Positions 1-64,000 of a DNA stretch of 64,000 nt are shown here, piece by piece (the stretch's first letter is position 1; each line of letters starts with the position of its first letter). Below the pieces are notes generated by a model. The model was not told where the DNA came from, did no database searches, and worked only from the letters and a program-made list of their open reading frames with translations. Made by a program: the position numbers and the translations under genes. The DNA is from Thiothrix unzii (GTDB lineage: Bacteria; Pseudomonadota; Gammaproteobacteria; Thiotrichales; Thiotrichaceae), in contig NZ_CP072793.1 of the NCBI RefSeq assembly GCF_017901175.1, positions 186,001 to 250,000 on the forward strand. The letters are read 5' to 3'.

Positions 1-379
1 CATCACAGCCCTTGACCGGCATTCGGGTTTCGAGCTTGCCTTCGCCTAGGGCTTCCACGCTTTGGCGCAACTGTTCCAGACGGTAAGTGAGGCGACGCGC
101 AATTGGGTACGCCCCCAGTGACACCACCAACGCGGTCAACATCAACAACGGGATAATAGGGATGTGGGTCACGCCTTCCGCCCGCAAATGCAGCAGCACC
201 CCGGAGAGTGCCGACACCAACAAGACGCTACTGACCACCACCACATAGATTTGCAGGAACAGGCGTTTGCGCAACAGGCGAAAGCGGCGCGGTTCTTCCA
301 CGCCCTCAATGTGCTTGAGGTAATGGCTTTCCAGATGCTGGCGCATGTGGTGTCCGGGGTGGCGGCAGTTTTTTTTCAT
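1..379 (-). CDS. Sensor histidine kinase, N-terminal part (cut by window edge)
   Basis: Only the first 126 codons lie in the window. The translation starts MKKNCRHPGHHMRQ and has one membrane segment (about residues 42-60, LFLQIYVVVVSSVLLVSAL), a short loop and a second hydrophobic stretch (about 74-92), then PIARRLTYRLEQLRQSVEALGEGKLETRMPV, which has the shape of a HAMP linker. The kinase core would lie beyond the edge. The ATG overlaps the stop of the upstream response-regulator gene (ATGA arrangement), so the two form a translationally coupled two-component pair. The loop between the membrane segments is very short, so the protein probably senses something in or near the membrane, or through a partner. 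The signal cannot be told from this fragment. Confidence 0.85.
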   Translation of the reverse strand, partial: MKKNCRHPGHHMRQHLESHYLKHIEGVEEPRRFRLLRKRLFLQIYVVVVSSVLLVSALSGVLLHLRAEGVTHIPIIPLLMLTALVVSLGAYPIARRLTYRLEQLRQSVEALGEGKLETRMPVKGCD

Positions 380-1092
380 AAGGCATCGTCACTGTCTTGT
401 GCACGTGCGAACACATACCCTGCCCCACGCAAAGTGAGGATACGGCGCGGATGTTTGGGGTTGTCTTCGATGGCTGCCCGCAGGCGTGAAATGTGTACGT
501 CAATCGAGCGGTCGAAGGCTTCCAGCGGTTCGCCTTTCACCATGTCCAGCAATTGTTCGCGGCTCAATACCCGTCCGGCACGTTCCGCCATCGCCACCAG
601 CAGGTCGAACTGGTAGCTGGTGACTTCGCGCACTTGCCCATCGACACGGAGTTCGCGGGCTTCGCGGTCGATTTCCAAACGTCCAAAACGCAAGACCGGC
701 ACATGCGTGGCATCGCGTGCCCCACGCCGCAGGATAGCCTTGATGCGGGCGCGTAATTCTCGCGGTTCAAACGGTTTCGGCAGGTAATCATCCGCACCCA
801 TTTCCAACCCGATAATACGGTCGGTGGCATCGCCACGCGCGGTGAGCATGAGGATGGGAATGGATGCCGTATTGCCATTACGCAAGGTGCGGCACAAATC
901 CAGCCCATCCGCATCCGGCAGCATCAGATCGAGGATAATCAAGCCCCAATGCGCCTGACTGGCAAGCTGCAAGCCCGCTTTGCCGGTAGCGGCACAGGTG
1001 ACGGCAAAACCGGCTTCGCCCAGATATTGCACCAGCATCTGGCTTAAACGCACATCGTCATCAATCAGCAACAAGGGTTCCGGCACGTTCAT
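376..1092 (-). CDS. OmpR/PhoB-family response regulator
   Basis: This 238-residue two-domain regulator has an N-terminal receiver domain with the acidic pocket D11-D13, phospho-acceptor D55 (LIILDLMLPDADG), T84 and K106 (LPKPF). It is followed by a C-terminal winged-helix DNA-binding domain of the OmpR type (about 130-230; RSIDVHISRLRAAIED and RGAGYVF are typical). It overlaps the downstream sensor-kinase gene by 4 bp. A small membrane protein with a CpxP/Spy-like tail motif lies just upstream on the same strand, so an envelope-stress role like CpxAR is possible. That is inference, and the exact family member cannot be named from sequence alone. Confidence 0.93.
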   Translation of the reverse strand: MNVPEPLLLIDDDVRLSQMLVQYLGEAGFAVTCAATGKAGLQLASQAHWGLIILDLMLPDADGLDLCRTLRNGNTASIPILMLTARGDATDRIIGLEMGADDYLPKPFEPRELRARIKAILRRGARDATHVPVLRFGRLEIDREARELRVDGQVREVTSYQFDLLVAMAERAGRVLSREQLLDMVKGEPLEAFDRSIDVHISRLRAAIEDNPKHPRRILTLRGAGYVFARAQDSDDAL

Positions 1093-1153
1093 TCTCCACG
1101 GGTAAGGGCAGCGTCACGGGGTAACGCTGCCTTGATTATCGCCCAAATGCAAC

Positions 1154-1543
1154 TTAATGCAGTAGATCAACCGCTTTGGCCCGCTGTTCCGGGGTGGCAG
1201 CAATGCCATCCAGCATCATGCTTAAGGGCATTTGCTGGTTTTGTCCGTTGTAGGACTGGGTAACGGCGGGCTGTTCTGCTTGCCCCCGGTGTTGCCAGTG
1301 TCCGTGCGGGTGGTGGCTGCAACCCTTGCCTGCCATGAATGCCAGCAGTGTAATCAGGAACACACCCAACACCACTTTCTTTTTGCCAGCGTGTGGGACA
1401 TGCCAGCCGTGCTGATCCCCAAAGGGACGGCATTTATGCCAGCGGCAAGTGTCAGCCGTGGTGTTGTCCGCTGCCGGGTTACTGGCGGTGGTTTCCGTAG
1501 TGTTAGTGGTGGTGTCTGTTGTTGTCTGGTTTACGTCAGTCAT
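1154..1543 (-). CDS. Small single-pass membrane protein, Thr-rich N-terminus
   Basis: About 129 residues, not recognised as a named family. It starts with a Thr/Asn-rich segment (MTDVNQTTTDTTTNTTETT), then a basic, His/Cys-containing stretch, one membrane segment (about residues 58-75, VVLGVFLITLLAFMAG), a His-rich patch, and ends with MLDGIAATPEQRAKAVDLL. That ending resembles the LTxEQR motif region of Spy/CpxP-type periplasmic proteins. The ATG at 1543 was chosen because AGGAGC lies seven bases upstream; an in-frame TTG six bases earlier is less likely. It lies directly upstream of the response-regulator gene, so it may be an accessory or target of that two-component system. Confidence 0.6.
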   Translation of the reverse strand: MTDVNQTTTDTTTNTTETTASNPAADNTTADTCRWHKCRPFGDQHGWHVPHAGKKKVVLGVFLITLLAFMAGKGCSHHPHGHWQHRGQAEQPAVTQSYNGQNQQMPLSMMLDGIAATPEQRAKAVDLLH

Positions 1544-1716
1544 GATCAATGCTCCTAAAATGAGTGGTTTGGAACCAACCCGTGTCTGGCTGGTATGGGT
1601 TAATCATGAACGGCGTGCGTTGCTGGAATGTGCAGTGAATGTAAAGTTTTGTGTAGATTTGCTGCCACGACCCGATCGGGGCAGAATGGGCGGATCGTAT
1701 TTTCAGGAGTTTTACC

Positions 1717-2112
1717 ATGCGAATCCTTCACACCATGCTGCGCGTCGGCGATCTGGAACGCTCGATTGCGTTTTACACCAACGTCCTCGGTATGCAACTG
1801 CTGCGCCGCAAGGACTATCCGGCGGGCGAATTCACCCTGGCTTTCATCGGTTATGGCGACGAAACCGACCAGACCGTACTGGAGCTGACCTACAACTGGG
1901 GCGTGGATCAGTACGAACTGGGTACGGCGTTCGGGCATATCGCGCTGGAAGTGCCGGATGTGCACGCCGCCTGCGAAAAAATGCGGGCAGCGGGCGGCAA
2001 GATCATCCGCGAAGCCGGGCCGATGAATGCGGGTACGACCATTATCGCCTTCCTCGAAGACCCGGATGGCTATCAGATTGAGCTGATTGGCGAGAAGCAC
2101 CAGCGCACATGA
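1717..2112 (+). CDS. gloA: Lactoylglutathione lyase (glyoxalase I)
   Basis: This 131-residue enzyme converts the methylglyoxal-glutathione hemithioacetal to S-lactoylglutathione in the cytosol. The four metal ligands of the E. coli enzyme fall at the same positions here: H5, E56, H74 and E122. The motifs [17 protein letters not shown] and [13 protein letters not shown] are diagnostic. The length is normal for the Ni-type bacterial enzyme. The start is preceded by AGGAG (CAGGAGTTTTACCATG). It is a monocistronic-looking gene followed by a perfect AT-rich inverted repeat. Its glutathione dependence fits the glutathione reductase gene further along the window. Confidence 0.97.
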
Positions 2113-2135
2113 ATTCAGATGGATCACATTGCTGC

Positions 2136-2170
2136 TGATTTTTTGTAACAATGGATGTTACAAAAAATCA
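2136..2170. terminator. Perfect 15-bp inverted repeat downstream of gloA
   Basis: Arms TGATTTTTTGTAACA and its exact reverse complement are separated by a 5-base loop (ATGGA). The T-run lies inside the stem, so the structure could end transcription from either side. It could equally be an operator-like palindrome. It starts 24 bases after the gloA stop. Confidence 0.5.
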
Positions 2171-2264
2171 ATTGACCAAAATATAGTCAATAGCTTATAA
2201 CTAAAACAAGTGGTTTGTTATTAATCAAATCATTTCCCTGTAAATCATCAACAAAGGATTATTC

Positions 2265-2546
2265 ATGGCTAATAAAATTACCCGCGTGCTTGCAACGCTC
2301 ATTACTGCTTCTGGTATCTTGGTTAGCGCAAATGCAATGGCTTGTAGCGAACATGATTACTTAGGTTCTGTTTGCCTTGTAGCTGCCAGTTATTGTCCTC
2401 AAGGATTTGCACCAGCAGATGGTTCAGCGACATCAAATCAAATGTTGAAATCTATTTTGGGTTCAGACAAGCTTCCATCTTTGCAGGCTCCAGCGGGAAC
2501 TAAATATTGTGTATCCGTAGCAGGCCCTTATCCGACACGCCCTTAA
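2265..2546 (+). CDS. Small secreted Cys-containing protein (tail-collar-like motif)
   Basis: 93 residues with a Sec signal peptide (MANKITRVLATLITASGILVSANAMA, cleavage after about residue 26). The mature part has four cysteines, and the segment YLGSVCLVAASYCPQGFAPADG recalls the phage tail-collar / microcystin-dependent-protein motif (YLGEIR...FAPxGWALCDG). Small exported proteins with this motif occur in various gammaproteobacteria; their function is unknown to me. The cysteines suggest disulfides in the periplasm or outside the cell. The gene is AT-richer than its neighbours and stands alone, preceded by AAAGGA, which suggests recent acquisition. Confidence 0.65.
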   Translation: MANKITRVLATLITASGILVSANAMACSEHDYLGSVCLVAASYCPQGFAPADGSATSNQMLKSILGSDKLPSLQAPAGTKYCVSVAGPYPTRP

Positions 2547-2707
2547 TTTTTAACGATAATTTATCGAGACATTATTCAATATTTGCCCCGTCTATCGCAT
2601 GGTGGGGCTTTTCTCTCAGGCATTGTTTTAATGATGCCTAATTTTTATAGTTTGCGAGTTCTGGATGAGCGCAAATATTTAACGCTGCATTCCAAGCTGT
2701 TCCTGCG

Positions 2708-2760
2708 GGTATACTCACAATCCATGTTGTTGGATACTTGATCGGGAGCAAACACTATGA
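2708..2760 (+). pseudogene. Remnant: 3' end of a second GNAT gene
   Basis: Read in the frame ending at the TGA at 2758-2760, this stretch encodes GYTHNPCCWILDREQTL-stop. That is almost the same as the end of the intact neighbouring GNAT protein (GYTHHPRCWILDREQTL-stop). Nothing further upstream in this frame resembles a GNAT domain, so it is the tail of a lost tandem copy. The stop overlaps the next ATG (ATGA), as it does in the intact copy. Confidence 0.65.
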
Positions 2761-2790
2761 CCCAACTCAAACTCTATGACCACCCCATTT
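2708..2790 (+). repeat. Imperfect direct repeat, copy 1 (copy 2 at 3189-3272)
   Basis: About 83 bp, repeated downstream of the GNAT gene with roughly 13 differences. Both copies contain the last 17 codons of a GNAT gene, an ATGA stop/start overlap and the first dozen codons of a following frame (MTQLKLYDHPIS here, MTQLKLYSYPIY in copy 2). The pattern fits a tandem duplication of a GNAT-plus-next-gene unit followed by deletions. Confidence 0.7.
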
Positions 2791-3242
2791 CCGGCGGCGA
2801 TTTTGGCTTACCTCGCCCGCCGCTACATCCTATGACGATTCAGTACCAGATAAATACCCCCATTTCGGCAGACCAATTCATCGACCTGCTGCGTCGCTCT
2901 ACCTTGGGCGAACGCCGCCCCATCGACGACCGCGAATGCATGGAAGGCATGGTAAACAACAGCAACTTGCTGGTGACAGCGTGGGATGGCGACCAACTGG
3001 TGGGCGTGGCGCGTTCCATGACCGACTTTCATTACGCCTGTTACCTATCTGATCTGGCAGTTGACCAAAACTACCAGCGGCAGGGCATCGGCAAGCAACT
3101 GCAAATCCTCACCCAGCAGCAATTGGGCAGGCATTGTAAGCTGATACTGATTGCAGCTCCGGCGGCGAATGCGTATTACGGGCGGATTGGTTACACTCAC
3201 CATCCACGTTGCTGGATACTTGATCGAGAGCAAACGCTATGA
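2757..3242 (+). CDS. GNAT-family N-acetyltransferase
   Basis: 161 residues if started at the ATG overlapping the upstream remnant. The GNAT fold proper begins near residue 26 (MTIQYQINTPIS, ATG at 2832). The acetyl-CoA-binding motif A is LSDLAVDQNYQRQGIGKQL (about residues 97-115), followed by AAPAANAYYGRIGY. Substrate unknown. The first 25 residues (MTQLKLYDHPISGGDFGLP...) are not part of the domain and repeat at the start of a short frame downstream. They look like the 5' end of a different gene fused on by rearrangement. Translation could start at 2757 or 2832; no strong ribosome site decides. Confidence 0.8.
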   Translation: MTQLKLYDHPISGGDFGLPRPPLHPMTIQYQINTPISADQFIDLLRRSTLGERRPIDDRECMEGMVNNSNLLVTAWDGDQLVGVARSMTDFHYACYLSDLAVDQNYQRQGIGKQLQILTQQQLGRHCKLILIAAPAANAYYGRIGYTHHPRCWILDREQTL

Positions 3243-3272
3243 CTCAACTCAAACTCTACAGCTACCCTATTT
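3189..3272 (+). repeat. Imperfect direct repeat, copy 2
   Basis: Second copy of the repeat at 2708-2790. It carries the true 3' end of the GNAT gene, an ATGA overlap and a 25-codon open frame at 3239-3316 starting MTQLKLYSYPIY. That frame is cut short and overlapped by the HNH gene starting at 3300. The MTQLKLY-P start resembles glutathione-S-transferase N-termini, but too little remains to say so. Confidence 0.65.
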
Positions 3273-3299
3273 ATCGTTACCAACAACAATTAGGTCAAT

Positions 3300-4061
3300 A
3301 TGGGAATCTCAAATAAAACTAGGAAGGTCTTATGGGGGCGATCAGGCAATCGTTGCGCGATGTGTCGGAAGGAGCTTGTAGCTGACTCGACCGCTGCCGA
3401 CAATGAATCCGTTATTGGAGACGAATGTCATATTATTTCGGGACAAATTAATGGACCGAGGCACGACATCGTATTTCCAGTTGATCAAATCGACGCTATC
3501 GACAATCTCATTTTATTGTGCAAAGTCCATCACAAGATCATTGATGATCAGTGCGAAACTTATACAGTCGGCTTACTTCAGTCCCTCAAATCGAATCATG
3601 AGCAATGGGTCAGAACAGCACTAGAGCAATCGACACATGAAGGAATAAGGATTCGTCAGGTTACAGAAAACATACCCAGCCATTTGGTTCGGTTGATGAC
3701 TGGTCAAGACTTGTTGACAATTTTGTCCAATGCACATGGCTACCAATTTGAACACGATGATCCGAAGTCGGAGACAGAAACCAACCTAATCGCTTCATTT
3801 CTGCAAGAAGCTCAAGATTATGGTGAATTATCAGCAGATCTTGAGGCTGGAGATAGGGTTCAAACTGCTTATCGACTTTCGCTTTTGCTCAATGAGCTTG
3901 AGGAAGGTGGATTCTGGGCATTTGGCAGCCGTGAAGTGCGAAAACTTGAAGGTGGAGTCGAAACACCTTCTGACTTCACCATATCAATTCTCCGCATAGT
4001 TAGGTCGACCAATTCGGACATTGTGAAAGTAGATTTGGAGATTTCAGATGAAAAAATCTAA
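3300..4061 (+). CDS. HNH-endonuclease-like protein with C-terminal extension
   Basis: 253 residues. The N-terminal 85 residues form an HNH zinc-finger nuclease module: CAMCRKEL (first Cys pair), ECHIISGQINGPRHD (catalytic His region) and NLILLCKVHHKIIDD (C..HH of the second half). The remaining 170 residues are mostly helical, charged and not recognised; they may be a sensing or targeting part. Such stand-alone HNH proteins are often anti-phage or mobile-element nucleases. Base composition is clearly AT-richer than the flanking metabolic genes, and the gene sits beside a broken duplication, which suggests horizontal gain. The ATG lies in the tail of the truncated MTQLKLY frame. Confidence 0.75.
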   Translation: MGISNKTRKVLWGRSGNRCAMCRKELVADSTAADNESVIGDECHIISGQINGPRHDIVFPVDQIDAIDNLILLCKVHHKIIDDQCETYTVGLLQSLKSNHEQWVRTALEQSTHEGIRIRQVTENIPSHLVRLMTGQDLLTILSNAHGYQFEHDDPKSETETNLIASFLQEAQDYGELSADLEAGDRVQTAYRLSLLLNELEEGGFWAFGSREVRKLEGGVETPSDFTISILRIVRSTNSDIVKVDLEISDEKI

Positions 4062-4183
4062 TTGCTCGAATATCCGTAATCACCTGATGGCAAATACAGC
4101 GACAACGATAATATCCCTATACATAGCTGAAGAACTATCTATTAAAGTATAAAACACAAGGTAGTTTTGGGCTGTATTTGGAT

Positions 4184-4203
4184 AAAATACAAGGGTATTT
4201 TTT
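4184..4203 (+). terminator. Possible terminator after the HNH gene
   Basis: The small hairpin AAAATAC-AAGG-GTATTTT runs into two further Ts. It is weak and AT-rich, and lies between the HNH gene and the convergent EamA transporter gene. Confidence 0.35.
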
Positions 4204-4207
4204 GCTC

Positions 4208-5068
4208 TCAGGATACCCGCCGGTTATGCAACCACAACAGCAGCCCCGCGCCCACGATCAGCCCGCTTCCCACAAAGAAATTCCACCCCAGCACATCCTG
4301 AAACAGGAACACGCTATATAACGTCGCTGCCACCACCTGCGCATTCAGCCAAGGCGACAGTTCCGACGCGGTGATTAGCGTATACGCCTTGATCAGCAGG
4401 AAATGCCCAATCGCACCGAACGCGCCCATGCTAATCAGCAGCAGCCATTGCAGCGCATCGGGCGTTTTCCACCACAGCGGCACGAGGAAACTCAGCACCA
4501 CTGCGCCGACAATCGAGGTATAAAACAGCGAGGTGCGCGGATCATCCACACCCGCCACTTTACGGGTCAGCAGAAAATACAGTGCCAGCAGCAGCGAGGC
4601 AAAAAACGCCAGCAATAACGCCGGTTCAAAGGTCTGAAAACCGGGGCGAATAATCACCAGCACCCCGACAAACCCGGCAGCAACCGCTAATAAATGACGC
4701 GGCAAAATACGTTCCCCCAAGAATATGCCCGCGAATAAGGTGACGAGTACCGGCGACAAATACATCAACGCCGTCGCTTCCGCCAGACTCACCGTCTTGA
4801 TCGCCATGTACAGCAAGGTGTTAATGCCGACCATGCACAAGCCGCGCAACAACTGCGTTTTCGGCGCACGGGTCACAGCAAAATGGCGCAAACCCTGCCC
4901 ATAAAACAGCAGCGACACGATAATGCTGTGGAACAGGAACCGCGCCCACGTCACCTGAAAAGTCGAAAACTCGCGCATCAGGAATTTCCCCAACGAATCC
5001 ATTCCCGCCAAAATGACGGAGGCAATGATCGTAAGGACGATGGCGAACAGGGCAGGACGGTTTTTCAT
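4208..5068 (-). CDS. EamA/DMT-family transporter
   Basis: About 286 residues with ten predicted membrane segments in two EamA repeats of five, typical of the drug/metabolite transporter superfamily (inner membrane; substrate not predictable). Markers are GMDSLGKFLMREFSTFQVTWARF in the first repeat and FGAIGHFLLIKAYTLITASELSPW in the second. The start MKNRPALFAIVL at 5068 puts the first membrane segment at the N-terminus and is preferred over an in-frame ATG 18 bases upstream. It is divergent from a second EamA gene whose ATG lies only 43 bp away, so the two share a promoter region. Confidence 0.88.
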   Translation of the reverse strand: MKNRPALFAIVLTIIASVILAGMDSLGKFLMREFSTFQVTWARFLFHSIIVSLLFYGQGLRHFAVTRAPKTQLLRGLCMVGINTLLYMAIKTVSLAEATALMYLSPVLVTLFAGIFLGERILPRHLLAVAAGFVGVLVIIRPGFQTFEPALLLAFFASLLLALYFLLTRKVAGVDDPRTSLFYTSIVGAVVLSFLVPLWWKTPDALQWLLLISMGAFGAIGHFLLIKAYTLITASELSPWLNAQVVAATLYSVFLFQDVLGWNFFVGSGLIVGAGLLLWLHNRRVS

Positions 5069-5111
5069 GGCAGCGATTCTTATCATTCAGGGCGGGTGTT
5101 ATATTCCCAAT

Positions 5112-6020
5112 ATGGGAAAAACGTCAATCGCCTTATCACAACACCATTTCCGTACCGGCTGGCTGCTGGCTGTCGGCGGCACGGCGTTATTCGCGCTCAA
5201 GTCAATTTTCATCAAGCTGGCCTACGCGCAAGGGGTGGATACGGTTACGCTGTTGACCTTGCGGATGCTGGTGGCAGCACCGTTTTATCTGCTCATGCTT
5301 GGCTGGTTGCTACGGCAAACGCCAACCCGGATACCTGCACCCAAACCGTTGGCGGCAATCATGTTGCTGGGTTTCATGGGCTATTACTTGTCATCCTGGC
5401 TGGATATGCAGGGGCTGAATTACGTCTCGGCACAACTCGAACGCCTCACGCTTTACACGTACCCGATCATGACCACATTGCTGGGTTGGGTATTTCTGCG
5501 CGAAGCGATTACCCCGCGCATTATGCTGGCACTGGTGCTGACGTACAGCGGGGTGATGCTGCTGTATGCGCACGAGGCCAATCTCGGCGGGGCGGATGTG
5601 ACTTTGGGCGTGGCGATGGTGGCAACCGCTGCACTGATTTTTGCGTTTTACGTGGTGTTCAGTAAAGGTTTGATTGGGCAATTTGGCAGCCGCTTATTCA
5701 CCAGCATTGCGATGTTGGCTTCGACGCTGTTCGTATGCATTCATTTCCTGTTGACCCATCGTGTCAGTGATTTGCTGGTCAACCCGACGGCGTGGGGTTA
5801 CGCGCTGCTGCTGGGCATTTTCAGCACAGTGTTACCGAGTTTCATGGTCAGCGAGGCGATTGGGCGCATCGGCGCGGCGCGTACCAGCATTGTCGGCACA
5901 TCCGGCCCGCTCATCACCATCCTGCTGGCAGTGGCATTGCTGGGGGAACCGTTCGGCTGGTTCCATCTGGCGGGGATGTTGTTGGTGATGCTGGGAGTGG
6001 GGGCGTTGGGTAAGAAATAG
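5112..6020 (+). CDS. EamA/DMT-family transporter
   Basis: 302 residues with ten predicted membrane segments in two EamA halves. Examples are WLLAVGGTALFALKSIFIKLAYAQGVD at the start and AARTSIVGTSGPLITILLAVALLGEPFGWFHLAGMLLVMLG near the end. The frame stays open upstream, but ATG 5112 (MGKTSIALSQHHF) is the sensible start: earlier ATGs would overlap the divergent transporter. It is transcribed divergently from the other EamA gene and converges on a MocR regulator. Substrate unknown. The two EamA proteins differ too much to be a recent duplication. Confidence 0.87.
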   Translation: MGKTSIALSQHHFRTGWLLAVGGTALFALKSIFIKLAYAQGVDTVTLLTLRMLVAAPFYLLMLGWLLRQTPTRIPAPKPLAAIMLLGFMGYYLSSWLDMQGLNYVSAQLERLTLYTYPIMTTLLGWVFLREAITPRIMLALVLTYSGVMLLYAHEANLGGADVTLGVAMVATAALIFAFYVVFSKGLIGQFGSRLFTSIAMLASTLFVCIHFLLTHRVSDLLVNPTAWGYALLLGIFSTVLPSFMVSEAIGRIGAARTSIVGTSGPLITILLAVALLGEPFGWFHLAGMLLVMLGVGALGKK

Positions 6021-6027
6021 TAGCGAA

Positions 6028-7458
6028 TCAAAAAGCCAGTGGAATAGCACACAACGCGCCCACTTTCGCCACCGCTTGTTCGACTTGCTCTGTCCATGGC
6101 TGCGCACAACTAATGCGGATGCAATTCCGGTATTTTTGCGTGGCGGAAAAGATTTGCCCCGGTGCAATGCTAATGCCTTGTTTCAGCAAGTGTTGCGTCA
6201 TCTGCAAAGTATTCCTGCCCTCCGCCAATTCCACCCACAATACGAAGCCGCCTTTGGGTTGCGTCACCCGTGTGCCTGCGGGGAAATGCTGGCTAATGGC
6301 GTGGCTGAACAAATCGACTTGGCGGGCGTAGCGGGTTTGCACTTGGCGCAAATAACGTTCGTAGCCGCCGTGCGCAAGGAAATCCGCCAGTGCCAATTGG
6401 GGCAGCGTCGGCGCGGCAAGGTTGGTGACGTATTTGAGGTATTCGGCGCGGCGGAAAAAGCGTTCCGGCAATACCATCCAACCAATCCGTAAGCCTTGCG
6501 CCACGGTTTTGGAAAACGACGCACAGTAAATCACATTGCCGTTGGCAGGATCTGGCTCGACACTGAGCAAGTTGGGCGGGCGTGCGCCGTTGAAACCGAG
6601 GTCGCCGTAAATATCATCTTCGATCAGTAGTAAGTCGTGACGGTGGGCGAGGGCGACCAGTTGCTGCTTGCGCTCCACCGGCATCAGGCTGCCAAGCGGG
6701 TTACTGAAATTGGGGATCAGCACACAGGCTTTCACCGACCATTGTTCCAAAGCGCGTTCGAGGGCGGGCAAGCTGATGCCTTCCTGCGGGTCGGTGGGAA
6801 TTTCCAGTGCCTTCATGCCTAATGATTCAATGACTTGCAGCAAGCCGTAGAAGGTCGGTGATTCGATAGCGATAATATCGCCCGCACAGGCAACGGTTTG
6901 CAGGGCAAGCGAAAGTGCTTCCTGACAGCCGTTGGTGATGAGGATGCGGTTGGCGGCAACGGGGCTGCCACACAGGTGCATTCGCCGCGCCAGTTGTTGC
7001 TGCAATTCGGGCAAACCGGGCGGGAAAGCGTAGTTGGCGGCGCGTTTGCCATAGTGCCGCACGGTTTTGGCGAGGCTGCGCTGAAAGGCACGCATCGGCA
7101 TGAACGATTCATCCGGCACGGCTGCCCCCAGTTGCACGAAACCGGCGCGGCTGGTGGCTTGCGCGAGTTGTAACACCAGTTCTTGACCCGTTACGGGCGT
7201 GGGTTTGAGGACAGGTTGTGAAGTGGTAGGCAATTCGGGTTTGAGCCAGGGGCGCAGGCGAATGTAATAACCGGAACGCGGGCGGGCTTCGATCAGACAA
7301 AGGTTTTCGAGCTGGCGTTGCGCTTGCACGATGGTGGAAATGCTTACGCCGAATTGCTGGCTGAGGCGGCGTACACCGGGCAGGCGCGTGCCTTGCTGGT
7401 AGATGCCGTTGTCGATGTGGGCGGTGAGTTTGTTGGCAATATCGTCGTAGAGGGTCAT
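6028..7458 (-). CDS. MocR/PdxR-type regulator (GntR DNA-binding plus aminotransferase fold)
   Basis: 476 residues. The N-terminal winged helix of GntR type (about 1-75, GTRLPGVRRLSQQFGVSISTIVQAQRQLE) is joined to a class I aminotransferase domain. The PLP lysine lies in YCASFSKTVAQGLRIGW (about residue 315), and ITNGCQEALSLAL and NPLGSLMP are typical of the fold. MocR proteins use PLP or an amino-acid adduct as effector rather than catalysing transamination. Likely targets are neighbouring transporter or aminotransferase genes, but nothing here proves it. It converges with the EamA gene ending at 6020. Confidence 0.92.
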   Translation of the reverse strand: MTLYDDIANKLTAHIDNGIYQQGTRLPGVRRLSQQFGVSISTIVQAQRQLENLCLIEARPRSGYYIRLRPWLKPELPTTSQPVLKPTPVTGQELVLQLAQATSRAGFVQLGAAVPDESFMPMRAFQRSLAKTVRHYGKRAANYAFPPGLPELQQQLARRMHLCGSPVAANRILITNGCQEALSLALQTVACAGDIIAIESPTFYGLLQVIESLGMKALEIPTDPQEGISLPALERALEQWSVKACVLIPNFSNPLGSLMPVERKQQLVALAHRHDLLLIEDDIYGDLGFNGARPPNLLSVEPDPANGNVIYCASFSKTVAQGLRIGWMVLPERFFRRAEYLKYVTNLAAPTLPQLALADFLAHGGYERYLRQVQTRYARQVDLFSHAISQHFPAGTRVTQPKGGFVLWVELAEGRNTLQMTQHLLKQGISIAPGQIFSATQKYRNCIRISCAQPWTEQVEQAVAKVGALCAIPLAF

Positions 7459-7518
7459 GCGGTACAGTTTGAGTCAAGTAGCACTCAATCTAAATCTGTA
7501 TGGTTTTGTAAGCAAGTG

Positions 7519-7920
7519 CTATTCCTGTTTCCTTGTCGCCTTGCGGCTTGCCTGGGTTTTACCGCTGTAGCCCCAATCGCTTGCAGGTACGCAGTCCAAC
7601 ACCACGTAACTGGCTTCCGCCAGCTCACCCAAAACCTCGGTCAATAGCGCAAAGATGGCGGCAATGGCGCGGGATTTTTCGGCTTCCGTATTCGTACCCT
7701 CCGTGATAATGCCGGACACAAACGCGGTGATGTTTTGCAGCACCTCCATATCCTGACTGGCGATAAACCATTGGGAGGCCGGGATACTTTCAATGGAAAC
7801 CGCCACCAACGACCGCTGTTTGCGCAGGGTATTGGTCATGATGTCGGTGATTCCGCCAGCCAGTTGCTGGGCTTGCGTGGCGGATACGGTTTTGCTGATA
7901 CGGACTGCAATGTAAGGCAT
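7519..7920 (-). CDS. 4-oxalocrotonate tautomerase family protein
   Basis: 133 residues. The mature N-terminus would be Pro (M-PYIAVRISKTVSATQAQQLAGGITDIMTNTL), the catalytic base of the tautomerase superfamily. The length is about twice a 4-OT monomer, so this is one of the fused or extended subfamilies. The C-terminal part ends in a basic tail (SRKATRKQE). Substrate unknown. It is divergent from a LysR gene 112 bp away, which probably regulates it. Confidence 0.82.
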   Translation of the reverse strand: MPYIAVRISKTVSATQAQQLAGGITDIMTNTLRKQRSLVAVSIESIPASQWFIASQDMEVLQNITAFVSGIITEGTNTEAEKSRAIAAIFALLTEVLGELAEASYVVLDCVPASDWGYSGKTQASRKATRKQE

Positions 7921-8032
7921 GGTAAAACTCCTGTTGGTTAACGTAGCTCTACTTTAGCTTCCGATAGTGTTCGTGTATAACGATGTTTTCTGTTTAAATT
8001 AATCGTTATTGACGATCATTGTGGGTATCGCT

Positions 8033-8887
8033 ATGAAGCAGGCCAATGTCAGTACGGAGCTACTGCAAACCTTTGTTACCGTAGTCGAGTCCGGTGGTTT
8101 TATCCGTGCAGCGCAGCACTTGTATAAAACACAATCCACCGTTAGCCAGCAAATCCGTAAGCTGGAAACAGAGCTTGATGCCAACCTGTTCGCCACTTCG
8201 GGAAGGCGACGGTTACTGACACCTGCCGGGGAACAGTTCCTCGGCTATGCCAAACGTTGGCTGGCATTACAGGATGAAGCCTTGTTTGCACTAGCAAAAA
8301 ACAGCCTTGCCGCCGAAATCCGTCTGGGTGTTAGTCATAGCTTAAGCGAAGGTGTACTCCCGGAATTATTGGCGCAATTTTCCCGTGCTTACCCGCACGT
8401 CAATCTGGTGGTGGAAACAGGCTATGGTAATGAGTTGATCCAGCGCTATGACAGTGGCGATTACGATCTCATTCTGACCCTGGAGCGTGAACCGCTGGCA
8501 GGCAAGGTGATTGGAACTGCCGCGATGGTCTGGATCGGCAAGGCGGGGAGTGAATGGTCTGGTCTGCATCCCCTGCGGCTGGCGGGGTATCAGGGGGCTT
8601 GCGAGTTTCGGCAAGCCGCCACCCATGCGCTGGATCAGGCAGGCATACCTTGGCGGATTGTTTATAGCACCAACAGCTTGGCGGCATTGATGGCGGCGGT
8701 ACGGGCAGGGCTGGCAGTAACGGTGCGTGCCGATTGCGCTGTTTCTGCCGGATTGGCAATCCTTGCTCCACCACCAAGTGTTCCTGAATTGCCCACCATT
8801 AGCGTAGTGTTGCGCAATCGTACCTTGAGCGAAGCCAGTGAATGGCTGGCAGCGGCTTTGCAAAAGACTGGATTACAAGCCGCGTGA
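8033..8887 (+). CDS. LysR-family transcriptional regulator
   Basis: 284 residues with an N-terminal winged helix (LLQTFVTVVESGGFIRAAQHLYKTQSTVSQQIRKLETELDANLF, about 8-52) and a C-terminal periplasmic-binding-protein-like effector domain. ATG 8033 (MKQANVSTELLQ) is used; a TTG 24 bases upstream is possible. It is divergent from the tautomerase gene, the classical LysR arrangement, so the tautomerase is the likely target. The effector is unknown. Confidence 0.92.
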   Translation: MKQANVSTELLQTFVTVVESGGFIRAAQHLYKTQSTVSQQIRKLETELDANLFATSGRRRLLTPAGEQFLGYAKRWLALQDEALFALAKNSLAAEIRLGVSHSLSEGVLPELLAQFSRAYPHVNLVVETGYGNELIQRYDSGDYDLILTLEREPLAGKVIGTAAMVWIGKAGSEWSGLHPLRLAGYQGACEFRQAATHALDQAGIPWRIVYSTNSLAALMAAVRAGLAVTVRADCAVSAGLAILAPPPSVPELPTISVVLRNRTLSEASEWLAAALQKTGLQAA

Positions 8888-9037
8888 GTTCCATCACCAT
8901 ATTCTGGAATTTCCGCAATACAATGCTCATACCTGCAAAAACTGTGTCGCTTAATTAAAGAAAATCTGTATCTGTAATGCTTTTTCTGGAAACCCTACAC
9001 TGGCTATTCCGTAACAACAAGGATTCGGGGATCAGCC

Positions 9038-9910
9038 ATGTTTGACCAAGCCCGCTGCTGGATAGACGGCAGCATTATGCCCGCATCAGAAGCAAAAATT
9101 TCGGTTTTTGACCACGGTTTCCTGTATGGCGATGGCGTATTTGAAGGCGTGCGTTTCTACAATGGCAAGGCATTCCGCCTGCCTTTGCACCTGAAGCGTT
9201 TGCAGCGTTCAGCGCAGGCGTTGCAACTGGCAATTCCACTGTCAGCCGATGAATTGGCGCAAGCGGTGGCGGAACTCATTGCTGCTTCGCCCCTGAGCGA
9301 CGGCTATTTGCGTATTATCGTGACACGCGGGGTTGGAGTGCTGGGTATCAATCCCACCACTTGCCAACAGCCGAGTGTCATCATCATTGCCGACCAGTTG
9401 CAGATGGTGAGTGATGCGCAGCGGGCGCAAGGGGTACGGGCAATCATCGCTTCGACGCGCCGTTTGACCCCCGACCGGCTGGATTCGCGTATCAAAAGCC
9501 TCAACTACCTCAATGCGATTCTGGCGCGGATGGAAGCCAACTACGCAGGGGTGGAAGAAGCGATTCTGCTCAATGACCGGGGCTGCGTGGCAGAAGGTAC
9601 GGCAGACAACCTATTCATCGTCAGCGATGGTGTGTTGCTGACACCGCCCGCTACCGAAGGCGCATTGGCAGGCATTACTCGCCAAAACGTGCTGGAACTG
9701 GCGGTCGCCAACGGCATCCCGGCGCGTGAGGCAATCCTCACACCCTACGATCTCTACAACGCCGATGAATGTTTCCTCACCGGCACAGGCGCGAAACTGA
9801 TTCCGGTACGCGAAATCGACGGGCGGAAAATGGCAGAATGCCCCGGAACCTACTATCAACAACTGACACAGGCATTTTCCACCCTGATCCAGCAAGAAAC
9901 AGGAGGCTGA
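9038..9910 (+). CDS. ilvE: Branched-chain amino acid aminotransferase (class IV)
   Basis: 290 residues of the fold-type IV PLP aminotransferase family. It interconverts branched-chain 2-oxo acids and amino acids with glutamate. Seen: DHGFLYGDGVFEGVRFYNGKAF (residues 25-46), RIIVTRGVGVLGI, the PLP lysine in SRIKSLNYLNAILARMEA, the Glu loop CVAEGTADNLFIV and the phosphate-binding TEGALAGITR. D-amino-acid aminotransferase or aminodeoxychorismate lyase are relatives, but the SLNYLNxILARxEA signature fits IlvE best. Start after AAGGA. It is followed with one base of spacing by a phosphatase-like gene, so it heads an operon reaching at least to the N-acetyltransferase. Confidence 0.88.
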   Translation: MFDQARCWIDGSIMPASEAKISVFDHGFLYGDGVFEGVRFYNGKAFRLPLHLKRLQRSAQALQLAIPLSADELAQAVAELIAASPLSDGYLRIIVTRGVGVLGINPTTCQQPSVIIIADQLQMVSDAQRAQGVRAIIASTRRLTPDRLDSRIKSLNYLNAILARMEANYAGVEEAILLNDRGCVAEGTADNLFIVSDGVLLTPPATEGALAGITRQNVLELAVANGIPAREAILTPYDLYNADECFLTGTGAKLIPVREIDGRKMAECPGTYYQQLTQAFSTLIQQETGG

Positions 9911-9911
9911 C

Positions 9912-10397
9912 ATGAGCACCATCCTCAACTACCGCTACATCAACGCACGGCTCGCCAGTTCCGGCCAGCCGCTGGCGGATGAAATCCAGTCGATTGCTGA
10001 TGCTGGCTACGAGGCAGTGATTAATCTGGCGATGCCGTATTCACCGAATGTACTGGAAGACGAAGGTTTCCGCGTCATCAGCCTGGGGCTGGATTACTAC
10101 CACATTCCCGTACCGTGGGAGGAGCCAACACTAGCGCACTTGCAACGTTTCTGCGCCCTGATGCAAATGCTGGAAGGGCGCAAGGTGTGGGTGCATTGCG
10201 CACTCAATCACCGCGTTTCCGCGTTTCTATTCCAGTATCACCACTTGGTGCTGGGGATGCCGGAAGCAGACGCCAAAGCCGTGATGCTGCCGGAATGGGA
10301 GCCGGATGAAGTCTGGCAGGCGTTTTTGCAGATCGACAGCAACCTGACCCGGCTGGCTCCGGGCGCGATACCGGTTGGGAGTTATGGTGATGAGTGA
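9912..10397 (+). CDS. Protein-tyrosine-phosphatase-like protein
   Basis: 161 residues. The fold resembles dual-specificity/DUF442 phosphatases: ASSGQPLADEIQSIADAGYEAVINLAMP at the start and a signature loop VWVHCALNHRVSAF near residue 97. The loop reads H-C-x4-R rather than the standard H-C-x5-R, so activity may differ from classical phosphatases. Relatives with this shorter loop are, as far as I recall, common in proteobacteria. It is tightly coupled to ilvE (TGACATG) and overlaps the next gene by 8 bp. Confidence 0.75.
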   Translation: MSTILNYRYINARLASSGQPLADEIQSIADAGYEAVINLAMPYSPNVLEDEGFRVISLGLDYYHIPVPWEEPTLAHLQRFCALMQMLEGRKVWVHCALNHRVSAFLFQYHHLVLGMPEADAKAVMLPEWEPDEVWQAFLQIDSNLTRLAPGAIPVGSYGDE

Positions 10398-10794
10398 GCA
10401 AGAATCCAGAATCTGGTACGGAAGCTGCCATTGCGGACAGGTCAAATTTACCGTCATCACGGTGCTGGACAAAGTGGTGCAATGCAATTGTTCCATCTGT
10501 AGCAAGAAAGGCGTGCTGCATCACCGGGTTAAACCGGAGCAATTCCAGCTATTGCAGGGGCAGGAAGCCTTGCAGCTTTACCAGTTTGATACGAAAGAAG
10601 CGAAACACTGGTTTTGCCGTCACTGCGGCATCCACCCATTCAGTAACCCCCGCGCCGCGCCGGACATGATCAGCATCAATGTGTGCTGTCTGGATGATTT
10701 CGAGCTGGATATGGTCAAACCCGAAGTGATCCCGTTTGACGGTCGCAACTGGGAAGCGGCTGTTGCAAAGTTGAACCAACAATTAAATTTTTGA
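10390..10794 (+). CDS. GFA-family (glutathione-dependent formaldehyde-activating-like) protein
   Basis: 134 residues with the full zinc-cysteine pattern of the Gfa/CENP-V family: C13-x-C15, C32-x-C34-x2-C37 and C76-x2-C79. HWFCRHCGIHPFSN is diagnostic. Members bind zinc, and some bind glutathione or S-hydroxymethylglutathione; the actual role of this one is unproven. ATG 10390 (MSEQESRIWYGSCHCG) gives the normal length and overlaps the upstream gene. It is part of the ilvE operon. Confidence 0.88.
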   Translation: MSEQESRIWYGSCHCGQVKFTVITVLDKVVQCNCSICSKKGVLHHRVKPEQFQLLQGQEALQLYQFDTKEAKHWFCRHCGIHPFSNPRAAPDMISINVCCLDDFELDMVKPEVIPFDGRNWEAAVAKLNQQLNF

Positions 10795-10803
10795 GGAGTT
10801 CTC

Positions 10804-11565
10804 ATGCTTGCCGAAAATTTCAACCTCACCGCTTACTGCCAACGAATCGGCTACACAGGCGAATTACGCCCCAACCTTGCCACCGTACAAGCCCTGATGC
10901 AGCACCAGTTGCGCAGTGTACCCTTTGAAAACCTGGACGTATTGGCAGGCAAACCCATTTCCCTTAACCCCGATGACATCGTGGCGAAAATCGTTGGTAG
11001 GCAGCGTGGCGGCTACTGCTACGAAGTCAACGGCATGTTTGCAATGGCACTGCAAGCCTTGGGAATCCCTTACCAGTTTGTCGCTGCCCGCCCGATGTTT
11101 TACCCGATGAAACGCCCACGTACCCACATGGCGTTGCTGGTCACGCTGGACGGAGCAGAATGGTTGTGTGATCTCGGTTTTGGCAGTTACGGCATCCGCG
11201 CACCGCTGCGGCTGGATGTGCTGGAAACGCCAATCCCACAAGGTTGCGACACTTTCATGCTGAGTGAGGAAGGTGGCGATATTATCCTCAAAGCGCAAGT
11301 GGAAGGAGCATGGGCAAAGCAATACGGCTTTAACCGCTGCCCGGTCGAGTGGATTGATTTTGCTCCGGCAAACTGGTTGAACTCTACCCACCCCGACGCA
11401 GTGTTTACCCAGAAACCGCTGGTGGTGTGCTTCACCGCAAACGGGCGCAATATCCTGTTTGGCGACAGTTTTAAGCAGGTGGATGCGGGTATCACCACCC
11501 AGCGCACCCTTGCGCCACATGAACAAGCGGCGGTATTGGAAGAACATTTCGGATTGAGGTCGTAA
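10804..11565 (+). CDS. nat: Arylamine N-acetyltransferase
   Basis: 253 residues with the cysteine-protease-like catalytic triad of the NAT family: C72 (RQRGGYCYEVNGMF), H108 (RTHMALLV) and D123 (CDLGFGSYG). The N-terminal SVPFENLDVLAGKPI is also typical. It transfers acetyl from acetyl-CoA to arylamines or hydrazines in the cytosol; the natural substrate here is unknown. It has a good ribosome site (GAGGAG) nine bases after the GFA gene and is the last clear member of the ilvE cluster. Confidence 0.93.
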   Translation: MLAENFNLTAYCQRIGYTGELRPNLATVQALMQHQLRSVPFENLDVLAGKPISLNPDDIVAKIVGRQRGGYCYEVNGMFAMALQALGIPYQFVAARPMFYPMKRPRTHMALLVTLDGAEWLCDLGFGSYGIRAPLRLDVLETPIPQGCDTFMLSEEGGDIILKAQVEGAWAKQYGFNRCPVEWIDFAPANWLNSTHPDAVFTQKPLVVCFTANGRNILFGDSFKQVDAGITTQRTLAPHEQAAVLEEHFGLRS

Positions 11566-11604
11566 CCGCTATACTGTGCCTCCAGCCACGTAATCCTGCG
11601 GAGG

Positions 11605-12162
11605 ATGTTGATGTTGCAAGTAAAGCCCTGCTTTAGTCGTGAAGATTATCTGCTATTGGAAGCGCAGAGTGATGTCAAACATGAGTTCTTGGCAGGGCAG
11701 GCGTATGCGATGGCGGGTGGTACGTTCAACCATGCGCGGGTGGCGGGCAATCTGTTTGCGAGTTTGCGTCAGTTATTGCGTGGTAAGCCTTGCCAACCGA
11801 TGAATAGCGATATGCGAGTGCATACGCCGTCGGGTTTGGATACTTACCCCGATGTGTCAGTGTATTGTGGGCAACCCGATTTGAATGACAAGCAGACAAC
11901 GTTACTGAATCCTGTTTTATTGGTTGAAGTCTTATCACCTAGTACCCGTGAGTACGACCGCAGCAGTAAGTTTGCACATTACCGTTCCATTCCCAGCTTG
12001 CAAGACTATCTGCTGATTGACCCGGAAGCGGTAGCTGTTGAGCATTTTCACCGTCTGAAACGTGATGAATGGTTGCTGCGTGTTTATAGCCAACCGGACG
12101 ATGTGCTGGTGTTTGATACGTTAGGAATTAGCTTGGCACTTAACGAGTTTTATACGCAGTGA
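11605..12162 (+). CDS. Uma2-family (DUF820) putative restriction-endonuclease-like protein
   Basis: 185 residues with a PD-(D/E)XK-type core: HEFLAGQAYAMAGGTFNHARVAGNL, SGLDTYPDVSVYCG (catalytic Asp) and LLVEVLSPSTREYDRSSKF (the Glu-x-Leu-Ser-Pro-Ser-T signature). The family is abundant in cyanobacteria and filamentous sulfur bacteria, and its function is unknown. The stop overlaps the GTG start of hrpA by 4 bp. A second family member lies at 24.8 kb. Confidence 0.85.
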   Translation: MLMLQVKPCFSREDYLLLEAQSDVKHEFLAGQAYAMAGGTFNHARVAGNLFASLRQLLRGKPCQPMNSDMRVHTPSGLDTYPDVSVYCGQPDLNDKQTTLLNPVLLVEVLSPSTREYDRSSKFAHYRSIPSLQDYLLIDPEAVAVEHFHRLKRDEWLLRVYSQPDDVLVFDTLGISLALNEFYTQ

Positions 12163-15100
12163 ACCCCCAACGCCGCGCCCTGCGCCTGCAAAACCTGCCC
12201 ACACCCACCTACCCGGACGACCTGCCGGTTGCGCAACGCCGCGAAGAAATCCTCAAAGCGATCAGCACCCACCAAGTCGTGATTCTGTGCGGGGAAACCG
12301 GTTCGGGTAAAACCACCCAGTTGCCGAAAATGTGTTTGGAATTGGGGCGCGGGGTCAACGGTTTCATCGGTCACACCCAGCCACGCCGAATTGCTGCGCG
12401 GAGTGTGGCAGCGCGGATTGCGGAAGAGTTGAAAACGGTTTTGGGGCAACAGGTCGGTTATAAGGTGCGTTTCCACGACCGTTGCTCGCCCGACAGTTAC
12501 ATCAAGCTGATGACCGACGGGATTTTGCTGGCGGAAATTCAGCAAGATAAGCTGCTGCGCCAATACGACACCCTGATTATCGACGAAGCCCACGAACGCA
12601 GCCTCAATATCGACTTTTTGCTGGGCTACCTGAAATGGTTATTGCCGAAACGCCGTGACCTGAAAGTCATTATCACCTCTGCCACCATCGACCCCGAACG
12701 CTTTTCGCAACATTTTGATAACGCGCCGATTATTAATGTGTCGGGGCGTACTTATCCGGTGGAAATCCGTTATCGCCCGCTGGTGGACGTGGATGCGGAA
12801 GAAGAACTTGAACGTGACCAAACCCAAGCGATTTTGGACGCGGTGGATGAATTGGGGCGCGAAGCTCCCGGCGATATTTTGGTGTTTTTACCCGGTGAGC
12901 GTGAAATCCGGGAAACGGCGGAAGCGTTACGCAAACATCATCCACCTGCGACGGAAATTTTGCCATTGTATGCGCGGCTTTCCAACGAGGAACAGCACCG
13001 TATTTTCGAGCCACACGGGCGGCGGCGCATCGTCTTGGCAACCAACGTGGCGGAAACCTCGCTCACTGTTCCCGGCATTAAATACGTGGTGGATAGCGGC
13101 TATGCGCGGATTTCGCGCTATTCCTGGCGGGCGGGGGTGCAGCGTTTACCGATTGAAAAAGTCTCGCAAGCCTCGGCGAATCAGCGTTCCGGGCGGTGCG
13201 GGCGGGTTAGTAACGGTATCGCGATTCGTCTTTACAGCGAAGACGATTACAACAAACGGGCGTTATTTACTGAGCCGGAAATTTTGCGCACCAACTTGGC
13301 GGCGGTCATTTTGCAATTGGCGACGATGTGGGTGGCGGATGTCGAAGATTTCCCCTTTGTTGAGCCGCCTGATACCCGTTTGGTGCGCGACGGTTACAAG
13401 TTGCTGTACGAATTGGGCGCGGTGGATGACGATTACAATGTCACCGCTATTGGTCATCAACTCGCCAAATTGCCGCTCGACCCGCGTTACGGGCGGATGC
13501 TGTTGGCGGCACACGACAACGGTGCGTTACGCGAAGTGCTGATTATTGTCAGTGCGTTAACCTTGCAAGATCCGCGTGAACGCCCGATTGATAAGCAACA
13601 AGCCGCTGACGAAAAACACAGCCGTTTCAAGCACGAAGAATCCGATTTCTTGGGCTTTTTGAAACTGTGGGACTATTTCCACGAACAGCGTAAACACCTG
13701 TCGCAGCGCAAATTCCGCGAGTTGTGCCAGAAAGAACTGCTGTCGTATATGCGCTTGCGCGAGTGGCACGATATTCACACCCAATTGCATCAAATGGTGC
13801 TGGAAATGGGCGGTACTGTCTTACCCCCTGCCCCCCTTGCGGGGGAAGGGTTGGGGATGGGGGGAAGTACTAGCACAGCCGGTTACGACGCGATTCATTT
13901 GAGTTTGCTCACGGGTTTGCTCAGCAATATCGGGCAAAAAGACGAAGAGCGCGAATATTTAGGCGCGGGCGGGCGCAAGTTCCACATTTTTCCCGCCTCC
14001 AGCTTGAAGAAAAAAGCCCCGCAATGGCTCATGGCAGCGGAGTTGGTGGAAACTTCACGTTTGTATGCGCGGGTAGTAGCAAAAATCCAGCCGGAATGGG
14101 TGGAAAAGCTCGCCGATCATTTGCTGCGCCGCCATTACACCGAGCCGCATTGGGAACAAAAATCCGCGCAAGTTGCTGCATTTGAACGCACCGCATTATT
14201 CGGTATTACCATTACCCCTAAACGTAAAGTCAGTTACGGGCGCATTGACCCGCCCGTGTGCCGTGAGATTTTCATCCGGCACGCGCTGGTGTACGGTGAA
14301 TACCGCACTGCCGCGCCGTTCTTTCGCCACAATGCCGATTTAATCAGCGAAATCGAAGTGCTGGAAGCCAAAGGTCGCCGCCGCGATATTCTCGCCGATG
14401 AACAGCGTTTGTACGACTTTTACGCGCCGTTAATTCCCGCGCAAGTGGTCAACGGGCATTCGTTTGAACGCTGGCGCAAACACGCGGAACACAAAAATCC
14501 CAAGCTACTATTTTTGACCCGTGATTACCTGATGCAGCGCGAAGCAGGGCATGAACGCAGCGGACAATACCCCGACAGCTTGCAGGTGCAGGGAATGATT
14601 TTGCCGTTGCGTTACCATTTCGACCCGAAAGCGGATGACGATGGTGTGACCGTGCGTGTGCCGTTGCTGGGTTTAAATCAGCTTGCGCCGACGCGCTTTG
14701 AATACCTCGTGCCGGGGATGTTGGAAGAAAAAATTACCGCACTGATTCGCGGCTTGCCGAAACACGTGCGTAAACAGTTTGTGCCTGCACCGGATTACGC
14801 ACGGGCTTGCCTAGAATCCATTCAACCCAGCGATGATGTGCCGTTGCAAGTGCAGGTGGAAAAGCATTTGCGGCGCATGACTGGCAGCCAAATTCCGCCC
14901 GAAGCATGGGCAGAATTGGAATTGCCGACACACTTGCTAATGCGTTTTGAAGTCGCCGACGACAGTGGCAAAGTGGTGAAAGCAGGGCGCGATTTAGACG
15001 CACTCAAAGGCAAAGTGCGCGAACAAACTCAGCACCAATTGGCAGTGCAACCGGTGCAATCCATCGAACGCACCGGCATTACGGCGTGGGACTTTGGCGA

Positions 15101-15917
15101 TTTACCCGACAATCATTGGCTGGAAATGGGAGGGATGAAATTGCGCACTTGGCCTGCGCTGGTGGATAACGGCAATAGCGTCAGCATTCGCCTGTTTGAT
15201 AACGAACCGGATGCTACCGCGCAACATTGGTGTGGTGTATTGCGCTTATTCCTGCTGGCACTGCCTGCGGAAGTACGCGATGTGCCGAAGCACACCCAGC
15301 AGATGGCGGCAATGTGTTTGCAATACGCCGCGACGGGCAAGTGCGAAGAACTCAAGGAAAGCATTACCCGTTACGTTTTCCGCCAAGCATTTGCCGATTA
15401 TCTCACCATTCGCAAACAGGATAGCTTTGCCCAAGCGCTCGGCGAATGCCGCAAGCAAGTGTTTGCCCAAGCGCAGGAAACCGCGCGGCTGCTTGCCCCG
15501 ACGTTAAGTCTTTACCACGACATCCGTAAATCCCTGAAAAGTAAAGCACCACCCACCTGGCTGGAAGCATTAAACGACATCAACGACCAACTCAACCATC
15601 TGGTGTACGTCGGTTTTCTGGAAGCGATAACCCCGGACGAATTGCGCCACTTCCCGCGTTACCTCAAAGGCATTCAACGCCGTTTGCAAAAACTGGCGGA
15701 AAACCCAACCAAAGACCGCGCCTTACGGGTGCAAGTGCAACCGTTTTGGGATCAGTGGAAAGAGCGTCACAAGCGTGGTAAATCCAGCGAAAAACGCCAC
15801 GAATACCGTTGGTTGCTGGAAGAGTTCCGCATTTCACTGTTCGCGCAAGAGTTAGGGACAGCGAAACCCGCCTCCAGCAAGCGACTGGAAGCGGTGTGGA
15901 AAGAGGCAAACGTTTAG
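12159..15917 (+). CDS. hrpA: ATP-dependent RNA helicase HrpA
   Basis: 1252 residues (the E. coli protein is about 1300). DEAH-box helicase: motif I GETGSGKTTQLPK (about 46-58), motif II IIDEAHERS (about 140), motif III TSATID, motif VI QRSGRCGRV, then the helicase-associated domains and the long HrpA-specific C-terminal region (DUF3418). HrpA acts on structured mRNA and stalled ribosomes. It starts with GTG overlapping the Uma2 stop (GTGA). Residues about 554-576 (PPAPLAGEGLGMGGSTSTAG) are encoded by a G/C-rich inverted-repeat element that also occurs between carboxysome genes, so a repeat has been tolerated in frame in a linker. Confidence 0.96.
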   Translation: MNPQRRALRLQNLPTPTYPDDLPVAQRREEILKAISTHQVVILCGETGSGKTTQLPKMCLELGRGVNGFIGHTQPRRIAARSVAARIAEELKTVLGQQVGYKVRFHDRCSPDSYIKLMTDGILLAEIQQDKLLRQYDTLIIDEAHERSLNIDFLLGYLKWLLPKRRDLKVIITSATIDPERFSQHFDNAPIINVSGRTYPVEIRYRPLVDVDAEEELERDQTQAILDAVDELGREAPGDILVFLPGEREIRETAEALRKHHPPATEILPLYARLSNEEQHRIFEPHGRRRIVLATNVAETSLTVPGIKYVVDSGYARISRYSWRAGVQRLPIEKVSQASANQRSGRCGRVSNGIAIRLYSEDDYNKRALFTEPEILRTNLAAVILQLATMWVADVEDFPFVEPPDTRLVRDGYKLLYELGAVDDDYNVTAIGHQLAKLPLDPRYGRMLLAAHDNGALREVLIIVSALTLQDPRERPIDKQQAADEKHSRFKHEESDFLGFLKLWDYFHEQRKHLSQRKFRELCQKELLSYMRLREWHDIHTQLHQMVLEMGGTVLPPAPLAGEGLGMGGSTSTAGYDAIHLSLLTGLLSNIGQKDEEREYLGAGGRKFHIFPASSLKKKAPQWLMAAELVETSRLYARVVAKIQPEWVEKLADHLLRRHYTEPHWEQKSAQVAAFERTALFGITITPKRKVSYGRIDPPVCREIFIRHALVYGEYRTAAPFFRHNADLISEIEVLEAKGRRRDILADEQRLYDFYAPLIPAQVVNGHSFERWRKHAEHKNPKLLFLTRDYLMQREAGHERSGQYPDSLQVQGMILPLRYHFDPKADDDGVTVRVPLLGLNQLAPTRFEYLVPGMLEEKITALIRGLPKHVRKQFVPAPDYARACLESIQPSDDVPLQVQVEKHLRRMTGSQIPPEAWAELELPTHLLMRFEVADDSGKVVKAGRDLDALKGKVREQTQHQLAVQPVQSIERTGITAWDFGDLPDNHWLEMGGMKLRTWPALVDNGNSVSIRLFDNEPDATAQHWCGVLRLFLLALPAEVRDVPKHTQQMAAMCLQYAATGKCEELKESITRYVFRQAFADYLTIRKQDSFAQALGECRKQVFAQAQETARLLAPTLSLYHDIRKSLKSKAPPTWLEALNDINDQLNHLVYVGFLEAITPDELRHFPRYLKGIQRRLQKLAENPTKDRALRVQVQPFWDQWKERHKRGKSSEKRHEYRWLLEEFRISLFAQELGTAKPASSKRLEAVWKEANV
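13822..13867. repeat. G/C-rich short inverted repeat inside hrpA
   Basis: Pyrimidine-rich left arm (ACCCCCTGCCCCCCTTGC) and purine-rich right arm (GGGGGAAGGGTTGGGGATGG). It is the same type of element as at 49215-49318 and 50350-50388. It is translated without a frameshift between two conserved parts of HrpA. Confidence 0.75.
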
Positions 15918-16480
15918 CGCAAAAACGCCTTTAAAAATTCACCTGCCACCGAAGCCACTTGCTTTGCCGAATCCCAGTCAAAGCGATCTTCCTGTGAGGA
16001 AAGGTGTTGTGGCGCAGCAGTCTCAGGCTCTTCCTGATTGACCGCTTTGAGGAAATCGTAGGTTGCTTCCCGCAACAATGCCATGCAAACCAACAACTGT
16101 TTACGTGCCCATTCCACCGGGAAATCGGCAGAAATCGGGAACGCGGTTTGCAATGTGAGGTCGCCATCGCCGTCCAAGCCCCACGCGGGTAAACCGCTGG
16201 TTCCGGCGTTAGATTGTAAAAATGCCAGCGCGTCGCTAATTTCCAAGCCAGTGAAATACACTTTTGCCACCAGTCGATTGGCGGGTACGTCGCTGGCTTC
16301 ACCGCCTTTCCATTCGCTTTGTTCACAGACCATGATTACATTGTCATCGACCGTTACCGCGTAATTCACATTGCCATCGTCACCGATAATACGTTTCAGC
16401 GGAACATGGCTGGGCGAATATTCCCAGCCCTTTTGCGGGTCAAAAATAGCATCCAGTAATAAAGTCTTGGTCGTCAGCAT
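15914..16480 (-). CDS. Conserved hypothetical protein (YbjN / secretion-chaperone-like fold)
   Basis: 188 residues from the ATG at 16480, chosen because GGAGAATATA lies just before it. The protein is acidic and soluble with no signal peptide. It has a central VNYAVTVDDNVIMVCEQSEW strand region and a helical LPVEWARKQLLVCMALLREATYDFLKAV segment, reminiscent of YbjN/type-III-chaperone-like folds. No function can be assigned. It converges with hrpA (stops overlap) and is divergent from ruvB. Confidence 0.6.
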   Translation of the reverse strand: MLTTKTLLLDAIFDPQKGWEYSPSHVPLKRIIGDDGNVNYAVTVDDNVIMVCEQSEWKGGEASDVPANRLVAKVYFTGLEISDALAFLQSNAGTSGLPAWGLDGDGDLTLQTAFPISADFPVEWARKQLLVCMALLREATYDFLKAVNQEEPETAAPQHLSSQEDRFDWDSAKQVASVAGEFLKAFLR

Positions 16481-16600
16481 TATATTCTCCTTGGTTTTAG
16501 ACATTGGTGGTAGGCGTGGCAGGCTGGCGTAACCAACACACTGGTTACACCCTTCACAACCCGTTAGAATATCGCACAATCAAAGACATGAATCAAAACG

Positions 16601-17659
16601 ATGGACAAACAACACGCCCGCCCGCTTTCCCCGCACGCCAGCCGCGAAGAAGACCGCGCTGACGACCATATTCGCCCACGCCGGTTGCAAGATTACATCG
16701 GGCAGCCAGTAGTACGTGAGCAAATGGAAATTTTCATTGGTGCAGCACGGCAGCGCGGCGATGCGCTGGATCATGTGTTAATTTTTGGTCCGCCGGGGTT
16801 GGGTAAAACCACACTTTCCCATATCATTGCGCATGAAATGGGCGCAAATTTACGTCAAACATCGGGGCCAGTATTAGAAAAAGCGGGTGATCTTGCCGCG
16901 CTATTAACCAATCTTGAGCCACATGATGTATTATTTATCGACGAAATTCACCGCCTGAGTCCGGTGGTCGAGGAAATTCTTTATCCGGCGTTAGAAGATT
17001 TTCAGCTCGACATTATGATCGGCGATGGCCCTGCGGCGCGTTCGATTAAACTGGACTTACCACCGTTTACCTTGGTGGGGGCGACTACCCGTGCGGGATT
17101 GTTGACTTCGCCGTTGCGTGACCGTTTTGGGATTGTGCAGCGGCTGGAGTTTTACAATGTGGAGGATTTGGCGTACATCGTGCGGCGTGCGGGTACAATC
17201 GTGGGGGCGCAGGTTGACGAGGGCGGGGCGTATGAAATTGCGCGGCGTTCACGCGGCACACCACGGATTGCTAACCGCTTGTTACGGCGGGTGCGTGATT
17301 ACGCGCAAGTGAAGCATAACGGTTTGATTACGTCAGACATTGCGGATCGTGCGCTAAATATGCTGAATGTCGATGAGCAAGGTTTTGACCACATGGACAG
17401 ACGCTTGTTATTGGCAGTCATAGAAAAATTTGACGGCGGCCCTGTTGGGGTCGATAGCCTCGCCGCTGCGATTGGGGAAGAGCGCGGTACGATTGAAGAT
17501 GTATTAGAGCCGTTTTTAATCCAACAGGGCTATTTGATGCGTACCCCGCGTGGGCGTGTCGCAACACGGCGATCATGGCAACATTTTGGGCTAACGATAC
17601 CTGCGCATCTGAGTGCAGGCACTAATCAAGAAGGTAGCAGTTTTGAGCTGTTTGAATGA
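16601..17659 (+). CDS. ruvB: Holliday junction branch-migration helicase RuvB
   Basis: 352 residues, AAA+ motor of the RuvAB complex. Seen: [22 protein letters not shown], Walker [21 protein letters not shown] (about 62-81), Walker [26 protein letters not shown], sensor [10 protein letters not shown], and the C-terminal winged helix ending with [15 protein letters not shown]. Length and motifs are complete. ruvB next to ybgC-tolQ is the usual gammaproteobacterial order; ruvA and ruvC are not adjacent here. Confidence 0.98.
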
Positions 17660-18059
17660 GTTTATCTTGCCAATACGGGTTTACTACGAAGATACCGATG
17701 CGGGCGGCATTGTGTATCACGCGAATTATCTGAAATTCATGGAGCGGGCGCGGACAGAATGGTTACGCAGCCTTGGGATGGAGCAAGACGCACTGGCGCA
17801 ACAAGGGTTTTTGTTTGTGTTGAGTCAGTTGTCGATTAATTACCGTAAACCTGCCCTTTTTAATGAACAAATTTATGTCAGCGCGACGCTGACCGAATGC
17901 CATAAAGCCAGTATGCTATTTAATCAACAGATTTGGCGGCAAAATCAGGCCGATGCACGTGAACTGTTAGCCGATGGTAGCGTCAAAGTAGTGTGCATTA
18001 CCCAAGATACGCGGCGACCCACGCCGCTACCTCCAGCAATAAGGAATTTGATCCCGTGA
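17652..18059 (+). CDS. ybgC: Tol-Pal-associated acyl-CoA thioesterase YbgC
   Basis: Hotdog-fold thioesterase of about 135 residues. The signature [28 protein letters not shown] contains the catalytic Asp. A TTG at 17652 ([16 protein letters not shown]) overlaps the ruvB stop and matches usual YbgC N-termini; a GTG at 17613 would give a 148-residue form. It is the first gene of the tol-pal cluster and overlaps tolQ by 4 bp (GTGA). YbgC is thought to act on acyl chains at the inner membrane with the Tol complex. Confidence 0.93.
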
Positions 18060-18742
18060 CTACCGACCTTTCCATTTTGAAATTGATTACTGATGCCAGC
18101 CTCGTGGTGCAAATCGTGATGCTGATGTTGGTGCTGGCTTCGCTGTTTTCATGGTCATTGATTATGGCGAAGTCGGGCAAAATCGCGACGACCCAGACCA
18201 ATGTTACCCGTTTTGAAGACCGTTTCTGGAGCGGGGTGTCGCTGAATGCCTTGTATGAAGAGTTAGCGCAGAAAACTAACCGGCGCGGTTTGGAACGTAT
18301 TTTCTACGACGGTTTCCACGAATATAAGCGTGCGATTGCGACGGAGCCAAGTTCGCGTTTGTCAGTGACGGACTCGGTACAGCGGGCAATGCGGGTGGCG
18401 GCTTCCAAAGAAGTGGATGAGTTGGAACAAAATCTGGCGTTCTTGGCAACCGTGGGTTCGACCAGCCCTTACGTGGGTTTGTTCGGCACGGTGTGGGGGA
18501 TTATGAATTCCTTCATTTCTTTGGGGCAGATGCAGCAGGCTACCTTGGCAGTGGTTGCGCCGGGGATTGCGGAGGCGTTGATTGCTACTGCGATTGGTTT
18601 GTTTGCGGCGATTCCGGCGGTCATTGCGTATAACCGTTTTAGCGATAAAATTGACCGTTTGGTGGTGAGCTACGACAACTTCCGCGAAGAATTTACCGCG
18701 TTGTTGGAACGTCACGCCAGCGCACAGAGGAAACCGGCATGA
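18056..18742 (+). CDS. tolQ: Tol-Pal proton channel subunit TolQ
   Basis: 228 residues, ExbB/TolQ/MotA family with three membrane segments (about 18-38, 137-158, 170-192). The conserved segment LAFLATVGSTSPYVGLFGTVWGIMNSF and APGIAEALIATAIGLFAAIPAVIAYN mark the family. The GTG start at 18056 overlaps the ybgC stop. With TolR it uses the proton-motive force to energise TolA during outer-membrane constriction. It overlaps tolR by 4 bp. Confidence 0.97.
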   Translation: MTTDLSILKLITDASLVVQIVMLMLVLASLFSWSLIMAKSGKIATTQTNVTRFEDRFWSGVSLNALYEELAQKTNRRGLERIFYDGFHEYKRAIATEPSSRLSVTDSVQRAMRVAASKEVDELEQNLAFLATVGSTSPYVGLFGTVWGIMNSFISLGQMQQATLAVVAPGIAEALIATAIGLFAAIPAVIAYNRFSDKIDRLVVSYDNFREEFTALLERHASAQRKPA

Positions 18743-19176
18743 GTGCCCACTGTCAATGTCGGCGTAAACGCCGCGCCATGTCACAGATGAACGTTGTGCC
18801 TTACATTGACGTTATGTTGGTGTTGCTGGTGATTTTCATGGTGACAGCACCGATGATGCAAGCGGGGGTGGAAGTGGATGCACCCGATGCGCAGGCAGAA
18901 GCGTTAACCGCCGATAATCAGCAGGAACCTCTGACGATTTCTGTGGACAAAGCTGGACACTTCTTCCTTGATGACGGTGCGGAAGTGGATGCAGCAGCGA
19001 TTACCAGCTATGTGTCCTCCCAGCTTGATCCCAAGGCAGAACGCCCGATTTTTGTACGTGCTGATGGCACGGCGGAATACCGGCACTTGGTAGGGGCAAT
19101 GGTGGCAGCCCAACAAGCCGGGGCAAAGAAAATCAGCCTAGTGGTTGATTCAGCTCCCGCCCCGAACAAACCCTAA
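18739..19176 (+). CDS. tolR: Tol-Pal subunit TolR
   Basis: 145 residues, ExbD/TolR family. One membrane segment (about 21-41) includes the proton-carrying Asp in PYIDVMLVLLVIFMVTAPMM, followed by a periplasmic domain (SVDKAGHFFLDDG...RADGTAEYRHLVGAM). It overlaps tolQ by ATGA. The N-terminus MSAHCQCRRKRRAMSQMNVVPYIDV carries two cysteines that are unusual for TolR. Confidence 0.96.
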   Translation: MSAHCQCRRKRRAMSQMNVVPYIDVMLVLLVIFMVTAPMMQAGVEVDAPDAQAEALTADNQQEPLTISVDKAGHFFLDDGAEVDAAAITSYVSSQLDPKAERPIFVRADGTAEYRHLVGAMVAAQQAGAKKISLVVDSAPAPNKP

Positions 19177-19198
19177 GCGCGAAAGGATGGATTAGACC

Positions 19199-20425
19199 AT
19201 GTTTAAGGAATTGCTAAAAAACCCCAAAGCCCTGATGTGGGCGTTGGTTTTCCATGTGCTGATCATCGTTTTACTGCTGTTGAGTTTTAAATTCACAGAT
19301 CGCCCTAGCGTTGATACCAATGTGCCGGTGCAAATGGTTGCCCCAGAAGGTTTACCGTTACCTGAAGAAAAAGTAACGCCACCGGAACAAGCCGCCACAC
19401 CGCCAGCGACTCCACCAGAAACGGAAACCGCGACATTGCCGCCCACACCGCCGGTAACGCCGCCAGAAGTTAAACAGCCTGTAGTGGAGCCGCAAACCAG
19501 TGCCGCTGCTGCTGAAAAAGCTGCGGAAGTCGCCGAAGCAGAAGCGCGTCGTAAAGCCTTAGCCGACAAGCGTGCCAAGGAAATTGCCGAAGAAAACGAA
19601 CGTGAACGTGCTGCTCAGGCCAAACGCGCGGCGGCGGAAGCAGAGCGTAAAGCTGAAGCTAAAACTGATGCACGTCGTGAAACCTTAGCCGAAGAAAAAC
19701 GCCGCGAAGCCGAGCGCGAAAAAGCCGATGCCAAAGCCAAGGCAAAAGCAGAAGCCTTAGCGCAGGAAAAAGCCGCCGCTAAAGCCAAAGCAGAAGCTGC
19801 GACTAAGGCAGAATCCAGTGCCAGGGAAAAATCCGAAGCCATTGCCCGCGAAAAGGTCGAAGCAGCAGCAAAAGAAAAGTCCGAAGCCTTGGCGCGTAAA
19901 CAAGCAGAAGAAGACAAAGCACGTACCGCACTCGAAGCGGATCGCCAATTAGCCGAAGACCGCGAACGTTGGAAGGCTGCGGAAGCCAAGCGTAAAGCTG
20001 CCGAAGCCGACGCAGATCGCCAATTAGCTGAAGACCGCGAACGTTGGAAAGCTGCTGAAGCCAAGCGCAAAGCCGCCGAAGAAGCTGCTCGCCGCAATGC
20101 TGCTGCCGCGACTGGCAACGGTGGTAATGCAGGCAGTGGCGGCCCTAGTGCCCGTGATTTAGGCTCTGCGCGTAGCGCGTGGGCGAGTGCGATTAAACGC
20201 AAAGTCAAAGGCAATTGGCGGCAACCGTCTGAGCGTTTCGGGATGTCCGGCACTGCGCGTTTGAAAGTCAATGCGCCGGGAACAATCGGACGTTTCTCTT
20301 TAAATTGTAACGGTAGCCCCGCGTTCTGCGAATCGCTTAAAGCCGCGATTCATGGTTCCGACCCGTTTCCAAAACCACAATACGATGAACTTTACAGCGA
20401 TACCCTTGTAATTACGTTTGAGTAA
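19199..20425 (+). CDS. tolA: Tol-Pal envelope protein TolA
   Basis: 408 residues: an N-terminal membrane anchor (about 14-34, LMWALVFHVLIIVLLLLSF), a proline-rich spacer, a very long Ala/Lys/Glu helical domain (about 105-300) and a C-terminal domain (SAWASAIKRKVKGNWRQPSERFGMSGTARLKV...) that contacts Pal/TolB. The helical part contains a recent internal duplication: RQLAEDRERWKAAEAKRKAA occurs twice back to back (about residues 249-268 and 274-293), and the DNA copies are nearly identical. It spans the periplasm to connect the TolQR motor with Pal. Confidence 0.95.
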   Translation: MFKELLKNPKALMWALVFHVLIIVLLLLSFKFTDRPSVDTNVPVQMVAPEGLPLPEEKVTPPEQAATPPATPPETETATLPPTPPVTPPEVKQPVVEPQTSAAAAEKAAEVAEAEARRKALADKRAKEIAEENERERAAQAKRAAAEAERKAEAKTDARRETLAEEKRREAEREKADAKAKAKAEALAQEKAAAKAKAEAATKAESSAREKSEAIAREKVEAAAKEKSEALARKQAEEDKARTALEADRQLAEDRERWKAAEAKRKAAEADADRQLAEDRERWKAAEAKRKAAEEAARRNAAAATGNGGNAGSGGPSARDLGSARSAWASAIKRKVKGNWRQPSERFGMSGTARLKVNAPGTIGRFSLNCNGSPAFCESLKAAIHGSDPFPKPQYDELYSDTLVITFE

Positions 20426-20430
20426 TAGCT

Positions 20431-21666
20431 ATGACAAAGAAACTGCTTGCCACTACCTTGCTCTCTGTGTGCGCCCTGTTTGCCGCAGTCGCTCCTGCGC
20501 ACGCCGAAGAGTTACATATCCGTATCGACAGTGATGCTGCCGCTGATGGCACGCGCATTGTGGTTGCACCGTTTGGCCCTCTGGCGAAAGTCATTGAGGC
20601 TGACCTGCAACGCAGCGGACGGTTTGCTTTAATTGATCCGACACGAGCGGGTGATATGTCTCCTGCTGCGTTACGTGCAGCCGGAGCGCAGTATGCGGTG
20701 GTTGGAAGCCAGTCCGGTGGGCTGGATTTTCAACTGATTGATGTAGGTAGCGGGCAGGCCGTCGGTGCTTTCCGTATTCCTGCGCACCCTAACCAACGCC
20801 GTATGGCACACAAAGCCGCTGACTTGGTGTTTGAAAAAATTACCGGGGTAAAGGGCGCGTTTGATACCCGTATTGCGTATGTGTCTGCCAGTGGTCCGGC
20901 GCGTGGTCAAACCTTTCAGTTAATCGTATCGGATGCTGACGGGCATAATCCGCGCACGATTGCATCTTCACGTCAGCCGTTGATGTCGCCTAGCTGGTCG
21001 CCTAACGGTAATCAGGTTGCTTACGTTTCCTACGAAAGCGGTCGACCGATGGTGTATGTACAGGATTTGGCTTCAGGTGGTAAACGTGCGGTTTCTGAAG
21101 CCGGTAAATCCAGCACTTCACCTTCATGGTCGCCGGATGGTCAATCGCTGGCAATGAGTGTGGCAACCGGGCGCGGCGAATACGATATTTTCGTGACGGG
21201 TGCAAACGGCGGCGGGATGCGTCAAATCACCAACAGCCGTGGGATTGATACCGAGCCGCAATGGGCTGACGGCAACACGATTGTGTTTACTTCGGATCGG
21301 GGCGGACAGCCGCAGCTTTACCAAACATCCGCCAGCGGTGGTGGGGATAGTCGCATGTCTTTCAGCGGCGGGTATAATGCCGGTGCAAGCATTGCGGGCA
21401 ACAGCGTGGCAATGGTGCGTCAAAGTGGCGGCTCTTCCAAAATTACGGTGATGAATGCCGCGACTCGTGAAGAGCGCGTTATTTCACGCGGTACGCAGGA
21501 CGACTCCCCAGCGATTTCCCCGAACGGCACGATGGTATTGTATGCCACCGATGCGGGCGCACGCGGTTCACTGGCAGTGGCGAGTGATAACGGCAAAGCG
21601 CATCAGCTTTTGTATTCTCAAGCAGGCGATGTACGTGACCCCGCTTGGTCGCCTTATCTGGATTAA
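20431..21666 (+). CDS. tolB: Tol-Pal periplasmic beta-propeller protein TolB
   Basis: 411 residues with signal peptide (MTKKLLATTLLSVCALFAAVAPAHA), an N-terminal alpha/beta domain and a six-bladed propeller with repeated PSWSPNG / SPDGQ motifs (LMSPSWSPNGNQVAYVSYESG; STSPSWSPDGQSLAMS). It binds Pal and TolA in the periplasm. The start follows the tolA stop by five bases. Confidence 0.97.
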   Translation: MTKKLLATTLLSVCALFAAVAPAHAEELHIRIDSDAAADGTRIVVAPFGPLAKVIEADLQRSGRFALIDPTRAGDMSPAALRAAGAQYAVVGSQSGGLDFQLIDVGSGQAVGAFRIPAHPNQRRMAHKAADLVFEKITGVKGAFDTRIAYVSASGPARGQTFQLIVSDADGHNPRTIASSRQPLMSPSWSPNGNQVAYVSYESGRPMVYVQDLASGGKRAVSEAGKSSTSPSWSPDGQSLAMSVATGRGEYDIFVTGANGGGMRQITNSRGIDTEPQWADGNTIVFTSDRGGQPQLYQTSASGGGDSRMSFSGGYNAGASIAGNSVAMVRQSGGSSKITVMNAATREERVISRGTQDDSPAISPNGTMVLYATDAGARGSLAVASDNGKAHQLLYSQAGDVRDPAWSPYLD

Positions 21667-21699
21667 TGATTAAACACGAATAGCGAGAGAACGAGTGTT

Positions 21700-22278
21700 A
21701 TGAATATTAAAACATTAGTAGTAGCGATGCTGGTATCAGCAGTATTAGCCATCAGTGGTTGCGCCCAACAAGGTGGTAATGCCAATGGTGGCGCGGGTGC
21801 GGGCGGTACTAACGGCGGTTACGGCAGCGGCGGTGCAGGTAACGGTAGCAATGGCTATGGTTACGGCAACGGTGCTAACGGTGGTTACGCTAACGGTTCC
21901 GGGCAATATACCCCGGCAGATTTACGCAATCCCAACAGCATTTTGGCGCAACGGGTCATTTATTTTGATCTCGACAGCTCCTCCATCCGCCCGGAATTCC
22001 AAAATGCGTTAAACGCGCATTCCGCGTTGCTGGCAGCCTACCCGAATTTGCGGGTGCGGTTGGAAGGTCATGCGGATGAGCGCGGTTCACGCGATTACAA
22101 CGTGGCTTTGTCTGAGCGTCGTGGTTACTCGGTGCTGGATTACATGCAAATCAAGGGCGCAAATACCAGTCAGATGGAAGTGATTGGCTACGGGGAAGAA
22201 ATCCCTGCTGAGTTCGGGCATAATGAATCCGCGTGGAGTAAAAATCGCCGCGTCGAAATCAAATATGCTGGAGAGTAA
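21700..22278 (+). CDS. pal: Peptidoglycan-associated lipoprotein Pal
   Basis: 192 residues. Lipoprotein signal with lipobox ISGC (Cys21), then an unusually long Gly/Asn/Tyr-rich linker (about residues 22-67, with NGYGYGNGANGGY), then an OmpA-like peptidoglycan-binding domain (about 85-190; VIYFDLDSSSIRPEF, EGHADERGSRDYNVALSERRG, GYGEEIP, NRRVEIKY). It anchors the outer membrane to the wall. The linker composition resembles the exported protein at 57.5 kb; most Pal linkers are shorter and less glycine-rich. Confidence 0.96.
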   Translation: MNIKTLVVAMLVSAVLAISGCAQQGGNANGGAGAGGTNGGYGSGGAGNGSNGYGYGNGANGGYANGSGQYTPADLRNPNSILAQRVIYFDLDSSSIRPEFQNALNAHSALLAAYPNLRVRLEGHADERGSRDYNVALSERRGYSVLDYMQIKGANTSQMEVIGYGEEIPAEFGHNESAWSKNRRVEIKYAGE

Positions 22279-22282
22279 GGAC

Positions 22283-23266
22283 ATGCGAGACAAGGATAAT
22301 CGTCGCCCATTGGCGATGCTGCTGGGGTTGCTGTTGTCAGCCCCCGCCATCGCCGCCCCGTTATCGGACGATGCGGCACTGCAACTGTTAGAACGCCTGA
22401 ACCAAATGGAACGGGACATGAGCAGTTTGCGCGGTGAAAATGAGCAACTGCGTAATGATCTGCAAGGTTTACAGAAAAGCCAAAAAGAAGCTCTTCTGCA
22501 AGTCGATGAAAAAATGGACAAGTTAGCCCCTGATGCAACACCAGCGGCTACACCCAGCACCGGTGCAAGCAGTGATGCGGTCGGCAAATCCACTGTTTTG
22601 CCAGACCCCAATGCGGGTAAGCCTGATATTTTGCCAGACACTAGTGCTGGTAAATCTACGACCACTGATCCGAACAGCTATTACAGCTACGGTACAGGCG
22701 CGACGGATGACAAAAATCCGAGTAAACCCGCCGATAGCAGTAAGGTTGATGACAGCAAGCCCGATGCTGCAAAAGATGATGCTAAGCTAACAAGCACCGA
22801 CAGCAAGTCTGAAACGCCCAAAGCGGATGACACCAAGTCGGCTGAAACCAAAACCGATAGCACGTTGCCACCGCCGGTACGTGAAGAACGTGCGGTTTAC
22901 GACGATGCGTTTAACACCTTGCTGAAAAAGCCTAAAGACGCGATTCCGTTGTTCCGCAACTTCCTCAAGGATTACCCCAATAGTTCACTGGCTTCCAGTG
23001 CGCAATATTGGGTGGGCGAAGCTTTGTATGCTGAAAAAGACTACAAAGCCGCTTCTGATGAGTTTTTGGTGGTGTTGAAAGAGCACAAGGGTAGCGATAA
23101 AGCACCCGGTGCGGCGTTAAAGTTGGGTTACAGCTTTTACGAGCTGAAAGAATGGGATAAAGCCCGTAAAACCCTCGAAGACGTGATCAGTTTCTTCCCC
23201 GGTGAAACCGAAACCGTGCAAAAAGCCCAAGAACGCCTCGACAAAATGAAGGCCGAAGGGCATTGA
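22283..23266 (+). CDS. cpoB: Cell division coordinator CpoB (YbgF)
   Basis: 327 residues from the ATG at 22283, four bases after pal. Signal peptide (MRDKDNRRPLAMLLGLLLSAPAIA), N-terminal trimerising coiled coil (LLERLNQMERDMSSLRGENEQLRNDLQGLQ), a long Asp/Lys/Ser/Pro-rich disordered middle (about 85-210) and C-terminal TPRs (AVYDDAFNTLLKKPKDAIPLFRNFLKDYPNSSLASSAQYWVGEALY...). It coordinates peptidoglycan synthesis with Tol-driven constriction. The disordered middle is longer than I expect for this family. Confidence 0.93.
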   Translation: MRDKDNRRPLAMLLGLLLSAPAIAAPLSDDAALQLLERLNQMERDMSSLRGENEQLRNDLQGLQKSQKEALLQVDEKMDKLAPDATPAATPSTGASSDAVGKSTVLPDPNAGKPDILPDTSAGKSTTTDPNSYYSYGTGATDDKNPSKPADSSKVDDSKPDAAKDDAKLTSTDSKSETPKADDTKSAETKTDSTLPPPVREERAVYDDAFNTLLKKPKDAIPLFRNFLKDYPNSSLASSAQYWVGEALYAEKDYKAASDEFLVVLKEHKGSDKAPGAALKLGYSFYELKEWDKARKTLEDVISFFPGETETVQKAQERLDKMKAEGH

Positions 23267-23267
23267 T

Positions 23268-23909
23268 TTGAGCAGCTTACGCATTACGGAAATCTTCCAC
23301 TCCCTGCAAGGGGAAACCCGCACCGTTGGCCTGCCAACGGTGTTTGTGCGTCTGACGGGCTGCCCGTTGCGCTGTCATTATTGCGATACCGCTTATGCTT
23401 TCACGGGCGGCACGAGCATGGCGTTGGCGGATATTGTTGAGCAAGTGGCGAGTTATCAAGCGCATTACGTGACAGTAACGGGCGGCGAGCCATTAGCGCA
23501 GAAAAACTGTTTGACGTTATTGAGCACGTTGTGTGACCAAGGTTACGAAGTGTCATTGGAAACCAGCGGCGCAATCACTTTGGAAGGCGTTGACCCGCGT
23601 GTGGTCAAGGTCATGGACATTAAAACCCCCGCATCTGGCGAAGCGGCAAAAAACCGTTGGGAAAACCTCGCGTTACTCGACAGCAAAGATCAGCTTAAAG
23701 CGGTGATTTGCAGCCGTGACGACTACGAATGGTTTCGGGATATTGCCGAAGTTCATGGCTTGTTCGAGCGGTGCGAAGTGCTGATTTCCCCCAGCCATAC
23801 GGAACTGAAGCCGCGAGAACTGGCTGAATGGGTGTTGGAAGATCGGTTGCCGGTGCGGTTTCAGTTGCAGTTGCATAAGTATTTGTGGAACGACGAACCG
23901 GGGCATTGA
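23268..23909 (+). CDS. queE: 7-carboxy-7-deazaguanine synthase QueE (radical SAM)
   Basis: 213 residues. The radical-SAM cluster motif C-x3-C-x2-C is seen in TGCPLRCHYCDTAYAF (about residues 31-40). Other markers are FHSLQGE, VTVTGGEPLAQ and LQLHKYLWNDE at the end. It makes 7-carboxy-7-deazaguanine in preQ0/queuosine synthesis. A TTG start directly follows the cpoB stop (TGATTTG), so it is probably coupled to the tol-pal operon. Its usual partner queC lies 6.3 kb away, beyond an accessory island. Confidence 0.95.
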   Translation: MSSLRITEIFHSLQGETRTVGLPTVFVRLTGCPLRCHYCDTAYAFTGGTSMALADIVEQVASYQAHYVTVTGGEPLAQKNCLTLLSTLCDQGYEVSLETSGAITLEGVDPRVVKVMDIKTPASGEAAKNRWENLALLDSKDQLKAVICSRDDYEWFRDIAEVHGLFERCEVLISPSHTELKPRELAEWVLEDRLPVRFQLQLHKYLWNDEPGH

Positions 23910-23914
23910 GTGCT

Positions 23915-24433
23915 TTACCCAACCGCTGCAACCAATCCCCCCGCAGGCATATACAGTTTCAACGGCTCATCCAGCAACGGCGTAAACCCAAAATGCTGGT
24001 AATAAGCTGCTGCTTGCGCATCTTTCGCGTCTACTACCATCGCTACAACAGCAAATTCATCCAGCAGTCGGACGATACGCACCATTGCATCTACTAGTAA
24101 CCTCTGTCCAATTTGCTGCCCTTGATAACGTTGGTCGACCGCCAGCCGAGATAAGCGCACGACTGGCAGGTGGCTTTTAGGTAAGCGTTTAGCGTCGCCT
24201 GCATTCAAGTGTTCAGGCGGAATTTCAGCTAAGGTAGTGGTGTAGAACCCCAAAATTACGCTGGGTTGCGTCGGATCAATGGCTACCCAAGTGCGGGAAA
24301 CCTGCTTTTTCTGGTGCTGCTGTGCGGTTTGTTGCAAATAGTGGTTCAAGTCTTCTTGTCCACAATCGAACGCTTTGCGGTCATGGATTGTGCTTAATGA
24401 CACAATCGCTAACGTCTCGGCACTGCTGATCAT
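23915..24433 (-). CDS. GNAT-type toxin of a TacAT/AtaRT-like toxin-antitoxin pair
   Basis: 172 residues, GNAT fold: LSRLAVDQRYQGQQIGQRLLVDAM is motif A and AAAYYQHFGFTPL is the C-terminal motif. DCGQEDLNHYLQQTAQQHQKKQVSRTWVAID at the N-terminus is typical of TacT/AtaT toxins, which acetylate aminoacyl-tRNA and block translation. It overlaps the upstream antitoxin gene by 4 bp. Target tRNA unknown. Confidence 0.88.
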   Translation of the reverse strand: MISSAETLAIVSLSTIHDRKAFDCGQEDLNHYLQQTAQQHQKKQVSRTWVAIDPTQPSVILGFYTTTLAEIPPEHLNAGDAKRLPKSHLPVVRLSRLAVDQRYQGQQIGQRLLVDAMVRIVRLLDEFAVVAMVVDAKDAQAAAYYQHFGFTPLLDEPLKLYMPAGGLVAAVG

Positions 24434-24723
24434 TCGACAATCACACTGTCACGATAGCGTTTTACTGCCCGTAATAATGCGGCATTGGGTGCTGGAGGGT
24501 GTTCTAGTGCATCAAGAAAAGCATAAGTATCACGCAAGCTTAAACGAATAACCTGTTCTTGTTGAACAATCCGTTCGGCTTCGCGTACCGCTGATTGCAC
24601 AATGAATTGATTAACCGAAGAAAACCCTGCCCAAGAAGCCGCTTGTTCCAATAGGGCTTTCACATTCGGTGAAACTCGACTGACGACGCGCTCACTTTTG
24701 TGTTCAATGCTTGTTTCTAACAT
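24430..24723 (-). CDS. DUF1778 (RHH) antitoxin
   Basis: 97 residues from the ATG at 24723, preceded by GAGGAAAACCCC. The N-terminal ribbon-helix-helix (VVSRVSPNVKALLEQAASWAGFSSVNQFIVQSAVREAE) matches the DUF1778/TacA family. The C-terminal tail (LRDTYAFLDALEHPPAPNAALLRAVKRYRDS) is the toxin-neutralising part. It is the first gene of the toxin-antitoxin operon and should autorepress it. Confidence 0.9.
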   Translation of the reverse strand: MLETSIEHKSERVVSRVSPNVKALLEQAASWAGFSSVNQFIVQSAVREAERIVQQEQVIRLSLRDTYAFLDALEHPPAPNAALLRAVKRYRDSVIVE

Positions 24724-24797
24724 GGGGTTTTCCTCTAAATAGTTCATTAGAGACTATCAAGATGTTGCCATTTTGGCAATATTACAAGCCATGCAAA

Positions 24798-25367
24798 TTA
24801 GTCTAAGCCCACTTCTTTACGCACTCGTCGGTAGACGTTTTCCACTGCCATTTCCAACCCGACGGATTCGAGGGTAAAGGTGTCGCCCGCGTAGAAATAC
24901 TCCGGCTTCCAGTTGTTACGACGGCGGAATATTTGCAGGTGGGGGGTGTCCTGCGAGACGATCACGTATTCGCGTAAAGTGGGAATCTGGGTGTAATTTG
25001 CGAATTTTTCGCCCAAATCCGTGCGTTGGGTGCTGGGGGATAGCACTTCGATGATCAGAATGGGGCTATTGCGCGTGTAGTTGTCGGCATTGTTTTTATC
25101 ACAGGCAACCATAACGTCGGGATAATAGGCGAAATTCTTGCCATTATGCCGGATCACCACTTTCATATCGGACATGAACGGTTGGCAAGGTGGTTCGGTG
25201 CGGTTGTGGATAGCGGCGAACAGTTCCCCTGCAATGATATTGTGTGCGGCACTTGCCCCGCTCATGGCGTAGATTTGCCCATCCACGTATTCGCTGCGGA
25301 CATCGACATCGCGCTCTCCAGTGAGATACTCATCGAGGTTCAGGTATTCGTATTTGATTGCGTGCAT
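24798..25367 (-). CDS. Uma2-family (DUF820) putative nuclease
   Basis: 189 residues from ATG 25367 (MHAIKYEYLNLDEYLTGE); an earlier in-frame ATG would overlap the upstream gene. Core motifs are SEYVDGQIYAMSGASAAHNIIAGEL, NFAYYPDVMVACD and PILIIEVLSPSTQRTDLGEKFANYTQIP. It is the same family as the gene before hrpA but clearly diverged. Function unknown. It is adjacent to the STAND-TPR gene on the same strand. Confidence 0.83.
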   Translation of the reverse strand: MHAIKYEYLNLDEYLTGERDVDVRSEYVDGQIYAMSGASAAHNIIAGELFAAIHNRTEPPCQPFMSDMKVVIRHNGKNFAYYPDVMVACDKNNADNYTRNSPILIIEVLSPSTQRTDLGEKFANYTQIPTLREYVIVSQDTPHLQIFRRRNNWKPEYFYAGDTFTLESVGLEMAVENVYRRVRKEVGLD

Positions 25368-25393
25368 GGTGGTTTCCTGCTTTTGTGTTTTCA

Positions 25394-28300
25394 TCACAGT
25401 ATAGAGGCTTGCGTTTCACTTGTCCGCCCGCTGATGGTGTCAGCGAGTGTCCGCAGCAACGCAATATTTTGATGCCCGTCTTTCTCCGCTTGCGCAATGT
25501 TGCCGGAAAAGTCCCAGCCTTCCGAGCGTGCGCCCGTTTCCAGCAATGCCATGATTTCGGCTTGAGCTTGCGGGTAGTCTTGTGGGAAATGGGCGAGGCG
25601 GTAGAACCAGAGTTCTAGCTTTAGGTCTGCTGCTTCGGGATTGGTGGCAAAGGCTTGGTCGATGAGGGTTTTGCCTTGGGTTTTGTCGCCTTCTATCAGG
25701 TAAAGCTGCGCCAGATTTGCCATGACGTTGGCATAGTCCGGTACGATTTCCAATGCGCGGTGATAAAGCTGTTGGGCTTGCGGGTAATCTTTGCGGTACA
25801 GGTGCAAGAAAACGGCGAACCAGCCTAGGTTGCGGGCATGGTTGGGGTCAGCGTCGATGGCTTGCTGTAAGAGGGATTCGGCGCGGTCAGAGTCTTTGCA
25901 GATGTTTTGCATGAAGGCAGCGAAGTTGCCGAGGTTGTTGGCATGGCTGGGGTCAGCGTCGATGGCTTGCTGGTAGAGGGATTCGGCGCGGTCGAAGTTC
26001 TTGCGGATGTTTTCCATGAAGGTGGCGAAGTTGCCAAGGTTACGGGCATGGTTGGGGTCAGCGTTGATGGCTTGCTGGTAGAGTGTTTCGGCGCGGTCGA
26101 AGTCCTTGCGGGTGTTTTGCATGAAGACGGCGAAGTTGCCGAGGTTGTAGGCATCGTTGGGGTCAGCGTCGATGGCTTGCTGGTAGAGTGCTTCGGCACG
26201 GTCGAAGTTCTTGCGGATGTTTGCCATGAAGTCGGCGAAGTTGCCGAGGTTGTTGGCATGGTTGAGGTCAGCGTCGATGGCTTGCTGGTAGAGGGCTTCG
26301 GCGCGGTCGAAGTCCTTGCGGATGGTTTTCATGAAGTCGGCGAAGTTGCCGAGGTTGCGGGCGTGCTTGGGGTCAGCGTCGATGGCCCGCTGGTAGAGGG
26401 TTTCGGCGCAGTCGAAGTCCTTGCGTGTGTCTTCCATGAGGATGGCGAAGTTGCCGAGGTTGCGGGCGTGCTTGGGGTCAGCGTCGATGGCCTGCTGGTA
26501 GAGGGTTTCGGCGCGGTCGAAGTCCTTGCGTGTGTCTTCCATGAGGATGGCGAAGTTGCCGAGGTTGTTGGCGTGCTTGGGGTCAGCATCGATGGCTTGC
26601 TGGTAGAGGGTTTCGGCGCGGTCGAAGTCCTTGCGGGTGGAGTACATGAAGTTGGCAAACCAACCGAGGTTACGGGCATGATTGGGGTCAGCGTCGATGG
26701 CTTGCTGGTAGAGGGTTTCGGCGCGGTCGAAGTCTTTGCGGATGGTTTCCATGAAGATGGCGAAATTGCCGAGGTTGCGGACATGGCTGGGATCAGCGTC
26801 GATGGCCTGCTGGTAGAGAGCTTCGGCGCGGTTGAAGTCCTTGCGGATGGTTTCCATGAAGAGGGCAAAATCATGAAGCCAATAAGCATTCTTCGGGTCG
26901 GCTTCAATACTCCTTTGCAAAAGATATTCAGCTTCATCGTAATTGTTTAGTTTTATCCCCATGAACTTTGCAAATCTACCTAATCTGTTTGGATTATTTG
27001 GAGCAAGTTCAAGTGCTTTTCTGTGGTGTTGCTCACGCTCATCAGTTGGCAGGGAATCAACTTCTGCCATTAGTCCCCACACTTCAGGGTCATCAGGCGT
27101 TGTTTTTAGCAGTTCGCGGAGAGTGGATTCATTATCTTGCCAATCAGCAGGCAAATCCCCACGGCTGGCTTTTTGGGTCAAGTATTGGGTCGTGTGATTT
27201 TGGAAACGGGCTGAACAATAATCCCAATCTGCTTTTAACAGTTCGGAAGTTTTACGTGGTTCTTCATTGGGAAGCAGATCAACACGTTGCCGTTTCCAAG
27301 CATTTGAGCGGTATAATGAACCCGCCAGCATTTTCCAGAATTCTTCTTTATCTTGGCCTTGCTCCCGTTGTTCAAAGCCGAAGTCTGCCATAAACGTGTG
27401 ATACGCACCTTCTAGTAAAAGTGCATTGTCATTTTCCGGTGTTTTGGCTTTCGGATCGGGGTATTTATCAGGCCAACCACTTTGTTGATCGAACCATGCG
27501 GCAAGGTTGGCATGAATTTCTAATGCTGTCTTATCCAGCCAAATCTTTTCCCGCTTCGCCCACGCGGTGAAGGCTGCGCGGGTTTCATCGTGCAGGAAGT
27601 AGCGGTCGGGGTCTTGCTCACGGTAAACCGTGCCTTTTTCTTCGTAGGTTTTCAGTCGTTGCAAGCCGGATTGTTCGCCGAATTCGTCTTTGGGGAACAG
27701 CAGTTCTGCCATGTCGCGGTGGATGTATTGGCGCGGCAGTGCCAGCCGCCAGAAAGCGCGGTCGTCGGGTAGCACATGCGTGAGCAGGCGTTGGGTGACG
27801 TACAGCAGCAGCCCGTGGCGTTCGTCCTGTTGGAAGCTGTTGAGTAATGGTTGCCATTGCTCCACCTTCCATTCCCACGTCGGTTGCCAGTCTGCCAACA
27901 GGCGCACTACCCGCTCCAGCAAGAAGGGGTTGCCAAGGGTCAGTTGTTGCAGCTTGCTAATGTCGCTGTCTTGCGGGGGCGTAATCTGGCGCGGCAAACT
28001 GCTTTCCAGATAGGTGCGGATTTCGTCAGCAGTAAACGCGGGGACATCCACCGTTGGGGCAAAATAATCCAAGGGCAACGCTCCCAATTCGCGGATGGCT
28101 GGCGGACGACCTGCCAACACCATAATGACAGGCTTATCGAACAAGAAATGTGCCATACCTGCACAATACTCAATCAGGTTGGCAGTACGCGGATGCTCGG
28201 CGGCAGGTGTTTCCAACTCGCCATCATCACGGAAGCGCAAACGGGTTGAGAGATTTTGTTTACCCGCTTGTTCCAACGTGTCAATCAGGATGACACCGTG

Positions 28301-28840
28301 TTTTTGGAAGTCCTTAGCCAAGGCGCGTAATAAGGTTTCTTCTGGTTTTTGCAGCAATTCTTGCTGTTGTTGGTTTTCCCTGCGTTGCCAAAATTCATAC
28401 ACTAGCTTGCCAGCATCACGGATTGCGCCTACTGCCAGCCCGTAATTCTCATCCTTGCCCACGCCTTTCTGTAATAACTCTGCCGCACCGCTGGCATTGT
28501 CGCCGTAGGGTTGCAGCATCGCGCTCAATGTTTCGTAACTGGTATTCAGTTTTTTGCGGTGTTCGTCAAAGGCTTTGGTATGGACAGTTTCAACCCGCAG
28601 CCACATATCCAATGCGCCCGACACGATCAAACGCGGCAAATCAATGTAAAGCGCGGGGATTTCATTGCGTTCGCAATAACTGAAAAAACGCCTCAACAAG
28701 CTGGTTTTGCCCGCACCACCGACCCCGACCAGCGGCAACACGTAGGCTTTGCCGTCTTTCAGCAGGTTTTGGAATTCGGTTTCGGCTTCACGCGGAATCC
28801 AATGGTAGTTGTGCTGTGCGGGGTTGCGGGCAATCGGCAT
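25394..28840 (-). CDS. STAND-type NTPase with C-terminal TPR array
   Basis: 1148 residues. The N-terminal P-loop GVGGAGKTSLLRRF (residues 39-52) and Walker B GVILIDTLEQ (near 180), followed by NLIEYCAGMAHFLFDKPVIMVLAGRPP, resemble STAND/NACHT ATPases. A winged-helix-like and linker region runs to about 600. From about 610 to the end there are 14 or more tetratricopeptide units, twelve of them 35 residues long with a near-constant core (FDRAETLYQQAIDADP-HARNLGNFA). STAND proteins with repeat sensors include anti-phage (Avs-like) and signalling proteins. No recognised N-terminal effector domain is visible, so the output is unknown. Confidence 0.82.
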   Translation of the reverse strand: MPIARNPAQHNYHWIPREAETEFQNLLKDGKAYVLPLVGVGGAGKTSLLRRFFSYCERNEIPALYIDLPRLIVSGALDMWLRVETVHTKAFDEHRKKLNTSYETLSAMLQPYGDNASGAAELLQKGVGKDENYGLAVGAIRDAGKLVYEFWQRRENQQQQELLQKPEETLLRALAKDFQKHGVILIDTLEQAGKQNLSTRLRFRDDGELETPAAEHPRTANLIEYCAGMAHFLFDKPVIMVLAGRPPAIRELGALPLDYFAPTVDVPAFTADEIRTYLESSLPRQITPPQDSDISKLQQLTLGNPFLLERVVRLLADWQPTWEWKVEQWQPLLNSFQQDERHGLLLYVTQRLLTHVLPDDRAFWRLALPRQYIHRDMAELLFPKDEFGEQSGLQRLKTYEEKGTVYREQDPDRYFLHDETRAAFTAWAKREKIWLDKTALEIHANLAAWFDQQSGWPDKYPDPKAKTPENDNALLLEGAYHTFMADFGFEQREQGQDKEEFWKMLAGSLYRSNAWKRQRVDLLPNEEPRKTSELLKADWDYCSARFQNHTTQYLTQKASRGDLPADWQDNESTLRELLKTTPDDPEVWGLMAEVDSLPTDEREQHHRKALELAPNNPNRLGRFAKFMGIKLNNYDEAEYLLQRSIEADPKNAYWLHDFALFMETIRKDFNRAEALYQQAIDADPSHVRNLGNFAIFMETIRKDFDRAETLYQQAIDADPNHARNLGWFANFMYSTRKDFDRAETLYQQAIDADPKHANNLGNFAILMEDTRKDFDRAETLYQQAIDADPKHARNLGNFAILMEDTRKDFDCAETLYQRAIDADPKHARNLGNFADFMKTIRKDFDRAEALYQQAIDADLNHANNLGNFADFMANIRKNFDRAEALYQQAIDADPNDAYNLGNFAVFMQNTRKDFDRAETLYQQAINADPNHARNLGNFATFMENIRKNFDRAESLYQQAIDADPSHANNLGNFAAFMQNICKDSDRAESLLQQAIDADPNHARNLGWFAVFLHLYRKDYPQAQQLYHRALEIVPDYANVMANLAQLYLIEGDKTQGKTLIDQAFATNPEAADLKLELWFYRLAHFPQDYPQAQAEIMALLETGARSEGWDFSGNIAQAEKDGHQNIALLRTLADTISGRTSETQASIL
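25770..26960 (-). repeat. Tandem 105-bp coding repeats (TPR array)
   Basis: About eleven consecutive 105-bp units coding for 35-residue TPRs. Several neighbouring units (roughly 26340-26660) are nearly identical in DNA, differing at a few positions each. The high identity means recent expansion or gene conversion. The opposite strand carries a long open shadow frame over the whole array because of the repeat. Confidence 0.9.
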
Positions 28841-28925
28841 GGGGCAAACCTGTTTGATGGCGAAGGCTGTTTATTTAATAGCGGATATGGGCAGTGAGTG
28901 CAATGAAAAGTCACAGCACGCCAGT

Positions 28926-28968
28926 CATCCTTGTAAATTATCAATATGAATGATAATTTACAAGGATG
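28926..28968. promoter_or_regulatory. Perfect 18-bp inverted repeat covering a ribosome site and start codon
   Basis: Arms CATCCTTGTAAATTATCA and its exact reverse complement surround a 7-base loop. The last three bases of the right arm are the ATG of the DUF4143 ATPase gene, and the arm also contains its AAGG ribosome site. As RNA it would hide the start; as DNA it is a candidate operator. Confidence 0.75.
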
Positions 28969-30132
28969 ATCAAGCGAACTCTTACCCAAACGCTCATTGA
29001 AGCCCTGCAATCTCAACCTGCTGTTGTGCTACTCGGCGCACGTCAAGTGGGTAAGACCACACTGGCACAACATCTGCTCACCACGCACAAAGCGATCTAC
29101 ATTGACCTAGAAGATTACGTTGAGCGCGAAGGCGTGATGCAAAATCCCAAGCTATTTTGTGAGCAGCACAAGGATGAATTGGTAATCTTCGATGAAATCC
29201 AGAACACGCCGGACTTATTCCCCGTTTTGCGCGGTGTTATCGACAAGCGTAGGCGTGAAGGGCGCGAGTCTGGGCAGTTCCTGTTGCTGGGTTCGGCATC
29301 GGTGGATTTGATGAAACAGGCAGGTGAACGGCTGGCGGGGCGAGTCGCTTATTTGGACATGACACCGCTGCACGCGATGGAAGTGGGCAAGGAAAATATC
29401 GAAAAGCTCTGGACTCGCGGCGGTTTTCCGCAAAGTTACCTCGCCGCGTCAGATGAAGATAGCTTCCGTAAACGTAAATACCTGATTCGCAGCTATCTGG
29501 AAAAAGACATTCCGTTTTTTGACCGCTCCGTGCCGCAGGAAACCATGCAGCGTTTATGGCTGATGTTGGCGCATTTACAGGGGCAACCGTTTAATGCCTC
29601 GGTGATTGCAGATAATTTGGGGATTGATTACCGTAAAATCATCGCCTATACCGATTTGTTGGTTGATTTGATGCTGGTGCGTCGTTTGCAGCCTTTCCAC
29701 ATTAATATCGGCAAACGCCTGGTGAAAACACCGATATTGTATATTCGGGATAGTGGTTTGTTGCACGCGCTACTGACGATTCAGGACTGGGATACACTGA
29801 TTATGCATCCGGTTTCTGGGGCAAGTTGGGAAGGCTTTGTGATCGAGAATCTGCTGGCGGCTGCACCTGATTCGGTCATTCCCTATTTTTACCGCACCAG
29901 TGCAGGGGCTGAAATTGACTTGATCCTGCTATTTCCAGATCAAAGCAAGTTGGCGATCGAAATCAAGCGTAATCCACGCCCCAAAATCAGTAAAGGCTTT
30001 TACATCTCACAGCAGGACATCAAACCCAAACACAGTTATGTGGTGACACCACAGGAGAGCGTGTTCCCGATAGATGAGCAGACCACTCAGATTGGGTTAT
30101 ATGGATTGATGGAACGTCTGAAAGCGATGTAG
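28966..30132 (+). CDS. AAA ATPase with DUF4143 domain
   Basis: 388 residues. N-terminal P-loop VVLLGARQVGKTTLAQHL (about 19-36), Walker B LVIFDEIQNTPDLFPVLR, sensor LLGSASVDLMKQAGERLAGR, then a winged-helix region and the C-terminal DUF4143 domain with a nuclease-like E-I-D-L-I / LAIEIKRNPRPK motif (about 320-345). The family is widespread, patchy in distribution and of unknown function. It sits in the accessory island between queE and queC, with its start embedded in a perfect palindrome. It is unrelated at close range to the second family member at 32 kb. Confidence 0.88.
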   Translation: MIKRTLTQTLIEALQSQPAVVLLGARQVGKTTLAQHLLTTHKAIYIDLEDYVEREGVMQNPKLFCEQHKDELVIFDEIQNTPDLFPVLRGVIDKRRREGRESGQFLLLGSASVDLMKQAGERLAGRVAYLDMTPLHAMEVGKENIEKLWTRGGFPQSYLAASDEDSFRKRKYLIRSYLEKDIPFFDRSVPQETMQRLWLMLAHLQGQPFNASVIADNLGIDYRKIIAYTDLLVDLMLVRRLQPFHINIGKRLVKTPILYIRDSGLLHALLTIQDWDTLIMHPVSGASWEGFVIENLLAAAPDSVIPYFYRTSAGAEIDLILLFPDQSKLAIEIKRNPRPKISKGFYISQQDIKPKHSYVVTPQESVFPIDEQTTQIGLYGLMERLKAM

Positions 30133-30167
30133 TATTTCGATAAAGCCGATTAACTCAAGGTTTATGA

Positions 30168-30839
30168 ATGAAAAAAGCAGTAGTACTTCTTTCTGGCGGG
30201 ATGGATTCCGCGACGGTGTTGGCAATGGCTATCGCGCAAGGTTATGCGTGTTACGCGCTGAGTTTTCGTTACGGGCAACGCCACACGGCGGAGTTGCAGG
30301 CGGCACTTGAGCAAGCGCAGCGTCAAGGCGCGGTTCGTCACGAAATCATTGATCTGGATTTGTCGCGTTTCGGTGGTTCGGCGTTAACGGATGATCGCAT
30401 TGAGGTGCCGACCAGCCCGACGCAGGGTATTCCTGTGACCTATGTGCCTGCCCGTAATACGGTGTTTTTGTCGATTGCATTGGGTTGGGCGGAAGTGCTG
30501 GGTGCGCAAGCCATTTTTATCGGGGTGAATGCGGTGGATTATTCGGGCTACCCGGATTGCCGCCCGGAATTCATTGCAGCATTTCAGACGATGGCGAATC
30601 TTGCGACTAAAACCGGGGTCGAGGGTGCGCCGATTACCTTGCATACCCCGCTGATTGCGTTGACCAAAGCGGATATTATTCGTGAAGGCATTCGTTTGGG
30701 GGTGGATTATTCCGCGACCGTGACGTGTTATGCCGCGAATGCGCAGGGTGAGGCGTGCGGCGAATGCGATGCGTGCCGTTTGCGCAGTAAGGGCTTTGAA
30801 GAGGCGGAATTAGCGGATAACACCCGTTACGTGGCATAG
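30168..30839 (+). CDS. queC: 7-cyano-7-deazaguanine synthase QueC
   Basis: 223 residues, adenine-nucleotide alpha-hydrolase fold with the PP-loop [17 protein letters not shown] (residues 4-20) and a C-terminal zinc site: [20 protein letters not shown] contains four cysteines. It converts carboxy-deazaguanine to preQ0 using ATP and ammonia, the step after QueE. The start ATG is preceded by CAAGG. Complete and normal length. Confidence 0.97.
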
Positions 30840-30875
30840 TGACATTCACTGGTTTTAGCGTTTACGGAGGTTGCT

Positions 30876-31508
30876 ATGTTTGGTCGATTTAAAGCAGCAG
30901 TTATGCCCGAAGCTGGCGATGCATTGCCGGGGCGTGATGAGCCGATGCCGGTGGAAAGCCGCCATTATGTAAATGGTCAGCCGTTGCAGCCGCCGTTTCC
31001 GGCAGGTTTTGAACAGGCAATGTTCGGTTTGGGGTGTTTTTGGGGGGCGGAACGTAAGTTTTGGTCTGCGTCCGGTGTGTATACCACTGCGGTGGGTTAT
31101 GCCGCTGGTCATACGCCCAACCCGACTTACCGCGAGGTGTGTTCGGGTATGACCGGGCATAACGAAGTGGTGTTGGTGGTGTTTGATCCGGCGAAAACGA
31201 GTTACGAAACCTTGCTAAGCATTTTTTGGGAGGCGCACAACCCAACCCAAGGAATGCGCCAAGGCAATGATGTTGGCACGCAATACCGCTCCGGCATTTA
31301 CACCTTTTCCCCGCAACAACACGCGGCGGCGCAAGCGAGTTTGACGGCTTATCAAGCGGCGTTGCAGGCTGCGGGTTATCCGGCAATCACTACGGAAGTG
31401 CTGTCCGCACCGACGTTTTATTACGCGGAAGATTATCACCAACAATACTTGGCGAAAAATCCGGGCGGGTACTGTGGTTTAGGCGGTACGGGCGTGCGTT
31501 GCGTTTAA
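30876..31508 (+). CDS. msrA: Peptide-methionine (S)-S-oxide reductase MsrA
   Basis: 210 residues. The catalytic motif [13 protein letters not shown] (Cys near residue 53), [29 protein letters not shown] and [11 protein letters not shown] are diagnostic. The C-terminal tail has the resolving-cysteine pattern [13 protein letters not shown]. The long N-terminal segment ([26 protein letters not shown]...) matches the E. coli-type enzyme and has no export signal, so it is cytosolic. It repairs oxidised methionine and fits with the gor and peroxiredoxin genes nearby. The 3' end overlaps the convergent yaiI-like gene. Confidence 0.96.
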
Positions 31509-31969
31509 GTTTTCGCAACCGGTTTGTGATGGCGGGTGAGGAAACGGTCTAACTGATTCGCAAATGCCTGCCGATCACTCAAGCTCAAGGTCGCAGGCCC
31601 GCCGGTCATCACGCCGCTGTTGCGCATTTCCTCCATCGCGTTACGAATCCGCAAACGTTCGCGGATATTCTCCGGGGTGTAAAACTGCCCGCGTGGGTTG
31701 AGGGCGTGTCCCTTTTTCTCAATAACCTCTGCCGCCAACGGAATATCGGCGGTAATCACCAAATCACCTGCTGCCAAATCTTGCACAATGCGGTTATCCG
31801 CCACATCAAAGCCCGCCTGCACTTGAATCGTTTTGATGTACAACGATGGAGGAATGCGTAAAGGCTGATTCGCCACCAAGGTGGTGCGAATTTGTAAACG
31901 TTCCGCCGCGCGAAATAGGATTTCCTTGATCACATTGGGGCAGGCATCGGCATCGACCCAGATTTGCAT
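31505..31969 (-). CDS. yaiI: UPF0178/DUF188 family protein (YaiI-like)
   Basis: 154 residues from ATG 31969 ([25 protein letters not shown]). The NYN/PIN-like nuclease fold motifs [36 protein letters not shown] and the C-terminal [23 protein letters not shown] define the family. Function unproven; the acidic residues suggest a metal-dependent nuclease. It converges with msrA. Confidence 0.9.
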
Positions 31970-32027
31970 GGTGGTTTCCTCAATCACAGTGATTTGAAAA
32001 GTCTAAAATTAGCTAAAATTTTCAAAA

Positions 32028-32049
32028 TAGTTAAACTATACTTTAACTA
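32028..32049. promoter_or_regulatory. Inverted repeat upstream of the second DUF4143 gene
   Basis: TAGTTAAA and TTTAACTA are separated by six bases, inside a very AT-rich stretch (31995-32073) that presumably holds the promoter. It could be an operator; there is no direct support beyond symmetry and position. Confidence 0.4.
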
Positions 32050-32073
32050 AATAAGTCATTTAGTATTATTTCC

Positions 32074-33510
32074 ATGAAAATATCACCATCTGAACTCATC
32101 AGCGTACTCGCACAGTTTAACCCTTGGTGGCGTGGTGGGCATATAGCCGGTTTGCCTGCTTGGAAACGTGCCGCTTGGCATGAACTCAATCAATGGGTCA
32201 CACAGCCGCCGGTTCACCGTGCGGTATTGCTATCGGGAGCGCGGCAGGTCGGCAAAACGACTTTGTTGCTACAGTGCATTGAAGATTTGCTGCAACAAGG
32301 TGTGCCAGCCGCCAATATTTTGTATGTCACTTTTGATCATCCCATGCTCAAATTAGGCGGTATTGATGCGGTGTTAGCCGCTTGGCGTGAACGTGAACCG
32401 CGTACCGAAGGCATCGAATACTTGTTTTTGGATGAAGCGCAATTTATTCGCGATTGGGGAACGTGGGTCAAACATCAGATTGATTTTATTAAAGATCGCC
32501 GCATTGTATTTACGGGTTCAGCCACGCCCTTGTTGGAAGCAGATCAGGAATCCGGGGTCGGGCGTTGGCACGCTATCCGTATTACCACCTTGTCGTTTTA
32601 TGAATACCTGCACATCAAACAACTCGCATTGCCTGAATTACCGCCACTGCGTTCATTGCGCCATTTGTTCGATTGGACAGCACCCGATTTTTACCGTGTC
32701 ACCGAGTTAGCTGCACCGTATACCGGGCATTTTCATGAATATCTGGTGCGTGGTGGTTTTCCGCAAACGGCACAAATTGAGAGCGTGGCACAAGCCCAAC
32801 GCCTGCTACGCGAAGACATTATCGACAAAGTGCTGAAACGTGATATGACCGCTTTGTTTGGGGTGCGGCGTATTTTAGATTTGGAACACACCTTTTTGTA
32901 TCTGTGTATGCACGATGGCGGGCTGCTGGATATGACCGACTTGTGTAGCAACCTGCAAGTTAAACGCCCCACGGCACAACATTTTATCGAATTGCTGGAA
33001 GCTACCCACCTGATCTATCGTTTACCGCCATTAGGCTATGGCAAAGATGTGTTGCGGGCGCGTTACAAAGTGTATCTGGCGGACGCGGCGATTTCCTCCG
33101 CTGTCTTATTGAAAGGCAAAAACATCCTCGATGACCCGACAGCACTGGGTGTAGCGACCGAAACAGCCGTTTTTCGTCACTTATTCGCCCGTTATTATGC
33201 CCAACAAGTACGTTTCACCTATTGGCGCGGTAAACAGGAGCGCGAAGTCGATGTTGTCGCAGAAGTCGGCGGGCAAATTGTGCCATTTGAAGTGAAATAT
33301 CGCACCCAACACACGGGCGTGCGCGAACTCAAGGGCTTGATGGAATTGTGCCAGCAAAAAAATATCAGTCGCGGTTACGTCGTCACTAAAGCCTTGGATG
33401 ATTTCGGGCTACTGGCGGGAACACCAGAAGGGATTAACATTATGCGCTTGCCTGCACCGTTATTATGCTACTGGATGGGTGAGGCAGAATTGCATGGGGT
33501 GGTGGAATAA
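32074..33510 (+). CDS. AAA ATPase with DUF4143 domain
   Basis: 478 residues. A helical N-terminal extension of about 45 residues is followed by P-loop VLLSGARQVGKTTLLLQCIEDL (about 50-71), Walker B IEYLFLDEAQFIRDWGTWVK, sensor VFTGSATPLL, a winged-helix region, and C-terminal DUF4143 with the nuclease-like REVDVVAEVGGQIVPFEVKYR (about 388-408). It is longer than and divergent from the homologue at 29 kb. The function is unknown; the preceding sequence is strongly AT-rich with a small inverted repeat. Confidence 0.87.
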   Translation: MKISPSELISVLAQFNPWWRGGHIAGLPAWKRAAWHELNQWVTQPPVHRAVLLSGARQVGKTTLLLQCIEDLLQQGVPAANILYVTFDHPMLKLGGIDAVLAAWREREPRTEGIEYLFLDEAQFIRDWGTWVKHQIDFIKDRRIVFTGSATPLLEADQESGVGRWHAIRITTLSFYEYLHIKQLALPELPPLRSLRHLFDWTAPDFYRVTELAAPYTGHFHEYLVRGGFPQTAQIESVAQAQRLLREDIIDKVLKRDMTALFGVRRILDLEHTFLYLCMHDGGLLDMTDLCSNLQVKRPTAQHFIELLEATHLIYRLPPLGYGKDVLRARYKVYLADAAISSAVLLKGKNILDDPTALGVATETAVFRHLFARYYAQQVRFTYWRGKQEREVDVVAEVGGQIVPFEVKYRTQHTGVRELKGLMELCQQKNISRGYVVTKALDDFGLLAGTPEGINIMRLPAPLLCYWMGEAELHGVVE

Positions 33511-33557
33511 CACATGGCTAACTCTGATTTAATGCGTTTTTACAGTACAATCACACG

Positions 33558-35777
33558 ATGAATAATACCCAATCCCCTATACTCGCCCCCCTAAACCCGC
33601 AGCAGCAACTCGCCGTTGCCGCGCCGCCCAAATCCGTCCTCGTCCTCGCAGGCGCAGGCAGCGGCAAAACCCGCGTGCTGGTACATCGCATTGCATGGCT
33701 AATCGAAGTCGAAAATGTCTCGCCATTAAGTATCCTCGCCGTGACCTTCACCAACAAAGCGGCGGCAGAAATGCGCGGGCGCATCCAAGACCTGCTGCAA
33801 CTGCCCAGCGGCGGCATGTGGGTTGGCACATTCCACGGCATTTCGCACCGTTTGCTCCGCCTGCACTGGCAGCAAGCCAAATTGCCGCAAACTTTCCAAA
33901 TCCTCGATTCCGAAGACCAGATTCGGATGGTCAAGCGCATCCTCAAGTCATTGGAACTCGACGAAACCCGCTTCCCGCCGCGTCAGGTCGCCGGTTTTAT
34001 CAATGCGCGTAAGGACGAAGGTTCGCGCCCGCACCACATTGAAGACAAAGGCGATTTCAACCAACGCCAAATGGTGCAAATTTACAGCGTGTACGAACAA
34101 ACCTGCCAACGCAATGGCGTGGTCGATTTCGCCGAACTGTTGCTGCGCTCGCTGGAATTGCTGCGCGATAACCCCGACCTGCAACAGCATTACCGTAACC
34201 GTTTCCGCCACATTTTGGTGGACGAATTCCAAGACACCAACGCGCTGCAATACGCATGGTTGCGCCTGCTGGCGGGGGATAAGAATCCGGTATTTGCGGT
34301 GGGCGATGATGACCAGTCGATTTACGGCTGGCGCGGCGCAAAGATCGAAAACATCCGCAATTTCACCAAACATTTCCCCGATTGCGAAACGGTGCGGCTG
34401 GAACAAAATTACCGTTCTACTGCGAATATCCTCAACGCCGCCAACACCTTGATCAGCAACAACAAAGGGCGCTTGGGCAAAAACTTGTGGACGGATGGCA
34501 AAGACGGCGAACGCCTGCACCTCTACGCCGCCTTCAATGAAATCGACGAAGCCCGCTTTGTTGCCGGACGCATTCAAAAATGGGTGGATCAGGGTGGAAT
34601 GCGTCGCGACGTTGCCATTTTGTACCGTTCCAACGCCCAATCGCGGGTATTTGAAAGCACTTTCAATGAAAACCGTATTCCGTACCGCGTCTACGGCGGC
34701 TTACGCTTCTTTGATCGCGCCGAAATCAAGGACGCGCTGGCGTATTTGCGCCTCACCGTTAACCATCAAGACGATGCCTCGTTTGAACGCATCGTCAATC
34801 ACCCACCGCGCGGTATTGGCGAACGCACCGTCGACATCCTGCGCAGCCACGCCCGCGCCACCAATCTGTCCTTATGGGAAGCCGCCGCGCAAGCCGCTGA
34901 CATCGGCGATTTCACCCCGCGTGCCAGCAATGGCGTACTCGGTTTCGTGCAACTGATCAAACGCATGGCGAGCGACATTCACAGCCTGCCCTTGCGCGAA
35001 CAAGTCGAAATCGTCATCGAGCTTGCCGGACTCAAGCCGCATTTTCTCGCCAAAGAAAAAGGCGAAGCGGGGCAAGGGCGCGTCGACAACCTCAACGAAT
35101 TAGTCACCGCCGCACAGGGTTACACCTACGTGCAATCCGAAGAAACCCCGGATATGAGCGAACTTTCCGCCTTCCTCTCGCACGCCGCGTTGGAAGCGGG
35201 CGAAGGTCAGGGCGAAGCCGGTGAAGATTGCGTGCAAATGATGACGCTGCACTCTGCCAAGGGTTTGGAATTCCCGCTGGTGTTTTTGTGCGGTTTGGAA
35301 GAAGGCTTGTTCCCGCACCAAATGTCCGCCGATGACCCGGCACGGTTGGAAGAAGAACGCCGCCTGTGCTACGTTGGCATTACCCGTGCGGAAAAAGAAC
35401 TGGTGATGAGTTACGCCGAACAGCGCATGTTGCACGGGCGTACCCAATTCAACCCGCCGTCACGTTTCTTGCGCGAATTACCGCCGGAATTGGTGGAAGA
35501 AGTGCGCCCGAAAGTGAAAGCGTATCAGCCCACCCGTTACACCGATGGCGGCGGCTACCGTCCGGTTACGCCGCCCGCACCAGTACGCACCCCAAACAAA
35601 TACGCCGAAAGCGAAGTCGGCTATCGGATCGGGCAACGGGTGCGCCATGCCAAATTTGGCGATGGAGTGATCGTGGATTCTGAAGGTTCGGGAGCGCACT
35701 CGCGGGTGCAGGTAAATTTCAAAACTGCCGGGGTGAAGTGGCTGGTGTTGGGGTATGCGAATTTAGAAAAACTGTAA
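33558..35777 (+). CDS. uvrD: DNA helicase II UvrD
   Basis: 739 residues, superfamily 1A helicase: motif I LVLAGAGSGKTRVLVHRIAWL (about 29-49), Ia AVTFTNKAAAEMR, II LVDEFQDTNALQY, III VGDDDQSIYGWRGA, IV LEQNYRST, V TLHSAKGLEFPLVFLCGLEEGLFPH, VI RLCYVGITRAEKEL. The C-terminal Tudor-like region GYRIGQRVRHAKFGDGVIVDSEG is the UvrD/PcrA polymerase-binding module. It acts in nucleotide excision and mismatch repair. It is followed by a 28-bp palindrome before the convergent gor gene. Confidence 0.97.
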   Translation: MNNTQSPILAPLNPQQQLAVAAPPKSVLVLAGAGSGKTRVLVHRIAWLIEVENVSPLSILAVTFTNKAAAEMRGRIQDLLQLPSGGMWVGTFHGISHRLLRLHWQQAKLPQTFQILDSEDQIRMVKRILKSLELDETRFPPRQVAGFINARKDEGSRPHHIEDKGDFNQRQMVQIYSVYEQTCQRNGVVDFAELLLRSLELLRDNPDLQQHYRNRFRHILVDEFQDTNALQYAWLRLLAGDKNPVFAVGDDDQSIYGWRGAKIENIRNFTKHFPDCETVRLEQNYRSTANILNAANTLISNNKGRLGKNLWTDGKDGERLHLYAAFNEIDEARFVAGRIQKWVDQGGMRRDVAILYRSNAQSRVFESTFNENRIPYRVYGGLRFFDRAEIKDALAYLRLTVNHQDDASFERIVNHPPRGIGERTVDILRSHARATNLSLWEAAAQAADIGDFTPRASNGVLGFVQLIKRMASDIHSLPLREQVEIVIELAGLKPHFLAKEKGEAGQGRVDNLNELVTAAQGYTYVQSEETPDMSELSAFLSHAALEAGEGQGEAGEDCVQMMTLHSAKGLEFPLVFLCGLEEGLFPHQMSADDPARLEEERRLCYVGITRAEKELVMSYAEQRMLHGRTQFNPPSRFLRELPPELVEEVRPKVKAYQPTRYTDGGGYRPVTPPAPVRTPNKYAESEVGYRIGQRVRHAKFGDGVIVDSEGSGAHSRVQVNFKTAGVKWLVLGYANLEKL

Positions 35778-35791
35778 GCGCGGGGCAGGGG

Positions 35792-35819
35792 GTAGAGACG
35801 CAAGATTTTGCGTCTCTAC
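35792..35819. repeat. 28-bp palindrome between uvrD and gor, copy 1
   Basis: Arms GTAGAGACGCAA and TTGCGTCTCTAC enclose GATT. It lies between two convergent genes and may serve as a bidirectional terminator. An almost identical copy (one base different) lies on the other side of the gor gene at 37248-37275. Confidence 0.85.
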
Positions 35820-35841
35820 GGTGGTGGACAATGCCACCCAA

Positions 35842-37206
35842 TTATTTCATTGTGACCATTTCTTCGGCACTAACGGGGTGAATCGCAATGGTGTCGTCAA
35901 AGTCCTGCTTAGTCGCACCCATGCGGATAGCAACTGCGAAACCTTGCATCATTTCATCCACGCCTAAACCAATCGCATGGCAACCGACGATCTTTTCGTC
36001 TTCGCCAACCACAACCAGCTTCATCGCGGTCTTGGCTTTGTGCTTGACGAAGGAATAATACATCGGGGTAAATTCGGTGCTGTACACCTTAACCGCATCG
36101 CCGTATTTTTCCCGCGCCGCTTCTTCCGACAAACCAATCGTGCCAATCGGCGGATGCGTGAACATCACGGTTGGAATCAGACTGTAATCCAGCTTGCGGT
36201 CTTTCATGCCACCGAATAAACGATCACCGAGGCGACGACCTGCTGCAATCGCTACCGGGGTCAGTTGCACACCGCGCTTATTGATAATGTCCCCAATCGC
36301 GTAAACACCGGGAACACTGGTTTCCTGATACTCATTCACGTCGATGAAACCACCGGGTGCGAGTGGCAAACCGATGTTTTCCAAACCAATATCGTCGGTG
36401 TTAGTCTTACGGCCAATCGCCCACAACAACTGATCCAGATCACTTAAGGTGCTGCCATCTGCATAGTTCACGGTAAGTTTGCCGTCAGCCTGCTTTTCCA
36501 CACTGGCAATTTTCGCCGTGTCGTTAAACACAATGCCATCATGTTCCATTTGCGTGCGCAGGGTTTTCTGCATCAAGCTATCGAAACCGATTAGCACGGG
36601 GAAACCTTGATGCAACATGTGCGTTTCTGAACCGAGAGCATTCAGCACGCCCGCCAGTTCGAGTGCGATGTAACCGCCGCCGACAACCGCGACTTTTGCA
36701 GGCTGCTCGTCCAACTCGAAAAAGCCGTCGGAGCTGATGCCATGTTCTGCCCCCGGAATATCCGTTGGCACAATCGGGCGACCACCCGTAGAAATCACGA
36801 TATGGTCAGCGGTATAGGTTTCGCCGTTCACTTCCAGCGTTTTCGCATCGACAAAACGCGCTTGCCCTTGGATCAGATCAATACCCGCTTCGGACAAAAA
36901 GCTATCCATGTACCAGTCGGTAATCCCGCCGATCATGTTGTCGCGCTTGTTCACCAGCTTGCCCCAATCGAGCTTGCCGGGAACAGTGGCGAAACCGTAA
37001 TCCTGTGCATCGTGCTGGGCATGAGCCAAGTTCGCGGCAAACCACATCACTTTTTTGGGGACGCAACCCCGATTGACGCACGTACCGCCGAGGTCATCAT
37101 TGACTTCCACGACTGCGCACTTCGCGCCATGTTTCGCAGCCTTTTCGACCACTGACAAACCACCGCTGCCCGCGCCGATGGCGATTAAATCGTAATGTTG
37201 GCTCAT
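35842..37206 (-). CDS. gor: Glutathione-disulfide reductase
   Basis: 454 residues, flavoprotein disulfide reductase: FAD site [18 protein letters not shown] (about 6-23), redox disulfide [16 protein letters not shown] (Cys near 43 and 48), NAD(P) site [15 protein letters not shown], and dimer-interface His in [14 protein letters not shown]. It regenerates reduced glutathione with NADPH. It is flanked on both sides by copies of the same 28-bp palindrome. The peroxiredoxin-glutaredoxin fusion upstream on the same strand needs glutathione, so the two genes work together. Confidence 0.95.
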
Positions 37207-37247
37207 GCTTTGCTCCGTAATTCTTGCTGTACTTTATACAACCAGCC

Positions 37248-37275
37248 GTAGAGACGCAAAATTTTGCGTCTCTAC
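37248..37275. repeat. 28-bp palindrome between gor and peroxiredoxin gene, copy 2
   Basis: A perfect 28-bp palindrome with left half GTAGAGACGCAAAA. It lies in the gap between the prx-grx stop and the gor start (same strand), where it could uncouple the two genes or act as a terminator. Confidence 0.85.
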
Positions 37276-37288
37276 CTATCGAGGGGTC

Positions 37289-38023
37289 TTATCGTGCGTT
37301 CAACCACGCTTCGAGTTTATCCGAACCGCCAATCAACGCGCCGTTGATAAAGACTTGTGGAACCATGTCAACGCCAGCAACTGCACGCAAACTGCGGTTG
37401 GTGTAATCTTGGTTCAATACCAGTTCGTCGAAATCAACGCCAGCGTCATGCAACAGACCCTTAGCTTTGGCGCAGAACGGGCATCCTGGGCGCGTGAATA
37501 CTACCACGTCAGCCGGGGCAGTCGCTTGTGGTGCAACATAAGCCAGCATGGTGTCAGCGTCAGAAACTTCAAACGGGTCGCCCGGTTTGTTGGGTTCGAT
37601 GAACATTTTAGCAACCACGCCGTCTTTTACCAGCATGGAATAACGCCATGAACGCTTGCCGAAACCGAGGTCTTGCTTATCGACCAGCAAACCCATGCCG
37701 TCGGTAAAGTCGCCGTTGCCGTCTGGGATGAAGGTAATTTTGTCGGCTTTCTGGTCAACTTTCCACTCGTTCATGACGAAGGTGTCGTTGACGGACATGC
37801 AAACGATTTCATCAACGCCGTGTTGCTTGAAGGTATCAGCCAACTGGTTGTAACGCGGTACGTGCGTAGAAGAACAAGTCGGGGTGAATGCACCCGGCAG
37901 TGAGAAAACGATGACGGTTTTGCCTTTGAATACGTCGTCAGTGGTCACGTCAACCCAAGCGTTGTTTTGGCGAGTGCGAAACGTCACGTTAGGGACTGGT
38001 TGGCCTTCTTTATTCTCGAACAT
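37289..38023 (-). CDS. Peroxiredoxin-5/glutaredoxin fusion protein
   Basis: 244 residues. The N-terminal Prx5-type domain (about 1-160) has the peroxidatic Cys in [17 protein letters not shown] (near residue 49). The C-terminal glutaredoxin domain (about 170-244) has [34 protein letters not shown]. Such hybrids reduce peroxides using glutathione directly. The ATG is preceded by AGGAAGC. The downstream gor gene supplies reduced glutathione. Same length and domain order as the Haemophilus-type hybrid. Confidence 0.96.
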
Positions 38024-38175
38024 GATAAGCTTCCTTTTTTGATAAAAAACAAATTAACTAATCTTTAACAATCTATAAAACTGATGGGATTGGGCGCAGT
38101 ATAAGCAGGTGCTAATGAAATTAAAAGATGATTGTTTCTAATGTAACGTTCGATTTAAGCGATTACATCAAGAAG

Positions 38176-39327
38176 CTAATACGGCAAGTGCAGGTGGATT
38201 TCTTCCTCGTCTTCCATCATCTGAATCGCCGCATCTAAGCCCAATTGCTGCGGGTTGTCTGTGTTACACGCTTGCAAACGCGCAAACAGTGCTTCCTGCT
38301 CCAGCACATAACGCTCGCCATTTTTCAATTGCACAAACGCTGCCCAAGGGATGAATTTGGTTAATACGAACGCCTGCTCCGGTGAAGGTGAAATATCCAC
38401 GTGCAAGCCTGCAATGTAGAGCAAATTACGCCCCCGATACGCTTTATCCTGCGAAATGCTGCGGTAAGCGCGGTCAAATTCGGCTTGCGTATTGGCTTGC
38501 GCCGCTGTCAGCATGGGTTCGGATGAAGTGACAATCCACGGCATTGCGCCGATTAGGTTTTGTTCCAATTGACGCGAGCCATCGGTGTCTTCGCGCAAGC
38601 TGGTGTGGTAAGTGAAATATTCCGGCAACAACGCATCGCCAATCGGTTGCTTGCCGCAGCCTGCATTGAAAAACCAGCGCATGTGCTGGAAAAATGTGGT
38701 GGTCGCCATGAAGGTGCGCGAGGTACTTTGCATCGCAATCGGCAACATCTCGCCGTCGTGCTGGTGTTCCACCATCTTTTCCAGATGCAATACCAGACTG
38801 CGCTCACGGCTGCGCGACAAATACTGGTTATCCAGCGTTAAACGGCAATGATCTGCCCGCATATCCACGAAAATATTTTGGCTGGCAAACTCGTATTCGC
38901 GCAGATACCACTCCAAAGTGGCGTGGATTTTACCGCAGTTACTGGAGCAGCGATGATTCGCCGTCTGGATGCGCCGATAAGAACCAAAAGTCATAGTTTC
39001 GGGGTCATAACCGACGTGGCTGGAATGCACAATCACCAAATCTTTACCGTGATGTGCGTGCGGGCCATGTCTGTCACACGCCATAATCCCGCCCACTTGC
39101 CCATGATTGAATGGAAATATACCAAAATGTTTTGCCAGCAAAATCACCGGGTAGCCTTGACTCTCATCCGAACAAAACGCCCGTGAGGGCATGATTTTCC
39201 CCGGTTCAAACCCCAGTTCGATGCACCAGTTAAACAAACGCGGCACGAAATTACTGTAACGAAACCAGTAATTTTCCATACGAAAATGCCCCAAACTGGC
39301 CTGCACATTGTCACGGACGTTGTACAT
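38176..39327 (-). CDS. LCIB/LCIC-type (theta-like) carbonic anhydrase family protein
   Basis: 383 residues from ATG 39327, preceded by GGAAG. No signal peptide. Residues about 30-140 carry AFCSDESQGYPVILLAKHFG, GQVGGIMACDRHGPHAHHGKDLVIVHSSHVGYDPE and ANHRCSSNCGKIHATLEWYL. Their order of Cys-x-Asp, a central HVG and a later Cys resembles the zinc site of limiting-CO2-inducible B/C proteins (candidate ligands C52, H104, C127 or C131). The Arg that completes C-x-D-x-R in classical beta enzymes is Ser here. It is transcribed toward the same side as csoS1D and cbbR, which supports a role in inorganic-carbon handling. The family call is from memory of motifs, not a search. Confidence 0.62.
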   Translation of the reverse strand: MYNVRDNVQASLGHFRMENYWFRYSNFVPRLFNWCIELGFEPGKIMPSRAFCSDESQGYPVILLAKHFGIFPFNHGQVGGIMACDRHGPHAHHGKDLVIVHSSHVGYDPETMTFGSYRRIQTANHRCSSNCGKIHATLEWYLREYEFASQNIFVDMRADHCRLTLDNQYLSRSRERSLVLHLEKMVEHQHDGEMLPIAMQSTSRTFMATTTFFQHMRWFFNAGCGKQPIGDALLPEYFTYHTSLREDTDGSRQLEQNLIGAMPWIVTSSEPMLTAAQANTQAEFDRAYRSISQDKAYRGRNLLYIAGLHVDISPSPEQAFVLTKFIPWAAFVQLKNGERYVLEQEALFARLQACNTDNPQQLGLDAAIQMMEDEEEIHLHLPY

Positions 39328-39394
39328 GAAAAGCTTCCATTGGTTACAGGTGATCAATAGGCCGATGATATATTGCCTTCACCCAAAAAAATAC

Positions 39395-39694
39395 TTAATC
39401 GCCCTCACCCAACTCTGCATCCCAACCCTTGGCTTTCGCCTCACTAATCGCATGACTATGTATGTCGCTGTGCCGCTGTTGCAATTCCGGTGGTAGGCGG
39501 CTGGGCAAATGCCCGTATTTCATCCACTCTGCATGGACTTTTTCATACAGGTTTTGCAGCATTCCAGCACTCCAGCCTTCGCATTGTTCGGTGTCGGGCA
39601 GTAAGCCAAACACCCATGCATCGCGAATCAGCCGCCCGACCGGACTCATGCCAAATTGTTTATCGTTATCCAAACCTTCGTATTTTCCGCTCAT
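39395..39694 (-). CDS. Conserved small protein between csoS1D and the LCIB-like gene
   Basis: 99 residues from ATG 39694 with a clear GAGGAA ribosome site. Soluble, no cysteine pair, with a compact region FGMSPVGRLIRDAWVFGLLPDTEQCEGW and a helical middle (SAGMLQNLYEKVHAEWMKYGHLPSRLPPELQQRH). Not recognised. Its fixed position between a shell-protein gene and a carbonic-anhydrase-like gene makes it a candidate accessory factor in carbon fixation. Confidence 0.6.
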   Translation of the reverse strand: MSGKYEGLDNDKQFGMSPVGRLIRDAWVFGLLPDTEQCEGWSAGMLQNLYEKVHAEWMKYGHLPSRLPPELQQRHSDIHSHAISEAKAKGWDAELGEGD

Positions 39695-39719
39695 AGTATT
39701 CCTCATCTATTCATCCGTG

Positions 39720-40349
39720 TTACGCCGTCGCCCGCGCATTAATGCTGGCAATGGCGCGTTCCGCCGCTTGCATGGCTTGTGCGGTTTCCGCCTCACTGCC
39801 CATCATAATCAACCGTCCGAATGCGCCGTAAGCTTTCACATCCACTAAGGTGACGTGCGCGGCTTTTTCAGCTTCGTTGGCAGCGTAAACAATGTAACCG
39901 GCGGGTTCGGTTTCAAAAATAAACATGCTTTTGCCCGGTAACAACATCGAACCGTGACGCAATTGGCGGTTGATCAGGGTGGCGTGGTCGGGGGTAATGG
40001 CGCGGATAATTTCTTTCCAAGCGACGCGACACGCCATGCGGTTTTCGACATCAGCGTAAATCTCACGCAATACCGCTTCGCCCGCCGAAGTGACTTCACT
40101 TTGGTTACGGTAATGGACTTCCATTGAACCAAAAGCGCGTTCTACCACCTGTTGACCGAGGCGCACATTGGTGGCTTTGAGCGCAATGTCACTGAGGCGG
40201 TGTACTGCCATGCCCGGAGCCACTTCAATCCACAAACAGGCATCGCCGGGAATCGGCAAAAAACCTTGCGAGGAGGTCGCCAAATACGACGCAAGCTGGG
40301 GTTGCAACGAATCAATAAAAGAATACACACGTAAGGTTACATTATTCAT
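39720..40349 (-). CDS. csoS1D: Carboxysome shell protein CsoS1D (tandem-BMC pseudohexamer/trimer)
   Basis: 209 residues from ATG 40349. The N-terminal half ([57 protein letters not shown]) and the C-terminal half ([54 protein letters not shown]) match the two BMC domains of CsoS1D. CsoS1D trimers form large gated pores in the alpha-carboxysome shell. It overlaps the 3' end of cbbR by a few bases, so both are on one transcript, divergent from the main cso operon. Confidence 0.88.
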
Positions 40350-41331
40350 GGGCATCAGGCTCAGGTGACGGCTTCAAATGATAGGCGGGTAAGTGCAAGC
40401 GGTTAACGTTGATGTCTTCCCACATCCGCGCCCCGTCTTGCAACAGAAAATCGAGAAAGCGTTTGGAGGTATTGGAAAGTTTTTTGCCTTTTAAATGCAC
40501 TGCGTGCCAACGGCGTATTAGCGGAAAATGTTGCACGTCTAATACGGTGAGCAAGCCTGCTTCCAGTTCGAGGCGCAAATTGTGAATCGACAGTACTGAA
40601 ATGCCCAACCCTGCCATGACCGCTTGCTTGATGGCTTCACTGCTGCCGAGTTCCATGTAGACATTGGCTTCTAGCCCATGTTCGGCAAACAGCCGGATGC
40701 GGGCAGCCCGCGTGCCGGAACCCTCTTCCCGTGACAAAAAGCGTTCTTGGGCAATGCGTTCCAAGGTAATGTTGCGTTCCCCAGCCAAGGGGTGATTGGG
40801 CGGGGCAATCACCACAATGGGGTTATCAAGGAAATATTCAGCGGCGAGTTCCAGATTACTGCCGGTGGGAATCGTCCCCATGATAACCAAGTCATCCAGA
40901 TTATCTTCCAAACGGCGGATGACTTTGGCTTGGTTGGTAATGGTGAGGCGTGGCTCTACCCGTGGGTAATCCTTGAGGAAAGTGCCGAGTAAATGCGGCA
41001 TGAAATACTTGGCGGTGGTAATCGCGGATATGTTCAGCGGGCCTTTGACTCCTTCCTCCATGCCAATTATGTCTTCGTTGAGTACCCGCAAACGATCCAA
41101 AACATCACGACAAGCTTCAAACAACTCACGTCCAGCTTCGGTGAGGAACAGGCGTTTGCCAAGCTGCTCGGTTAACGGGATACCGATGCTCTCCTCTAGC
41201 CGTTTGATCTGGATGGATACCGCCGGTTGGGTCAGGTGCAACTCTTCCGCCGCACGGGTAAAGGACAAATGCTTCCCTACGCTATAAAACAGGCGCAACT
41301 GGTGCAAGGTGATATGACGCAGGTTCATCAT
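40342..41331 (-). CDS. cbbR: LysR-type regulator of CO2 fixation CbbR
   Basis: 329 residues. N-terminal winged helix [49 protein letters not shown] and an effector domain with [52 protein letters not shown], typical of CbbR. It stands divergent to the RuBisCO operon, the usual arrangement, and probably activates the two repeated promoter-like sites at 41391 and 42141. An in-frame second Met (41328) is an equally good start. Confidence 0.93.
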
Positions 41332-41390
41332 TAAGTCCGCTTTATCAAGAGTATTTACATTTACTTAGGTTAATCCAAGTAATATTAACG

Positions 41391-41430
41391 ATTAACTTTA
41401 GTTGATTGTCAAGCTAATTTATAGTGCTCC
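41391..41430 (+). promoter_or_regulatory. Promoter-like repeat P1 (CbbR-controlled, putative)
   Basis: ATTAACTTTAGTTGAT ... TATAGTGCTCC. It is nearly repeated at 42141-42181 just before cbbL. TATAGT suits a -10 hexamer; the -35 region is poor, as expected for an activator-dependent promoter. It lies between divergent cbbR and a small membrane-protein gene. Confidence 0.6.
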
Positions 41431-41449
41431 TCAGTTTGAGGAATTCACC

Positions 41450-41701
41450 ATGTCGCAACAGCAGAAAGACGATCAACAAGAGGTAGAACCGATGGAAACT
41501 GTATGCCCACACAAGCAAACAATCTTGGGTTGCGACCCTTTTGTTTTTATCATTTTGTTGGTGTTTTTTTTGTTGTTTTTAACACTATTACCCAGTGCCT
41601 GGTCGCTGATGGTAGGAGCTGTGGTGTTGGGTTTGGGGATCCGCTGGGCGGTGCTTGGGTATGAAAAATATCAGAGGAAAGACCGGGGTAAAACCCAATG
41701 A
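41450..41701 (+). CDS. Small two-segment membrane protein upstream of cbbL
   Basis: 83 residues starting MSQQQKDDQQEVEPMETVC, with GAGG upstream. Two closely spaced membrane segments (about 31-50, FVFIILLVFFLLFLTLLPSA, and 52-70) and a short basic tail. No family recognised. It is the first gene after the P1 promoter-like site and overlaps the next frame, the cbbQ-like remnant, by ATGA. Its link to carbon fixation is positional only. Confidence 0.55.
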   Translation: MSQQQKDDQQEVEPMETVCPHKQTILGCDPFVFIILLVFFLLFLTLLPSAWSLMVGAVVLGLGIRWAVLGYEKYQRKDRGKTQ

Positions 41702-41841
41702 GCTTTGAAGTGGAACACATTAACCGCGAATACAAACAACACCCGCTGGCAGCGTGTTCCATGACGTTGGTGCGCCCGCTGACCGATGACCCGGATATGC
41801 GTGACACCTTGGATGCAGCGGTCAACACTTTCTTTGGTTGA
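41698..41841 (+). pseudogene. Remnant of a cbbQ 3' end
   Basis: 47-codon frame ending PLAACSMTLVRPLTDDPDM, then RDTLDAAVNTFFG-stop. The pattern AC...PLTDDPD...aLd..V...FG is what I expect at the C-terminus of CbbQ/NorQ-type AAA+ activases. The P-loop and all other ATPase motifs are missing, so it cannot work as an activase. It may still be translated through the ATGA overlap. Confidence 0.55.
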
Positions 41842-42074
41842 AAAGCAACCGTGCCGGGGCGGTTACGTGGTTGTTACCAGTACGCCCTGAGGTTTCCCCG
41901 CTCATCTCCACCAGTGCCAACCTGAATGGGCAAGAACCTGCCCGCAGCGTGACAGAAATCCTCCAACAATTTGATCAGCAACTGGGGGTTGTTTTGGATG
42001 CTCCCTTGGGAGGTCAATTACAACCAACTCAAATTCGTGACGGACGTACTGGGCAGATTATTCGCCCTAGTTAA
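41838..42074 (+). pseudogene. Remnant of a tsaC/sua5 (YrdC-domain) gene, internally deleted
   Basis: The frame reads AGAVTWLLPVRPEVSPLISTSANLNGQ and continues through LGGQLQPTQIRDGRTGQIIRPS. These are two conserved parts of threonylcarbamoyl-AMP synthase (the P-G-x-x-T-x-x-L strand and the STSAN-G...IRD-TG--lR end). The N-terminal half and about 25-30 residues between VRPEV and SPLISTSAN are absent. A functional copy must lie elsewhere, as the gene is essential in most bacteria. Confidence 0.65.
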
Positions 42075-42140
42075 AAACCATAAGCTTTTATTAATCCTCG
42101 TCATTATCATTAATAATAGTTTATGAAAACAATTTTTACA

Positions 42141-42181
42141 ATTAACTGTAGTTGATCATTCCCCTTGCTTATAGTTGCTCC
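42141..42181 (+). promoter_or_regulatory. Promoter-like repeat P2 upstream of cbbL (putative CbbR-controlled)
   Basis: ATTAACTGTAGTTGAT ... TATAGTTGCTCC matches P1 at most positions. The putative -10 TATAGT ends 65 bases before the cbbL start, leaving a short leader. This is probably the main promoter of the RuBisCO-carboxysome operon. Confidence 0.65.
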
Positions 42182-42240
42182 ATCTGACGCACCGAGGTCA
42201 GAGCAAGATTCCCTAGAGCAACTTCTGCAAGGAGAAGATG

Positions 42241-43659
42241 ATGGCAAAGAAATACGAAGCCGGGGTGAAGGAATACCGGCAAACCTATTGGCAGCCTGAC
42301 TATATCCCGTTGGATACGGATATTCTGGCGTGCTTTAAAATCACCCCGCAACCGGGTATTGACCGTGAAGAAGCGGCGGCGGCAGTCGCAGCAGAATCTT
42401 CCACGGGTACTTGGACGACCGTGTGGACAGACTTGCTGACCGACATGGATTACTACCGTGGTCGTGCGTACATGATCGAAGATGTACCGGGCGACGATGC
42501 CTGCTTCTATGCCTTCATCGCTTACCCGATTGACCTGTTTGAAGAAGGTTCAGTAGTCAACGTCTTCACCTCATTGGTCGGTAACGTATTCGGCTTTAAA
42601 GCGATCCGCGCCCTGCGTCTTGAAGACGTGCGCTTCCCGATTGCTTACGTAAAAACCTGTAACGGCCCGCCGCACGGCATTCAGGTTGAACGTGACAAAA
42701 TGAACAAATACGGTCGCCCCATGCTGGGTTGCACCATCAAGCCGAAGCTGGGTTTGTCTGCGAAAAACTACGGTCGTGCGGTATACGAATGCTTGCGCGG
42801 TGGTCTGGACTTCACCAAAGACGACGAAAACATCAACTCGCAGCCATTCATGCGCTGGCGTGACCGCTTCCTGTTCGTGCAGGACGCGATTGAAACCTCA
42901 GAAGCGCAAACCGGCGAACGCAAAGGTCACTACCTGAACGTTACGGCACCTTCTCCTGAAGAAATGTATGAGCGTGCTGAATTTGCCAAAGAAATCGGTT
43001 CACCGATTATCATGCACGACTTCCTGACTGGCGGTATGACGGCTAACACCGGTTTGGCACGTTGGTGCCGTAAAAACGGTATGTTGCTGCACATTCACCG
43101 GGCGATGCACGCGGTACTCGACCGTAACCCGCACCACGGTATCCACTTCCGTGTACTGACCAAAGCACTGCGTTTGTCCGGTGGCGACCACCTGCATACC
43201 GGTACTGTCGTGGGCAAGCTGGAAGGCGACCGCGCTTCTACTTTGGGCTGGATTGACCTGTTACGTGAATCTTACGTACCAGAAGACCGTTCACGCGGTA
43301 TTTTCTTCGACCAAGACTGGGGTTCAATGCCTGGTGCATTCGCGGTCGCATCCGGTGGTATCCACGTCTGGCACATGCCTGCACTGGTGAACATCTTCGG
43401 TGATGAGTCTGTTCTGCAATTCGGTGGCGGCACGCTGGGTCACCCATGGGGCAACGCGGCAGGTGCAGCGGCTAATCGTGTAGCATTGGAAGCGTGCGTT
43501 GAAGCGCGTAACCGTGGTGTTGAACTGGAGCGCAACGGTAAGGAAATCCTCACCAAAGCGGCACAGTCTAGCCCTGAACTCAAGATTGCCATGGAAACAT
43601 GGAAAGAAATCAAGTTCGAGTTCGACACCGTTGACAAACTTGATGTTCAGAACCGCTAA
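42241..43659 (+). CDS. cbbL: RuBisCO large subunit, form IA (carboxysomal)
   Basis: 472 residues from the second of two adjacent ATGs, which stands six bases from AAGGAG. Catalytic features: N-terminal [25 protein letters not shown], the carbamylated lysine in [24 protein letters not shown] (the first Lys), the [14 protein letters not shown] segment, the His in HIHRAMHAV, loop 6 [10 protein letters not shown] and the C-terminal [15 protein letters not shown]. Sequence and context (csoS2 etc.) place it in form IA with alpha-carboxysomes. It fixes CO2 onto ribulose-1,5-bisphosphate inside the shell. Confidence 0.98.
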
Positions 43660-43677
43660 TCACAGGAGTTGCAAACC

Positions 43678-44007
43678 ATGGCTGATTTTCAGGATTACAA
43701 ACAAACCGTCAAGTACGAAACCTTTTCTTACTTGCCTGCGCTGACGGCAGACCAAACCCGCCAGCAAATTCAATACATCGTGTCACAGGGCTGGAACCCA
43801 GCTATCGAACACGTGGAGCCTGCCAGATCCCACAAGTATTACTGGTTCATGTGGAAGCTGCCCATGTTCGGTGAGCAAAGCGTTGACCGCATCCTGTCAG
43901 AGATCGAAGCGTGCCATCGGGAATACCCCAACCACCACGTGCGTCTGATCGGTTACGACAACTACACCCAAAGCCAAGGCACATCCTTTGTTGTGTACCG
44001 CGCTTAA
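43678..44007 (+). CDS. cbbS: RuBisCO small subunit
   Basis: 109 residues from ATG 43678 ([23 protein letters not shown]), with CAGGAG before it. Typical features are [32 protein letters not shown] and [23 protein letters not shown]. It forms the L8S8 enzyme with CbbL, and the groove between the subunits is the docking site for CsoS2 N-terminal repeats. Confidence 0.98.
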
Positions 44008-44029
44008 TGACTGACAGGGAGGAGACACC

Positions 44030-46435
44030 ATGCCTGCACAAACTGCAAATAGCGCGGATAAAGCCCGCGAAGCAGCCGCCGCGCGTCGGCGGGCTACTGC
44101 CCAGCGCAGTGCCGGTCAGTCACGCCCGGTAGTTGCTGTTAAGGCAGTACCTGCGGCATCCACCCGACCTGAACCTGTACAAGCTGCCCCGGTGGCAGCT
44201 TATGCAGCCCCGTCCACCGCTGTTGTCGTTGCCATCAATGCCAGTGCGAACAAAGCGCATGAAGCGGCTGAACGCCGCCGAGTCGCCGCGCAACGCAGTC
44301 AGGCACAAGCACGGCAGCGTTCTCGTCCGCAGGTGGCATCTGTATCTTCTGTTCCCGCTTATTCCAGCAGTACTGCATTGGAAGACAACTTCGGCAGTCT
44401 GTTTGGCAGTGAACCGGTGACAGAAGAAGCAATGGATGCGTTGTGCGAAATGGTCGATGCTGACCCTAATGCCTTAGGTGTTAGCGGTAACAGTGTGCGT
44501 GCCATTTGCCGTAACCGTCGCCAGCAACAGGCAACGCAAGGCAAATCTGCCGTACCCCGTCGTCCTGGTAGCACTCCTAACGGGCGTAACCCACGCTTGA
44601 GTGTCGCTCCGCAAGGTCGCGATGCTGCCCGCCAACATCGGGTCAAAGCCGCACGGGGGCAACGTCCCGATGCACCAGCCGCACCACGTCCCACCGGACG
44701 GATGCGTCCGCAACGTGTTCCTCCCAAGGTTGAGATTGACGAGACCCTGTTGGGAAACGCAGTGACCGGTACTCAGGTTAATCGTATTACCGCTAATACG
44801 ATTACTGGGGGCGAATCCGGTATCTGCCGCACGGTGACAGGAACGGAATACTTGGGTGCAGACCATTTCGATACCATTTGCGGGACACGTCCTGAACCGA
44901 ATCCGCCGAAAGTCGGGTTAACGGTCACAGGTCGCGGTCTGGCAGTTTCCGGTACAGAAGTGGGTCGCTCTAACAATGTGACGGGTGATGAAAGTGGTAG
45001 TTGCCGTGCAGTGACGGGTACAGAGTACTTAGGGCTGGAGCAATTTTCAGCTTTTTGTGAAAACAAAGGGTTGACGACTCGCGCTCCTAAAGTAGTGGCT
45101 GGTACGACGGCACGCAAACAGTTAACCGTAACGGGTGTTGATGAAGCACGCCTGCAACCTGTCACCGGCAATGAGTCGGGTGCGGGACGCAGCATCACGG
45201 GGTCGCAATACTCCGATGCGGGTGCTTCACGCCTGACGATCAATGGCCCACAGAAAGTTGCCTTAACACACACCGTCGCCGGTCGTGAAGTGACAGGCAC
45301 AGAAGTAGGACGTTCGACCAAGGTAACAGGTGATGAATACGGCAGTTGCCGCCCGGTAACGGGTACGGAATACGTGTCCAGCGAGCAGTTTCAATCCATT
45401 TGTAACACGCAAGCACCCGCACGCTCTGCCAAAGTGGGTGAGGATAACAGCCAGCAAGGACAGCGTATTACCGGCAATCTCGTCAATCGTACTGAAAAAG
45501 TCACAGGAAACGAGGCGATAGCAGTGGGTAAAGTAACCGGTTCACAGTATGGCGACAGCCAAGTGGCAAATCGTGCGCCACCGAAAGCGTATCCGATGCA
45601 AACCCTTGCGGGGCGCAGTCTGACAGGCAATCGGGTGGATCACAGCCCAAAGCTCACCGGTGATGATCGTGGCGGCTGCTTGCCCGTCACCGGTACTGAA
45701 TACTACGGCAAGGAACATTTTGCCGGGTATTGTGCAAGCGAATCGCCACAACACCATCATGCGCATGGTCACGACCACCATCATGACCATGAACACGGCG
45801 AAGGTGAACACGGCTTCTGCTGTGACGAGTGCGCGGCTGACCATTTCGCGAAAGTGAAAGTGGCGCAGGCGCGGCGCATGTTGCCACCGCCTCCGGTGAT
45901 GTGCCACGGCTGTGCAGACAGTGCAGTGGCAGAAGCGAAACAGGTTGCTCAACAAGCGGCAGCAGGTTTCAGCGTCCAATCACCGGCACGGGCGGCACTC
46001 GGACGTGTCACCGGCAATGCTTACGAAGGTGCAGGGCGCATTACCGGCCCCGGCAATCGTGGCAACCAGACCGTTTCCGGCACACCGGAATTCCGTTACC
46101 AGCAGCCGGTGGCAGCCACTGTTACCAGCGAGCCGGTAGTAGCGGAACGTGCCGAACCCGCAGCCTCGCGTGTTACCGGTGACGGACGTGACAACCTCCG
46201 TATCACCGGCGACGACTGGGGTCGCAGCCAACGCATGACAGGTACCGAAGGGAAGTGGGCGCAAAACCGCAACCCGACGTTACGTGGTGCGCAACAAGCC
46301 ATGGCAATGGTGAGTGCTCACGCTAATAAGTCACTGGAACGTCCTGAAGCTCCACCTATCGCTAACGTGACAGGCAGCAGCGGCAACAGTGGCAAAGGTG
46401 CGCTGATCACCGTTTCCGGTGGGGCAAGAGGTTAG
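44030..46435 (+). CDS. csoS2: Carboxysome assembly scaffold CsoS2
   Basis: 801 residues, largely disordered and repetitive. N-region: basic helices KAREAAAARRRATAQ (about 9-23), KAHEAAERRRVAAQRS (about 77-92), RAICRNRRQQQ and AARQHRVKAARG, the RuBisCO-binding repeats. M-region (about 240-570): six repeats built from VTGTEVGRS..VTGDESGSCR.VTGTEYLG, which contact the shell. Then comes a His/Cys-rich stretch (H575-H605: twelve His, C597, C598, C601, and CHGC 625-628) before the C-region (RVTGNAYEGAGRITGPGNRG, ITGDDWGRSQRMTGTEGKWA). The His/Cys stretch is not a general CsoS2 feature that I know and could bind metal. Confidence 0.96.
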   Translation: MPAQTANSADKAREAAAARRRATAQRSAGQSRPVVAVKAVPAASTRPEPVQAAPVAAYAAPSTAVVVAINASANKAHEAAERRRVAAQRSQAQARQRSRPQVASVSSVPAYSSSTALEDNFGSLFGSEPVTEEAMDALCEMVDADPNALGVSGNSVRAICRNRRQQQATQGKSAVPRRPGSTPNGRNPRLSVAPQGRDAARQHRVKAARGQRPDAPAAPRPTGRMRPQRVPPKVEIDETLLGNAVTGTQVNRITANTITGGESGICRTVTGTEYLGADHFDTICGTRPEPNPPKVGLTVTGRGLAVSGTEVGRSNNVTGDESGSCRAVTGTEYLGLEQFSAFCENKGLTTRAPKVVAGTTARKQLTVTGVDEARLQPVTGNESGAGRSITGSQYSDAGASRLTINGPQKVALTHTVAGREVTGTEVGRSTKVTGDEYGSCRPVTGTEYVSSEQFQSICNTQAPARSAKVGEDNSQQGQRITGNLVNRTEKVTGNEAIAVGKVTGSQYGDSQVANRAPPKAYPMQTLAGRSLTGNRVDHSPKLTGDDRGGCLPVTGTEYYGKEHFAGYCASESPQHHHAHGHDHHHDHEHGEGEHGFCCDECAADHFAKVKVAQARRMLPPPPVMCHGCADSAVAEAKQVAQQAAAGFSVQSPARAALGRVTGNAYEGAGRITGPGNRGNQTVSGTPEFRYQQPVAATVTSEPVVAERAEPAASRVTGDGRDNLRITGDDWGRSQRMTGTEGKWAQNRNPTLRGAQQAMAMVSAHANKSLERPEAPPIANVTGSSGNSGKGALITVSGGARG

Positions 46436-46445
46436 GAGGTTACAG

Positions 46446-48005
46446 GTGAACAGCCGTCAAGCCCAGCAAGCATTGCGTCTGGCAAGCCGAACTCAAGGCA
46501 AGCCGCAGACGTTACGCAAGGCAACACGCCAACCAGCTCCGGCTGCCTTGGCGGTGGAGCCGGGTACACGGTTAACACCTGTGGCAAACGGGGCGGTGGC
46601 GAGTTCTCGCCGCCACCCGCTGGCTAACCAACACGCCAATGCCCGTTTGGCGCATTGTGAAGAAAGTGTTAAAGGGCGTTTTGAAGCCATCATCCCTGCC
46701 CTGCAAGCCATCGCTGGTTTGCATCTGGGGGACGGTTTCAGCGCACAAGCACAAGCGATTGCGGAAGCCCAACTGGGCTACTGCTTGCCGGAACGCATCC
46801 TCAACGATGCGTGGGTCAGCGGTGTGGACATGAAAGCCCTGTATGCGTATTGCGCGTTTCAGGCTTTGAAGCTGGCAACCGAACAGTTTGCCAACGATTT
46901 ACGCCAACAGGTGGAAGCGGTGCAGGATACCCGCAACTTCTTCCTCGACTGTGGCTTTCACGCGGTGGACATCAGCCCCTGTGCCGATGGTCGCCTCAAA
47001 GGTTTGATGCGTTACATTTTGCGTCTGCCTTTGACTTCGTTTACCCGGCGCAAGGCGTATGCCGGGGCATTATTCGACGTGGAAACGGACGTGCGCCACT
47101 GGATGGCAACCGAATTACGCCGTTTCCGCGAAGGTGTGCCAACCACCGTCGATGCAGGGACTCGTTACCTGAAAATCGCGGTGTATCACACCAGTAGCAG
47201 TTCCCCCTGCCATGAGGGATGTGCTGCCCACGGGAGTAACGATCATCAAGCGGTGGCAGCGGCTCTGGATCGCCTAAACCAGTTCCGCCAGGCTATTGAG
47301 AATTCGTTCTGTTGTGGTGCCAGCACAGATATTTTGTTGATCGGGGTTGATACCGACACCGATGCCATCCGGGTACATATTCCCGATGGTAACGGTGAGC
47401 TTTCCCCGCAACGCTTTGTGGATAACAAGGTACTGTTCCATGCCACGCTGGGTTTGTCAGCAGATCAAGCAGGCTTGGCAGTACACGAGGCGGTCGAAGC
47501 CGCGATTAACCAGCATGGCTGGGGAACCGGCAAAGGCGCACCGCATGATGGGATGCGACGGCTGGTGACTAACCTGCTGATCAATAACCTGTCACAGATG
47601 GATTACGTGATGGATTTGCACAATGGGCAATACGCCGACATCGGGCACGCCGAACGCTACATCAGCGTCGGGGATGGTTTCGAGGAAGTGCAAATCCGCA
47701 ATGTGGCGTATTACGCCCACCTGCACACGCTGGAAGAAGGCGTGGCAGACATGGATGTCGGCATCAAGATTTTCAAAGGCTTGAACGTGAATCACGGTCT
47801 GCCTGTGCCGGTAGCGATTCACTACCGTTACGATGCCGGTGTACCGGGGTCACGCGAACGCACAGTGGCGAAAGCCCAGCGGGTTGCCGCAGCCATCCGC
47901 AGCCGTTACGCGGCATTGGTGGAACAGGGTTTGTTACTGTGCCATTTGTCAGTGCAAGACACGCCCGTCGGTAGCCCGGTGGAAGTTGTGGAGGATGTGG
48001 CATGA
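46446..48005 (+). CDS. csoSCA: Carboxysomal beta-type carbonic anhydrase CsoSCA (CsoS3)
   Basis: 519 residues from a GTG at 46446, eight bases after TAGGAGG; a longer GTG frame from 46419 would overlap csoS2. An N-terminal disordered Arg/Gln-rich tail (about 1-55), probably for RuBisCO binding, precedes the helical domain and the catalytic domain. The catalytic domain has the beta-CA signature C-x-D-x-R in DISPCADGRLKGLMRYIL and later zinc ligands in VYHTSSSSPCHEGCAAHGSND. It converts bicarbonate to CO2 inside the carboxysome. It overlaps csoS4A by 4 bp. Confidence 0.96.
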   Translation: MNSRQAQQALRLASRTQGKPQTLRKATRQPAPAALAVEPGTRLTPVANGAVASSRRHPLANQHANARLAHCEESVKGRFEAIIPALQAIAGLHLGDGFSAQAQAIAEAQLGYCLPERILNDAWVSGVDMKALYAYCAFQALKLATEQFANDLRQQVEAVQDTRNFFLDCGFHAVDISPCADGRLKGLMRYILRLPLTSFTRRKAYAGALFDVETDVRHWMATELRRFREGVPTTVDAGTRYLKIAVYHTSSSSPCHEGCAAHGSNDHQAVAAALDRLNQFRQAIENSFCCGASTDILLIGVDTDTDAIRVHIPDGNGELSPQRFVDNKVLFHATLGLSADQAGLAVHEAVEAAINQHGWGTGKGAPHDGMRRLVTNLLINNLSQMDYVMDLHNGQYADIGHAERYISVGDGFEEVQIRNVAYYAHLHTLEEGVADMDVGIKIFKGLNVNHGLPVPVAIHYRYDAGVPGSRERTVAKAQRVAAAIRSRYAALVEQGLLLCHLSVQDTPVGSPVEVVEDVA

Positions 48006-48253
48006 AGATCATGCGCGTGGAAAAAACGCTGGTATCCACCAACCGCCTTGCCGAACTGGGGCATAAGGGCTTGTTAGTGGTACAGGAAAAAGTTGGCGGA
48101 GCGCGGCAAGTGGCAGTGGATGCTATCGGTTGCGTCCCCGGTGACTGGGTGATTTGTGTGGGTTCCTCTGCCGCTCGCGAAGCCGCTGGCAGTAAGGAAT
48201 ACCCTTCCGACCTCACCATCGTCGGCATTATCGACCGCTGGAATGGCGAGTAA
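48002..48253 (+). CDS. csoS4A: Carboxysome shell vertex pentamer CsoS4A
   Basis: 83 residues, BMC-P (CcmL/EutN) family: MKIMRVEKTLVSTNRLAELGHKGLLVVQE, VAVDAIGCVPGDWVICVGSSAAREAAGSKEYPSDLTIVGIIDRW. Pentamers cap the vertices of the icosahedral shell. The ATG overlaps the csoSCA stop (ATGA); csoS4B follows after ten bases. Confidence 0.97.
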   Translation: MKIMRVEKTLVSTNRLAELGHKGLLVVQEKVGGARQVAVDAIGCVPGDWVICVGSSAAREAAGSKEYPSDLTIVGIIDRWNGE

Positions 48254-48263
48254 GGGGTAGCAC

Positions 48264-48509
48264 ATGGAAATCATGCGGGTACAGTCTGATTTGGTCGCCA
48301 CCCAGCGCGTACCTGGCTTGAAGAATATGTCCTTGCGGGTTTTGGTGGACAGCAAGGGCGCTAAGAATGTGGCTTGCGATCCGGTGGGCGCACCGCCCGG
48401 AGCGTGGGTTTTCACCATCAGCGGATCAGCGGCGCGTTACGCGCTCAAGGATCCCAAGGTGCTAACGGATTTGACCATCGCCGGAATCATCGACCATTGG
48501 GACGAATGA
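48264..48509 (+). CDS. csoS4B: Carboxysome shell vertex pentamer CsoS4B
   Basis: 81 residues, BMC-P family, paralogue of CsoS4A: MEIMRVQSDLVATQRVPGLKNMSLRVLVDSKG, VACDPVGAPPGAWVFTISGSAARYALKDPKVLTDLTIAGIIDHWDE. The start is preceded by AAGGGG. It forms the second type of vertex cap. Confidence 0.97.
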   Translation: MEIMRVQSDLVATQRVPGLKNMSLRVLVDSKGAKNVACDPVGAPPGAWVFTISGSAARYALKDPKVLTDLTIAGIIDHWDE

Positions 48510-48557
48510 CCGCCGCTGGGTTAATTAATGACTGATTTTTTACGAGAGGATATTCAA

Positions 48558-48875
48558 ATGGCTGAAGTAACTGGTATTGCCTTAGGCATGATTGAAACAC
48601 GCGGTCTGGTACCGGCTATCGAAGCCGCTGATGCCATGACTAAAGCGGCTGAAGTACGTCTGATTGGTCGCCAGTTCGTTGGTGGCGGTTATGTGACTGT
48701 ACTGGTACGTGGTGAAACAGGTGCAGTTAACGCTGCTGTCCGTGCAGGTGCTGACGCTTGTGAGCGTGTTGGTGACGGCTTGGTTGCTGCACACATTATC
48801 GCGCGCGTTCACTCTGAAGTGGAATGCATCCTGCCTAAAGCAGGCGAAACCCCTGACAACGCTGTTATCGGCTAA
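48558..48875 (+). CDS. csoS1: Carboxysome shell hexamer CsoS1, copy 1 (short C-terminal extension)
   Basis: 105 residues from ATG 48558 (MAEVTGIALGMIETRGLVPAIEAADAMTKAAEVRLIG), one BMC-H domain. The pore and assembly motifs RQFVGGGYVTVLVRGETGAVNAAVRAG and HSEVECILPK are present. Compared with the next gene it has an extra tail AGETPDNAVIG. The frame is open 30 bases upstream, but GAGGATATTCAA before this ATG and the paralogue both support it. Confidence 0.96.
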   Translation: MAEVTGIALGMIETRGLVPAIEAADAMTKAAEVRLIGRQFVGGGYVTVLVRGETGAVNAAVRAGADACERVGDGLVAAHIIARVHSEVECILPKAGETPDNAVIG

Positions 48876-48917
48876 GTCACTTTGATTGATCGTTAATCGT
48901 TTTTAAGGAGAATAAAC

Positions 48918-49208
48918 ATGGCACAAGTAACTGGTGTTGCTTTAGGTATGATTGAAACACGCGGCCTCGTTCCTGCTATCGAAGCAGCCGATGCGATGAC
49001 CAAAGCCGCTGAAGTCAAGCTGATCGGTCGTCAATTCGTTGGCGGTGGTTATGTAACTGTTTTGGTTCGTGGCGAAACTGGCGCGGTTAACGCAGCGGTG
49101 CGTGCAGGTGCTGACGCTTGTGAGCGCGTGGGTGACGGTTTGGTAGCGGCGCACATTATTGCCCGCGTCCACTCCGAAGTCGAAACCATTCTGCCTAAGG
49201 CGGAGTAA
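48918..49208 (+). CDS. csoS1: Carboxysome shell hexamer CsoS1, copy 2
   Basis: 96 residues, one BMC-H domain, about 95 percent identical in protein to the preceding copy over the shared length. DNA identity is lower, mostly at third positions, so the duplication is old and the proteins are under strong constraint. It has a strong ribosome site (AAGGAG). It is the major facet protein of the shell. A large G/C-rich inverted repeat follows immediately. Confidence 0.97.
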   Translation: MAQVTGVALGMIETRGLVPAIEAADAMTKAAEVKLIGRQFVGGGYVTVLVRGETGAVNAAVRAGADACERVGDGLVAAHIIARVHSEVETILPKAE

Positions 49209-49214
49209 AACCTG

Positions 49215-49318
49215 ACCCCTCACCCCCTAGCCCCCTCTCCCTCAAGGGGCGAGGGGGAACAAGAAAACATTCTCTTAGCCCCTATCCCCTTGAGGGAGAG
49301 GGGTTGGGGTGAGGGGTA
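49215..49318. repeat. Large G/C-rich inverted repeat between csoS1 and acRAF
   Basis: The left arm (about 49216-49250, with CCCCCTCTCCCTCAAGGGG) and right arm (about 49286-49317, CCCCTTGAGGGAGAGGGG...) are near-complements of about 31 of 34 positions around a 35-base centre. In RNA it would be a very stable hairpin. It could protect or separate the highly expressed shell-gene part from the weaker downstream part of the operon. It is the same element type as at 13822 and 50350. Confidence 0.85.
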
Positions 49319-49341
49319 TCTTCAACCAAAGGAGCACTATC

Positions 49342-49602
49342 ATGACCGCAACCCAACCCAGCAGCGCATGGAATGTCCAGCAACGCCCAGCGGCAATGAC
49401 CCGCCGTTATGAATTTGCCTCCTACGCTGAAACACGCACGTTTTTGGATCAACTAGCCGCGCTTTCCGAACGCACGGGTTTGCATCCGAATCTGAATTTC
49501 GCCCGCAATCATGTGAGCGTGAGCATCAATGCGGAAGGTGACGCCTTAACGGATGCGGAGTATGCCTACGCTGCCGAAGCTGATGCTTTCGCCCAACAAT
49601 AA
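49342..49602 (+). CDS. acRAF: Alpha-carboxysome RuBisCO assembly factor acRAF (pterin dehydratase-like)
   Basis: 86 residues from ATG 49342, preceded by AAAGGAGC. The PCD-like fold is seen in MTRRYEFASYAETRTFLDQLAALSERTGLHPNLNFARNHVSVSINAEGD, but the dehydratase catalytic His pattern is degenerate (P-N-L-N-F where the enzymes have H-H-P). This matches the chaperone family that helps fold or assemble form IA RuBisCO and is usually encoded downstream of csoS1. Confidence 0.88.
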   Translation: MTATQPSSAWNVQQRPAAMTRRYEFASYAETRTFLDQLAALSERTGLHPNLNFARNHVSVSINAEGDALTDAEYAYAAEADAFAQQ

Positions 49603-49628
49603 TTTGGTTTAACCACGAGGTTTGGCAG

Positions 49629-49859
49629 ATGCCTACAGCAAAATCCAGCAAACCCAAAGCGGTGAAACCTGCCGCAGCCGCCCCAGTGGTGCTTGAAGCA
49701 CCCGAAGCAGCAGTAGTACCAGAAGAGACCGTTCCAGCCGTTGCTGATGTACCGCAACCGCCGCAAGCACCCACAGTGGCACCAGCCGCGCCAGCCGCAG
49801 CCGACGACCTGAATCAACCGGGTTTCCCGCTGCACCCTGAGCGTGTTTGGCCTGATTAA
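49629..49859 (+). CDS. Short disordered Pro/Ala-rich protein with C-terminal Trp motif
   Basis: 76 residues: a Lys/Ser-rich start (MPTAKSSKPKAVKPAAAAP), an acidic Pro/Ala/Val middle without predicted structure and a distinct end PGFPLHPERVWPD. It has its own ribosome site (CGAGG) and is followed closely by the next gene. Low complexity, acidic composition, position after acRAF and a near-terminal Trp resemble alpha-type McdB carboxysome-positioning proteins as I remember them. No parA/mcdA lies nearby. The assignment is tentative; an unrelated docking-peptide protein is equally possible. Confidence 0.6.
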   Translation: MPTAKSSKPKAVKPAAAAPVVLEAPEAAVVPEETVPAVADVPQPPQAPTVAPAAPAAADDLNQPGFPLHPERVWPD

Positions 49860-49875
49860 CCTGCGAGAAGACACC

Positions 49876-50343
49876 ATGATTTCCAGAGTAACCACTTCCG
49901 CTTCCATGCAGTCACGCGCTCCGCGTGGTGCTGTCACCGGGGCTTATGTTGGCAATACCACCCCGCCTCCCGTGGATGTGGATGCCCTGTTCAAACGTTG
50001 GGATGCTGCCTTGCATACCCGCAGTGTTGATGCTGTGGTTGCCTGTTACAGCCATGATGCGGTATTGCTGCCTACGGTTGCCGATGAGCCGCACGTTGGG
50101 CATAAGTCGATTGCTGACTATTTCAAGCATTTTCTCGCCGGTTCACCACGCGGTGCTGTCACCGAACGCCATGTGCAAGTCGGCTGGGATATGGCAGTGG
50201 ATATGGGTACGTATTCCTTCGTGTTTGCCGATGGACGCAAAGTGACCGCACGTTATACCTTTGTGTATCGCCCGCGTGCCGGAGAATGGCTCATTACCCA
50301 TCACCATTCGTCCGTTCTGCCAGAACAATTCTGCAAGCTCTGA
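49876..50343 (+). CDS. CaMKII-AD/SnoaL-fold protein, probable iota-type carbonic anhydrase family
   Basis: 155 residues from ATG 49876. After a short basic N-terminal tail (about 1-33) comes a cystatin-like NTF2 fold: VDALFKRWDAALHTRSVDAVVACYSHDAVLLPTVAD, HVGHKSIADYFKHFLAGSP, RHVQVGWDMAVDMGTYSFVF, RYTFVYRPRAGEWLITHHHSSVLPEQ. The HHHSS at 142-146 followed by xLPE is the signature I associate with COG4337/LCIP63 iota-carbonic anhydrases; related SgcJ/EcaC proteins share the fold. It has no signal peptide, so it is cytosolic or carboxysomal. Located between the disordered gene and cbbO within the carboxysome operon. Confidence 0.68.
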   Translation: MISRVTTSASMQSRAPRGAVTGAYVGNTTPPPVDVDALFKRWDAALHTRSVDAVVACYSHDAVLLPTVADEPHVGHKSIADYFKHFLAGSPRGAVTERHVQVGWDMAVDMGTYSFVFADGRKVTARYTFVYRPRAGEWLITHHHSSVLPEQFCKL

Positions 50344-50349
50344 CTTATT

Positions 50350-50388
50350 CCCTCCACCCCTTGCGGGGGGAGGGTTAGGGAGGGGGGG
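50350..50388. repeat. G/C-rich short inverted repeat before cbbO
   Basis: CCCTCCACCCCTTGCGGGGG, then GAGGGTTAGGGAGGG: a pyrimidine arm and purine arm able to pair, closest to the element inside hrpA. It fills most of the gap between the iota-CA-like gene and cbbO. Confidence 0.75.
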
Positions 50389-50410
50389 TAACTTAATAAG
50401 GAGTACTTTG

Positions 50411-52744
50411 ATGGCGTTACAACTCAGCGATTATCAGGACATTATTGATGATTTGGGTGATACCACCAAAGAAGTGCTGGAAGCCAACTGGCAAGAAGCC
50501 GCACGGGTGTTTTCCCCACGTGGGCTGGATACTTATTTGCGCGGTGCTGCTGGGCTGAAATCGCTGGGGCGCGGTACGGATTTGGTCGAATCTTTCTTGG
50601 AAGCGGCCCCACTGGTTGCCAGAGAAGTGGGCGAACAAGCCGTTTCCGAACTGTTATCCGCAGCCATTCAGATGTTCTCCAAAACCAGTGCCAGTGTCTT
50701 GGTGCTGTTGTTTTCCACCGCACCCACAGCGGCAGCGCGGATGGGCGAACTCGAACTGTTCAAAGGCTACCTGAGCCTGTTGAACCATCTGTTAGCGCAA
50801 GCCCCGCGTGCTTTGCGCCCAATGCTGGAAAAGCTCGATGTATTGTTGGCGCACCTGACGCTGGGCGGGTTGCGCCGCTGGGCAATGTGGGGTATTTCCG
50901 CTTACCGCAACGATTTTAACGGACAGGCTGAGTATTTCGGGCTACAAAACGACGCGGCAATGAACGTGCTGAAGAAAGAACAGCGCGGGGTATTGTTCGT
51001 CGATGTGCAACGCCGCCTGATTATGTATTTACGCGCCTTGTGGGGACGCGACTTTTTCTTGCGCCCGACTTCCGGTGACTTTGAAACCCGCGAAGGCTAC
51101 CGCCCGTATATCGAAGCCAGTTTTATCCACCTGCCGGATGCGTTTGACGATTTCACCCTGCCCAATGGCGAAAAAGCCAAGGGCATGGATGTGTACCGCG
51201 CGGCGGCTGCGCATACTGCCGCGCATATCGTGTATTCCCGTTATTATGACGATGCCCAAGGGTTGACCCCGTTGCAACAAGCAATGGTTGGGGTAGTGGA
51301 AGACGCACGGGTGGAAACACTGGCGGTGAAGGACTTCCCCGGCTTGCTGACCTTGTGGAAAAACCTGTTACCGGCGGATTCGCAAGACAACAGTGCCGCG
51401 AGTGTGTTGGGGCGCATGGCGCGTGGCTTGCTGGACAAAGATTACCGCGATGATCACTCGCTGGTTGAAGCCGCCACTGCCTTGTTTGCGCAACACACCG
51501 AGCGTTTACACGACCAAACTTTGGCGTTGGACATTGGTTTGCAACTGGCGGAACAGGCTAAAGCCTTGGATTTCAAATACAACCCGCGTCGGGATCAGCC
51601 CACCAACCCCTACCGCGACGATAACCGCTACCTGTGGCAATCCCCCGACGATGCCGAAAACACCGTGTTATTGCCGGGACAAACCCAGCAAGTGCGCAAA
51701 TACGTCAGCATGATGGAAATGGTCATGGGGCTGGACGTGGAATACGCAGGCGATGACGCGCAAGAAATTTGGGTGCTGGAAACCGAATTCTTCCACGACG
51801 ACGGCACGACCCTCAATGAAAAAGAGGGCAAACAGCCGGTGGCATCGCCGGTGCATTACCCTGAATGGGATTACCAGACCCAACTGGAACGTCCCAACTG
51901 GGTAACAGTGCTGGAAAAACGCCCGAAACGCGGTGATCACACTGTGCTGGAAGTGGCGATTGAAAAGCACAAGCCACTGGTGCGGCGCATTAAAAACCTG
52001 ATCGAATCCATCCAACCGCAAGGCATGATCCGCCAACGCAATCAGGAAGACGGCGATACGCTGGATTTGAATGCCGCCATCCACGCGATGGTGGATATTC
52101 GCCGGGGTATCCAACCCAGCCCACGCATCAATATCCGCACGCACTTACAAATTCGCGACCTGTCGGTGCTGTTGTTAGTGGATTTGTCCGAATCAACCAA
52201 TGATCAGGTTCGGGGTGCAGAGGAAGGCGTAACGGTACTGGATATGGCGCGTGAGGCAACGGCACTGTTGGCGGAAGCCTTGGTAAAAATCGGCGACCCG
52301 TTTGCGATTCACGGCTTCGACTCCAATGGGCGGCACGACGTGGAGTATTACCGCTTCAAAGACTTTGACGCGCCCTATAACGAGACCGTCAAAGGGCGGC
52401 TGGAAGCCATGAAGGGCAAGCTGTCTACCCGCATGGGTGCAGCGTTGCGCCATGCCGGTTCGTTGCTGTCGCGGCGTGCCAGCCAGAAAAAATTGATTTT
52501 GTTGCTTACCGATGGGGAACCTGCGGACAACGATGTGCGTGACCCGCAATACTTACGCCAAGACACCAAAAAAGCGGTGGAAGAACTGGCGCGGCAAGGC
52601 ATTCAAACCTTCTGCCTGACGCTTGACCCGTATGCGGATGAATACGTGTCACGTATTTTCGGGCATAAGTACTACTTGATTCTCGATCAGGTCAGCCGTT
52701 TACCCGAAAAGCTGGCGATGCTTTATATTGGGATGACGAAGTAA
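50411..52744 (+). CDS. cbbO: RuBisCO activase adaptor CbbO (VWA-domain protein)
   Basis: 777 residues from ATG 50411, with AAGGAG upstream. The N-terminal helical region (ALQLSDYQDIIDDLGDTTKEVLEANWQEAARVFSPRGLDTYLRGAAGLKSLGRG) is CbbO/NorD-like. The C-terminal von Willebrand A domain (about 590-777) has the MIDAS motif LLVDLSESTNDQV. CbbO bridges the AAA+ hexamer CbbQ to inhibited RuBisCO so that sugar phosphates are released. No intact cbbQ is present in the window, although cbbQ normally precedes cbbO. Only a short cbbQ-like tail lies upstream of cbbL, so the motor must come from elsewhere. Confidence 0.94.
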   Translation: MALQLSDYQDIIDDLGDTTKEVLEANWQEAARVFSPRGLDTYLRGAAGLKSLGRGTDLVESFLEAAPLVAREVGEQAVSELLSAAIQMFSKTSASVLVLLFSTAPTAAARMGELELFKGYLSLLNHLLAQAPRALRPMLEKLDVLLAHLTLGGLRRWAMWGISAYRNDFNGQAEYFGLQNDAAMNVLKKEQRGVLFVDVQRRLIMYLRALWGRDFFLRPTSGDFETREGYRPYIEASFIHLPDAFDDFTLPNGEKAKGMDVYRAAAAHTAAHIVYSRYYDDAQGLTPLQQAMVGVVEDARVETLAVKDFPGLLTLWKNLLPADSQDNSAASVLGRMARGLLDKDYRDDHSLVEAATALFAQHTERLHDQTLALDIGLQLAEQAKALDFKYNPRRDQPTNPYRDDNRYLWQSPDDAENTVLLPGQTQQVRKYVSMMEMVMGLDVEYAGDDAQEIWVLETEFFHDDGTTLNEKEGKQPVASPVHYPEWDYQTQLERPNWVTVLEKRPKRGDHTVLEVAIEKHKPLVRRIKNLIESIQPQGMIRQRNQEDGDTLDLNAAIHAMVDIRRGIQPSPRINIRTHLQIRDLSVLLLVDLSESTNDQVRGAEEGVTVLDMAREATALLAEALVKIGDPFAIHGFDSNGRHDVEYYRFKDFDAPYNETVKGRLEAMKGKLSTRMGAALRHAGSLLSRRASQKKLILLLTDGEPADNDVRDPQYLRQDTKKAVEELARQGIQTFCLTLDPYADEYVSRIFGHKYYLILDQVSRLPEKLAMLYIGMTK

Positions 52745-52746
52745 TC

Positions 52747-52776
52747 CCACGAAAATTCGCGGTGGTTTTCGTAGGT
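52747..52776. terminator. Weak hairpin between convergent cbbO and gmk
   Basis: CCACGAAAA and TTTTCGTAGG pair imperfectly around TTCGCGGTGG, followed by TTTTAGC. It lies between two convergent stops 45 bases apart and may end both transcripts. Confidence 0.4.
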
Positions 52777-52788
52777 TTTAGCGCATTT

Positions 52789-53412
52789 TTAGGATGTAAC
52801 CAACGCATCCAACAGTGCTGCATGACGTTGCGTTTGCCGCTCCCGTTGGAGGCGTTGGCTGCGGAAAATACTACCGAGTTCTGCCACTGCCGTCTCAAAA
52901 TCGTCGTTAATGATCAGGTAATCGTATTCGGGGTAGTGCGCCATATCGCTTTGTGCATCACGCATCCGCCGTTGAATAATAGCTTCGCTGTCTTGCCCGC
53001 GTCCTTGTAAACGTTCTTGCAAGGCGGCAACGCTGGGTGGCAGGATAAAAATGCTTACCGCGTCAGGGGCGCGTTGGCGTACCAGTTGTGCGCCTTGCCA
53101 GTCGATTTCAAGAATGACATCGTGACCTGCGGCTAACACGCCGTTGACCGCTTGTTTGGATGTGCCATAAAAATTGTCGAAAACTTGTGCGTATTCCAAA
53201 AAAGCATCGGCGGCGATTTGCTGCTGAAATGCCTTAACCGTGGTGAAATGGTAATGCACGCCGTCTTGTTCGCCGGGGCGCGGTTGGCGGGTGGTGTGTG
53301 AAACGGCGACATCGACACCGGGTAAGTGAGCACGTAAGGCTTGCAATAAGCTGGATTTCCCCGCACCTGATGGCGCGGAAACGATATAAAGTTGACCGGT
53401 GGCGGTATTCAT
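52789..53412 (-). CDS. gmk: Guanylate kinase
   Basis: 207 residues: P-loop [19 protein letters not shown] (about 8-26), GMP-binding [20 protein letters not shown] and [31 protein letters not shown]. It phosphorylates GMP to GDP. Normal length. Divergent from the HAD nucleotidase gene. Confidence 0.97.
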
Positions 53413-53501
53413 GGCAATGGTTTCCTACAAGCGTGTACACGGTGGCAACCGCGTGGGTTTCGTGTATGGTTGGCATTTTGACAGGCACGGATTTTAGCAC
53501 G

Positions 53502-54191
53502 ATGACGACCACAACAGGCGATTTCCTCCCGCCCATTTCACTCGATTGGGATGCCATTCACACCGTCTTTTTGGATATGGACGGTACGCTGCTGGACTTG
53601 CACTTTGATAACCATTTTTGGCTGGAGCATTTACCGGTGCGCTTGGCGCAACAGCGCGGGGTAACACCGCAGGAAATCAGCAGTTATTTACACGACCGCT
53701 ACACCGCGATGGAAGGCACGTTGGAATGGTATTGCCTCGATTATTGGCAACAACATTTAGACACGGATTTGGTGGCGTTAAAGCACGAAATTGCCGAACG
53801 TATCCAGATTCGGGCGCACGTTGAGCGGTTTCTGGAGTCGTTACACACGCGCGGCAAACGGGTGGTGCTGTTAACTAATGCGCATCAAAAAAGTGTGGGG
53901 ATGAAGTTTGGTTACGTGGCGTTATCGCACTATTTTGACCGGATTATTACCTCGCACTCGCTAGGTTTGCCAAAAGAACACCCGGATTTTTGGAATAAAT
54001 TGGCGGAAGTCGAAGCCTATAATCCGCTGCATTCGCTATTTATTGACGACAATTTACACGTATTGCGAGCCGCACAAGCGCACGGGGTTAAGCATTTGCT
54101 GGCGATTCACCAACCGGATTCGCAGCAGCCGCCGAAAGATACTGCCGAATTCACCGCTGTGGTGTGTTATACCCAATTAATGGCGGCTTAA
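53502..54191 (+). CDS. yrfG: HAD hydrolase, probable GMP/IMP nucleotidase (YrfG-like)
   Basis: 229 residues from ATG 53502 (MTTTTGDFLPPISLDWDAIHTVFLDMDGTLLD). HAD motif I is FLDMDGTLLDLHFDNHFW, motif II VVLLTNAH, motif III LPKEHPDFW and motif IV LFIDDN. FDNHFWLEHLPVRLAQQRG fits the YrfG subfamily, which dephosphorylates GMP and IMP. Its position divergent to gmk suits purine nucleotide balance. It converges with the next gene (stops overlap by 4 bp). Confidence 0.85.
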   Translation: MTTTTGDFLPPISLDWDAIHTVFLDMDGTLLDLHFDNHFWLEHLPVRLAQQRGVTPQEISSYLHDRYTAMEGTLEWYCLDYWQQHLDTDLVALKHEIAERIQIRAHVERFLESLHTRGKRVVLLTNAHQKSVGMKFGYVALSHYFDRIITSHSLGLPKEHPDFWNKLAEVEAYNPLHSLFIDDNLHVLRAAQAHGVKHLLAIHQPDSQQPPKDTAEFTAVVCYTQLMAA

Positions 54192-55066
54192 ATCGCCATC
54201 CACAACGCGAATTGCTGTTCGGTTAATCCCAGCAATTCGCATAAGGCTTGCAGCCGCACCGGGTCTTTTATCCCACGTCGCAAGTCGTGGGGAATATCCG
54301 GCACTTCGCAGTAAATCCCGGTTAATTGCCGCGCTAATAGCACCGTGGCGCGGTGTTCTTCGACGAGGCGTTGCAGGCGTTTTGCACCGGCGGTTTTCAT
54401 CAGGCCGATTTCGGGAATGCGCGACAGTAAGTTGTCGATATTGTGGAATTTATGCAGTAATTTCGCCGCTGTTGCCATGCCGATACCGGGAATGCCGGGA
54501 ATATTGTCGGCGGTGTCTCCGGCAATCGCGAGCTGATCCGCGAGTTGCGCAGGCCATACCCCGAATTCACGTTTAACCCCACCATCGGTTAAGGCTGTGC
54601 GTTTGCCGTAATCCCACCAATGATCGTGACTGCCGACCAATTGCGCTAAATCTTTGTCACCACTGATAATTTGACAGGCTTTGCCGCGTGCGTGTTGCTG
54701 CGTTACCCAGGTGCCGATTACGTCGTCGGCTTCGTGGTGAACGCTGGCAGTTTGCACAATACCCAGCGCGTCCAAAAATGCACGGCATTGTGCAAACTGG
54801 TATTTGAGATTTTCCGGTGCGGGCACACGATTGGCTTTGTAGGCGGGGTAAATGTTTTTGCGAACCGAGGTTTGCAAGCTGGTGTCAAAGGCAAATCCAA
54901 TTTCCACAGGCTGTTCGTTTTGCAGTAAGTTGTAAACAAAACGCAGAAAACCCAGCACCGCATTCACGGGATTGCCTTCTGTGTCCAATACCGGCGGTTG
55001 GCGTATAAACCACGGGCGGAACACGTAAATGCTGGCATCAATTAACCAAACGGGGGATTCAGGCAT
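54188..55066 (-). CDS. 5'-3' exonuclease / flap endonuclease (PolI N-domain-like, Xni-like)
   Basis: 292 residues. Acidic metal-binding motifs: LIDASIYVFRPWF, GFAFDTSLQTSVRK..YPAYKANR, HHEADDVIGTWV, IISGDKDLAQLVG, WPAQLADQLAIAGDTADNIPGIPGIGMATAAKLL (helix-hairpin-helix). It is a stand-alone structure-specific nuclease for flaps or RNA primers. It is longer than E. coli Xni (251 residues) and lacks the polymerase part of PolA. Confidence 0.88.
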   Translation of the reverse strand: MPESPVWLIDASIYVFRPWFIRQPPVLDTEGNPVNAVLGFLRFVYNLLQNEQPVEIGFAFDTSLQTSVRKNIYPAYKANRVPAPENLKYQFAQCRAFLDALGIVQTASVHHEADDVIGTWVTQQHARGKACQIISGDKDLAQLVGSHDHWWDYGKRTALTDGGVKREFGVWPAQLADQLAIAGDTADNIPGIPGIGMATAAKLLHKFHNIDNLLSRIPEIGLMKTAGAKRLQRLVEEHRATVLLARQLTGIYCEVPDIPHDLRRGIKDPVRLQALCELLGLTEQQFALWMAI

Positions 55067-55180
55067 GAGTTTTTCTTAGGTTGGCGATAAGTTTATCGAC
55101 TATAACTAGCGGAGCATAAAAATGCACGCAGACGCATTTTATGAAAGAATGGACTGTCAATTTTGAGGAAGGAGTGGGCA

Positions 55181-55768
55181 ATGCTGAATTTACGCTCAAT
55201 CGTTTGTATCGGACTGGTAGTACTTAGTGTCGCCGGTATCAGCGGTTGTAATGAAAAAAGCACTACCGAGACTACTGCCGTCAAGCCGCTGGAAATGCTG
55301 TCGGTGGACGGGGTAGGGCCGATTAATGCGCAAACTGCTTTTAATTTGCACGATATTACCACCGTTTTTCAGGGTCTGAATGTGACTCAGCAATTGCATT
55401 ATCACAAGGGGCAAAAATACCCGGTGATTGATGTCACCAAAGATACCAAAACCCTACTGGTGATTAACCCCGACGTGAAACAGCAAAAAGTGTTTTCGGT
55501 AATGGTTAAAGATAACCTCATCGGCAACCGTTTAGGGCATACCATTGGAATGCGCTTTGCTGATATTTACGCCTATGGGCAAACCGAAGAATGCGCGGCT
55601 GGCACAGAAGAACTTGCTGGAAAAGTGCTGTGTTACGCGCCCCAAACCGGCAATATTTTATATTTGTTTGGCGGTACTTGGAATGGTGCGGTGGGTGCAG
55701 TTCCCCCCAAAGACGTGTTGGCTACTTGGCAAATGGAAGCCATGATCTGGAAACCGCTAGCGAAATGA
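55181..55768 (+). CDS. Putative lipoprotein of unknown function
   Basis: 195 residues from ATG 55181, preceded by AAGGAG. Type II signal peptide MLNLRSIVCIGLVVLSVAG-ISGC with lipobox Cys23, then a small folded domain with VKDNLIGNRLGHTIGMRFADIYAYGQTEECAAGTEELAGKVLCYAPQTGNILYLFGG. The two later Cys (near 144 and 156) could form a disulfide. VGPINAQTAFNLHDITTVFQGLNV looks like a DUF1131/RpoE-regulated-lipoprotein type start, but I am not certain. Confidence 0.6.
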   Translation: MLNLRSIVCIGLVVLSVAGISGCNEKSTTETTAVKPLEMLSVDGVGPINAQTAFNLHDITTVFQGLNVTQQLHYHKGQKYPVIDVTKDTKTLLVINPDVKQQKVFSVMVKDNLIGNRLGHTIGMRFADIYAYGQTEECAAGTEELAGKVLCYAPQTGNILYLFGGTWNGAVGAVPPKDVLATWQMEAMIWKPLAK

Positions 55769-55809
55769 TTGGTGAAGACCCTCACCCACTGGAGCGAGGG
55801 TCTTCCACC

Positions 55810-56076
55810 TTATACTGGCTTGAAGCCTTCGATTTTGCTCGCGCCTTCGCCGAAGAAGAATTTTTCCATTTCTTCTACCAAGAACTTGCGATCTTTTGGA
55901 TTGATTGGGCTGAGGCGGTATTCATTGATCAGCATGGTTTGTTGACGCAACCACTTGCCCCACGCTTCCTGAGATACATGGTCAAAAATGCGCTTGCCTA
56001 ATGCACCGGGGTAGGTTTGCATTGCCAATCCTTCAGCTTCGCGCCCTAAATGGACGCAGTTCACCATGCGTGTCAT
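55810..56076 (-). CDS. yggX: Fe(2+)-trafficking / oxidative damage protection protein YggX
   Basis: 88 residues with the invariant N-terminus MTRMVNCVHLGREAEGLAMQTYPGALGKRIFDHVSQEAWGKWLRQQTMLINEYRLSPINPKDRKFLVEEMEKFFFG. It protects iron-sulfur proteins from superoxide. It lies directly downstream of mutY, whose Fe-S cluster it may help keep intact; the mutY-yggX pair is widely conserved. Confidence 0.96.
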   Translation of the reverse strand: MTRMVNCVHLGREAEGLAMQTYPGALGKRIFDHVSQEAWGKWLRQQTMLINEYRLSPINPKDRKFLVEEMEKFFFGEGASKIEGFKPV

Positions 56077-56101
56077 GTGTTCTCCTCAAGTATATGCCGT
56101 G

Positions 56102-57163
56102 TCAATGTTGGAAATGGCTACGGACGGCGGCAGAAAGACCGCCCGCCAGTTCTGAGCCTGCTTTATACCAGAGCCAGCCACTCCCTTCCATTATCCTTGA
56201 TGGCGTGGTGTCCAAATCCACCAGCAACGGTTGCAAATGCAGTCGGTAATGCGAAAACGTGTGCGTCAACGTCGGCAATACCTGCGCGGCTAGTGCGGTT
56301 TGCGTAACATTTTCCTGCAACCAAGTGTGTAATTGCACGCTGTCCGCAAATTCTGGAAAGCTCCATAATCCGCCCCAAATCCCCGTTGGCGGACGTTTTT
56401 GCAAAAACACTTCACCAGCCGCATTACACAACACCAACGCCACGGCGGTTTTTTCCGGCAAGACTTTGGCAGCACGTTTACCGGGGTAAGCTTGCGGATT
56501 GCCTTGTAGTAATGCTTGGCAGTCGTTTTGCAATGGGCATTCGCTGCAACGCGGTTTGCTGCGGGTACACAATGTTGCACCCATGTCCATCATCGCTTGG
56601 GTGTAAGCAGCATTGCGGGTATTGGGTAAATGTTGTTCTGCATAACCCCACAAACGTTGCAGGGTGCGGATTTCGCCCGGCCAGCCCTCTACAGCGTGGT
56701 AACGTGCCAATACCCGTTTCACATTGCCGTCCAAAATGGCGTGGGGTTGATCCTGGCTGAGTGACAAAATTGCCGCCGCAGTGGAGCGTCCAATACCGGG
56801 CAGGGTTTCAAGCGTGGTAATGTCGTGCGGGAACACCCCGGCGTAACTGTCGCGGATGATTTGCGCGGCTTTGTGTAAATTGCGCCCGCGACTGTAGTAG
56901 CCCAGACCTTCCCACAATTTCAACACATCGTCTTGCGCGGCGGCGGCTAACGCATCTAAGTCTGGAAAGCGTTGCATAAAACGCTGATAGTAGGGAATAA
57001 CCGTGGCAACTTGGGTTTGCTGCAACATGATTTCCGACACCCATACGCGGTAAGGGGTGGGTTGTTGTTGCCAGGGTAAATCGGTGCGCCCGTATTGATC
57101 GAACCACGCCAGCACTCGCGCTGCGAAGTTATCGGCCTTGGGTAAAATCCTTGTTGTCGCCAT
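56102..57163 (-). CDS. mutY: Adenine DNA glycosylase MutY
   Basis: 353 residues: helix-hairpin-helix LETLPGIGRSTAAAILS followed by the catalytic Asp in AILDGNVKRVLARYH, the Fe-S loop C-x6-C-x2-C-x5-C (CTRSKPRCSECPLQNDC) and a C-terminal NUDIX-like 8-oxoG-recognition domain (LQKRPPTGIWGGLWSFPEF). It removes A opposite 8-oxoguanine. An operon with yggX. The tRNA-Gly gene lies just upstream, transcribed the other way. Confidence 0.96.
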   Translation of the reverse strand: MATTRILPKADNFAARVLAWFDQYGRTDLPWQQQPTPYRVWVSEIMLQQTQVATVIPYYQRFMQRFPDLDALAAAAQDDVLKLWEGLGYYSRGRNLHKAAQIIRDSYAGVFPHDITTLETLPGIGRSTAAAILSLSQDQPHAILDGNVKRVLARYHAVEGWPGEIRTLQRLWGYAEQHLPNTRNAAYTQAMMDMGATLCTRSKPRCSECPLQNDCQALLQGNPQAYPGKRAAKVLPEKTAVALVLCNAAGEVFLQKRPPTGIWGGLWSFPEFADSVQLHTWLQENVTQTALAAQVLPTLTHTFSHYRLHLQPLLVDLDTTPSRIMEGSGWLWYKAGSELAGGLSAAVRSHFQH

Positions 57164-57209
57164 CCTTAAAACACTCTACAATTACGTCCCTGCTACGGTA
57201 TCCCATAGC

Positions 57210-57283
57210 GCGGGTGTAGTTCAATGGTAGAACGGCAGCTTCCCAAGCTGCATACGTGGGTTCGATTCCCATCACCCGCTCCA
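57210..57283 (+). tRNA. tRNA-Gly (CCC anticodon)
   Basis: 74 bases including encoded CCA. Acceptor stem GCGGGTG pairs with CACCCGC, discriminator T. The D arm is GTAGTTCAATGGTAGAAC. The anticodon stem GCAGC/GCTGC encloses the loop TTCCCAA, giving anticodon CCC. The T arm contains GTTCGATTC. Confidence 0.95.
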
Positions 57284-57359
57284 AGTCTTTGATTTCTAAA
57301 GAAAAGCCCATAGATTCAATACGCATCCCCACACTTTGGCTGCATAATTACGTGCGCAC

Positions 57360-57398
57360 AAAAAAGCAAGGGGACATCCCGAAAGATGCCCCCTTGCT
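57360..57398 (-). terminator. Rho-independent terminator of the Gly/Asn-rich protein gene
   Basis: On the minus strand GCAAGGGG pairs with CCCCTTGC, with an inner CATC/GATG pair, and is followed by a run of six Ts. It lies 64 bases downstream of the minus-strand stop at 57462. Confidence 0.8.
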
Positions 57399-57415
57399 AG
57401 GGACTTATGTTTAAG

Positions 57416-57450
57416 CGTTTCAGGTTGTGGTTAACCGCTAACCTGAAACG
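57416..57450. repeat. Inverted repeat after the Gly/Asn-rich protein gene
   Basis: CGTTTCAGGTT and its exact complement AACCTGAAACG flank GTGGTTAACCGCT, which itself contains GGTTAACC. This second hairpin between the stop codon and the terminator may stabilise an abundant mRNA. Confidence 0.6.
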
Positions 57451-57461
57451 TTAACTATGTC

Positions 57462-57944
57462 TTACTGTGCAGCAGGTGTTGCTGGAGCAGCAACAGCAGG
57501 TGCTGCTGGAGTCGCCGCAGGTGCAGCAGCTACTGGAGCAGTAGGAGCTTGTACTGCTGGCATAACGAAACCAGTACCGTCTTGTGAAGACTGTGCGTTA
57601 GCAGAAACGTTGTTGTCGCCATTGCCGTAGCCGTAGCCGTTGCCAGCACCGTACCAGTCGCCGTTGCCTTTACCGTTAGCAGCCATGTCAGAAGCCATGT
57701 CTGATTTGCCTTTACCTTTGAAGTTGATGCTGAATTCAACTTCGCCGTCAGCAGTGCCTTTGTTGTTGGTGTAACCGTTTACATCGCCGTTGCCAGTGCC
57801 GTAACCGTTGCCTGCACCTTGTGTAGTTACAGCACCTTGGTTGTTGCCTTGACCAGATGCTTGACCGTTTTCAGGTGTGAATTCAGCAGAAGCAGCAGAA
57901 GCGAAAGCGATTAAAGCTGCAAAAGCGATAGTTTGAATCTTCAT
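57462..57944 (-). CDS. Exported Gly/Asn/Tyr-rich protein, sulfur-globule-protein-like
   Basis: 160 residues. Sec signal peptide MKIQTIAFAALIAFASAASA; the mature protein is Gly/Asn-rich with NGYGTGNGDVNGY and GNGYGYGNGDNN blocks, a less repetitive centre (GEVEFSINFKGKGKSDMASDMAANGKGNGDWYG) and a Pro/Ala/Val tail with TPAAPAVAAPATPAAQ. No cysteine. Small exported proteins of this composition coat periplasmic sulfur globules in Thiothrix-like and purple sulfur bacteria; identity as one is inference from composition. Strong ribosome site (AGGAG) and strong terminator suggest high expression. Confidence 0.6.
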   Translation of the reverse strand: MKIQTIAFAALIAFASAASAEFTPENGQASGQGNNQGAVTTQGAGNGYGTGNGDVNGYTNNKGTADGEVEFSINFKGKGKSDMASDMAANGKGNGDWYGAGNGYGYGNGDNNVSANAQSSQDGTGFVMPAVQAPTAPVAAAPAATPAAPAVAAPATPAAQ

Positions 57945-58103
57945 AATGTATCTCCTAGCGGGAAGTTGTGTTCGTGTTTCAATGTGAATGCATCATAATA
58001 TTAGCATATTCTAATGTAAAGGATTTTTTGAAGATTTTTTTGAAATAACGCAAATCGTCTGACAAGCAGGCGGAATCTTGCGAAAATGCTATGCTTTGTC
58101 GCT

Positions 58104-58727
58104 ATGAGTCATGTTATGTCTGAAACCTTGCCACATTTGCGCAGTGAGCTGATTGCCGCTGGGCAGTTTTTCCATGCCAGAGGTTGGGTTCCCGCCACCA
58201 GTAGCAACTTTTCGGCACGTCTAGGGTCGGATGAAATCCTGATTACCAGTTCCGGGCAGCATAAAGGGCGTTTGGATGACAGCGGCTTTTTACGGGCGGA
58301 TTTGAATGGTATTTCGTTGGATGCTGGTAAACGGCCTTCTGCGGAAACGGGTTTGCACACCATTATGTATCAGCGTGATCCGGCGATGGGTTGTGTGTTG
58401 CATACGCATTCGGTGAATGCCACGGTGTTGTCAATGCGTTTGGATGCGGTGACATTGCAAGGGTATGAATTGCAAAAAGCCTTCCCCGGTATAACGACGC
58501 ACGAAGGGCAGGTGGTGATTCCGGTGTTTGCGAATAGCCAAGATATTGCCGCTTTGGCGGTGGAAGTGGGGCAATATTTAGACGCGCATCCGGCAACCGT
58601 GGGGTATTTGATTCGCGGACACGGGATGTATACCTGGGGCGCGAGTGTTGCGGATACTTTGCGGCATGTCGAAGCGTTAGAATTTTTGTTTGAATGTGTT
58701 TATCGGCAATTGTTGCTGGATAGGTGA
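58104..58727 (+). CDS. mtnB: Methylthioribulose-1-phosphate dehydratase
   Basis: 207 residues from ATG 58104 (MSHVMSETLPHLRSELIAAGQFFHARGWVPATSSNFSARLG); an ATG 12 bases later is also possible. Class II aldolase-like zinc enzyme: CVLHTHSVNATVLS and the later GHGMYTWG supply the His ligands. It belongs to methionine salvage: it dehydrates 5-methylthioribulose-1-phosphate. First gene of mtnB-mtnD-mtnC. Confidence 0.95.
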   Translation: MSHVMSETLPHLRSELIAAGQFFHARGWVPATSSNFSARLGSDEILITSSGQHKGRLDDSGFLRADLNGISLDAGKRPSAETGLHTIMYQRDPAMGCVLHTHSVNATVLSMRLDAVTLQGYELQKAFPGITTHEGQVVIPVFANSQDIAALAVEVGQYLDAHPATVGYLIRGHGMYTWGASVADTLRHVEALEFLFECVYRQLLLDR

Positions 58728-58730
58728 GCC

Positions 58731-59273
58731 ATGAGTGAATTGAACATTTACGCGGATAATAGCCCGCAAGTGGAGCAAACCCATACCGATTACGCCACCA
58801 TTAGTGCGTTATTGGCAGAGCAAGGGGTGCGTTTTGAACGTTGGCAAGCGAGTGTTGCGTTGGCAGATGATGCAACCCAAGCGGATGTGATTGCAGCTTA
58901 TCGCACCGATATTGAGCGTTTGATGGCTGAAAACGGTTTTCAAAGCGTGGATGTGATTAGTTTAACCCCTGATCACCCCGATAAAGCGATGTTGCGTCAG
59001 AAATTCCTCAACGAACATACGCATTCGGAATACGAAGTGCGCTTTTTTGTGGACGGGCAGGGCTTGTTTTACCTGCATTTAGGCGACAAGGTGTACACCG
59101 TATTGTGCGAAAAGGGTGATTTGATCAGCGTTCCGGCGGGTGCTACCCATTGGTTTGATATGGGGGCGAATCCGCGTTTCAAGGCGATTCGTTTATTCAC
59201 TAACCCCGAAGGTTGGGTGGCAAATTTTACCGGCAGTGACATTGCGGCGCAGTTTCCGCGTTTGGAAAACTGA
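58731..59273 (+). CDS. mtnD: Acireductone dioxygenase
   Basis: 180 residues, cupin. The metal-binding motif [14 protein letters not shown] (two His and one Glu) and the later ATHWFDMG His are present. It oxidises acireductone to the keto acid precursor of methionine plus formate (Fe form). The start lies three bases after the mtnB stop, and the end overlaps mtnC by one base. Confidence 0.95.
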
Positions 59274-59962
59274 TGAGCATCCAAGTTATTTTGACCGATA
59301 TTGAGGGGACAACCACGAGTTTGTCCTTCGTGAAAGACGTGTTGTTTCCGTATGCGGATCAGCAAATGCACGACTTTGTGGTGGCACATCGCCAAGACCC
59401 GGTAGTGGCTAAATTAATTGATGATGTGCGTCTGGAAACCGGCAATGCGGTGTTGTCGCTGGCGCAGGCGATTGCACAATTGCGCCAGTGGATTGCGGAA
59501 GATAAAAAAGTTACGCCGTTAAAAGCGTTGCAAGGTTTGTTGTGGGAAGCAGGCTATCGTCAAGGCGACTTCACCGGGCACGTCTACGCCGATGCGGCGC
59601 GTCAGTTGCAAGCTTGGCATCAGCGCGGTTTGGCGTTGTATGTGTATTCGTCGGGTTCGGTGTATGCGCAAAAATTGCTGTTTGGTTATTCCGATGCGGG
59701 CGATTTAACCCCGTTGTTTAGCGGCTATTTCGATACCCAAATCGGTCACAAGCGCGATGCGGCGGCGTATCAGCGTATTGTGGAGGCGATTGGCGTGCCT
59801 GCATCAACGATTTTATTTTTATCAGACATCCGCGAAGAATTAGACGCAGCACAACAAGCAGGGCTGAAAACCTGTTGTTTGGTGCGTGAAAATCAATCTG
59901 TTGAAGGGTTGGTGCATCCGTGGGTCGTGGATTTTGACGCGATTGCTATTGACGCGCTGTAA
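59273..59962 (+). CDS. mtnC: Enolase-phosphatase E1
   Basis: 229 residues, HAD family: motif [24 protein letters not shown], motif [18 protein letters not shown], motif [14 protein letters not shown] and [15 protein letters not shown] bifunctional enzyme producing acireductone for MtnD. mtnA and mtnK are not seen here. Confidence 0.95.
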
Positions 59963-59996
59963 ACTCACCTTTATTTGCTTTAGGTAACTCATCGTT

Positions 59997-61376
59997 ATGA
60001 ATATCTTTCCTATTATCCTCGCGGCGGGTCAAGGAACCCGGATGCGTTCGGCTCTACCCAAGGTGTTGCACCCGATTGCAGGCAAACCGATGTTGCAACA
60101 CGTGGTAGATGCCTGTGCAGCTTTGCAAAACCGTCAAGTAGCGTGCCACATGGCGATTGTTTACGGGCACGGCGGCGAATTAGTGCGCGAACGCATTAGC
60201 GGTGAAAACCTCAACTGGGCGTTGCAATCGGTACAAAAAGGCACGGGTCACGCAGTGGCACAAGCCATTCATTTGGTGGATGCGGACGATATTGTGTTGA
60301 TTGCTTACGGTGATGTGCCGTTGATTCGCTCGGTAACACTGCAAAGTCTGGCGCAAGGTTTGCAAGATTCCGCTTTGTGCATTTTGACTACGACGCTGAC
60401 AAATCCTACCGGTTACGGGCGGATTGTGCGTAATGCGCAAGGGCAGGTGCAGGCGATTGTGGAAGAGAAAGATGCCAACGACACCCAGCGGCAAATTACC
60501 GAAGTGAATACCGGTTTTATCGCAGCACGCGGCGCGGATTTGAAGCGTTGGTTACAGCAACTGAGTCCGCAAAATGCTCAAGGTGAATATTACCTCACCG
60601 ATTGCGTGGGCTTGGCTGTGGCGGAAGGCGGCAGCATTAATACCGTGTGTTGCACCGATCCGGTGGAAGTGGAAGGTGCGAATAACCGGGTGCAGTTAGC
60701 ACGGCTGGAACGCGCTTGTCAGCAGCGTCAGGTGGAAAAGTTGATGTTAGCGGGTGCAACCGTGGCTGACCCGGCGCGGCTGGATATTCGTGGTACGGTT
60801 GAAACCGGGCAGGATGTGTTTTTAGACATCAATGTGGTGTTAATCGGTAAGGTCACTATCGGTAATAACGTGGTGATTGAAGCCGGTTGCGTGATTCAGG
60901 ATGCTGAGATTGGCGACAATACGCACATTAAAGCGTATTCGGTGATTGAGTCAGCAGTGATTGCATCACACTGCGATATTGGCCCGTTTGCCCGTTTGCG
61001 CCCCGGCACGGTGCTGGCAGAAAAAGCCAAAATCGGCAATTTCGTGGAAACCAAAAAAGCTCGTATTGGCAAAGGCAGCAAGGTTAATCACCTCAGTTAC
61101 ATTGGTGATACCGAAATGGGCGAATCGGTCAATATTGGTGCGGGAACCATTACCTGTAATTACGATGGCGCGAATAAGCACAAAACAGTCATCGGTGATA
61201 ACGTTTTTGTGGGGTCGTGTACCCAGTTGGTGGCTCCGGTCACGATTGCACAAGGGGCGACGATTGGCGCGGGTTCAACCATTACTAAAGATGCACCGGC
61301 TGATGAATTAACCCTGTCGCGTGCGAAACAAATGACCATGAAAGGCTGGCAGCGTCCGGTTAAGGAGAAAAAATAA
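59997..61376 (+). CDS. glmU: Bifunctional UDP-GlcNAc pyrophosphorylase / GlcN-1-P acetyltransferase GlmU
   Basis: 459 residues. The N-terminal nucleotidyltransferase has [27 protein letters not shown] (8-34) and YGDVPLI. The C-terminal left-handed beta-helix acetyltransferase has hexapeptide repeats ([24 protein letters not shown] and on) and [17 protein letters not shown]. It makes UDP-GlcNAc for peptidoglycan and LPS. It overlaps glmS by one base (TAATG). Confidence 0.97.
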
Positions 61377-63214
61377 TGTGCGGTATTGTCGGCGCGGTAG
61401 CGCAACGTCCGGTGGTCGAGATTTTATTGGAAGGTTTACGTCGTTTGGAATACCGGGGTTACGATTCCGCTGGTGTTGCCGTGGTGCGTGGGCAGGGTGA
61501 TTTGGTACGTAGCCGCGCGCTGGGAAAAGTCGCAGCGTTGATGGCGCAGTTAGGTGTTGAACCGATTGACGGGCATTTAGGCATTGCGCATACCCGTTGG
61601 GCAACGCACGGTGTACCTGCTGAACGCAATGCGCACCCGCATTTCAGCGGTGAATGGGTTGGTTTGGTGCATAACGGTATTATTGAAAATCACGCGGATT
61701 TGCGTAAACGCTTGCAAGATACCGGGTTTACTTTTACCTCTGACACCGACACCGAAGTGGTGGCGCATTTGGTGGAAGTATTCCGCCGTCAGGGTTTGAG
61801 CCTGCTGGATTGCGTGTTGGCGGCGCGGTGTGAATTGCAGGGTGCTTACGCGCTGGCAGTGATTTCCCCGAATGAGCCGGACACCTTGATTGTGGCGCGG
61901 CAAGGCAGCCCGCTGGTGATTGGTTTGGGTATCGGTGAGAATTTTATTGGCTCAGATATTCAGGCAATGTTGCCGGTGACTAGCCGTTTCATTTATTTGG
62001 AAAACGGTGATGTGGCACGTATTACCCGCCACAAAGTCGATATTTACGATGTGACGGGTGCGAAAGTTGAGCGTCCGGTCAAGCAATCCAGTGCGTGTTC
62101 GTTTGCGGCGGATTTGGGTGAATACCGCCATTTCATGCTCAAGGAAATCTTTGAGCAGCCGCAATCCGTTGCCGCTACTTTGGAAGGGCGTTTGGCTGCG
62201 GATCACGTGTTGCCGTGTTTGCACGGGGTGAGCGACGCGCTGGAACGTTTGGCGCAAGTTGACGAAGTGCAAATTATTGCTTGCGGAACCAGTTATCACG
62301 CGGGCTTAGTGGGGCGTTACTGGATTGAAGCCAATACCGATATTCCGTGCCAAGTGGAAGTCGCCAGTGAATACCGTTACCGTCGCCAGCCACCGCGCAA
62401 AAATCTGTTGTTTGTGACGATTTCTCAATCGGGTGAAACCGCCGATACCTTGGCTGCACTCGAAAAAATCAAAGAAAATCATGGCAGTTTAGCCACCTTG
62501 ACCATTTGTAATGTGGCGGAAAGCTCGTTGATCCGCGAATCGGATTTAGCCTTGATGACGGTTGCCGGGCCGGAAATCGGGGTGGCTTCCACTAAAGCCT
62601 TTACCACGCAACTGGTTGCTTTGCAGTTGCTGATGGTATTGCTGATGCAAGCCAAAGGTGCGGATGCGGGCAAGATCGCTAAGATCGTGGATGATTTGCG
62701 TAAATTGCCTGCTTTAATTGAGCAAGCTTTGGATTTGAATGCCACGATTGAAAAGCTTGCTGAGCATTTTATTGAGAAACACCACGCGCTATTTTTAGGG
62801 CGCGGTGAGTTGTACCCGATTGCGATGGAAGGTGCGCTCAAACTCAAGGAAATTTCCTACATTCACGCCGAAGCTTACCCCGCAGGTGAACTCAAGCATG
62901 GCCCGTTGGCGTTAGTCGATAGTGAGATGCCGATTGTCACGGTAGCACCCAACACTGCCTTGCTGGAGAAGTTAAAATCCAACTTGGAAGAAGTGCGTTC
63001 GCGCGGCGGTGTGTTGTACGTGTTTGCAGATCGTGAGGCACACATTCAGGAGGCGGATAATTTGCACGTATTGGAAATGCCGCATGTCCCGGAGTTACTG
63101 GCTCCGATTGTTTACACCCTGCCGTTGCAACTGCTGTCTTACCATGTCGCAGTCCAAAAAGGTACGGATGTGGATAAGCCGCGCAATTTAGCGAAGTCGG
63201 TAACGGTTGAGTAG
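61376..63214 (+). CDS. glmS: Glutamine-fructose-6-phosphate aminotransferase GlmS
   Basis: 612 residues. N-terminal Ntn glutaminase with nucleophile Cys2 ([34 protein letters not shown]) and two SIS sugar isomerase domains ([62 protein letters not shown]). The C-terminal [12 protein letters not shown] is invariant. It feeds GlmM/GlmU with glucosamine-6-phosphate. Coupled to glmU. Confidence 0.98.
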
Positions 63215-63306
63215 TATTGAAAAACCCTATGATGGGGGCGCGTAAGCATTGAATCCCTTGTATATCCGTGAGGGTATTATTTCAGTACAATCTTATATTC
63301 TAATAA

Positions 63307-63328
63307 ACCAGCGGCTCGTTCCGCTGGT
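63307..63328 (+). terminator. Possible terminator after glmS
   Basis: ACCAGCGG-CTCGTT-CCGCTGGT is a perfect 8-bp stem with a 6-base loop. It is followed only by GTCTGTTTA, a poor T-tract, so termination may be partial. Confidence 0.5.
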
Positions 63329-63379
63329 GTCTGTTTAGGGTTATGCGTTTTCAATCTACGGTCGGAGGTAAACACCGTA

Positions 63380-64000
63380 ATGGGTAATTGGTTTGTGTCA
63401 CTGTTAGGTGACTGGAAAGAGCGTTTCACGCCTTACAGGAGTTGGTTGGGTGAGCTGAAAAATCCTGAGGTATTAAAAGCAGATGCGATGGCGGGTTTGA
63501 CCGTGGCTCTGGTTTTGATCCCTCAGTCAATGGCTTACGCACAATTGGCGGGCTTGCCTGCGTATATCGGCTTATATGCTTCCTTTTTGCCGGTCATGGT
63601 GGCGGCGATTTTCGGTTCTTCGCGCCAATTGGGTACGGGGCCGGTAGCGGTAGTGTCGTTAATGTCGGCAGCAGCCATGCAGCCGTTCGCTTTGCAGGGT
63701 TTGCCGATTGAAGCCATCGTGGTGTATTCCGCGTTGTTAGCGTTGATGATCGGGATATTCCAGTTGTCATTGGGCTTATTGCGTTTGGGTATCTTGGTCG
63801 ACTTTTTATCGCATCCGGTGGTGGTGGGTTTCACCAATGCTGGGGCGTTGATTATTGCCACCTCGCAAGTGCCAAAAATCTTTGGACTGAATATTAAGGC
63901 GGATCAGTTTGATCATTCTTATGAGTTCTGGTGGGCAACGATTGCAGCTTTGCCTGATACCAAAGTGACAACGTTTGTGATTGGTGCATTTGCCTTAACG
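63380..64000 (+). CDS. SulP-family anion transporter, N-terminal part (cut by window edge)
   Basis: 207 codons visible, starting MGNWFVSLLGDWKERFTPYRSWLGEL, with CGGAGG 12 bases upstream. The SulP signature AGLTVALVLIPQSMAYAQLAGLPAYIGLYASFLPVMVAAIFGSSRQLGTGPVAVVSLM is present, followed by further membrane segments. The family carries sulfate, bicarbonate or other anions. In this autotroph both sulfate and bicarbonate are plausible, and the fragment cannot decide. The STAS domain would lie beyond the edge. Confidence 0.9.
   Translation, partial: MGNWFVSLLGDWKERFTPYRSWLGELKNPEVLKADAMAGLTVALVLIPQSMAYAQLAGLPAYIGLYASFLPVMVAAIFGSSRQLGTGPVAVVSLMSAAAMQPFALQGLPIEAIVVYSALLALMIGIFQLSLGLLRLGILVDFLSHPVVVGFTNAGALIIATSQVPKIFGLNIKADQFDHSYEFWWATIAALPDTKVTTFVIGAFALT

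Follow-up and report, generated by a model that had tools for sequence, protein, structure and literature searches.

How carbonic anhydrases (CAs) enter alpha-carboxysomes is an active question, and the cso operon of Thiothrix unzii gives it a particular form: does an operon with a gene for the carboxysomal enzyme CsoSCA also encode a second CA of an unrelated class, and would that second enzyme work inside the carboxysome? The locus lies in a stretch of 64,000 nucleotides (contig NZ_CP072793.1, positions 186,001 to 250,000; hereafter, the window) from an assembly that totals 3,724,392 bases over 8 contigs and has a completeness rating of 100%. From the window's letters and open reading frames, the original prediction had proposed an iota-type CA coexisting with CsoSCA in this operon, namely a 155-residue protein of CaMKII-AD/NTF2 fold with a C-terminal HHHSS motif, and on all of these points our results agree with it.

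On the forward strand the genes run cbbL, cbbS, csoS2, csoSCA, csoS4A, csoS4B, csoS1, csoS1, acRAF, mcdB-like, iota-CA and cbbO (Table 1), with 26 bases between acRAF and the mcdB-like gene, 16 between the latter and the iota-CA gene, and 67 between the iota-CA gene and cbbO. The iota-CA gene had been placed between acRAF and cbbO, which is correct as to order, although its direct upstream neighbor is the 76-aa mcdB-like gene and not acRAF. The cso genes, including the iota-CA gene, are likely to share one transcript. No excess of promoters or terminators was found (4 and 8 sites, compared with shuffled means of 8.0 and 17.2). Because CsoSCA is full length, the iota-CA would be the second CA of the operon. 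A degraded CsoSCA in need of rescue was rejected as an explanation on the TIGR02701 score of 703.5 bits. The CsoSCA catalytic Cys/His/Asp pattern, at what we presume to be its positions, appears intact by eye.

Several other features of the operon were observed. The alpha-McdB signature is given as R(V/I)WPD (PMC11321042); no McdA gene adjoins the mcdB-like gene, which looks like an orphan McdB, and of 13 cso loci compared, 12 have a gene with a similar RVWPD-like ending. Between csoS1 and acRAF lies a large imperfect inverted repeat (49215-49317; arms of 34 nt with 82% complementarity, flanked by perfect outer arms of 12 nt) that may uncouple shell-gene from accessory-gene expression, and a C/G-run sequence resembling it by eye occurs between the iota-CA gene and cbbO. 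Additionally, what looks like a metal-binding insert is seen in the window CsoS2: a His/Cys-rich stretch, HHHAHGHDHHHDHEHGEGEHGFCCDEC (residues 575-601; 45752-45832), ahead of the C-terminal repeats.

Table 1. Features of the cso locus and of the iota-CA gene in the window.
Feature	Position	Strand	Evidence or remark
BMC-domain protein, CsoS1D-like (name inferred)	39720..40355	-	PF00936 1.5e-06; adjoins LysR-type gene
LysR-type gene, here named cbbR	40342-41331		Adjoins CsoS1D-like gene
cbbL and cbbS, form I RuBisCO	42238..44007	+	cbbL by domain; cbbS by place and length; orthologues
csoS2, 25 (V/I)(T/S)G motifs	44030..46435	+	PF12288
csoSCA, full-length carboxysomal beta-type CA	46419..48005	+	TIGR02701 703.5 bits, cut-off 241
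csoS4A, csoS4B and two csoS1 shell genes	48002..49208	+	csoS1 pair NF053791; csoS4A/B by place and length; orthologues
acRAF	49342..49602	+	PF01329; ATG chosen inside ORF 49309-49602
mcdB-like, 76 aa, biased composition, ends HPERVWPD	49629..49859	+	R(V/I)WPD consensus of PMC11321042
Very probable iota-class (SgcJ/EcaC, COG4875-like) CA gene, 155 aa	49876..50343	+	Family models, fold, motif, purifying selection
N-terminal extension, residues 1-33	49876..49974	+	pLDDT < 50 for residues 1-19; protein sequence conserved
VTGAY, residues 20-24: one CsoS2-like (V/I)(T/S)G motif, then Tyr	49933..49947	+	Identical in six orthologues
Thr67 (LLPT), inferred counterpart of catalytic Thr106 of all2909	50074..50076	+	Alignments; homologue mutagenesis, PMC8132391
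HHHSS, residues 142-146, inferred to contain His197 and Ser199 counterparts	50299..50313	+	Motif defined in PMC8425729
cbbO, VWA-domain RuBisCO activase subunit	50411..52744	+	VWA domain; named by domain and position; orthologues at cso loci

The best domain of the window protein is Pfam CaMKII_AD (PF08332, 9e-13), and the protein matches NCBIfam TIGR02246 (SgcJ/EcaC) above its curated cut-off (48.1 compared with 33.95 bits). The closest solved sequence is 3h51 from Xanthomonas campestris (1.1e-26; 5.4e-45 by profile). An AlphaFold2 model reached a mean pLDDT of 79.9, with blocks of residues 31-150 at 84-96 and low confidence over the first 19 residues, and its top Foldseek match was again 3h51 (E 3.3e-14, TM 0.71/0.77, rmsd 7.0). 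Ketosteroid isomerases and SgcJ, lower in the Foldseek ranking, also match the fold and sequence; since proteins other than CAs adopt the NTF2/CaMKII-AD fold, the fold alone is no proof of a CA. The (H)HHSS motif has been described as an iota-CA signature, and an SgcJ/EcaC protein carrying it, from Burkholderia territorii, as an active CA (PMC8425729); PMC8132391 treats 3h51 as an apparent iota-CA. In the same source, alanine at Thr106, Tyr124, His197 or Ser199 of all2909 abolishes activity, and His and Ser mutants of Bn86287 retained reduced activity. The active-site residues that the original prediction sought are present: T67, Y82, H144 and S146, invariant in a 6-row alignment and in the six Thiothrix orthologues, would be the counterparts of the all2909 residues, a mapping drawn from motifs and spacing instead of coordinates. 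Taken together, these findings make it very probable that the window protein is a member of the iota class.

Its subtype departs from what had been proposed. The motif had been credited to a combined COG4337/LCIP63 group; HHHSS is indeed there, but the label merges two types, as LCIP63 is COG4875 (PMC8132391). By profile, the window protein is far closer to 3h51 (5.4e-45) than to the metal-free COG4337 enzyme 7c5x (1.3e-14, with significant stretches in the C-terminal part only), and the metal-independent subtype was rejected on this comparison of 3h51 with 7c5x. In the Foldseek ranking, 3h51 stands first, and neither 7C5V nor 7C5X is among the best 50 of 1252 matches. The protein is therefore assigned by sequence profile to the SgcJ/EcaC (COG4875) type, from which metal independence does not follow.

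Window-type iota-CAs occur in 6 of 16 Thiothrix genomes, that of the window included, at 95-100% identity, and all six copies sit in the cso operon between the mcdB-like 76-aa gene and cbbO. Two named records, T. caldifontis DSM 21228 and Thiothrix sp. UBA5583, encode proteins 98% and 95% identical to that of the window. Across the 15 pairs of orthologues dN/dS ranges from 0.00 to 0.08, and these low values, with the six orthologues themselves, led us to reject an artefact or random ORF. The ATG start is favored, an upstream in-frame GTG being missing in one of the six orthologues (G054). Within the 33 codons of the N-terminal extension, 12 vary and 10 of these only synonymously; in the iota-CA domain, 40 of 122 codons vary, 35 of them synonymously only. 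As variation in both parts is mostly synonymous, the disordered tail is kept about as firmly as the fold.

The gene is nevertheless patchy in its distribution. Among 63 genomes of the order, iota-CA (E <= 1e-10) was found in 9 and CsoSCA (E <= 0.001) in 15, of which 14 were above the cut-off; within Thiothrix, 4 of 10 CsoSCA-positive genomes have no operon iota-CA. A tree built from cbbL, csoSCA and cbbO of 12 genomes unites G061 with the carriers in one group (98/99) and leaves G062 outside. Both G061 and G062 lack the window-type gene; in G061, nested among the carriers, a small gene is followed directly by cbbO. Because G061 keeps CsoSCA in the absence of the iota-CA, the latter is dispensable there. 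On this tree, the pattern would be explained most simply by a single gain in the genus and a single loss where CsoSCA remains. The window-type iota-CA is accessory.

The class-level idea of a carboxysomal iota-CA is not new: PMC12628692, citing Wieschollek et al. 2024 (AEM 90:e01075-24), places one in Thiomicrospira carboxysomes instead of CsoSCA, and so the expectation that a second CA of this kind would be unusual was half right. What we add are counts of CsoS2, CsoSCA and iota-CA in the family of the Thiomicrospira-like genome G115, the motif-bearing extensions described below and an FKBP-fused form in two CsoSCA-less genomes. Neither the Thiothrix operon iota-CA nor CsoS2-like motifs in iota-CAs were found among the literature matches listed; Wieschollek et al. 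2024 may say more.

In the 62-genome G115 family, iota-CA is present in 10/10 genomes with CsoS2 and no CsoSCA, in 15/37 with both and in 0/15 without CsoS2; the difference between the CsoSCA-less and CsoSCA-positive sets is significant (Fisher p 0.0008), with the caveat that related genomes are not independent events. A class-wide draw of 369 gammaproteobacterial genomes yielded CsoS2 in 72, CsoSCA above the cut-off in 69 and iota-CA (E <= 1e-15) in 18. Three had CsoS2 without CsoSCA (G105, G115 and G178); G105 was set aside, its csoS2 running off the contig end, and the other two both have iota-CA, compared with 7/69 CsoSCA-positive genomes (Fisher p 0.014, again over related genomes). With the ten G115-family members and G178, and G105 set aside, iota-CA is found in all 11 CsoSCA-less, CsoS2-positive genomes examined. 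A phylum-wide CsoSCA draw put 2 of 398 genomes above the cut-off, that of the window and G629, and a scan of the collected genome contigs for iota-CA gave 6 loci.

Linkage was counted in 33 of the 39 genomes (the six Thiothrix operon carriers left aside, positions rounded, and other contigs of draft assemblies scored as elsewhere). In 10 of 11 CsoSCA-less genomes, csoS2 and the iota-CA gene share a strand and are no more than 15 kb apart; of the 22 CsoSCA-positive genomes, 4 have iota-CA within that distance of csoSCA on the same strand and 2 on the other. The G115 cso cluster has two tagged iota-CA genes that differ from each other (L087, 3340-3879 and 5276-5824), a 258-aa ORF with no Pfam match at the place expected of csoSCA, genes for SbtA and P-II and, by eye, a SulP-looking gene; G857 and G864 also have two iota-CA copies each. 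In G807 and G826, both CsoSCA-less, an FKBP_C domain precedes the iota-CA domain (L122 11877-12569 and L123 3202-3924); the match is 5e-8 in the G826 protein, with which the G807 protein aligns, and the genes lie in cso clusters without csoSCA, second downstream of cbbO. Co-occurrence with cbbO, which the original prediction had suggested as a check, is seen in the six Thiothrix operons, at both FKBP loci and in G284, where iota-CA is downstream of cbbO and a cbbR-like gene, but not in the four CsoSCA-positive Thiothrix genomes that have no operon copy, nor at the G115 cso locus, where cbbO was not found. Elsewhere, tagged iota-CA genes were seen directly behind a membrane protein that by eye resembles a bicarbonate transporter of the SulP type (L051 of G253, 1558-3463; L130 of G830, 2989-4910; L129 of G821, 2454-4524).

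The iota-CAs of carboxysome genomes lack a signal peptide-like stretch and, the FKBP pair excepted, begin with an extension carrying (V/I)(T/S)G motifs, the motif that takes part in CsoS2 shell binding (PMC11365436). According to the same paper, CsoS2 with this motif mutated binds less well and no longer forms condensates in plain buffer, and growth in air is dramatically lost. The 36 tagged sequences have extensions of 47-79 residues with two motifs in 29 and one in 7; an early motif often reads 'ISGTxGI' and a later one 'ITG' or 'VTG'. Extensions in all copies were measured from the first ATG in frame, except that a GTG was picked by hand for L044 and L046-L048. By a fixed pattern, at least one motif is present in 38 of 39 CsoS2-positive genomes with iota-CA, compared with 1 of 10 CsoS2-negative ones (Fisher 5e-8, related genomes; CsoS2 called in five Thiothrix genomes by BLAST to the window gene instead of PF12288, G826 scored through a VSG in its FKBP-fused part, and four iota-CAs from collected contigs, L004-L007, left out of this count). 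The one CsoS2-negative genome with a motif, G120, is an assembly 84% complete. Among the ten CsoS2-negative genomes, a signal peptide-like stretch was seen in six, and the copies of three (L063-L065) offer no extension that could be measured, with stop codons in the matched stretch of L064 and L065.

The extensions contain 70 motifs where shuffling predicts 5.8, a contrast drawn from related and not independent sequences. In 34 of the 36 tags, a T comes directly after the first motif. T is also the commonest residue after the motif in CsoS2 (181/494) and does not rank among the ten commonest in other ORFs (99 motifs). The criteria for choosing 'CsoS2' ORFs were length and motif number, which partly presets their motif counts but not this next-residue comparison. 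A profile of the tags showed no significant homology to CsoS2 (best match E 0.12, with scrambled CsoS2 reaching 0.24), so that the likeness, judged from these alignments, is at the level of the motif only. On a tree of 54 rows, with four near-identical Thiothrix rows dropped, the 36 tagged sequences form one group (99/95), and their tagging therefore reflects mainly a single retained evolutionary event and not many independent ones.

The window protein was compared with this group. A signal peptide was rejected, the maximum 12-residue hydropathy being 0.38, compared with 1.7-3.0 in ten other extended copies (six from CsoS2-negative genomes and four from named records). Its extension lacks the double tag of the Thiomicrospira type and has a single VTG with Tyr two residues on; at least one motif would arise in a shuffled extension with a chance of about 0.14, and, taken alone, the VTG would be weak evidence of targeting. 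A profile of the 36 tags reached the G054 orthologue only at E 6.4 and left the G048 orthologue unmatched at E <= 10. The free tree puts the Thiothrix operon proteins on a long branch (1.61) and not within the tagged group, but constraining them to join it improves the tree by 3.4 log units, and their joining is not rejected (AU p 0.59). Two cysteines found in 36/36 tagged relatives are missing from the window protein, which was either recruited separately or is a sister of the tagged group that evolves fast. In one Thiothrix genome, G055, a double-motif tagged iota-CA (L013) lies far away from the cso locus; the operon type and the tagged type thus both occur in the genus.

We consider it moderately probable that the window protein acts as a second, accessory carboxysomal CA beside CsoSCA. 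This reading builds on the computed class, fold, residues, operon position and selection, on the link of iota-CAs to carboxysome genomes and on the motif-bearing extensions of the relatives; counted against it are the single motif, the tag-profile miss, the long branch, the loss in G061, the fold and sequence matches to proteins other than CAs and the absence of 7C5V and 7C5X from the best 50 Foldseek matches. CO2 hydration, encapsulation and shell binding through the motif are what it would predict of the protein. The enzyme would be made from the cso operon and, because it lacks a signal peptide, would stay in the cytoplasm; it would be taken up during carboxysome assembly through its disordered N-terminus, with VTG-x-Tyr imitating CsoS2 contacts with shell hexamers, and would turn HCO3- into CO2 for RuBisCO at the inner face of the shell.

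A broader reading has, in our judgment, an even chance of being right: the iota-CAs of alpha-carboxysome bacteria would be a second line of CAs for the carboxysome, packed by means of a shell tag that mimics CsoS2 ((V/I)(T/S)G motifs, usually two, within a disordered extension in the place of the signal peptide of periplasmic relatives), serving as a backup to CsoSCA in many genomes and as its successor where CsoSCA was lost. Thiothrix would have a reduced version and two CsoSCA-less genomes an FKBP-fused one, and targeting would then have evolved in more than one way.

An active iota-CA with a cytosolic or membrane location instead of a carboxysomal one, serving for example at plentiful inorganic carbon or in recapturing leaked CO2, is unlikely. 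It would agree with the absence of a signal peptide-like stretch, with a targeting motif that is only weak and with the B. natans iota-CA, which is in the plastid stroma and not the pyrenoid (PMC8132391), but the gene sits among those for the shell, CsoSCA and cbbO, and a cytosolic CA short-circuits a bicarbonate-accumulating cell (PMC10614612). As such an enzyme would undo the CO2-concentrating mechanism, a free, leaderless CA encoded in a cso operon is not expected, and encapsulation is favored. Less likely again is a protein that is no longer a CA, an NTF2-like binder of sugar phosphate, RuBisCO, CbbO or shell that kept its motif by descent: NTF2-like proteins diverge widely in function (PMC8425729), and the branch length, the missing cysteines and the matches to ketosteroid isomerases and SgcJ would all suit it, but the invariant counterparts of the four all2909 activity residues and the low dN/dS argue against it. 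That the gene is a mere passenger, acquired with little effect on carbon fixation, would fit its absence from G061 and G062 but is improbable given strong purifying selection, the same place in 6/6 genomes and the retention of iota-CA by carboxysome genomes elsewhere, above all where CsoSCA is missing.

Should a short motif of the CsoS2 kind suffice to pack an iota-CA, it is a natural encapsulation signal, useful for engineering, and would explain how carboxysomes swap CAs. With two unrelated CAs in one operon, a single organism would also serve to test redundancy, CA exchange and any dependence of their use on conditions such as metal, redox or pH. The source of CA in CsoSCA-less carboxysomes was left open in PMC9164163, which names Nitrosospira and Pseudonocardia among others; neither is, by name, among the genomes of our 11/11 count, and the Thiomicrospira case has since been answered in print.

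Compared with known systems, the window iota-CA shares with the beta-type CsoSCA its operon and, as proposed here, its place and reaction, although the two families are unrelated; in H. neapolitanus, CsoSCA is packed into the carboxysome by contacts with RuBisCO and with the shell (PMC10614612, PMC12646314). With BteCA-iota of B. territorii and 3h51 of X. campestris, both of the COG4875 type, it has family model, fold and (H)HHSS in common. BteCA is reportedly a Zn enzyme. Prokaryotic iota-CAs are predicted to be exported (PMC8132391), unlike the window protein. The metal-free COG4337 enzymes all2909 (7C5V) and Bn86287 (7C5X) share its C-terminal HHSS and, on the mapping above, the Thr/Tyr/His/Ser set, but are more distant, with a Thr-Tyr spacing of 17-18 compared with 15. 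The CsoS2 scaffold and the iota-CA tags have in common the short motif, often followed by T, with no alignable homology beyond it. The nearest parallel is the carboxysomal iota-CA of Thiomicrospira, which we take the genus-g61 genomes to be: it is of the same class, encoded at a carboxysome locus and without a signal peptide-like stretch. The abstract of Wieschollek et al. reportedly describes iota-CA in carboxysome fractions and a high-CO2-requiring mutant, and mentions 'potentially other Bacteria'. The Thiomicrospira enzyme replaces CsoSCA and has two (V/I)(T/S)G motifs in 8 of 11 copies, whereas the window genome keeps a full-length CsoSCA and encodes, between an mcdB-like gene and cbbO, an iota-CA with a shorter extension and one motif.
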